This document shows, in pieces, positions 1 through 25,525 of a stretch of DNA of 25,525 nt. Where the stretch lies: positions 1 through 25,525 of the IMG/VR virus record IMGVR_UViG_3300046737_000182; one strand, given 5' to 3'. The translations under genes were made by a program, and so were the position numbers. How positions within the stretch are numbered: the first letter of the stretch is position 1; each line of letters starts with the position of its first letter. Source of the stretch: a virus. The notes below the pieces were generated by a model. The model saw nothing but the letters and a program-made list of their open reading frames with translations. It ran no database searches and was not told the DNA's origin.

Positions 1-57
1 GCTCTTGACGAGCATGTTGTAGGGGACCGACGGCGGGTTAAGGAACAGGACCTCCAT
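1..57 (-). CDS. Probable B12-binding radical SAM protein, N-terminal fragment
   Basis: Only the first 19 codons lie in the window; the gene runs off the left edge. The peptide begins MEVLFLNPPSVPYNM. A hydrophobic beta strand followed by Asn-Pro-Pro at the extreme N-terminus is typical of the cobalamin-binding Rossmann domain that opens many B12-dependent radical SAM enzymes. The ATG is 8 bases after the stop of the upstream pseG-like gene, and an AGGA that includes this stop codon can serve as ribosome binding site, so it is probably in the same operon. The radical SAM CxxxCxxC cluster is outside the window, so the family call is an inference from a short stretch. A nucleotide-sugar enzyme with a similar N-terminal strand is the alternative. 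Confidence 0.45.
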   Translation of the reverse strand, partial: MEVLFLNPPSVPYNMLVKS

Positions 58-65
58 GACCAATC

Positions 66-821
66 CTACGCCCAGAGGGTCTCCATCATGTCCGCTACCC
101 TCTTCGCCCCCAGGCCGTCGACCATCGTCCGGCCCATCGACGCCATCCCCGCCAACGAGTTGGACTCTATCAGGGCATCGACGATCCCTTCGACGTCGGC
201 GTCCTGTTCCGCGTAGACCGCCGCTCCGCAGTTCACCAGGCCGACCTCGTTGAGGATGGTCCCGTCCCCTTCGTCGGCCGGAGTCAGAACGATCGCCCTC
301 CCGAGACACGCCGCCTCCAGAGAGACCATGCTCGCGCGCGCGACCACCACCTCGGCCCGGAGGATGGTCTGCGCCACCTGGGCCGCGGTCATGTCGCTGA
401 GAAGGCGGAGGTCTTCCACGCGAGTGAGCGGGTGGTAGTCGCCGCGGTCGATCTCACGGAACTCTCTGCGGAGGATCGCGTACTGAGGACCGAACAGCAT
501 CCGTCGTGCGGCCGGAACATGAGGTGGACGAGGAGGATAGATCGCTCCGACGGTGCCGTTCACGAGGAGGTCGGCGTAGGGGTGGAGGTGGTTCGGCCTG
601 TCCTCGATCACCATCAGCCGGACCCCGATCCCGGTGTAGAGGTCTCTCGGGAAGTCGTACCCGTCGATGATCGCCACGTCGTACGAGTGGGCGGTACCTT
701 GGAAGGACGTGGACAGGCTGGCCGACCATCCACGCTCCACGAGTTCGCACGCGAGCGCGCGGCAGCGGTTCAGGTGGCCGAGCCCGGCCTGGGACACGAC
801 GAACAGCGCGCGTGGCTTCAC
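66..821 (-). CDS. pseG: PseG-like UDP-sugar hydrolase (pseudaminic acid pathway), compact form
   Basis: This 251-residue protein resembles UDP-2,4-diacetamido-2,4,6-trideoxy-beta-L-altropyranose hydrolase, a GT-B-fold enzyme that removes UDP to free the sugar condensed by PseI. The N-terminus has the family motif GLGHLNRC (residues 13-20) with the expected active-site His16. Further matches are an IIDGYD strand near 51-56, GPQYAILRREF at 111-121 and a C-terminal segment with SLEAACLG near 167-174. Family members usually have about 280-360 residues. Here the middle stretch that normally carries the second Rossmann strand and glycine-rich loop after the GPQY motif is almost absent: only about 20 residues separate GPQYAILRREF from the next helix. 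The GTG start overlaps the upstream stop as GTGA; longer upstream frames do not look like protein. Activity on the canonical substrate is uncertain because of the shortening. Confidence 0.75.
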   Translation of the reverse strand: MKPRALFVVSQAGLGHLNRCRALACELVERGWSASLSTSFQGTAHSYDVAIIDGYDFPRDLYTGIGVRLMVIEDRPNHLHPYADLLVNGTVGAIYPPRPPHVPAARRMLFGPQYAILRREFREIDRGDYHPLTRVEDLRLLSDMTAAQVAQTILRAEVVVARASMVSLEAACLGRAIVLTPADEGDGTILNEVGLVNCGAAVYAEQDADVEGIVDALIESNSLAGMASMGRTMVDGLGAKRVADMMETLWA

Positions 822-1069
822 TCGACCACCTCCGTGAACCCTCCGGTCGTCACGAGGGCCTTGTTGCGGAAGAACTCGACGACGTTGATCGGGAACTCTA
901 CCTCGACGTCGGTGGAGAGGGTCATGCCGTCCACCCGGACCGAGCCGTTCCTGATCCAGCGGACGAGTTCGGAGTTCGACGGCCGGCGTCCTTCGGGGGG
1001 TTTGTTCTCTCGGCTCCACGGGACGGCCCTCTCGTCGCGCATCCACTTCAGGAAGTCCAGGGCGGTCAC
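818..1069 (-). CDS. Small S4-like phage protein, function unknown
   Basis: An 83-residue protein whose GTG start overlaps the upstream stop (GTGA) and whose stop overlaps the pseG start in the same way, so it is translationally coupled on both sides. The central segment RPSNSELVRWIRNGSVRVDG (residues 29-48) has the helix-turn-strand pattern of S4 RNA-binding domains, in which a Ser/Lys-rich helix is followed by a Gly-x-Val-x-Val-[ND]-Gly strand. The N-terminus (LDFLKWMRDERAVPWSRENK) is Trp- and charge-rich. Small proteins with this pattern occur in other tailed phages without known function. RNA binding is an inference from the motif alone. It has no obvious role in sugar synthesis despite its position among sugar genes. 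Confidence 0.6.
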   Translation of the reverse strand: MTALDFLKWMRDERAVPWSRENKPPEGRRPSNSELVRWIRNGSVRVDGMTLSTDVEVEFPINVVEFFRNKALVTTGGFTEVVE

Positions 1070-1530
1070 AGCTTGATCTTCCTCCCCTCGGACAGCACCG
1101 CCTGCGGAGGCTCTCTCTCTTCCCGCTCGGCGGCCGGACGGCTCTCCCGCATCTCGCCGGAGATCATGTTCTTTACGCTTACGGCCTCGCGCTGAGCGTC
1201 GAGGGTGCGGCGGAGGTTCCGGATCTGCTGCATCATCTCGTCGCGGAGGGACATCTGCTCCTGGATCTCCCCGGTGAGCCGGTCCCTCGTCAGGCGGACG
1301 CGACGCCAATCCTCGACGTCGACCCCCGACGGGTCCGGGCTCCCGTCGGTCCCCTCCTCGCGGATGAAACAGTTCACCGGCCGGCCGTAGAAGTTCTCCA
1401 CGACGATCTGGAACCCCATCGCTCTTACCTCTCGACTCGCGCGGTCGCCGAGGAACGAGGCCATCTGTCCCGCGGTCTGGTCCGGCCATTGGAACTCGTC
1501 GTTCAACTCGATGACGAACCGCCTCTTCAC
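1066..1530 (-). CDS. Hypothetical protein with central coiled coil
   Basis: A 154-residue protein of unknown family. The first 60 residues look like a small alpha/beta domain. Residues about 73-118 are a charged heptad-like helix expected to form a coiled coil, and 119-146 are charged and probably disordered. The protein ends in GRKIKL, a C-terminal signature that recurs in other genes of this window (15078-16148 and 17860-18426). The GTG start sits in a GTGA overlap with the end of the cytidylyltransferase gene, and its own stop overlaps the next gene, so all are co-translated. No catalytic motif is visible. Confidence 0.6.
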   Translation of the reverse strand: MKRRFVIELNDEFQWPDQTAGQMASFLGDRASREVRAMGFQIVVENFYGRPVNCFIREEGTDGSPDPSGVDVEDWRRVRLTRDRLTGEIQEQMSLRDEMMQQIRNLRRTLDAQREAVSVKNMISGEMRESRPAAEREEREPPQAVLSEGRKIKL

Positions 1531-2393
1531 TGGACCTTCTGCGTGACCGCCTTCAGCGACGTCTCTCTGATGATCTTCTCGACCTCGATCCGATCTTCGG
1601 AGACCGGCTCGAAGAACCCGACGACCTCTTGGAGGTGCTGCTCCGCGCGGGCGACGTTGATCTTCAGGAGTTCAGGGTTCTTGGAGAACAGAGCCATGAC
1701 GTCGGCGATGGTGACGTAGTCCTTCTCCGGGAACGCGGAGTAGATCGCGCGGACCAGTTCAAGGTCTTCGGGGTAGTCGACCGTGAGCCGCGACCCGATC
1801 AGGAACGCCGCGGTCTGAACGTCGGTGGTCTCGATCGGGTACCGCAGGTTCCCCAGGCGGAACGGCCGGTCCTGGTGGCGTCTGATCCACTCCGTGACGT
1901 GCTCCCTGTCCGAGACGTCCTTCGCTTTCTTGTGGGCCGCGCGCAGGGCGGTCGCGGAGAAGACCTCGACGTCGAGCCCGTGGGGGAACGTGCGGTCGAG
2001 GTTGTTCGAGACGTAGTCGAAGCCTCCCCCGAGGTACACAGCGATGGTAGAGTCGACGACGGACCAGTCGATCAGCGGACAATCCATCGTGACCCTCACC
2101 ACCGGGTCCGCCTTGTACCTCTTCGCGGCGGCGTTGTACCGGCTGAGCACGTTGGCCGGCGATCCTCGGAAGCACCGCCATCTTTTCGCCTTCACGAACT
2201 CCGCGAGGTCGTCGTCGGCCTCTCCCGTCGGGATGGCGACGACGATCTCTCTCAAAATCTTGGATCGTTGGAGCCGGTCCATCTGCCGCTCGATCAGGGT
2301 CTTTCCGCAGACGTCCGCGAGCACCTTCCGGGGGAGGCGTGTAGAGCCGAGCCTCGCCTGAACGATCGCGACGGGGTTAGGAGGCTTTCCCAA
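1527..2393 (-). CDS. SpsF/PseF-type cytidylyltransferase
   Basis: A 288-residue nucleotidyltransferase of the SpsF (spore-coat polysaccharide) / cytidylyltransferase family, which activates an acidic sugar with CTP. The GT-A-fold signature QARLGSTRLPRKVL is at residues 12-25. Other family blocks are CPLID at 105-109 (with the preceding Asp104 as likely metal ligand), GLDVE at 139-143, REHVT at 163-167 and LTVDYPEDL at 203-211. Length is close to that expected for the family plus a short helical tail. In nonulosonic-acid operons a protein of this type takes the PseF role of making the CMP-sugar, and the neighbouring pseB, pseC and pseG-like genes support that reading. The TTG start lies inside the end of the upstream gene. 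There is an AAGAAGG about 12 bases upstream, and no better in-frame start precedes the conserved N-terminus. Confidence 0.85.
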   Translation of the reverse strand: MGKPPNPVAIVQARLGSTRLPRKVLADVCGKTLIERQMDRLQRSKILREIVVAIPTGEADDDLAEFVKAKRWRCFRGSPANVLSRYNAAAKRYKADPVVRVTMDCPLIDWSVVDSTIAVYLGGGFDYVSNNLDRTFPHGLDVEVFSATALRAAHKKAKDVSDREHVTEWIRRHQDRPFRLGNLRYPIETTDVQTAAFLIGSRLTVDYPEDLELVRAIYSAFPEKDYVTIADVMALFSKNPELLKINVARAEQHLQEVVGFFEPVSEDRIEVEKIIRETSLKAVTQKVQ

Positions 2394-2520
2394 TGGTCGC
2401 CCCGACCTTCTTGATCATCTCGCGGCGGTGGGCCCGCCACGTTTTCCTGTCCCACGCGCGGACCTTCCGGTCTCGGTCCACCTTGCGGACCTTGCGGTAG
2501 AGGTCCTTCCTCTTCTTCAA
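2377..2520 (-). CDS. Small highly basic protein, unknown
   Basis: A 47-residue, very Lys/Arg-rich helical protein. The start is a TTG overlapping the upstream stop as TTGA, preceded by GGAGG at 5 bases, the best ribosome binding site available. Its stop lies 17 bases inside the cytidylyltransferase gene. The composition (about 40% Lys plus Arg) suggests nucleic-acid contact, but no domain is recognised. The longer upstream reading frame is Arg/Pro-rich out-of-frame sequence and was not used. Because it is short, the call rests on the start context and tight packing. Confidence 0.5.
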   Translation of the reverse strand: MKKRKDLYRKVRKVDRDRKVRAWDRKTWRAHRREMIKKVGATIGKAS

Positions 2521-2717
2521 ATCTTCCTCCCGATACCGAAGACCCTCTTCTGGGTGAACACGTCGTACGCGCAACGCTCGCACGTCCCGACGACGAGGCG
2601 AGAGCACTCGGGGCGGCAGCACAACTGTTTCCGGCCGCAATCGCAGACGTGCTCGTGGAGGCATCCGCACGCGTGGGCCGAGGACGTGACGAGCTTCACG
2701 TCCTTGCGGAAGTTCAA
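2517..2717 (-). CDS. Small Cys-rich zinc-knuckle protein
   Basis: A 66-residue protein with nine Cys and three His packed into residues 17-49, in the order CGCLHEHVCDC, then CC, C, and CERC. This is the spacing expected for one or two structural zinc sites. It resembles the many small treble-clef or zinc-ribbon proteins of tailed phages but matches none that I can name. The TTG start overlaps the upstream stop as TTGA, and its own TGA gives the next gene its TTGA start, so it sits in a coupled chain of three small genes between pseC and the cytidylyltransferase. It ends in GIGRKI, similar to the GRKI-type tails seen elsewhere in the window. Confidence 0.55.
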   Translation of the reverse strand: MNFRKDVKLVTSSAHACGCLHEHVCDCGRKQLCCRPECSRLVVGTCERCAYDVFTQKRVFGIGRKI

Positions 2718-3007
2718 GCGATCGCCTTGATCGCCTTGTCGAAGCGAGCGTCGAGCACCACCTCGCACGCTTTGCACTTCGAGCCGTGAGAGCGGATGAA
2801 CCGCTTCGCCTCTTCGATCGCGATCTGTCTCTTCTCGTGCGTCCGGTTCTTCTCGCGGAACTTCTTCAGCCGGTTCACGATCCGCAGAGCCTTGCGGAGT
2901 TGGTTGGGGAGGTGGGAATGGCCCCAGTAGTGCTCGGCCTTGCCTCGCGGCCGGCGGGTCTTCTTGCACTCTTTGTTTTTGCCGGGTTCCTGCGCTGGCT
3001 TCGCCAT
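2714..3007 (-). CDS. Small basic protein with one CxxC, unknown
   Basis: A 97-residue protein starting at an ATG that directly abuts the pseC stop codon. The first 75 residues are Lys/Arg-rich and mostly helical (MAKPAQEPGKNKECKKTRR onward). A single KCKAC motif follows near residues 77-81, then a short helical tail ending in KAIKAIA. It looks like a nucleic-acid-binding accessory protein with half a zinc site, but no family is recognised. Its last base pairs overlap the start of the Cys-rich gene downstream (TTGA). Confidence 0.55.
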   Translation of the reverse strand: MAKPAQEPGKNKECKKTRRPRGKAEHYWGHSHLPNQLRKALRIVNRLKKFREKNRTHEKRQIAIEEAKRFIRSHGSKCKACEVVLDARFDKAIKAIA

Positions 3008-4096
3008 CTACGAGAGCGCCTCCTCCAGCGCCCGGACCACGGCGGCGACGTCGTCGCTGGTCATGTTCGCGTGGAGCGGCAGCGAGAGTTCTTCCCTGGC
3101 CCACGCCTCTGCTTCAGGGAACTTGCCGGGAGTATAGCCGAACCGCGCGCGGTAGTACGGCTGAAGGTGGATCGGAGGGGAGTAGTGGACCTGGACCCCG
3201 AACCCTCTGTCGTTCATCTGTCCCTTCACGAGGTCGCGATCGTTGATCGAGTAGCTCGGATGAGTCCCGATCCGGACCGGGTACAGGTGGTACGCGCTGC
3301 CGATCTGGTCGACGGACGGAAGCTCCGGGATCATGAGGCGGTACAGTTCAGCCACGCGAGCCCGCTTCCACTTCCGGTCTTCGATCCGGGAGAACTGGCT
3401 GGCCCCGAGAGCGGCGCTCATCTCGTCCATGCGGTAGTTCCATCCGAGCTTCTGCATCAGGCCCCGCTCGTCACGTCCGTGAGACCGCAGCGCCCGGATC
3501 TCCTGCGCGAACCCTTCGTCGTTCGTCGTGACCGCCCCGCCTTCCCCGGTGGTCAGAGGCTTCACGGGGTGGAACGAGAACACGCACGCGAGGGAATGGG
3601 AGCACGACCCGACCTTCGAACAGCCGTCGTGGTCCATCGCCCCGAGGGCGTGACACGCGTCTTCGATCACGACCGGGTCTGTACACCCCTCGAACGTGTC
3701 GAGCCGCTCAGGGACGACGGCAGCGCGGCCGGCGAAGTGGACCGGCACCACCACCGTCTTGTCGGGGAACATCGAGCCGGGATGGACGTCCATCAGGGCG
3801 GTGGCCCTGTCCACGTCGATGAACGCGACGGCAGCGCCCGCCATGATCGCGGCGTTCGCCGTCGCCACGAAGGAGAGCGGGCTGGTCGCCACGCACCGCG
3901 CTCCGGCAGCCACGTAGGACAGGTGGAGGGCCGCGGTTCCGGAAGAGACCGCGACCGCGTACTTCGAACCGACGTACTCTGAAAGCTTCGACTCGAACAC
4001 CTCGACGGCCGTCCCTTGAGTGAGATACCCGGAACGGAGCGCCTCCAGGACCGCGGCCTCGTCCTCCGCCGTGATGGTCTGTTCGGAGTACCTCAT
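3008..4096 (-). CDS. pseC: PseC-type PLP-dependent sugar aminotransferase
   Basis: A 362-residue DegT/DnrJ/EryC1/StrS-family aminotransferase, most like PseC, which transfers an amino group to C4 of the UDP-4-keto-6-deoxy-L-sugar made by PseB. Seen in the sequence are SSGTAALHLS at residues 51-60 for phosphate/PLP binding, EDACHALGA at 145-153 with the Asp that contacts the pyridine nitrogen, and FHPVKPLTTGEGGAV at 175-189, where Lys179 is the Schiff-base lysine. GVQVHYSPPIHLQPYY at 300-315 is a typical C-terminal substrate block. Length is normal for the family. The ATG overlaps the end of pseB as ATGA, so the two first pathway enzymes are coupled. An alternative target (another UDP-4-keto sugar) is possible, but the pseB partner favours PseC. 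Confidence 0.88.
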   Translation of the reverse strand: MRYSEQTITAEDEAAVLEALRSGYLTQGTAVEVFESKLSEYVGSKYAVAVSSGTAALHLSYVAAGARCVATSPLSFVATANAAIMAGAAVAFIDVDRATALMDVHPGSMFPDKTVVVPVHFAGRAAVVPERLDTFEGCTDPVVIEDACHALGAMDHDGCSKVGSCSHSLACVFSFHPVKPLTTGEGGAVTTNDEGFAQEIRALRSHGRDERGLMQKLGWNYRMDEMSAALGASQFSRIEDRKWKRARVAELYRLMIPELPSVDQIGSAYHLYPVRIGTHPSYSINDRDLVKGQMNDRGFGVQVHYSPPIHLQPYYRARFGYTPGKFPEAEAWAREELSLPLHANMTSDDVAAVVRALEEALS

Positions 4097-5049
4097 ACCG
4101 TCTTCAGCCTCTCGCGAAGCGCCGCGATGTTCAGCCACGTCCGCGGCTTGTCGCTCCGAAGCTCGAACCCTTCCGGCAGCTTCCAGCCCCCGAGGACCGC
4201 GCTGCGGACGAACATCCCGTCCACGCTCTTGAACTCCCTGGCCTCGTCCGAAGAGATCATGCTCTCGTGGAGCTTCTCCCCAGGCACCATCTCCATCGGC
4301 TCGAAGTCCGGGTCCTCCGGGTACGCGATGGCGATCGCGAGGTCTTCCAGCCGGAACGACGGCAGGTCCGGCACCACCAGTTCCCCGCCGCTCGCGTTGC
4401 GCATCGTCCAGAAGGCCAGGTCGACCGCTCCTCCGAGGGTGAACCAGAACCGGGTGGCGTCGCGGTTCGTGATGGGGAGAGGACGGCCGGCCTGTACCAA
4501 CTCTCTCCACCTGGGGATGACGGACCCTCTGGAGTTCGCCACGTTGCCGTACCTGACCACCGCGAACGTGGTCCGGTTGTTCACGTAGGACGCGGACGAG
4601 GTGAAGACGTGCTCCATGCAGGCCTTCGACGCTCCGTACGTGGTGGACGGGGCGCACGCTTTGTCGGTGGACAGGGCGACCACCTTCAGCACCCCTCGCT
4701 CCATCGCCGCGGCCATCACGTTCATGGACCCGAGGACGTTGGTGCTCATCGCCTCGGTGGGGTTGTACGCGCACGATTCGATCCGCTTGAGGGCGGCCGC
4801 GTGGAAGACGTACTGCACGTCGAGCATCGCGATGCGGAGCCTCTCGCGGTCGCGGACGTCCCCGAGGAAGAACCGCAGCCGGGGATCGTCTCCGAAGACG
4901 CGGCGCATCTCGGCCTGCTTCACCTCGTCGCGGCTGAAGACGCACACGCGGCGCGGGCCGTCGGCCATCGTCAGCAGGCGGTTCGTCGCGGCCTGTCCCC
5001 ACGAGCCGGTGCCGCCCGTGATGAGGACCGTCGACCCTGAGAGGTTCAT
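4093..5049 (-). CDS. pseB: PseB-type UDP-GlcNAc 4,6-dehydratase (5-inverting)
   Basis: A 318-residue extended short-chain dehydrogenase of the CapD/FlaA1/PseB group, first enzyme of pseudaminic acid synthesis. The NADP-binding loop is TGGTGSWGQA at residues 11-20. The catalytic set is Asp129, Lys130 and Tyr138 with Lys142 in YGASK; this spacing matches that known for Helicobacter PseB (Asp132/Lys133/Tyr141). HAAALKRI at 83-90 and the C-terminal GEKLHESM block at 257-264 are also typical. Length is near the usual 320-345. The start codon is only 8 bases after the CCA end of the upstream tRNA gene, and there is no Shine-Dalgarno. Processing of the tRNA 3' end would therefore leave an almost leaderless message. 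Confidence 0.9.
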   Translation of the reverse strand: MNLSGSTVLITGGTGSWGQAATNRLLTMADGPRRVCVFSRDEVKQAEMRRVFGDDPRLRFFLGDVRDRERLRIAMLDVQYVFHAAALKRIESCAYNPTEAMSTNVLGSMNVMAAAMERGVLKVVALSTDKACAPSTTYGASKACMEHVFTSSASYVNNRTTFAVVRYGNVANSRGSVIPRWRELVQAGRPLPITNRDATRFWFTLGGAVDLAFWTMRNASGGELVVPDLPSFRLEDLAIAIAYPEDPDFEPMEMVPGEKLHESMISSDEAREFKSVDGMFVRSAVLGGWKLPEGFELRSDKPRTWLNIAALRERLKTV

Positions 5050-5057
5050 GTGATGGA

Positions 5058-5132
5058 TGGAGCGCCCGGAACGACTTGAACGTTCGACCTCCCGCTTACA
5101 TCGCGGTCGCTCTTTCGCTGAGCTACGGGCGC
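5058..5132 (-). tRNA. tRNA-Thr-like (anticodon TGT) with encoded CCA, atypical loops
   Basis: Reading the minus strand, a full cloverleaf can be drawn. There is a perfect 7-bp acceptor stem (GCGCCCG with CGGGCGC), a 4-bp D stem (GCTC/GAGC), an anticodon stem with four GC pairs plus an A-G mismatch, a perfect 5-bp T stem with loop TTCAAGT, and an encoded CCA end. The anticodon loop GATGTAA places TGT at 34-36, decoding ACA, a codon that should be rare in this GC-rich genome. G1-C72 and C2-G71 agree with threonine identity. Two oddities: position 33 is A instead of the nearly universal U, and the 7-base D loop (AGCGAAA) lacks the GG pair that contacts the T loop. It may be a divergent functional tRNA or a decaying one. 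Confidence 0.7.
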
Positions 5133-5134
5133 GT

Positions 5135-5194
5135 TGGTAGGCGAGGACGGGGTCGCACCGCCGCTCGGAAGCTGGTCACGAGAACCACCCGCCT
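5135..5194 (-). tRNA. tRNA-like RNA, 60 nt, without normal D and anticodon arms
   Basis: Two bases upstream of the tRNA-Thr-like gene. It has a 7-bp acceptor stem (AGGCGGG with CTCGCCT, one G-T pair), discriminator A, an encoded CCA, and a 5-bp T stem (GGCGG/CCGTC) with loop TGCGACC that keeps T54, C56, G57 and A58. Between acceptor and T stem there are only 24 bases, against about 40 in a normal tRNA. They can fold as GGT(TCTCGTG)ACC and GCT(TCCG)AGC mini-hairpins. If the first is an anticodon arm, the triplet would be TCG (Arg) with C at position 33. This could be a deletion remnant, a tRNA-like decoy or processing signal. The acceptor/T-arm half is convincing; decoding function is not. Confidence 0.5.
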
Positions 5195-5203
5195 TCACGA
5201 ACG

Positions 5204-5524
5204 TCACTTCAAGACTCCGAATTTTCGCATGAACGGCCTGACGCGTTCCCTGTCCATGGGCTCTACGCCCAACGCCGTGGGCGCGCCAGAGTACGGCGGG
5301 TCCGGCTCCCGGACCAGGACATGATGGATGTTCGCACGCTTCAACTCTTCGGAAAGTTCTAAGAGTTCCGCGCTGCTATCCGCCACCAGGAGAACGACGT
5401 GAGTGCCCTCCGGGACCGGCACCGTGCGGACCGACTCCGCCGCAGCGTGGGCCGCTTGGCAGGCCGCGACCCCGACCCTGTTCCCGCACGATTTGTGGAG
5501 GACGAGGTATTGGTAGGTCGGCAT
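5204..5524 (-). CDS. PTH2-family peptidyl-tRNA hydrolase
   Basis: A 106-residue protein that fits the archaeal/eukaryotic-type peptidyl-tRNA hydrolase Pth2, which recycles tRNAs from stalled or drop-off peptidyl-tRNA. The N-terminal strand YQYLVLHK is followed by GVAACQAAHAAAES (residues 18-31), the conserved CQxxHA helix. A central VVLLVADSSAELLEL segment follows, and the C-terminal APTALGVEPMDRERVRPF (81-98) matches the Pth2 block with conserved Thr and Gly. PTH2-like proteins are found sporadically in bacteria and phages. The ATG overlaps the upstream stop as TGATG. It lies just 10 bases upstream of two tRNA-like genes, a placement that suggests joint function in tRNA handling. Confidence 0.78.
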   Translation of the reverse strand: MPTYQYLVLHKSCGNRVGVAACQAAHAAAESVRTVPVPEGTHVVLLVADSSAELLELSEELKRANIHHVLVREPDPPYSGAPTALGVEPMDRERVRPFMRKFGVLK

Positions 5525-6180
5525 CAGATTCTCTCGCGGACGATCGCGAACGCCTCCGCGTACATAGCTCCGACGATCGACCCGTTGGAGATCATCCGGG
5601 GGAGTATGACGTCCCACGACCGAGGGTGAGGTCGCTGCCGGATCTCCCCCGTGTACTGAGCGATGGCGCGGGCTTTTGACTGGACGTGAGGAGGGGATAG
5701 TTCGACGAACGAGGTAGGACGCATCGGCTCTCCCCACTCGGATGAAGACACTACTTCAAAGGTCGCCAAGCGGCGGACCGTCGACCCAGGAAGCGGACGG
5801 CAGGCTGTCTGAACCGCGTCGTTCACGATCCGGTGGTCGACGTTGCGGTCCCCGTGGTGGTGAGTGTAGACCAACTCCGGAGAGCACTCGCGGACGTACC
5901 TCTCGACCGACTTGACGAGGTCGAGGAGCGGTACGGTGTCGAGACGGTTGTCGGGGAAGTCTTCGAGGATCAGACGTGAAACCCCGAGGACGGTCGCGGA
6001 CGCCTGCGCCTGGTTACGGAGAGTCTCGATCGACTCAGCGGCGACACCTTCGCGAGAGGTTACGCCTGTACCGACGACGAGAATCACTACCTCGTCTCCC
6101 TGCGACACATGGCGGGCCAACGTCCCGCCGCATCCCAGTTCGACGTCGTCCGGGTGAGCGCCGACCGCGAGCACCTTCAT
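5524..6180 (-). CDS. PIG-L/LmbE-family deacetylase
   Basis: A 218-residue zinc-dependent N-acetylglucosaminyl deacetylase-type protein. The signature AHPDDVELGCGGT is at residues 8-20, supplying His9 and Asp12 to the metal site and Asp11 as probable general base. The second metal motif is HHHGDRNVDHR at 107-117, with His116 as the third ligand. Length is typical (about 210-250). Known substrates of the family include GlcNAc conjugates, mycothiol and bacillithiol precursors and antibiotics, so the actual substrate cannot be read from sequence. In this sugar-gene block, removal of an N-acetyl group from a nucleotide sugar or glycan is the simplest reading. ATG start in TGATG overlap with the preceding small gene. 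Confidence 0.88.
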   Translation of the reverse strand: MKVLAVGAHPDDVELGCGGTLARHVSQGDEVVILVVGTGVTSREGVAAESIETLRNQAQASATVLGVSRLILEDFPDNRLDTVPLLDLVKSVERYVRECSPELVYTHHHGDRNVDHRIVNDAVQTACRPLPGSTVRRLATFEVVSSSEWGEPMRPTSFVELSPPHVQSKARAIAQYTGEIRQRPHPRSWDVILPRMISNGSIVGAMYAEAFAIVRERI

Positions 6181-6422
6181 CAGACAGGCCTTGGCTTTTT
6201 ACCCTTGATGACCGCCGACGGGCAGATGTGCTGGTTCACCAGGAGTAGGTACGAGCCGTCTACCCTCGGGCCTTCGAGCGGGGTCGCGACCGCGGTAGTA
6301 GACCCGCAAGCACAGGTGATGGTGATGTCTTCGAACTCGCTGATGTTCCCGACAGCGGCGAGTTCTTGCGGGGTCGGGAGCCAGATGGTCCGCACGTTGC
6401 TGTAGTTGCACTGGAGTGGCAT
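6180..6422 (-). CDS. Hypothetical 80-residue protein
   Basis: An 80-residue protein with no recognised family. The sequence is mixed beta-like (ITITCACGSTTAV in the middle, SYLLLVNQHICPSAV near the end) with four Cys in total, two of them in a CAC pair, and a basic C-terminus KGKKPRPV. The ATG is well supported by AAGGAG seven bases upstream, which lies in the end of the preceding membrane-protein gene. The stop overlaps the PIG-L start (TGATG). No signal peptide or catalytic motif is visible. Confidence 0.55.
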   Translation of the reverse strand: MPLQCNYSNVRTIWLPTPQELAAVGNISEFEDITITCACGSTTAVATPLEGPRVDGSYLLLVNQHICPSAVIKGKKPRPV

Positions 6423-6426
6423 TCGA

Positions 6427-6552
6427 TTACTCCTTGTCGTTTCGTTCTTCGAGAGCGGCAGCGATCCGGTTCAACGCTCCGGTCGCGTCTCCCAACTCAC
6501 AGATCAGAAAGAAGGCGATCGCTACGACGACGAGCCACCCTCCGAAGCTCAA
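6427..6552 (-). CDS. Small single-helix membrane protein
   Basis: A 41-residue protein. Residues 6-20 (WLVVVAIAFFLICEL) form one hydrophobic transmembrane helix, followed by a charged cytoplasmic-like tail with alternating Ala/Leu and Glu/Arg ending in ALEERNDKE. The TTG start overlaps the wbqC-like stop as TTGA and has GGAGG seven bases upstream, which decides this start over the long out-of-frame extension. Function is unknown. Size and topology fit small phage membrane proteins such as antiholins or spanin-like accessory proteins, but nothing specific supports those names. Confidence 0.6.
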   Translation of the reverse strand: MSFGGWLVVVAIAFFLICELGDATGALNRIAAALEERNDKE

Positions 6553-7271
6553 GAGATCCTCCCGACGATCCCCCCGGACGCCATGATCTCGCGGGCCTTC
6601 TCGCGGGGGACGTTCAGCAGAAGGTCGAGAGAGGACAGCTTCGAGATGAACTCCAGCCGGCCGTTCTGAGGGTAGACGGCCCCGGTGTAGGTCTGGATCA
6701 TCGCCTCGACGCCAGCGTCGGCGAACGCCTTCGCGTCCACGTAGTCCGCGCCGACCGCTCCGAACAGGAACTTCCACGCGCCGACCTTCTTGCAGACGTC
6801 GACGAGCAACTGGTTCTTCGCGGTCGTCACGCCGAGCTTCGACTGCGTCTGTACTTTCGTGGTGACGGCGAACGTGCGGAGGAGGTAGTTCAGGATCGCG
6901 TCGTTGAGGCCGACGAGCGTGGGCCAGTTCTGAGCGTACAGCCACCGCAGGTACGGCTCGTGGGTCTTCCACTCCGGGCAACCCGAGTAGGACAGTTCGA
7001 TGGACCGCATGTGCTTCCGCCGCCAGTCGTGCTCGTTGGCGATCTCGACCTGCCGGACCGGAGTACCGTCGTGTCCTTCGAGGCTCTTGGAGTGGCGGAC
7101 GGGGACGGTGAGCCACTGCGGCCCGTTCGGCCCCAGGATCTTGTTGCGGTTCTCGTAAGAGCCGGAGTCGTGCGGCAGGTCGTCGAGGAGGACGAACACG
7201 TCCGCGCTGGCGATCTTGTGGACGTACCCGAGCCACGGCCAGTACGCGGTTTGGTGAGCGGTGGCGATCAC
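6549..7271 (-). CDS. wbqC: WbqC-family protein
   Basis: A 240-residue WbqC-like protein, a family found in O-antigen and other surface polysaccharide clusters and thought to act in nucleotide-sugar or glycan modification; its chemistry is not settled. The N-terminal signature AHQTAYWPWLGYVHKIASAD (residues 5-24) is followed by VFVLLDDLPH, YENRNKILGPNGPQWLTVPV (39-58) and WRRKHMRSIELSYSGCPEW (83-101). These are the conserved family blocks in order. Length is normal. The GTG start lies two bases after the upstream stop and gives the expected N-terminus; upstream in-frame sequence does not look coding. It sits between a Rossmann-like protein gene and a PIG-L deacetylase, consistent with a glycan-modifying set. 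Confidence 0.85.
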   Translation of the reverse strand: MIATAHQTAYWPWLGYVHKIASADVFVLLDDLPHDSGSYENRNKILGPNGPQWLTVPVRHSKSLEGHDGTPVRQVEIANEHDWRRKHMRSIELSYSGCPEWKTHEPYLRWLYAQNWPTLVGLNDAILNYLLRTFAVTTKVQTQSKLGVTTAKNQLLVDVCKKVGAWKFLFGAVGADYVDAKAFADAGVEAMIQTYTGAVYPQNGRLEFISKLSSLDLLLNVPREKAREIMASGGIVGRIS

Positions 7272-7273
7272 CG

Positions 7274-8302
7274 CTACATGCCTTCGAGCTTGCCGCCGCG
7301 ACCGTAGTGCTCGGTCCACGAGGCGGCGCTGCCGGCGAACTCTACCTGCGCGCTCATCCGGTTCAGAGCGTCCACGCCCTGCTTGATGGAGTCGTTGACC
7401 TCCGGCAGCCGCTTGTTCGCGAACTCCAGGATGTCCTTCATAGACTTCCCTTCGGCCGCCTGCTGGATGATCCACTCGAACGCCTGTTTGGTGCCGGTGG
7501 TCATGTTCACGAACGCCGCGGCCTTCTGCTGCTCCTGCTCGATCTTCGCCCGCGTGTTGTTGAAGAACGTCACGAGGCCGGCCATGCCTTCGGTCGTCGA
7601 AGGCGGCTCGGTGTACCCGTAGACGTAGTTCGCCTTCAGCATCGCGGAGGCTTGCGGCACGTAGACCCTGATCCCCAGGCCGCGGGCGATGCCGATCCAG
7701 TACTCGCAGCCGGGCCGCTGGTACGCGTACTCCTCAGACTGGAGGAGGTCGATGCCGTAGAGGTGGATCTCGCCGGCCCCCTCGAAGATGGCGTGCGCCA
7801 TCATCTCGCCGGGGGTGGAGGTGAAGTAGTCGAGTTCGGCCTGCGGTCCGAACATCGCCGTGGTCCACTTGTTGATCTCTTCGCGCGGCCACCTCACCGA
7901 CGCGGGGATGTCGTCGTAGTGGTCCTGCATGTAGATCGGCCGGAACTTCTCCCCCTCGACGGGGCCGCTCTGTTTCTTCAGCCAATCTACGTGCTCGGTC
8001 CCGAGTTGCTTGAGTTCGGCGCGGTTCAGATCCTTCGCGATGTGCTCGCGCGGGTGGATCTCGTACCAGCGATCCCACCGCGGCAGGAACGCATAAAGCG
8101 AGTTCAACCCCCAGATCTCGAACGACGTGTCGTCGAACGGGGCCTGGTTCCGCGACGACGAAGCGAACCCGACGATCGCGACCTTGCGGTCCGGGTTCAG
8201 CTTCCAGCCGGAGCGGTCGGCGATGGTCTTGGGGACGAGGTCGAACTTGCGGCCGGTGCTGCCGGCGATGACGACAGGGGTAGGGGCCTTCTGGCTATCC
8301 AA
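7274..8302 (-). CDS. Rossmann-like phage protein, possible nucleotide/sugar-binding, with helical tail
   Basis: A 342-residue protein whose core (residues about 38-225) has a phosphate-loop-like strand KVAIVGFASSSRNQAPFDD (40-58) and EIWGLNSLY (62-70). Later come FTSTPGEMMAHAIFEGA (160-176) and IHLYGIDLL (179-187) with QRPGCEYWIGIARGLGI (195-211). This pattern occurs in uncharacterised phage proteins and recalls the DUF115/MAF and MptE-like fold used by flagellin glycosylation and pterin enzymes, but I cannot assign a reaction. Residues about 235-325 are helical, with many Gln, Glu and Lys. The start is TTG with a strong AGGAGG four bases upstream. It is the first gene after the portal and may be a glycosyltransferase-like or nonulosonate-transfer protein (inference). 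Confidence 0.6.
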   Translation of the reverse strand: MDSQKAPTPVVIAGSTGRKFDLVPKTIADRSGWKLNPDRKVAIVGFASSSRNQAPFDDTSFEIWGLNSLYAFLPRWDRWYEIHPREHIAKDLNRAELKQLGTEHVDWLKKQSGPVEGEKFRPIYMQDHYDDIPASVRWPREEINKWTTAMFGPQAELDYFTSTPGEMMAHAIFEGAGEIHLYGIDLLQSEEYAYQRPGCEYWIGIARGLGIRVYVPQASAMLKANYVYGYTEPPSTTEGMAGLVTFFNNTRAKIEQEQQKAAAFVNMTTGTKQAFEWIIQQAAEGKSMKDILEFANKRLPEVNDSIKQGVDALNRMSAQVEFAGSAASWTEHYGRGGKLEGM

Positions 8303-8321
8303 TGATCCTCCTGATGGAGGC

Positions 8322-8393
8322 GATCAACGAGGTCCGCAGTGCATCGGACGCCACTGCTCTGGTGCGCCCTCCGGTGAGGAGTGCTCGTTGATC
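8322..8393 (-). promoter_or_regulatory. Structured intergenic RNA element (three-way junction) after the portal gene
   Basis: A perfect 10-bp inverted repeat (8322-8331 and 8384-8393) encloses two small hairpins, GCAGTG/CACTGC (8336-8341 with 8352-8357) and CCTC/GAGG (8368-8371 with 8376-8379). The right arm includes the portal stop codon. The strong AGGAGG of the next gene lies just outside the left arm. There is no T-run, so it is not an intrinsic terminator. A role in translation control or mRNA processing between portal and cargo genes is an inference. Confidence 0.5.
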
Positions 8394-10521
8394 ACCGCCC
8401 GATATTGTAGGGCTGGCCCTGGTCGAACGGAAGTTCCGGCTGAGCGCCCTCTTCGACCACGCGCACGAGAGCGTCGGGGTACCCGAGGAGCCTCTTCGCC
8501 GCCAGGCGGTGATGACCGTCGGCGATGTAGTACTTCCCGGCGCGCTCGACGACGAGGGGTCGGTCGATAAGCTGTCCGCTCATGGACCGCTGACCGGGGG
8601 CGACGGCCGCGGGGTTCTCCATGAACGCGCGGACGCTGTCCCTTCGGACGGACGGCTGAGTCGCCACCAAGTCCTTGATCGCCACGTGCTTGAGCGGCAT
8701 CGCGTCCACGTTCATCGCGATCGTCATCGCCTTCGGGTCGAACGGGACAGGGTCGGCGATCTTGAACCCGTGGGCCACCTGATCGTTCGCGCCGACCGCC
8801 TGTCTGTCGCGGAGGATGCTGAGCGCCTCCCCGACGACGCCGGAGGGCGGGCTCCACTTGCCGCGGGTGTTGCGAGGCTGAGCGCGGTGGTACTTCTTGA
8901 GCGGCTCTTTCTGCCCCGGCTGTTTCTGGGGCGGCTTCATCTGGCCGCGCGTAGGCTTTCCTCCGCCGGCCGACGAAGGCTTGCCGGGCTTGCCGAACGC
9001 GCCTCCGCCTCCGCCCGCGGGCTTCGCGTCGGGGTTCGCCATCGCCGCGAGGGTCGCCTGCCGCATCTCCATCTCGTACGCCTGCTGCTCCTGCTGCTCC
9101 GCGAGAGCCTCTTCGCTCCGCTCCGGCCATCCGGCCTCCTCGCGGATGTGGTTCTCCAACTGCTCGTCGGGGAAGATCGGCATGCCCGCCTGCGAGAGCA
9201 TCTGCACCGCGTGGGCCAGCGATTCAAGGTCCTTGTCCTGCGCCTCTCCGTGGCCGAGCTTGCACATCCGGTCCATCGGCCAGCCGTTCAGAGCGTACAG
9301 CCGCGGGAAGGCGTGGCGGTTGAACACCGCGCAGATCGAGTCCATCCACGCGTTCAGCGCGGTGCCGATGGTGTTCTTCGTCTTGTCCTTGGAGAGCGCG
9401 AACGAGCCGACCTTGTCGTGGCCGAGGAGGAGACCGTCCGCCAGCATGGAGATCGCGAGCCGCGTCTCGTGCCGCGTGATCACCTTGTCGAAGTCGAAGA
9501 TGGTGGTCGCGCCCTGCACGCCGAGGAGGGACAGCTTGAACAGCGGTTGCTTGGTGACCGGGTCGTACGCTTGCGGGATGACGATGCCGCTCTGCTCGTC
9601 GAGCCGGATGTTCTTCACGATCTTCTTCGCCATCGTGTAGACCGCAAGCTGCGCGGCGGTGGCGCTGGCCCCCATGTTCACCGCGGGGATCTCCATGACG
9701 GGGACGCCTGTCGCGTCGCGCTCTCCGCGGATCGCTTCAAGCTCGGTCATCCGCTTGATCATGTACCAGTTGAAGTACGCGGAGCGGAGGACGCTCGTGC
9801 CTTCGGGGTTGTCCTTCTCCACCCGCGGCCGGAACAGGAGGAGCTTCTCGATCGGGATCCGCCGCATCTGGTAGTCGGGCGGAGGAAGCTGGATCATCGC
9901 CTTGACCCCGCCCTCGTCGTCGAACTCCCACCGGAACAAGGTGTCCTGACCGCGCAAGGCGATCTTCCGCCAGGTGATCAGGCCGTCGTCGAACCGCGAC
10001 CGCGTGCCCGGATCGTCGGTCCACCCGCTGCACTTCTTGTAGACCAACTCCATCGGCGCGTAGCCGTACAGGATCATCGAAGCGATCTCGCTGATGGTGT
10101 CCTGCCACGAGTGGCTCATGTCTTCGAGAGCGCCCTCGACGCGCTCGGCCCGCTCGTGGTCTTCGTCGGTCGCCTCTTCGCCCTGATCGTGATACGGCTC
10201 GACGTACTTCGAGATGCCGCGGATGCTGAGGTCGATCAGCCGGAAGATCCCGCCGACGAGCGCCGAGTTGTCGATGATCTCTCGGTACGCCTGCGCGCCG
10301 CGCGGGTTCTGGAGGTTGGAGAGGAACTCCTCGAAGACGAACCCGCCGAACTGCTTGAGGCCGGATCGCCCGACCTGGATGAACGGAGAGATCTCGAACG
10401 GCTTGTCCATCGAGGTGCCGTACATCGCGGCCTGCGTAGCGGTGGCGGGCTCCGGCTGTTCGACGATCGCGGCCGGCTCGACCTCGTTGCGCTGTTCCGG
10501 CCCGTCTGGAGTGGTCGCCAT
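8392..10521 (-). CDS. Phage portal protein (DUF935/Mu gp29-like) fused to a C-terminal ParB-like domain
   Basis: A 709-residue protein. Residues about 35-480 are a DUF935-type portal that forms the dodecameric DNA gate of the capsid vertex. Family blocks seen are LRGQDTLFRWEFDDEG (189-204), IPIEKLLLFRPRVEKDNPEG (222-241), SVLRSAYFNWYMIKR (243-257) and AIRGERDATGVPVMEIP (263-279). Residues about 495-560 are a Gly/Pro/Lys-rich linker. Residues about 600-692 are a ParB/sulfiredoxin-like fold domain, with a strand-helix MPLKHVAIKDL start, a long disordered insert, and KYYIADGHHRLAAKRLLGY (663-681), the classical DGHHR motif. The usual portal of this family is about 450-550 residues, so the extension is extra. 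ATG start two bases after the terminase stop. Confidence 0.9.
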   Translation of the reverse strand: MATTPDGPEQRNEVEPAAIVEQPEPATATQAAMYGTSMDKPFEISPFIQVGRSGLKQFGGFVFEEFLSNLQNPRGAQAYREIIDNSALVGGIFRLIDLSIRGISKYVEPYHDQGEEATDEDHERAERVEGALEDMSHSWQDTISEIASMILYGYAPMELVYKKCSGWTDDPGTRSRFDDGLITWRKIALRGQDTLFRWEFDDEGGVKAMIQLPPPDYQMRRIPIEKLLLFRPRVEKDNPEGTSVLRSAYFNWYMIKRMTELEAIRGERDATGVPVMEIPAVNMGASATAAQLAVYTMAKKIVKNIRLDEQSGIVIPQAYDPVTKQPLFKLSLLGVQGATTIFDFDKVITRHETRLAISMLADGLLLGHDKVGSFALSKDKTKNTIGTALNAWMDSICAVFNRHAFPRLYALNGWPMDRMCKLGHGEAQDKDLESLAHAVQMLSQAGMPIFPDEQLENHIREEAGWPERSEEALAEQQEQQAYEMEMRQATLAAMANPDAKPAGGGGGAFGKPGKPSSAGGGKPTRGQMKPPQKQPGQKEPLKKYHRAQPRNTRGKWSPPSGVVGEALSILRDRQAVGANDQVAHGFKIADPVPFDPKAMTIAMNVDAMPLKHVAIKDLVATQPSVRRDSVRAFMENPAAVAPGQRSMSGQLIDRPLVVERAGKYYIADGHHRLAAKRLLGYPDALVRVVEEGAQPELPFDQGQPYNIGR

Positions 10522-10523
10522 CT

Positions 10524-11924
10524 TCAGTACCCGAAGCGGGCCTTGATGCCCATCGTCCTCATCATCGCCTCAGCGTCGCCGCCGCCGTCGTCGTCGCCTC
10601 CGACCCCTGGCACATCGTAGCCGAACGCGGCCCTTTCGGTCGATGTCTTCTCCATGGACCACGGCAGCGAACGGGTCGCCACGCCGTATCGCGAGGCACC
10701 GCGGTAGGCCAGGGCGAGAGCGATGACGCAGTCGTCGTGCTTCCCCGGCGGTGCGGAGTACGACACGTAGTTCTCCCGCCGCTCGGGCTTGAAGGCCCGC
10801 AACTCGTTGATGAGCACCGGCAGTTCCGGGAGGCCGACGATGTCCTGGTCGAAGGCCACCGCGAGCGCCTCGATCAGCGGCCCCTTGGTGGAGCGGGTGA
10901 ACACGAACGGCTCGATCCCGAGGCCGGCGCGCATCAGGTTCTCCGTGGGAGAGTCGCCGATGGACGTGGCGTCGATGACGACCCACGGCTGTCCCAGTTT
11001 CCAGAAGGCGGTCTTGATGCGGGCCTCCTGGAGAGCCCAGTCGAGTTCGTTAAAGCGGTCGAAGTACGTGACGTGGAACTCGGAGCACATCCCGAGCACC
11101 ACGGTGAAGTCGAAGCTCTTGGCGAGGTCGACCCCCATCGCCGCGGTGGGGTGCTCGGTGCAGAACTGTCCGCCCATCCGCGTGACCGCGTCCGTCACCT
11201 TCCGGAAGACCGAGGTGGCGTCTCCGAGGAACTCCGCGAGGATCTCCTGCTGGTAGGTCTCCGCGCTCATGTCGCGGGCGAGGTCGTCGATCTCGTCGCG
11301 GGGGATGAACGGGTTCATGTACGAAGGCACACCTCTGGTGGCGGATGTGCATATCGACCAGTAGTCGGGGAACGCGGGATCCTGGCCTCTGGTGAACACG
11401 TCCCAGAACCAGTTGAGCCCCTTGGGGGTGCCCGTGAGGAGGGCGGGGGCTTTGTGGTCTACCATCGTCGGGCGGATGGATTCTTCCCAGACGCGCTCGG
11501 CGATGATGCCGGCCTCGTCGATCCACACCGCGAGGAGACCTTCCCCGACCAGGCGGCCAGGGTTCACGGCAGACTTGAACTCGATCGTGACGGGCCCCAT
11601 GTGGATCGCCTGCGGCTGCATCTCGGTGCCGTGAGTGCCCGTGATCCAGCCGGAAGGGGCCAGCCGCATGATCTTGCGCCACGCGATGCGGCCGATGTCG
11701 TACGTGGGGAAGATGACCCAGATGATCCCGCGCTTGCCGCGGAGCCGCGCGTCTTGCGCTTTGCGGAGGAGCCACATGACCGCGCCCTCCGACTTCCCCA
11801 GGCGGCGGCCGGCGGGCCAGACGATGATCCTCTTCTCCGACATGAGGACCGACCGCTGGATCTCGTGGACGAGCCACTGCTTCGCGGGGAACCCGTCGGG
11901 GCCGAGGACGGCGGCGGTGCTCAC
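10524..11924 (-). CDS. terL: Terminase large subunit
   Basis: A 466-residue packaging motor that cuts and translocates phage DNA into the prohead. N-terminal ATPase: Walker A AGRRLGKS at residues 38-45, Walker B with catalytic Glu in AVWIDEAG at 132-139, coupling motif LLTGTPKG at 162-169. C-terminal RNase H-like nuclease: Asp265 in MGVDLAKSFDF (263-273), Asp318 in WVVIDATS (314-321), and Asp397/Asp398 in KHDDCVIALALAY (395-407). The Gly/Asp-rich tail near 441-452 is probably disordered. All catalytic positions are present and length is normal. The GTG start overlaps the terS-like stop as GTGA; the long upstream frame extension overlaps terS and is not protein-like. Confidence 0.95.
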   Translation of the reverse strand: MSTAAVLGPDGFPAKQWLVHEIQRSVLMSEKRIIVWPAGRRLGKSEGAVMWLLRKAQDARLRGKRGIIWVIFPTYDIGRIAWRKIMRLAPSGWITGTHGTEMQPQAIHMGPVTIEFKSAVNPGRLVGEGLLAVWIDEAGIIAERVWEESIRPTMVDHKAPALLTGTPKGLNWFWDVFTRGQDPAFPDYWSICTSATRGVPSYMNPFIPRDEIDDLARDMSAETYQQEILAEFLGDATSVFRKVTDAVTRMGGQFCTEHPTAAMGVDLAKSFDFTVVLGMCSEFHVTYFDRFNELDWALQEARIKTAFWKLGQPWVVIDATSIGDSPTENLMRAGLGIEPFVFTRSTKGPLIEALAVAFDQDIVGLPELPVLINELRAFKPERRENYVSYSAPPGKHDDCVIALALAYRGASRYGVATRSLPWSMEKTSTERAAFGYDVPGVGGDDDGGGDAEAMMRTMGIKARFGY

Positions 11925-12433
11925 GTACTCCGCGTTTCGAGAGCGGCCGCTCCGACGGTGGCTTCGATCACCTTCATCGGCGGGATCACGTCGTTCAGCG
12001 GGGCCGAGTTCGACTCCACCACCGTGATCGTGAGCGACGACGCCGACTGGTAGTCCTCGGTCATCGCGAGCTTGATCGGCAGCGGCACCTTGCCGTCGAG
12101 CCGCTCGCTGATCTCTTGGATGGGACGCGCGCGGCCGCGGGCGATCGCGTGGATGTACAGCGCCTCCCCGTACGCCTCGCCCCACGTCTTCCCGCGGAAG
12201 GCCTTCAGGCCGCAAGGCTTCTCCCAGAGTTCCGAGATCATCTGCGCCACGATGCGCTGCCTCGACTTCGGAGGTCTGCCGGCGGGGTTGCCGCTCTGCC
12301 CCGGCTGGAACCGATACTGCCGCCCGGACTCCTGCAACATCTCGTACCGCTCTTGACGCGCGGACGGATCGTCTGCCGCGTCGTCGTCGTCTTCGCCCTG
12401 ATCCAGACTGATGTCTTCCTGATCTTCGTCCAC
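11921..12433 (-). CDS. DUF5681-type protein, probable terminase small subunit
   Basis: A 170-residue protein with an acidic N-terminus (DEDQEDISLDQGEDDDDAAD within the first 22 residues). Then comes RFQPGQSGNPAGRPPKSRQR (41-60), the DUF5681 signature with FxPGQSGNPxGRPxG. A helical region with AYGEALYIHAIARGRARPIQ follows. DUF5681 proteins commonly sit just before the large terminase in phages and prophages and are likely DNA-recognition small subunits. The GTG at 12433 is the only usual start; the upstream frame is open to about 12590 but has no ATG, GTG or TTG. The stop overlaps terL (GTGA). Confidence 0.8.
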   Translation of the reverse strand: MDEDQEDISLDQGEDDDDAADDPSARQERYEMLQESGRQYRFQPGQSGNPAGRPPKSRQRIVAQMISELWEKPCGLKAFRGKTWGEAYGEALYIHAIARGRARPIQEISERLDGKVPLPIKLAMTEDYQSASSLTITVVESNSAPLNDVIPPMKVIEATVGAAALETRST

Positions 12434-12473
12434 GTCTCGATGATGCTCCGGAACTGAGCGGCCGTCCAGCGGT

Positions 12474-12590
12474 CGCCTGGCGGTGGTCTGCCGGAGCCGT
12501 GGCTGTTCCCTGGCGCTGTCCGGTTCCGGCGGTCTGCCGCCTGGCGGTGGTCCCGGCTGTTCCGGGGGGCTGTTTCGGGGGGTCTGTCCT
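12474..12590. repeat. GC-rich degenerate repeat block upstream of the terS-like gene
   Basis: The segment 12434-12658 has no convincing gene. Within it a 15-base word (cgcctggcggtggtc) occurs at 12474-12488 and 12538-12552, 64 bases apart. The words ggtctgccg and ggctgttcc also recur in the same order, and two ggggggc/tct-type G tracts follow. In transcription sense it is rich in CAGC, CCGG and CCACC. Position next to the terminase small-subunit gene makes it a candidate packaging-initiation (pac/cos) region, which is inference. Confidence 0.5.
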
Positions 12591-12658
12591 ACCGCTCAGG
12601 ACCGGGTGCCGGCCGCCAGGGTTCGCTCAGGAGGCGCGATCGTGGGCCGGACGGTGGA

Positions 12659-12763
12659 TCAGCCGAAGGCCAGGGAGAGGAGCGATCTGACGCTGTACCC
12701 GACGATGCAGCCCCCCAGGAAGACCAGACCGAGGACCCAGTAGACTATGTCCGCATCTCTCAT
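12659..12763 (-). CDS. Very small single-helix membrane protein
   Basis: A 34-residue protein: MRDADIVYW, then a hydrophobic helix VLGLVFLGGCIVGYSV (residues 10-25) and a short tail RSLLSLAFG. It starts five bases after the stop of the upstream lipoprotein gene. Hydrophobicity, initial charged segment and tight spacing support a real gene, but the length is small and the nearest AGGA is about 14 bases upstream of the ATG. Possible roles are holin-like or inner-membrane accessory; none is shown by sequence. Confidence 0.55.
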   Translation of the reverse strand: MRDADIVYWVLGLVFLGGCIVGYSVRSLLSLAFG

Positions 12764-12767
12764 ATGT

Positions 12768-13286
12768 TTACGGTGTTCCTGGCACCGGCACCTGAACCCC
12801 TAGCGTGGCCTGTCCGGCGAGCGACTGGCCGCTGAAGATCCGGCAGGTGATGCGGTGCTGTCCGGGCTCGTAGAACCGGTGCCAGACGATCCAGGGGCCG
12901 TGGTCTTCGGGCTCTGCCGTCGCCTCCCATACAGACTGTCCGTCGGCGAGGATCATCACGCTGGAGACGATCCACGGCAGTTCGACGTCGGAGTACCGGC
13001 CGTCGCTGTTCCGCTGAGCGATCCGGCAGGCCCAGACGCCGCCGAGGGGCCCCGGCAAACTGACGGGCCCCTGGATGACCAGCATGGGGCCGGAGACTGC
13101 CGGAGCCTTGATGGAAGAGGCGACGGTAGGGATCCGCGCGGCGGAACAGGCGGAGAGGAGAACTGAGACCGCGATCGGTACTGAGACGGTGGCTGTGATG
13201 CGACGAGAACGCGCGGCGAGAAGACCGTTTTCGGTTTCGACCAACCCCTGCCCCCCGGGTCTGAGTTCCCGAGGAGATGGTCTCAC
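12768..13286 (-). CDS. Predicted phage lipoprotein, function unknown
   Basis: Up to 172 residues. A basic segment (RSRRI) precedes a hydrophobic stretch and the lipobox LLSAC with Cys47, so the mature protein should be lipid-anchored at the cell envelope. After the Cys there is a short Ser/Ala linker and a beta-rich domain of about 110 residues with SDVELPWIVSS, WIVWHRFYEPGQHRITC and a C-terminal GVQVPVPG. No family is recognised. The GTG at 13286 is taken as the start; a TTG at 13244 would give a shorter and more normal signal peptide and cannot be excluded. Lysis (outer spanin) is possible by location near a tiny membrane protein, but outer spanins are usually Pro-rich and shorter; superinfection exclusion is another option. 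Confidence 0.65.
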   Translation of the reverse strand: MRPSPRELRPGGQGLVETENGLLAARSRRITATVSVPIAVSVLLSACSAARIPTVASSIKAPAVSGPMLVIQGPVSLPGPLGGVWACRIAQRNSDGRYSDVELPWIVSSVMILADGQSVWEATAEPEDHGPWIVWHRFYEPGQHRITCRIFSGQSLAGQATLGVQVPVPGTP

Positions 13287-13310
13287 GGTCTGTTCCGTGG
13301 GTGGTCCGGA

Positions 13311-13775
13311 TCAGCCGTCGCACTTCGGCGGGAGCATGAGAGGCACGCGGCCAGTCTCGTACGCCTCCTCGATCTTCGGGGTCACGTGCTGAGCGACCGT
13401 CCGTCCGTCGGGCATGACGATGTTGCCCATGAAGGCGTGTTCGAAGGTCTCGATGCCGCTCTCCACGCTCTCCAGCTTCGCCTTGATGGTCAGCAGGAGG
13501 GCCCGCCACCGTCGGCGGAGTTCCTGCGCGTGGGCGTCCGCGATCGACGGCTTCGTCCTCTCCCTCCCGCTGGCGGTGAGCCGGAAGGCTTTGTCGGTGA
13601 TCGGCGGGATGGGAAGGTCGAACCGGAGGAGCCTCCTGCTGGCCTTGAACTGGATGACCGCGCGGCCGTCTTCCCACCCCTGAGCGAACGCCTCCGCCCC
13701 GTAGCGGACGAGCACCGCCTCGATCTCGGCCTTGCTCCTCTCCACGGGGACGGAGGTGTTCTCCGCGTAGGTCAC
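13311..13775 (-). CDS. Conserved phage hypothetical protein
   Basis: A 154-residue protein. The N-terminal region TSVPVERSKAEIEAVLVRYG (residues 7-26) followed by WEDGRAVIQFKASRRLLRF resembles a widely distributed uncharacterised tailed-phage family with a KSKxEIExxLxRYGA start and a core of strands followed by LPIP. The middle (about 85-120) is a basic helix with RRRWRALLLTIKAKLESVE, and the C-terminus has FMGNIVMPDGRTVAQHV. The GTG start overlaps the upstream stop as GTGA; the longer frame upstream is out-of-frame sequence. Function unknown. Confidence 0.72.
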   Translation of the reverse strand: MTYAENTSVPVERSKAEIEAVLVRYGAEAFAQGWEDGRAVIQFKASRRLLRFDLPIPPITDKAFRLTASGRERTKPSIADAHAQELRRRWRALLLTIKAKLESVESGIETFEHAFMGNIVMPDGRTVAQHVTPKIEEAYETGRVPLMLPPKCDG

Positions 13776-13963
13776 GACTCGACCCTGCCGGTAGTCTGTT
13801 CCCCTCTCAAGCACCTGATGCAGATCACGTCGGCGTCTACTGTCTGCGGCAGATCCTTCCCCTCGTACGTGGCCCCCCTCCAGACATCGACCACCCTCAC
13901 CAGGGTCACCCTCCCGCCCGCGCCCCCGTCGGCGTCGCACTCTCGGCACTTCAAGTTCGTCAC
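13772..13963 (-). CDS. Small zinc-ribbon-like protein
   Basis: A 63-residue protein with two CxxC pairs: CREC near residues 6-9 and CIRC near 50-53, separated by a beta-rich stretch with a Trp. This is the layout of a four-Cys zinc ribbon. Small proteins of this kind are common between replication and packaging genes in phages and may bind DNA or RNA. GTG start in a GTGA overlap, stop in a GTGA overlap with the next gene. No specific family recognised. Confidence 0.6.
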   Translation of the reverse strand: MTNLKCRECDADGGAGGRVTLVRVVDVWRGATYEGKDLPQTVDADVICIRCLRGEQTTGRVES

Positions 13964-14193
13964 GCTCTCTCTCCTCCCGTCTCGAACTTCTTCTCCAGCC
14001 ACCGGTCGAGAGCGCCCGCGTCCTTCGTGATGAAGAACCCTCTCTCTTCCCAGGCGGAGATCCCGGAGTCGCCCTTCCACGGCCGGCCGAGGGTCTCCAA
14101 CCCGTACGCGTCCCACATCTTGCGGCTCCACGTCGCGTAGTGGCCTTCGGGTTTGCCGAGCCGCTCCCAGAGCTTCATGCGATACAGGCTCAT
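13960..14193 (-). CDS. Hypothetical 77-residue protein
   Basis: A 77-residue Trp-rich protein (five Trp) starting MSLYRMKLWERLGKPEGHY, with WSRKMWDAYGLETLGRPWKG in the middle and a basic-acidic helix DRWLEKKFE near the end. No family or catalytic motif is recognised. The ATG overlaps the upstream stop as ATGA, which fixes the start; the long N-terminal extension of the frame is Arg/Pro-rich noise. Its stop overlaps the zinc-ribbon gene. It belongs to the coupled chain of small genes. Confidence 0.58.
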   Translation of the reverse strand: MSLYRMKLWERLGKPEGHYATWSRKMWDAYGLETLGRPWKGDSGISAWEERGFFITKDAGALDRWLEKKFETGGERA

Positions 14194-14393
14194 CCGTTTC
14201 CCTCTCGTGCGGGGTCGTCGATCGCCAGGAACTCGTCGCGGCCCGCCAGGAACGAAGAACAGCCTTCGCCGCCCCTCGTGTACTTCCCGTAGCGTGGGGT
14301 GGCCGGCGCGAGGCACATCGCCTCCACCGGCCCTCCCACCGCGCGGGCGATCATCTCGCTCCAGAACTGGCAGTCGCGGCAACGGCCGTTCAT
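14190..14393 (-). CDS. Small four-Cys protein
   Basis: A 67-residue protein starting MNGRCRDCQFWSE, with further Cys in AMCLAP (residue 27) and GEGCSSF (residue 45). The CxxCxFW ... C ... C order is shared by many small phage proteins expected to bind one zinc ion. YTRGGEGCSSFLAGRDEF is a typical C-terminal block of such proteins. ATG start in an ATGA overlap, stop overlapping the next ATG. Function unknown. Confidence 0.62.
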   Translation of the reverse strand: MNGRCRDCQFWSEMIARAVGGPVEAMCLAPATPRYGKYTRGGEGCSSFLAGRDEFLAIDDPAREGNG

Positions 14394-14584
14394 CGGAAGT
14401 CCTTCTCCACCGCGAAGATGATGCACAGGACCATGCAGCGAAGGCCGGCGATGTTGTGGGACAGGTTCCCGGTGGAGAGGCGGTCGATGGACCGGCAGAC
14501 CCCGTGCAGGTGTTCGACGAGCCTCTTCTTCGACATCCTCTTCCGCGCGGGCTTGGTGACCGTCCTCTTCCGGGCGGGTGTCAC
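14390..14584 (-). CDS. Small basic hypothetical protein
   Basis: A 64-residue protein. The first 25 residues are strongly basic (TPARKRTVTKPARKRMSKKR). Then comes an amphipathic helix LVEHLHGVCRSIDRLST, and the last part AGLRCMVLCIIFAVEKDFR is hydrophobic with two Cys. It could be a DNA-binding tail plus dimer helix. The GTG start overlaps the upstream stop (GTGA); an internal ATG (SKKRL) could also serve. No family recognised. Confidence 0.5.
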   Translation of the reverse strand: MTPARKRTVTKPARKRMSKKRLVEHLHGVCRSIDRLSTGNLSHNIAGLRCMVLCIIFAVEKDFR

Positions 14585-15063
14585 GAGGCGGCCTGCGCCG
14601 GAGGCGCGGCCTCGTCCCGCGGGCCGACGGAGTCCGGCAGCTTCGGCAGGGTGATCACGTCCCGCCGTATCGCCCCGTCCTTGCACAGCAGGGCGGACAC
14701 GCGCGCGTGGTAGCAGAACCAGAAGGCCGCGGCCACGTCCGGGTCGAACTCGGAGGCGGCCAGCGCCCGGTCGAGCGCGATCCTCCGGCCCTCTTCTTTC
14801 CGGAAGGCGTCGGTGCGGAAACAGTGCGCGACCCCCTCGAACACGGGGACCAACACGCCGTCCTCCCCAAGCTGCCTGATGACCGCCTTCGTCATCCCGT
14901 TGTACGCGCTCGCGTCGGCCCCTTTCAGCACGTTGTGCTTCGCGAGCCGCGTCGCCGCCTGTTCCGGCGTGATCTGCTCCGTGTTGAACGCCCGCTTCGG
15001 ACGCCAGTGCTGGAACCCGACCTCGTACAACGTGCCGTCGTCTTCGAACTTTACCCTGAACAT
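14581..15063 (-). CDS. Hypothetical 160-residue phage protein with C-terminal TLPKLP motif
   Basis: A 160-residue protein. A beta-rich N-terminus (MFRVKFEDDGTLYEVGFQHW) precedes a helical central part. FRKEEGRRIALDRALAASEF near residues 89-108, followed by AAFWFCYHAR, resembles a motif seen in many short phage proteins in which a [KR]ExGRRxALxRAL helix precedes a Trp/Tyr helix. Near the C-terminus DVITLPKLP recurs in similar form in other genes here. ATG at 15063 is used; a GTG two codons earlier has AGGAG only four bases upstream and is an alternative. Function unknown. Confidence 0.65.
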   Translation of the reverse strand: MFRVKFEDDGTLYEVGFQHWRPKRAFNTEQITPEQAATRLAKHNVLKGADASAYNGMTKAVIRQLGEDGVLVPVFEGVAHCFRTDAFRKEEGRRIALDRALAASEFDPDVAAAFWFCYHARVSALLCKDGAIRRDVITLPKLPDSVGPRDEAAPPAQAAS

Positions 15064-15077
15064 GCTCACGTTCTCCT

Positions 15078-16148
15078 CTAAGAGAGTGACCGGCCGAGCG
15101 TGATCTTCCGCCCGGCTGTTTCTTCGCCGTCCCACGGGTAGTCCCCGGGGACCGCCGCCTTCACCGTTCCCGTCAACCGCTCCAACGCGATCTCCCCGTC
15201 GACCGCGCGCACGTACTTCCCGTCCACGTCCTTGATCATCGCCACGAACGAGATCCTCTGTCCCTCCTGAGCGAACCGGGCCTTCGTCTCGTACCGCCCG
15301 AGGATGGTCCGCGTCAGTTCTTCCCCGGTGGCCGCCTCGAACACCCTGACGTCCGAACTCCGCTGGCGGTCGATGACGAACGAGAACCCGCCCTTCGTCC
15401 GGGCGATCTTCGGGGGGTTCCACCTTCGATCGACCCTCGACATGATCTCAGCCGGGTACTCCACGTCCGCGAGGTCTTTCGGGATGATGAACGGCACCCT
15501 TTTCTTGATCGCCTCCTTCCACGCGTCGTGGATCCTCGCGAGGAGCCTCGACTGCTGGTCCTCGTTCATCTGCAACGCGTTGCGGACGCGGATCACGACC
15601 GGCGGGTAGTTGTCCCCCTGCTCTTTGACCATGTCCGGATCCTTCGAGGCCTTCTCGATCCTGCGGCCGGCGACCATGCTCGACTGCATCACCAGGCCGC
15701 TCTCCAACTCGTTCCACGTCAACCTGATCTGGGTCGCGTCCGGAGTGCTCCTCCAAAGGAACATGTCCCCGCACCGGATCTCGAAGAACCCCTCCGGGTA
15801 CCACGCTGAGATCGGGGCCCGCGTCACGCGGAACGATTCGTCCCGCTGCCCCTCCGGGAAGTAGGTGCGGATGCTCAGCGAGTACCGCCCCCACTCCCCG
15901 TCCCTCCGAGCGTCAGCCACGGGCTCCTCCGGCGGCGTCCCGTAGAAAAAGAACTCCTGCTGCTCCGCGGACGGCATGAACTCCGGGATCACCATGCCGG
16001 CCTGTTGCTCTGTCCGCAACGCTTCGAGCCGGTCCGTGAGCTTCTCCAGGTCGAGTTCTTCCTGCATCCAAGACGGCATCCCCCTCTCTTCGCGTCGTCG
16101 TTTCTGTTCCTCGAACCTCTCTCGGTTCCTGTCCCGCGGCTTAGCCAT
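15078..16148 (-). CDS. Hypothetical 356-residue protein
   Basis: The largest unknown gene of this block. The N-terminus is a charged helix (RDRNRERFEEQKRRREERG, then EELDLEKLTDRLEALRTEQQ) likely to form a coiled coil. The rest is a mixed alpha/beta protein with several Trp, including EIRCGDMFLWRS and TWNELESGLVMQSSMV, and a basic segment AIKKRVPFIIPKDL. No Walker, metal or nuclease motif is evident. It ends GRKITLGRSLS, part of the recurring C-terminal signature. ATG start; it lies between two tiny membrane or charged genes. Confidence 0.65.
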   Translation of the reverse strand: MAKPRDRNRERFEEQKRRREERGMPSWMQEELDLEKLTDRLEALRTEQQAGMVIPEFMPSAEQQEFFFYGTPPEEPVADARRDGEWGRYSLSIRTYFPEGQRDESFRVTRAPISAWYPEGFFEIRCGDMFLWRSTPDATQIRLTWNELESGLVMQSSMVAGRRIEKASKDPDMVKEQGDNYPPVVIRVRNALQMNEDQQSRLLARIHDAWKEAIKKRVPFIIPKDLADVEYPAEIMSRVDRRWNPPKIARTKGGFSFVIDRQRSSDVRVFEAATGEELTRTILGRYETKARFAQEGQRISFVAMIKDVDGKYVRAVDGEIALERLTGTVKAAVPGDYPWDGEETAGRKITLGRSLS

Positions 16149-16151
16149 CCT

Positions 16152-16274
16152 CTATCTCAGGTTCGAGAGTACGACCCCGATCACGATCCCGAACATCACC
16201 GCGAGGAGGTACTTCGCGGCCAGAGCGTAGCCGAAGACGGACAGGCCGATGAAGATCAAGAATAGCCACAGCAT
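16152..16274 (-). CDS. Small membrane protein, 40 residues
   Basis: An almost wholly hydrophobic 40-residue protein: LWLFLIFIGLSVFGYALAA, a Lys at residue 21, then YLLAVMFGIVIGVVLSNLR. It can form one long or two short transmembrane helices with a positive C-terminus. The ATG overlaps the upstream stop (TGATG). Membrane location is clear from composition; the role is not. Holin-like function is possible but unsupported. Confidence 0.6.
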   Translation of the reverse strand: MLWLFLIFIGLSVFGYALAAKYLLAVMFGIVIGVVLSNLR

Positions 16275-16564
16275 CAGCGCTTCCACTCTCGACGGAGCGC
16301 CGCGAGTTCTTCCCCCGAGAGCTTCTTCTTCGCTCGGTCTCGGAGTAGGTTCTCCGCGTTCCTCTTCTTCTCGGACTCTTCACGTTGCCGGTCCGCCTCC
16401 TGGTGACGGCTCCAGAACTCACGAAGCTCCGCGCTGGCTTCGAGCGCGAGAGCCTTCGGCCCCTTCGGCATCCAGTGCATCAGATGGCAGACGAGCCGCG
16501 TCGCGATCTCCAACTTCTCCTCCGGGGATTCGCCCTTCGAGTACCCTCCGCATCGGCAGGGCAT
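16274..16564 (-). CDS. Hypothetical helical protein with N-terminal CxC
   Basis: A 96-residue protein: MPCRCGGYSKGESPEEKLE, a hydrophobic helix with VCHLMHWMP, then a long charged helix (residues about 40-95) rich in Glu, Arg, Lys and Ala that should form a coiled coil. No family recognised. The ATG follows the upstream TAG directly without a gap, and the stop overlaps the membrane-protein start. Confidence 0.58.
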   Translation of the reverse strand: MPCRCGGYSKGESPEEKLEIATRLVCHLMHWMPKGPKALALEASAELREFWSRHQEADRQREESEKKRNAENLLRDRAKKKLSGEELAALRREWKR

Positions 16565-16870
16565 CTACATCGGCCCCGTCGTCTGCTCGAACCGCTCGTC
16601 GAGGATGACGTGCTCGATCTTCTGGCGGAGGACCTGGCACCCGTTGATCCGGAGCGCGGAGACGAGCGCGTCCATCCGCTCGTACATCTTCCGGGAGTCG
16701 GCCGAGTGGCCGGTGCAGTAGAGAAGCCTCTCGTCCCCCATCACCGCGTCCCCGAGGAGGACCGAGGTCTTGAACTGCAACTGGTACGCGATCCTCTCGA
16801 CGACCTCCCTCTTGGCCGGGTCTGGCCGAAGGGTGACGTGGCACTCGTAGCCCTCGCTCTTAAACTTCAC
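16565..16870 (-). CDS. Conserved-looking phage hypothetical protein
   Basis: A 101-residue alpha/beta protein. Key features are YECHVTLRPDPAKREVVERI (residues 8-27), FKTSVLLGDAVMGDE (35-49), YCTGHS and a C-terminal NGCQVLRQKIEHVILDERFE. The alternating strand-helix order, with His in the first strand and KIEH in the last, recalls small ferredoxin-like folds; homologues seem to exist in other phages without known function. The GTG start has GGAGG with good spacing and overlaps the microgene stop as GTGA, which rejects the longer frame. Confidence 0.65.
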   Translation of the reverse strand: MKFKSEGYECHVTLRPDPAKREVVERIAYQLQFKTSVLLGDAVMGDERLLYCTGHSADSRKMYERMDALVSALRINGCQVLRQKIEHVILDERFEQTTGPM

Positions 16871-16935
16871 TGTCCCTCCTTCTGTTCGTAGAGTTGCTCT
16901 TCGTAATCGGCCGGCCCGCCACCGTCGATCATCAT
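16867..16935 (-). CDS. Possible 22-codon microgene
   Basis: The peptide MMIDGGGPADYEEQLYEQKE (plus GQ) is encoded between two accepted genes. Its ATG has a purine-rich GGGGGAG about six bases upstream, and its TGA overlaps the next GTG start (GTGA), exactly like true junctions in this operon. It may be a real acidic microprotein or a coupling leader for the downstream gene. Too short for certainty. Confidence 0.4.
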   Translation of the reverse strand: MMIDGGGPADYEEQLYEQKEGQ

Positions 16936-16950
16936 GGGCCACTCCCCCTT

Positions 16951-17145
16951 TCATTCAAAGATTTGGGACGGCGGCAGCTTCGGGATCGTGATCTGAACCC
17001 TCTCCTCCGCGTCGCAGAAGACCCGCCGGCAGAAGCGGCTCTTACAGATGATCCCGTCCTTCATGCTGAACACGGTCGCCTCGAACCAGCCCGTCCACTC
17101 GTGCCGCCCCAACATGCAGCGGAGGTCTTTGTTCACCCACCTCAC
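16951..17145 (-). CDS. Small Cys/His protein with TIPKLP tail
   Basis: A 64-residue protein with CMLGRHEW near residues 10-17 and CKSRFCRRVFC near 34-44: a His and four Cys that could form a zinc site. Near the C-terminus comes VQITIPKLPPSQ, matching the recurring C-terminal motif of this window. The GTG start overlaps the upstream stop (GTGA). Small phage proteins with a C-x-LGRH-x-W start and a later CxxC are common and unassigned. Confidence 0.58.
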   Translation of the reverse strand: MRWVNKDLRCMLGRHEWTGWFEATVFSMKDGIICKSRFCRRVFCDAEERVQITIPKLPPSQIFE

Positions 17146-17330
17146 GATCGCCTCCTGTGGCCGACGTGCCACGTCTTGCACTCGCCGCACTTATAGGGCA
17201 CGAGCGTCCCCTTCCACGACTGGACCCGGCGGCTCTGCCTCAGCGCGATCAAATGACCGACCGCCTCGTCCCTCGTCCCGTGTCGCTTCTTCACCTTGCA
17301 CTTTCTCCGGAGCCTTCGCCTGCTCGCCAT
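17142..17330 (-). CDS. Small zinc-ribbon-type phage protein
   Basis: A 62-residue protein with a basic start (ASRRRLRRKCKVKKRHGTRD), a helix DEAVGHLIALRQ and a C-terminal YKCGECKTWHVGHR. This order, helix then YxCxxCxxWHxGH, is shared by a widespread class of very small phage proteins. The ATG has a strong AAGGAGG three bases upstream. The gene starts inside the preceding gene and shares about 140 bases with it in another frame, yet both frames look coding. Stop overlaps the next gene (GTGA). Confidence 0.65.
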   Translation of the reverse strand: MASRRRLRRKCKVKKRHGTRDEAVGHLIALRQSRRVQSWKGTLVPYKCGECKTWHVGHRRRS

Positions 17331-17646
17331 CGGCCTCCTTCACGCGCCACTTTCTCTCGCGCTTCGGTTTCGCGGCGGCTTCTTCTTCCAGCCGCTCGAA
17401 GAACTGCCACACCTTCTGCTGCCACGCCTTCACCGCCTCGATGTCGTAGGCGCTCGCGGCCATCCCGTCGCGGAGGAGACGCGTCACCTTCACGGCGTGC
17501 TTCCGCATGTAGTACCGCCTGCGCTTCCGCTCCCTGATGCACTCGACGCAGATGTGAGCGCCGTACGCGTTCGTCGCCCCGTTGTAGGGATGTCCCTTCG
17601 CCCTGCACCTGTCCTGCACGACGCGGCCGGCCACTACGGTCTCCAC
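17191..17646 (-). CDS. Hypothetical protein with N-terminal Cys cluster and charged tail
   Basis: A 151-residue protein. Residues 14-36 contain CRAKGHPYNGATNAYG then CVEC, a C-x-x-GH ... CxxC pattern like the zinc knuckle of some phage HNH-type or endonuclease VII-like proteins, but the His/Asn catalytic pair is not evident. A basic helix (RERKRRRYYMRKHAVKVTR) follows, then a Trp-rich helix with AWQQKVWQFFERLEEE, and a long charged tail from about residue 95. That tail overlaps the next gene in another frame and may be loosely constrained. GTG start at 17646, four bases after the upstream stop; a later GTG (VAGRVV) is possible. Confidence 0.55.
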   Translation of the reverse strand: METVVAGRVVQDRCRAKGHPYNGATNAYGAHICVECIRERKRRRYYMRKHAVKVTRLLRDGMAASAYDIEAVKAWQQKVWQFFERLEEEAAAKPKRERKWRVKEADGEQAKAPEKVQGEEATRDEGRGGRSFDRAEAEPPGPVVEGDARAL

Positions 17647-17650
17647 CGGG

Positions 17651-17860
17651 TCACTGCGGAACCTCCTTGTTCTGCATCAACGAGAACTGACGCGTCGCCT
17701 CCTTGGCGATGGTCAGAGAATCCTCCAGCTTCGACGTGCGAAACGTCAGCAGGAAGTTGATCACGTCGACCTTCAAGAAAGAGTCGCTGCCTCCGCTGCC
17801 GTTCCTGAACGCTTTGAACGCCGACTCGATCTTCAGCCACTCGTCTTCCGTGATCGGCAT
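17651..17860 (-). CDS. Hypothetical 69-residue helical protein
   Basis: MPITEDEWLKIESAFKAF at the start, then SGGSDSFLKVDVINFLL and a helix LEDSLTIAKEATRQFSLMQN. It is predicted to be mostly helical and acidic. No family recognised. The ATG overlaps the upstream stop (TGATG), which fixes the start. A strong AAGGAGG lies close to its C-terminal end, probably serving the next gene. Confidence 0.55.
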   Translation of the reverse strand: MPITEDEWLKIESAFKAFRNGSGGSDSFLKVDVINFLLTFRTSKLEDSLTIAKEATRQFSLMQNKEVPQ

Positions 17861-18426
17861 CAGAACGGCACGTCCGAGTCAGAGGGTTCCCCCAACTTGA
17901 TCTTCCGGTCCGGCTCCGGACGCGGCTCGTCGTCGTGAGGAAGAACTCGGTCGAGGATCTCGCGGAGAAGTTCCTGGTTCTTCGCCGCGAGGTCGAGGCT
18001 GTTGATCGCGTTCTCTACCCGACATCTAACGCGATCGATGGCCGTCACTATGTCCGCCATGTCGTCGTCGCCCGGGTGGAGAGCCTGGACCGCGACGGCG
18101 GCGCTGCGGAGTTCGCGGAGGCTCTCCTTCCATTCCCGAACGGTGTTCCTCGCTACAGGGTCGAAGACGTCGGACAGCCGGCGGCTCTCGTCCTCGATGA
18201 TCATCCGCAGCATGCCGGCGGTCCTGCCCGGACCTCGGTTTGATTCGAGGACGCGCTGACGCCCTCGCGGCTCGTCGTCGTCTCCGCCGTTCTGGATCTC
18301 CATCTTGATCGCCACCAGGAGAGCGCAGTCGTCCGGTTTTTCGAGGCATTCGCTGTGGCCTTTGACGTGGTCCGGGCTCCGGTAGAGAGCCTGGGTCAAG
18401 GCTCGCTTCGCACGGGTCATGGGCAT
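17860..18426 (-). CDS. Hypothetical 188-residue protein with KIKLGE tail
   Basis: A largely helical protein. The N-terminus (MPMTRAKRALTQALYRSPDH) is basic. C27 and C34 flank an acidic turn. Residues about 70-165 form long amphipathic helices with RMIIEDESRRLSDVF, TVREWKESLRELRSAAVAV and LAAKNQELLREILDRVL. The acidic C-terminal end carries DRKIKLGEPSDSDVPF (residues 173-188), an SSB-like acidic tail preceded by the recurrent RKIKL signature. No family recognised. Start ATG in TGATG overlap with DUF5131; a second ATG two codons later is possible. Confidence 0.6.
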   Translation of the reverse strand: MPMTRAKRALTQALYRSPDHVKGHSECLEKPDDCALLVAIKMEIQNGGDDDEPRGRQRVLESNRGPGRTAGMLRMIIEDESRRLSDVFDPVARNTVREWKESLRELRSAAVAVQALHPGDDDMADIVTAIDRVRCRVENAINSLDLAAKNQELLREILDRVLPHDDEPRPEPDRKIKLGEPSDSDVPF

Positions 18427-19340
18427 CACAGCAGCGTCTCCTTCGGGACCGGGAACTCCTGAACGCGGGCCCACTCCGGCCACTCGGAAGGGTCGTCCCC
18501 CTTGGACGACGAGATCCCTCCGGCGATCCTGGACTCCGCGGCCGTCCCTTCGTCGCCTCCGTAGTCCGTCCCCGTCGGGCCGCACCACCTTACGCGCGAC
18601 CCCGTCTGCTTCATGAACACGGGGACGTTGGCGTCCTTCGCGTCTTTCAGGACGTTCATCAGCCACCGCATGTGGAACGATCGCGCTTCGTGGCCGCTCT
18701 CTCCACCGACGATGATCCAGTCGAGGTGACACGCGCACTCTCTGTGGTCGGCCAGGTGGTCTATCCCGTCGTGCCCCGAGTGGTAGCAAGCCCCCCACCG
18801 CGAGACGTCGATGATCAGCGGGCCGATGGCCGGCTCGTAGCTCACCCCTCTGACGTTCGCGGGGATCTCCAGCAGGACCGGGATTCGACGGTCGGCCCAT
18901 TCCTGATCCTCCGCGGTCACCATCGCCCAGACGTTCGAGGGCCAGCCGTCGGCCCACGACGCGGGGACCATCCGCTTCCAGTTCTCCGGCCGCTTCGTGA
19001 GGATCTGCCAGACGAGGCTCGGCGTTCGGCCGATCAGTTCCCACAGCCGGTCACGATGAGGCGGCAGCGACGGATGATCCTCGAACACGTCGGCCATCGA
19101 CGCGCAGAACACGAGCGCCGACTTCCCCTTGGACGCGGCTTCTTTGTTCCAGCGGAGCGGCTCGTTCCAGTGCTTGTCTTGGAAGAACCTGCGGCCGGCC
19201 TGCGGCCCCCACAGGTCGAGACCCATCCGATGAGAGAACGTCTCCGCGTAGCAGTGTTCGCAACCAGGCGACACGCGCTGGCATCCCCACCACGGGTTGA
19301 AGGTATGGTGCGTCCACGAAATTCCCGTCGTCTCCCCCAT
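18426..19340 (-). CDS. DUF5131 family protein (phage Gp37/Gp68-like)
   Basis: A 304-residue member of DUF5131, found in many phages and mobile elements. The N-terminus ISWTHHTFNPWWGCQRVSPG (residues 7-26) with CEHCYAE is diagnostic. It gives Cys20, Cys27 and Cys30, a three-Cys set that may bind an iron-sulfur cluster in radical-SAM fashion, though this chemistry is unproven for the family. LTKRPENW near 114-121, GVSYEPAIGPL near 164-174 and WIIVGGESG near 208-216 are further family blocks. The ATG has AAAGGAG at good distance. The gene follows an 89-base gap, one of the few in the operon, and may begin a translational unit. Confidence 0.88.
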   Translation of the reverse strand: MGETTGISWTHHTFNPWWGCQRVSPGCEHCYAETFSHRMGLDLWGPQAGRRFFQDKHWNEPLRWNKEAASKGKSALVFCASMADVFEDHPSLPPHRDRLWELIGRTPSLVWQILTKRPENWKRMVPASWADGWPSNVWAMVTAEDQEWADRRIPVLLEIPANVRGVSYEPAIGPLIIDVSRWGACYHSGHDGIDHLADHRECACHLDWIIVGGESGHEARSFHMRWLMNVLKDAKDANVPVFMKQTGSRVRWCGPTGTDYGGDEGTAAESRIAGGISSSKGDDPSEWPEWARVQEFPVPKETLL

Positions 19341-19429
19341 GTTTTTCTCCTTTCAGACCGGCCCGCCTCACCCCGTCACGTTGCGGACCACGGAGGCCCC
19401 TGTGTCGGCCCCTTCCCACCTCTCTTCTG

Positions 19430-20203
19430 TTACGCGATGACGGTGGTCCCGTCCGGCAGACCCTTCGCCAAGTACTCTCTGATGTTCTTCACCGCTTCGA
19501 GACGCCACGTCTGTCCGTCGGCCTCGAAGAGGGTCGCCTGCGGCAGAGACCCCTCGCGTCCCTTCTGGAGACGGAGGAGGAACGGAGACGCCGGCTGAGC
19601 CACCTCGCGGAAGGTCCTGAACGGAGCGAGCCGCACGGGGTTCGGGACCGAGACCTCCTTGCGGAGAGCCGCGCCGGTCTTCGCGGTGACGGTCTGGGTG
19701 AACCCGTCGTCCTGGACCGTCTTCACGTTCTCGTCGGTCACGTTCCCCAGGAGGCGGATGACCGCGTCTCGGTCGGTCGTCTGTTCGAAGCTGGTCATCA
19801 GCCACACGATGAACGCCTCGATGTCCGTGTAGCTCCCGTACCCGGACGTCGAGCGGGACGCCTCTGCCTTGAGGAACTCCCTCCGCGTCTGGAGTTCTCC
19901 TTCGAGGGCCGAGACCAGGAACACCGCCTCGGGGCCGGCGACCCGGACGATGGTCTTGGAGAGGTCGAGACCGTCGCGGTTGTCCTTCACGTACGCGATG
20001 AACCCGTCGAGCGTGGAGACGTGGGCCATCGCGCACACCGGCTCGGTCTCTCGCGAGAACTCGGCCGTCCAACCTCCGTCCGACTGCGGCACGAACAGGT
20101 ACTCGGTCACGCCGAGCTTCACGGAGACGGGTTTCCTCTCCCCGAGGGCAGCCTTGGTCGCGATGCGACCGATCGCGTCTACGAACGTTCCGTCGATGCT
20201 CAT
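19430..20203 (-). CDS. DUF2303 family phage protein
   Basis: A 257-residue member of DUF2303, a family seen in phages near recombination and replication genes; its biochemical role is unknown. The conserved C-terminal half is visible: FRTFREVAQPASPFLLRL near residues 195-212, then ATLFEADGQTWRLEAVKNIR and the ending GTTVIA. The middle has GYGSYTDIEAFIVWL with alternating strand and helix. Length is typical. The ATG overlaps the upstream stop as ATGA. Confidence 0.82.
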   Translation of the reverse strand: MSIDGTFVDAIGRIATKAALGERKPVSVKLGVTEYLFVPQSDGGWTAEFSRETEPVCAMAHVSTLDGFIAYVKDNRDGLDLSKTIVRVAGPEAVFLVSALEGELQTRREFLKAEASRSTSGYGSYTDIEAFIVWLMTSFEQTTDRDAVIRLLGNVTDENVKTVQDDGFTQTVTAKTGAALRKEVSVPNPVRLAPFRTFREVAQPASPFLLRLQKGREGSLPQATLFEADGQTWRLEAVKNIREYLAKGLPDGTTVIA

Positions 20204-20562
20204 CCTTCAGTTCCTTTCTGTGCGGTGATGGCGGCGAGCTTCGGGGGCTGTTCGAACAACCCCATCTGCTTCGGATCCTGCTCGATCGCCACCGGCTCGT
20301 TCATGTGGATCCCCAGGAACAACGTGGTGCTGGCCCTGTGGACGGGTGCGTCTTTCCGCGACACTCCGACGTCGGTCGCGCACGACTCTCTGTCTTCGGA
20401 GGGGTAGAAGGTGAACGTCAACGTGATCTGACGTTTCGCCTCCGCCTCCGTGTTCGGGTCCAGGATGTTCTTGATGACCTTCGACAGTTCTTCCTGGAAC
20501 AGTTCCGGCGCTGCGCCGCGTGCGATCGTTTCGAGGGTGACGACGTTCATCTTCGGTTCCAT
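20200..20562 (-). CDS. Phage hypothetical protein with possible sliding-clamp motif
   Basis: A 120-residue protein. It begins MEPKMNVVTLETIARGAAPE with a helix, then QITLTFTFYPSEDRES forms beta strands, and the C-terminus contains KQMGLFEQPPKL. QMGLF fits the QxxLF beta-clamp-binding consensus, suggesting contact with the host or phage sliding clamp (inference). Proteins of this shape are often paired with DUF2303, as here with an ATGA overlap. Start choice: ATG at 20562 is used. An ATG four codons later, or upstream TTG/ATG starts that would place the start in the loop of the hairpin at 20588-20626, cannot be excluded. Confidence 0.6.
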   Translation of the reverse strand: MEPKMNVVTLETIARGAAPELFQEELSKVIKNILDPNTEAEAKRQITLTFTFYPSEDRESCATDVGVSRKDAPVHRASTTLFLGIHMNEPVAIEQDPKQMGLFEQPPKLAAITAQKGTEG

Positions 20563-20587
20563 GAGGGCCGATTCTTTCTTCAGAAGC

Positions 20588-20634
20588 GGCCGGCGGCGGT
20601 CCATTTCCAAGTAGTCGCCGCCGGCCTTTTTTTT
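20588..20634 (+). terminator. Strong rightward intrinsic terminator
   Basis: On the plus strand, GGCCGGCGGCG (20588-20598) pairs perfectly over 11 bp with CGCCGCCGGCC (20616-20626), with a 17-base loop, and is followed at once by eight T residues. This is a textbook Rho-independent terminator for rightward transcription, although all genes here run leftward. For leftward transcripts the same hairpin has no T tract and would lie in the leader of the 20200-20562 gene. Confidence 0.7.
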
Positions 20635-20773
20635 GGATCTTCCCCCGTTTTCCTCTCCGGGGTCCGCCGTTGTTTTTCTAGTCGGGAGATCCTTTCGTGA
20701 ACGCGGCCGCTTTAGGTTTCGCCCGCCGCGGCCCGCGGCCGCTCGTGATGGGGGGACGCGTGCGGGCGCACGG

Positions 20774-21595
20774 TCAGAGCTTCGGGAAGGTCACTGGGCC
20801 GCGGGTCGTGCAGCCGTCGGAACCTTCCACGGTGAACGGTACTGGATCGCACGGGCAGCCGCCGCTCGTACACCGCGGATCAGCGCACGAATGGAGGGCC
20901 GCTCGCGGACAGATCTTGAAGACCACCGGTCCAGGGTCGGCGCAGAGCGTCCACTCGTACGGGTTCGGGGTCTGGATCACCACCGGCCGCGAGCCTCGCG
21001 TGACCCTGATCTCCGGCCCCCTCGGGTCGTCCCACCACCGGCCGGAGAAGTTGAGGGCGGTCGGCTTGCAGTTCGCGGCGTCGATCGCGGGCTGCCCAGG
21101 AGGAGTCCCGTTCGGCACTCCCATGTGTCCGTAGTCCGCGGGCTGGACCCCTCGGGAGTTAGGCGCGCACGACTGCCGGCCTTGCGTCATCCAGAACCAC
21201 AGGGTCGATCCTCCCGCGCGGCACGTCCGGCCGTCGGGGCCTTTCGTGAACGGCTTGTCCGCCTTGAGGTCTCCTCGGAACTTCTCGACGATCACCCGCG
21301 GCGACGGAGAGGGACGAGGGCCAGGAGACGACGGTGTCGGCGTGACCCGCGCCGTCGGTCGAGACGTCGGGCGAGCGGTAGGGGTCAACGTAGGCTCGGC
21401 GGTGACGGTAGGCTCCGCGGTCGTGGTCGCGGTCGGCTCGGCCGTCGGGGTGTCCGTGGGCGCGGAGGTACCGGTGGGCGTCGGACAGGGACACGGACAC
21501 GTCGGAACGGGGGTGGGAGTTCCACCTCCGCCTCCGATGCCTCCGCATCCGTAGGCGAACAGGGCGAGAGCGATCAACGGGAACAGCTTCTTCAT
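20774..21595 (-). CDS. Thr/Pro-rich predicted lipoprotein with Cys-rich domain
   Basis: A 273-residue protein with a clear signal: MKKLFPLIALALFAYGC, lipobox FAYGC with Cys17. A poly-Gly spacer and a Thr/Pro/Glu/Ala-rich low-complexity linker (residues about 26-100) follow. A C-terminal domain of about 170 residues contains many Cys, probably disulfide-bonded outside the cytoplasm, with a Trp-rich LNFSGRWWDD and PYEWTLC. It ends RGPVTFPKL. No enzyme family is recognised. Such a tethered domain suggests display at the cell surface of an infected or lysogenic host, for example to block other phages. AGGAGG lies seven bases before the ATG and overlaps the upstream stop. Confidence 0.78.
   Translation of the reverse strand: MKKLFPLIALALFAYGCGGIGGGGGTPTPVPTCPCPCPTPTGTSAPTDTPTAEPTATTTAEPTVTAEPTLTPTARPTSRPTARVTPTPSSPGPRPSPSPRVIVEKFRGDLKADKPFTKGPDGRTCRAGGSTLWFWMTQGRQSCAPNSRGVQPADYGHMGVPNGTPPGQPAIDAANCKPTALNFSGRWWDDPRGPEIRVTRGSRPVVIQTPNPYEWTLCADPGPVVFKICPRAALHSCADPRCTSGGCPCDPVPFTVEGSDGCTTRGPVTFPKL
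21296..21520 (-). repeat. Low-complexity Thr/Pro linker-coding repeats
   Basis: This part of the lipoprotein gene encodes imperfect units of the type PTxEPT, TAEPT and PTARPT. The DNA shows matching imperfect repeats of gtcggctcgg- and ggtgacggta-like words. Such tracts change length by slippage, so the linker is likely variable between related phages. Confidence 0.6.
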
Positions 21596-21605
21596 CTGAG
21601 ACCTC

Positions 21606-22565
21606 CTAGTCTTTCCAGATTCGTTTGATGGCGTCGATGACGATCGGCCTGAACCGGGCGGCCTGCGCGCCGCCGACCAACGCGTCGACGTTGATCTTCG
21701 CGATGCGGTTCAGGATCGAAGGCGGCGGTATCTCCGGCTTCGCGATATGGCTCCACTTCTCCCACGCGACGATGCCGAGCGACTCGACGGCGATCGCCTT
21801 CACGTAGGTCTTCGGGTACATCAGACCCATCATGCGGAGGAGGGTCGCGCACCGCAGCTTCGAGTTAGGGTCGCGCGCGATGGCAGAGTCGGTCTTCGCC
21901 AGCATCCGGAGAACTTTCCCGCCGGGGACGCCGGCCCCGGACGCCGGGACCATCCCGCGAACGGCCACCGCGGCGGAGATCTTCGACGGGTCTCCTGTCC
22001 CCCACCCGACGCGGTTGAACAGAGGGTGATGGTGGTCCCCGTCCACGAGCCGGAGAAGAGTGGCCGTCGGTCCGGGGTGGGCCTTGATGCTGCGGTTCGG
22101 CGAGACGGACATCTTCTCGTTCGCCTGGATGAACATCGCCCTCTCTTGGTCGAGGTTGTCGACCTCGTAGAGCATCACCTCGAACGTCATGTCGAGCGAC
22201 ATTAGGGCGGTCATCCGCTGGAGACCGTCCACGATCCAGAGCTTCCCGTCGTCGCACCACTTCCGCCGCGAGAGGATCGGAGGGGACAGGACCATCCCGC
22301 CCTCCTTCAACGACGCGACGATGGAACTGATGATGGGGGTCTCTCCGCGCTGATAGTTGTCGGTGTCGACGTCGATCTTCTTGTACATCGCGGGGGTGAT
22401 GGTGAGGTGTTTCGGGGCCGCGAGCCCCTTGACGACGATCGGCTTCTCGGTCCGGCGCGCAGCATGGATCTCCATGAAGCGTTCGTTGCCGATGCTCGTC
22501 CTCCGGCTTTTCTTCCTCTGGTCAATGCGGTCGTACATCTGCGATCGAGCTTGGCTCGCGCTCAT
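21606..22565 (-). CDS. ParB/DGQHR-like nuclease-fold protein
   Basis: A 319-residue protein. After a basic N-terminus, residues about 55-155 have the ParB-superfamily layout: MYKKIDVDTDNYQRGETP (60-77) like the conserved N-terminal strand with an Arg, PPILSRRKW, then LWIVDGLQRMTALMSL (109-124), where DGLQR is a variant of DGQHR. YEVDNLDQERAMFIQANEK (133-151) follows, as in DGQHR/DUF262-like proteins. The C-terminal half is helical. Members act in partitioning, transcription control or DNA cleavage in phages; which applies here is unknown. ATG with AAGGAG about 12 bases upstream. A 15-codon leader overlaps the start (ATGA). Confidence 0.72.
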   Translation of the reverse strand: MSASQARSQMYDRIDQRKKSRRTSIGNERFMEIHAARRTEKPIVVKGLAAPKHLTITPAMYKKIDVDTDNYQRGETPIISSIVASLKEGGMVLSPPILSRRKWCDDGKLWIVDGLQRMTALMSLDMTFEVMLYEVDNLDQERAMFIQANEKMSVSPNRSIKAHPGPTATLLRLVDGDHHHPLFNRVGWGTGDPSKISAAVAVRGMVPASGAGVPGGKVLRMLAKTDSAIARDPNSKLRCATLLRMMGLMYPKTYVKAIAVESLGIVAWEKWSHIAKPEIPPPSILNRIAKINVDALVGGAQAARFRPIVIDAIKRIWKD

Positions 22566-22609
22566 AATCGGTCTCTCTCCTTTTTGAAAATGGTGAGTGC
22601 TTCCTTCAT
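22562..22609 (-). CDS. Possible 15-codon leader peptide before the ParB-like gene
   Basis: ATG at 22609 encodes MKEALTIFKKERDRL, and its TGA overlaps the ParB-like ATG (ATGA). GGAGAG lies at suitable distance before it, inside the palindrome at 22613-22627. The ParB gene's own AAGGAG lies within this peptide frame. This looks like translational coupling of a leader, but so short a frame could be chance. Confidence 0.35.
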   Translation of the reverse strand: MKEALTIFKKERDRL

Positions 22610-22612
22610 TCA

Positions 22613-22627
22613 CGCTCTCCGAGAGCG
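22613..22627. promoter_or_regulatory. Perfect palindrome overlapping leader ribosome binding site
   Basis: cgctctc-c-gagagcg is a 7+1+7 perfect inverted repeat in a 170-base gap (22566-22735). It could be an operator for a dimeric repressor, or an RNA hairpin hiding the GGAGAG in front of the leader peptide. A second inverted repeat, ccggcag/ctgccgg, lies at 22657-22663 and 22678-22684. No clear promoter hexamers are seen in the gap. Confidence 0.4.
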
Positions 22628-22735
22628 CAGGTTGCTTTCGCCGCTCACCGCCGACCCCGGCAGGCTCTCCGGCCACGCTGCCGGACCATGATGGAGGTGC
22701 CCCGACGGATCAGGGGTTCCGGTTGCGACCAACGT

Positions 22736-23200
22736 CTACGTGTTCGACGCCTCTCTCGCCACTTCCCCCAGGAACTTGGAGACGAGGCGGCTGTTCTCTT
22801 TCGAGTTGTACCAGCGGTTCAAGCCCGAGGGGTGCGGGACCATCGCGTACGACGTGAAACCGTACGTGTGGATCCAACTGCACGGGGGCAGGTTCTCCAA
22901 CCCGAACGCCTCCGCGACCCCTCGGCCCAACAGGATGAACTTGTGATGACCGCCTCCGCGGATCATCTTCTTCACCAGAGCGTTTGCTCTCAGACGCGCC
23001 TTCGCAGCAGGGAACTTGTCTCCGCCGTCTTCGCCTGATCGTCCGGGGTACTTCTCGAACACGTTCACGAGGGTGAAGATGCTCTTGTACTCGATCGGCG
23101 TGATGCCCATCATTCGCGCGAGCCGGTTCCCGACGCGACCTTCCAGCACCGGACCCTTCTTCTTCCCTGGCGCTTGGCCCACGATAACGAACGTCGTCAC
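22736..23200 (-). CDS. Uracil-DNA glycosylase superfamily protein
   Basis: A 154-residue protein. The N-terminal FVIVGQAPGKKKGPVLEGRV (residues 4-23) matches the UDG-fold GQxPG active-site loop, with GNRLARMMG following. Near the end, KFILLGRGVAEAFG (87-100) and VPHPSGLNRWYNSKEN (121-136) correspond to the last core strands and the HPS minor-groove/leucine loop. The small size is usual for phage members. It may remove uracil or another altered base, or act in base-modification metabolism next to the glycosyltransferase. No separate water-activating Asp is seen in the first loop (Lys-rich instead), so catalysis is uncertain. GTG start in a GTGA overlap. Confidence 0.75.
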   Translation of the reverse strand: MTTFVIVGQAPGKKKGPVLEGRVGNRLARMMGITPIEYKSIFTLVNVFEKYPGRSGEDGGDKFPAAKARLRANALVKKMIRGGGHHKFILLGRGVAEAFGLENLPPCSWIHTYGFTSYAMVPHPSGLNRWYNSKENSRLVSKFLGEVAREASNT

Positions 23201-24084
23201 TTCTTGTCCTTCGCGAGGAACTCCCTGACCGACGCGCTCTTCACGTCCTTCACCGCCTTCAGTTCGAGGCCGTAGTCGTTCGGCTTCATGTTCGCGAGGT
23301 CGATCCCCGGCTTCAGCTTCAGCGGGGTGTCGAACTTCTTCCACTGACTCTTGATCGCGTGCTGAGGCCGGCCGAACCTCCGCTTCGTCACCACCACCCC
23401 AGGCCATACGCGCTCCAGTTGACGAGCCATCTTGAGACGGCCGTCGTTGATGTAGATCGCCGTCTGTCCTCCCTTGTCCGTCATCGTCTCCGGGGTCTTG
23501 ATCAGGAACGCGTTCATGAGGATCGTGCAGTGGCCGCGCGAGAGAACCTGAAGGCTCATGTCGGTGTCTTCGTTGTACTTCTGCCGCCATCGACCGACCA
23601 TCGTGTTGTCGACGAGGAACACCGTGTAGCATCGGCCGTTGAGGTAGAACGGAGGGACTTTGATCCTCTCCAACCCTGCGGTCACCGGTACGAAGAACTC
23701 CGAGTTGATGCTGACGAGCGCCACGTTCTCGTAACGATCGGCGAAGTCTTCGCACGCGGCGAGGGCCGTCCCCGAAGGGACGCGGAAGCGATAGCCCTTG
23801 TAGAGCCTCGTGATCCGGATGATGTCGTCGTCGAACTGCCAGTGACGAGCCTCTCCCTGAGAGATGGAATAGTCCTTGATCCAGTTGCGAGCGTAGACGA
23901 GGCCGCGTCCGTTCTCGGGGAGGATCAGCAGCTTGTCCCCGTAGCCGGCCTTCGTGTACGCCTCTCGCTCCGCGGGCTCGACGACCATCTTGTACGGCAC
24001 GCTGTCCCTGTCGAACATCTTCCCGGTGAGCGGAACTCCTGCTCTCCCCTTCGTCGGTATGTAGACCGGGTACCGCGGCTTCAC
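23197..24084 (-). CDS. TET-associated-type glycosyltransferase (TAGT)
   Basis: A 295-residue protein of the TAGT/GREB1-type GT-A glycosyltransferase family described from phage DNA-hypermodification clusters. Blocks in order: YPVYIPTKGRAGVPLTG (residues 5-21), KLLILPENGRGLVYARNWIK (51-70), RHWQFDDDIIRI (80-91) with the metal/nucleotide-binding acidic triplet 85-87, PPFYLNGRCYTVFLVDN (144-160), YNEDTDMSLQVLSRGHCTIL (170-189) and FGRPQHAIK (237-245). In related phages TAGT proteins are thought to add sugars to hydroxylated bases in DNA. Here no TET/JBP partner is in the window, so the acceptor is unknown. GTG start overlaps the ParB-like stop (GTGA), and its stop overlaps the UDG-like start. 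Confidence 0.85.
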   Translation of the reverse strand: MKPRYPVYIPTKGRAGVPLTGKMFDRDSVPYKMVVEPAEREAYTKAGYGDKLLILPENGRGLVYARNWIKDYSISQGEARHWQFDDDIIRITRLYKGYRFRVPSGTALAACEDFADRYENVALVSINSEFFVPVTAGLERIKVPPFYLNGRCYTVFLVDNTMVGRWRQKYNEDTDMSLQVLSRGHCTILMNAFLIKTPETMTDKGGQTAIYINDGRLKMARQLERVWPGVVVTKRRFGRPQHAIKSQWKKFDTPLKLKPGIDLANMKPNDYGLELKAVKDVKSASVREFLAKDKK

Positions 24085-25157
24085 TCGTCGCTCTCCGTGT
24101 CCACGAACTCGACGGAGCCGGTGTCGTCCTTGTCGCGCGGCGGCCACCAGGCGGACCACGCACGAGAGGTGTTCTCGAACTTCTTCATCTTCGACAGGCC
24201 GAGCCGCGCCACGAGTTCTTCCCTGTCCTCGTCGTTCTTGAAGTTCAGCGTGAGCGTGAGGATCTTACCGACCTCTCCGACCTCCGGCATGCCGACCCAC
24301 TGCGAGGCTTCGTTCTTGTCCTTCACCTCGCTCATCGGTCGCGTGACCATCAGCAGGGCGGCCAACTGGTCCTCGTCGTAGCCGACGCCTTCGAGACCTC
24401 CGTCGGCCATGATCTCCTTCAACAGGTCGGTCAGCGCGCGGTCGTCCACCTCCGCGAGGTTGCGGATCTCGTTCTCCGAGGTCATCACGCGGAGAGCCCG
24501 CGGGTCGTCCGGGCCGATGTCCATCACGACGGCCGGCACCCGGTCGAACTGGAGCCGCTTCGCAGCCTCGACGACGCCGTGACCGATCAGCACGGTCATG
24601 TCGTTCGCGACGACGATGTTCCGGTAGAACCCGTGCTTCTGGATGCTCTTCATGAGGTGGACGATCTGGTCTTCGGGGTGGTTCCGGTAGTTGCGGGGGT
24701 GAGGCTTCAACAGGGAGACCTTCACCGACTTCACCTGAACGTCCGGGGTGTTCGACAGCAGGCGGTCGAGTTCGTCCTCGAACCAGTACTTCTTCAGGTC
24801 GACTCCGTCCTCTTCCAACGCCTTGAGAACGTCCTGGTCGTACTGAAGGTCTACCTGCGCGATGCGGTTGTCGAGGAGACCGTACTCTTTCGCTCGGTCC
24901 CCTCTGAGGTCTGTCCGCTTCAAGACGATGAGAGTGTTCCCGTCGGTCTCCACGACCTTGATGGGGATGCCCTTCTCTTGGCACACCTGGAAGGTCTTGT
25001 TGCCGGCGCGGATGATGTTGTCCGCGTCCGCAACGACGGGGCGAGCGGCCCCGAACTCCTCGATCGAACGTTCGAGGAACCCGAGGCCGCGCTCCGTCCC
25101 GCGGTTGGTGTTCTCTTCGTCGGGCGTGAACTCCGGGGACACGTCTCGTTTCGCCAT
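24081..25157 (-). CDS. Tandem ParB-like domain protein
   Basis: A 358-residue protein with two ParB/Srx-fold units. The first (residues about 10-135) has NTNRGTERGLGFLERSIEEF and IIRAGNKTFQVCQEKG, then GLLDNRIAQVDLQYD (93-107). The second (about 143-250) has VSLLKPHPRNYRNHPEDQ (147-164), LMKSIQKHGFYRNIVVA (168-184), TVLIGHGVVEAAKRLQFDRV (188-207) and a TSENEIRNLAEVDDRAL helix. This double-ParB layout is widespread in phages, often next to or fused with DNA methyltransferases and modification enzymes, and fits target selection or DNA binding. The C-terminal 100 residues hold an acidic LTLNFKNDEDREELVARLGL unit. ATG at 25157 is used although no good Shine-Dalgarno precedes it. Confidence 0.85.
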   Translation of the reverse strand: MAKRDVSPEFTPDEENTNRGTERGLGFLERSIEEFGAARPVVADADNIIRAGNKTFQVCQEKGIPIKVVETDGNTLIVLKRTDLRGDRAKEYGLLDNRIAQVDLQYDQDVLKALEEDGVDLKKYWFEDELDRLLSNTPDVQVKSVKVSLLKPHPRNYRNHPEDQIVHLMKSIQKHGFYRNIVVANDMTVLIGHGVVEAAKRLQFDRVPAVVMDIGPDDPRALRVMTSENEIRNLAEVDDRALTDLLKEIMADGGLEGVGYDEDQLAALLMVTRPMSEVKDKNEASQWVGMPEVGEVGKILTLTLNFKNDEDREELVARLGLSKMKKFENTSRAWSAWWPPRDKDDTGSVEFVDTESDE

Positions 25158-25161
25158 GGAG

Positions 25162-25377
25162 TTACTGGCCCACCGGGGTCTCGGCCGGGGCGGCCACGGG
25201 GACACCGTCGCCCTTCACGAGCTTGTGGCCGGCACCGATGATCGCGAGAGCCTCTCCGACGACCTGCGCGATCTTGTACGGGTCCACGCTGCCGCTCGCG
25301 ATCATCTCTCCCGCGGTCTTCAGGAGCATCGGCGCGAACGTGATGATGAGACCGATCCAAGTCTTTCTTCCGTTCAT
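25162..25377 (-). CDS. Small membrane protein, holin-like
   Basis: A 71-residue protein: NGRKTWIGLIITFAPMLLKT (one hydrophobic helix after a basic start), an amphipathic middle PYKIAQVVGEALAIIGAGH (second weaker helix) and a Pro/Ala-rich tail. The NGxKTxIG start and glycine-rich second helix match many phage proteins annotated as putative holins, which form membrane lesions to release endolysin. No endolysin gene is seen nearby, which weakens the functional call. ATG with AGAGG at good spacing, overlapping the preceding stop as ATGA. Confidence 0.6.
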   Translation of the reverse strand: MNGRKTWIGLIITFAPMLLKTAGEMIASGSVDPYKIAQVVGEALAIIGAGHKLVKGDGVPVAAPAETPVGQ

Positions 25378-25525
25378 CTGATACCTCTTTCTTCATCAAG
25401 GGCGATGATGCCCCTCACCAAGAGCATACGCGCTGCGGCCGACCTGTTGGGACTCTGCTGGTCGCTGGTCAGCATCGCCTTCGCCTCGTGGTCGATCCTC
25501 GCCTTCACCGAGCGCGGGATCACGA
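25374..25525 (-). CDS. Unknown protein, C-terminal fragment
   Basis: About 49 C-terminal residues of a gene that enters from the right edge: it includes SVKARIDHEAKAMLTSDQQS and ARMLLVRGIIALDEERGIR. It is helical and charged. The stop overlaps the holin-like ATG (ATGA), which supports this frame over the other open frame on the opposite strand. The family cannot be identified from the fragment. Confidence 0.55.
   Translation of the reverse strand, partial: VIPRSVKARIDHEAKAMLTSDQQSPNRSAAARMLLVRGIIALDEERGIR

Follow-up and report, generated by a model that had tools for sequence, protein, structure and literature searches.

Sugar genes beside the packaging genes of a phage fragment

The window covers the viral record from end to end; this is a linear fragment of 25,525 bases, cut at base 1 on its left side. 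Open reading frame (ORF) calls and family scans placed genes for PseB, PseC, an SpsF-type cytidylyltransferase and a PseG-like protein at 66-5049, all on the minus strand, as are the other features described below. The same strand carries a Mu-type portal protein with a ParB-like domain at its C-terminus (8392-10521; PF06074, E 2e-29), the terminase large subunit (10524-12215, an upper bound for this ORF; PF03237 and PF17289) and a DUF5681 protein, probably the small terminase (11921-12433; PF18932, E 5e-9). The initial annotation had reported the four sugar genes, their location and the strand shared with terminase and portal, and the family matches bear this out. The large terminase, used as a single-protein query, found no relatives.

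The sugar genes had also been described as one coupled operon, and this holds in part. PseB and PseC share a 4-base overlap, and coupling also links SpsF, two small ORFs and PseG. However, phage ORFs and a 320-base gap split PseC from SpsF. The small phage ORFs interleaved with the sugar genes are one of 97 aa immediately after PseC (2714-3007; ORF call and family scan), one of 154 aa to which family scans assigned no family (1066-1530) and one of 82 aa (821-1069; ORF call) overlapping the start of PseG, which is probably the GTG at 821 rather than 1046. A tRNA-Tyr (GTA; 5058-5132, ARAGORN) lies 8 bases upstream of PseB, and a PTH2-family peptidyl-tRNA hydrolase is encoded at 5204-5524 (PF01981, E 3e-10). 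At the left edge, the contig end cuts the next gene (MEVLFLNPPSVPYNMLVKS...), leaving its initial 19 codons at positions 1-57. These codons are not NeuB-like, and a motif search among the fetched loci gave no relative.

PseB and PseC both gave Pse-type models as their best matches. Among all NCBIfam models, PseB (4093-5049) scored highest against TIGR03589, the PseB-type UDP-GlcNAc 4,6-dehydratase (311.6 bits, E 5e-93; below the equivalog cut-off of 407.75), with FnlA next at 217.9 bits. Its best PDB match was FlaA1 (2gn4, E 1.9e-71), and in alignment with this structure the catalytic T-x9-Y-x3-K is kept (T128, Y138, K142). PseC (3008-4096), an aminotransferase with the PLP-lysine motif SFHPVKPLTTGEGGAV, scored highest against TIGR03588 (342.1 bits, E 4e-102; below the equivalog cut-off of 423.5), followed by ArnB-type (180.6) and LegC (151.1) models. 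The best PDB match was Helicobacter pylori PseC (2fn6, E 1.5e-45), with which the PLP-binding lysine aligns in SFHxxKxxTTxEGGAV. This ranking of models rules out that the two proteins belong to an unrelated dTDP/UDP-sugar pathway, a possibility raised in the initial annotation, and the PDB matches agree.

The family tree proposed at that stage placed PseB in a clade of viral sequences, apart from bacterial homologues (SH-aLRT 91-93). As a single query PseB had found one relative (locus L001) and zero bacterial loci; alignment A1, used as the query, retrieved further relatives. Records that looked like contaminants (Staphylococcus phage SA 1298 Kay, unverified) carried no weight in the argument, and one of them (L007) was kept as a seed row of A1. 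The terminase, the portal and the viral-clade PseB rule out the other doubt voiced about this locus, namely that it is chromosomal DNA with a remnant of packaging genes.

The cytidylyltransferase (1527-2393), a putative CMP-nonulosonate synthetase, scored 88.2 bits against PF02348 (CTP_transf_3; cut-off 22.6), and its closest PDB structure was 6oew (E 3e-33). Against the PseF model TIGR03584 it reached 24.7 bits (cut-off 205.7), so that of the earlier label "SpsF/PseF-type" only the SpsF part stands. The PseG/SpsG-like putative hydrolase (66-821; 251 aa) is reduced, and its TIGR03590 score of 49.3 bits (E 5e-13) falls below the cut-off of 153.55. In a profile alignment and in alignment A3, approximately 68 residues including GGxD were missing and ADEGD replaced ADNQ; the N-terminal GxGHxxRC with its catalytic His was kept, as GLGHLNRC in A3. 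The AlphaFold model (pLDDT 89.5) has a fold that matches GT-B/MurG. As a single query, this protein found no relatives.

We found no PF03102 match, and thus no PseI/NeuB, anywhere in the 25,525-base record, as the first reading had it, and general family scans showed no PseH among the annotated ORFs. These absences mean little because the sequence breaks off at base 1 and, of 50 further viral records selected for their PseB, 48 carry NeuB/PseI. In the nearest phage relatives of PseB (L027 and L059), the cassette also contains NeuB-family and acetyltransferase-like genes, and in bacterial loci ordered PseB-PseC-SpsF-PseG, NeuB comes next in all that were sampled (12/12). The description of the locus as a phage-encoded partial nonulosonate pathway is right in that most of a CMP-nonulosonate route is present on a phage fragment, but its "partial" character probably stems from where the contig happens to end. 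Nonulosonate genes are common in phages. The final sugar would be of the pseudaminic or legionaminic type; Bacillus subtilis makes legionaminic acid using a PseB-like enzyme, SpsM (PMC7439481).

The module extends beyond 66-5049 to a PIG-L / BshB1-like de-N-acetylase (5524-6180; PF02585, 97 bits; PDB 2ixd), a WbqC family protein (6549-7271; PF08889, E 1e-56) and the gene at 7274-8302. The pairing of PIG-L deacetylase and WbqC recurs in L001 and in Vibrio phages, and WbqC recurrently adjoins nonulosonate genes in both phage and bacterial loci.

A candidate nonulosonyl transferase family

The gene at 7274-8302, directly downstream of the portal gene, was missed in the initial annotation, which had called for a search for a nonulosonate transferase. 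We regard it as the candidate and name its phage family X83. No model for X83 was present in Pfam or in the PHROGs searched. When the X83 profile was compared with 177,635 PDB sequences, GT42 sialyltransferases were the best matches (E 0.0013) and accounted for all matches to E 0.5; the first other family did not appear before E 0.69. The predicted structure of the 7274-8302 protein is only fair (pLDDT 70, pTM 0.56). The first eight Foldseek matches to this model were all CstI/CstII (E 7e-5, TM-scores 0.30-0.44), with the next match at E 0.03, and some phage MptE-like proteins were among the structural matches.

Across 52 X83 members, the commonest weak Pfam matches were to CST-I and MptE-like/DUF115. 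CST-I was matched by 3/52 (best E 0.0021, under the Pfam cut-off) and MptE-like/DUF115 by 6/52, none significantly. The window's own protein gave no CST-I match in the Pfam scan. An hhalign comparison of alignment A2 with one CstII fragment covered 32 columns (probability 72%) and is too short to count alone. MptE-like/DUF115 is the domain of the Maf flagellin transferases. The invariant residues of X83 (G, H, E and Y), among them His83 and Glu191, are enzyme-like, and the family is diverse (median identity 34% among members from large records). The profile and the structural model suggest, at modest E-values, that X83 resembles GT42 sialyltransferases.

X83 genes are found mainly beside capsid and head genes (capsid, protease, adaptor, portal), and in some loci they directly adjoin NeuB or a cytidylyltransferase. 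Measured against a single control set of 36 phage records, all records being fragments, NeuB was present in 18 of 50 viral records with X83 and in 0/36 controls, and a CMP-sugar synthetase in 24/50 and 0/36, respectively. Among records of at least 30 kb, NeuB was found in 12/16 with X83 and in 0/22 controls (p 7e-7). The enzyme-like residues and the linkage to CMP-sugar genes make an ordinary structural protein at 7274-8302 less likely.

Proposed route and alternatives

Based on these results we suggest that 66-8302 is a phage glycosylation module, comprising a CMP-nonulosonate pathway and its own transferase (probability about 0.55). The gene identities, the catalytic motifs of PseB and PseC, the sialyltransferase likeness of X83 and the tendency of X83 records to carry NeuB or a CMP-sugar synthetase were computed; from them we infer the activities, the sugar, the missing steps and the acceptor. 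PseB and PseC would convert UDP-GlcNAc to a UDP-4-amino-4,6-dideoxy sugar. Genes to the left of the contig cut, or the host's own, would supply an acetyltransferase and a NeuB/PseI synthase that then yield the nonulosonate, and the reduced PseG may take part in this synthesis. The SpsF-type enzyme would charge the product with CMP, and the GT42-like protein would transfer it. Trimming or substitution of the sugar is the probable role of WbqC and the PIG-L deacetylase. Because the X83 family is located among head genes, the sugar may be attached to a virion protein; the main alternative acceptor is a host surface glycan. We offer only tentatively the broader idea that a head-block family with a GT42/Maf-like fold puts phage-made nonulosonic sugars on virion proteins, many phages thereby sialylating their own particles.

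It is possible, if doubtful, that the CMP-nonulosonate instead alters the host capsule, lipopolysaccharide or flagellin, blocking superinfection or shielding the cell, with the 7274-8302 protein using a host acceptor. There is precedent: prophage epaA/epaB convert the pseudaminic acid of the Acinetobacter capsule to its 8-epimer (PMC12053666), and nonulosonates are among the substrates that phage O-acetyltransferases modify (PMC6586298). The weak MptE-like/DUF115 matches in six X83 members point the same way. However, X83 lies among capsid, protease, adaptor and portal genes and not in a lysogenic-conversion region, and family scans of the window recognised no integrase or flippase.

The lack of NeuB in this 25.5 kb record would also fit a phage that raises precursor supply for a host providing PseH and PseI, with 7274-8302 encoding an unrelated head-assembly protein. 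The complete genome of an isolated Microcystis phage, Mvi-Yong1342-1 (PP496355), which carries X83 (locus L284, 7953-8756) but lacks genes for sugar synthesis, having neither NeuB nor a cytidylyltransferase, is consistent with this. We consider it unlikely, given NeuB in 48/50 viral PseB records and an X83 family with enzyme-like invariant residues that co-occurs with CMP-sugar genes. More improbable still is a captured bacterial pse cluster that is eroding and currently functionless. PseG has lost GGxD, ADNQ and part of its second domain, and phage ORFs are interleaved, but every frame is open, spacing is tight, PseB and PseC keep their catalytic motifs and the predicted PseG-like fold is still confident. 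PseB lies in a viral clade, and therefore there was no recent capture.

Relation to known systems and implications

The window shares its enzymes with bacterial pseudaminic acid operons (PseB-PseC-SpsF/PseF-PseG-PseI) and its gene order with 12 sampled bacterial loci. In contrast to these operons, it lies in a phage genome, has a reduced PseG, is cut before any PseI or PseH, adds WbqC, PIG-L and the GT42-like gene, and adjoins a portal gene. The B. subtilis sps legionaminic pathway (SpsM, C, D, G, E, F; PMC7439481) is alike in its PseB-like first enzyme with a T-x9-M/Y-x3-K triad and in its SpsF- and SpsG-type proteins; the triad in the window has Y, not M (PseB-like), and SpsD and SpsE have no equivalents there.

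X83 is like CstI/CstII in profile search and predicted fold over the nucleotide-binding half. However, identity is very low, the conserved His is elsewhere, the CstII lid with the catalytic His has no counterpart and no Pfam match reaches the gathering level. Likeness to MptE-like/DUF115 proteins comes from the weak Pfam matches and some structural matches, whereas scores are not significant and the flagellin context is absent. The Acinetobacter epaA/epaB genes likewise act on pseudaminic acid (PMC12053666), but they alter a host-made sugar, whereas here the pathway itself is phage-borne. In mycobacteriophages Che8 and Rita, phage-encoded transferases place glycans on major capsid proteins (PMC11256854); that report does not mention nonulosonates, and the transferase genes lie near the genome 3' end. 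In the open literature searched, we found no report of phage nonulosonate cassettes or of an X83-type transferase family.

Sugar genes in phages are customarily read as borrowed host metabolism. The comparisons and structural models described here suggest that many phages may make and attach sialic-acid-like sugars themselves. X83, a family of candidate transferases that the searched Pfam and PHROG models failed to recognise, is tied to CMP-nonulosonate synthesis in viral contigs of diverse kinds and has capsid genes as neighbours. The 7274-8302 gene and the isolated Microcystis phage are concrete subjects for a direct transferase assay. If this reading is true, phages would coat their particles or their hosts in sialic-acid-like sugars, with consequences for adsorption, phage recognition and phage-phage competition.

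Gene layout and enzymes of the cassette

The IMG/VR record is a linear fragment of 25,525 bases, all of which the window spans, and all of its larger family-recognised genes are on the minus strand. Family scans confirmed genes for PseB (4093-5049), PseC (3008-4096), an SpsF-type cytidylyltransferase (1527-2393) and a PseG-like protein (66-821) on that strand. The initial annotation placed these genes correctly. However, it described a single coupled operon, and small phage ORFs interrupt the cassette. PseB and PseC overlap by 4 bases; SpsF, two small ORFs and PseG form an overlapping chain; and the widest gap (320 bases) lies ahead of SpsF. The scans also identified, on the minus strand, a PTH2 protein (5204-5524), a PIG-L deacetylase (5524-6180) whose gene overlaps both neighbours, a WbqC protein (6549-7271), a Mu-type portal (8392-10521), the terminase large subunit and a DUF5681 protein. 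A tRNA-Tyr gene (5058-5132) adjoins the PTH2-type peptidyl-tRNA hydrolase gene, the two occupying 5058-5524 between the deacetylase and PseB genes. The portal carries a ParB-like nuclease domain at its C-terminus (ParBc_2, slightly under the cut-off).

For these two proteins, the best NCBIfam models were those for PseB (score 311.6, below the equivalog cut-off of 407.75) and PseC (342.1, below the cut-off of 423.5). Among solved structures, H. pylori FlaA1 (2gn4) is closest to the former and H. pylori PseC (2fn6) to the latter. PseB retains the catalytic T-x9-Y-x3-K motif, and PseC its PLP lysine. The cytidylyltransferase is SpsF-like, not PseF. The PseG-like protein retains GxGHxxRC, has ADEGD at the site of ADNQ in PseG, and is missing ~68 residues, GGxD among them, where its second domain begins. 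Its predicted fold is confident (pLDDT 89.5) and resembles GT-B enzymes such as MurG. Because the profile behind the PseG alignment included the window sequence itself, the TIGR03590 score is the sole independent evidence for PseG. Hydrolase activity is doubtful.

Together, PseB and PseC suggest a sugar of the pseudaminic type. However, legionaminic acid is made in B. subtilis through UDP-linked steps and SpsM, a PseB-like enzyme (PMC7439481), and the genes present therefore do not suffice to name the product.

WbqC and PIG-L recur beside nonulosonate genes in phages (L001 and L067), as does WbqC in bacteria. PIG-L, WbqC and NeuB are consecutive in L001 (984-11469), on one strand; the other strand encodes a cytidylyltransferase, a methyltransferase, PseB and a short DegT protein. 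Two isolated Vibrio phages, VH2_2019 and V-YDF132, have a PIG-L/WbqC pair upstream of terminase, the WbqC call for the first gene being a partial match. Read by eye, a 634 kb phage (L006, LR745206) has a PseB-like gene within a long glycan cassette with glycosyltransferase-, formyltransferase- and polysaccharide-deacetylase-like genes.

The missing NeuB gene

The pathway had been called partial, and NeuB/PseI was indeed not found in the 25,525-base record. However, comparison with relatives indicates that it is probably partial by truncation, not by design. An alignment-based scan found PseB relatives on 359 viral contigs. NeuB was present in 48 of 50 PseB-bearing viral records searched whole (matches were strong, E <= 1e-25, in 39 of the 48, and weak or fragmented in the others), and it came next in 12/12 sampled bacterial loci ordered PseB-PseC-SpsF-PseG. 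Some IMG/VR records may be cellular, and one (L049) clusters with bacteria. The window PseB, in a tree of 96 sequences, falls among viral sequences (L001, L013, L023, L027, L058 and L059; SH-aLRT 93 and 91, not starred). Two of these, L027 and L059, have PseB, SpsF/NeuA and NeuB amid structural genes, with GNAT-like and amidotransferase-like genes read by eye. Most simply, the window breaks off partway through a NeuB-bearing type of cassette on this reading. Because the partial gene at 1-57 does not resemble NeuB, the latter would sit farther out.

By eye, the amidotransferase-like genes resemble N-acetyl sugar amidotransferases (PseA/WbpG-like) and accompany HisF-like genes (L027 15035-16798; L059 6512-8376), suggesting acetamidino-substituted sugars.

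A sialyltransferase-like gene beside the portal

The most interesting part of the finding is an unannotated sialyltransferase-like gene (7274-8302) between the portal and WbqC genes, 2 bases from WbqC, which follows it. Pfam, NCBIfam and PHROG scans assigned the ORF to no family. When 177,635 PDB sequences were searched with a profile built from 13 relatives, the nine matches with E of 10 or less were exclusively GT42 sialyltransferases (E 0.0014 for CstII, 0.05 for a lipooligosaccharide sialyltransferase and 0.11 for CstI). A 52-member profile gave the same ranking, with the first unrelated match at E 0.69. The commonest weak Pfam matches among the 52 members were MptE-like/DUF115 (6) and CST-I (3, best 0.0021). 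With the AlphaFold model (pLDDT 70, pTM 0.56), the top eight Foldseek matches were CstI/CstII (E 7e-5 to 7e-3), and the best match to an unrelated protein had E 0.03.

Invariant across 83 family sequences are G45, H83, P139, G183, E191 and Y228. The portion aligned with GT42 proteins is the nucleotide-binding half. The CstII region that holds its catalytic His has no counterpart in this family, and we therefore do not claim GT42 membership. In one copy (L011, 17296-19056), an intein-like insertion separates GVDMATN from TEYG in a conserved motif region. Inteins are often located in active sites, so this insertion would fit an enzymatic role.

Linkage to nonulosonate genes

Relatives of the sialyltransferase-like gene were found on 242 viral contigs. 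We compared 50 records containing one with 36 control phage records picked via the window's DUF5131 (phage Gp37/Gp68-type) gene (18426-19340), which served solely that purpose. NeuB was present in 18/50 records versus 0/36 controls, and CTP_transf_3 cytidylyltransferase in 24/50 versus 0/36. Among records of at least 30 kb, NeuB was present in 12/16 versus 0/22 controls (Fisher p 7e-7), and either gene in 14/16 (p 1e-8), in a test with a single control set, fragmentary records and kinship handled by a diversity check alone. In that check, copies from the large records had a median identity of 34% and formed 14 groups at 50%, so the signal is not carried by one lineage. NeuB adjoins the relative in two loci (L197 and L215) and cytidylyltransferase in four (L182, L183, L178 and L170). 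Within two genes (93 neighbours, 30 loci), the commonest families were major head proteins, head-tail adaptors and prohead proteases. In L169, with the closest copy, a Mu-type portal directly precedes the gene, as in the window.

Microcystis phage Mvi-Yong1342-1, the only isolated phage with a relative found in a 50,697-record collection, carries it directly before the terminase genes. Neither NeuB nor cytidylyltransferase was found in this phage, so either the donor comes from its host or the family can also draw on different ones. The Microcystis phage homologue L284 (PP496355, 7953-8756) is labelled 'type 11 methyltransferase', probably a misannotation.

The literature searched, mostly open-access, yielded no account of this transferase family, nor of CMP-nonulosonate cassettes in phages that are linked to it. 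Known precedents are phage enzymes that act on pseudaminic acid made by the host (PMC12053666) and phage nonulosonate O-acetyltransferases (PMC6586298). One review tabulates functions of marine phages and includes pseI among the genes (PMC6359870), and capsids of mycobacteriophages Che8 and Rita are glycosylated, as recounted in PMC11256854. The finding is real, and phage nonulosonate genes are more widely spread than the initial annotation assumed.
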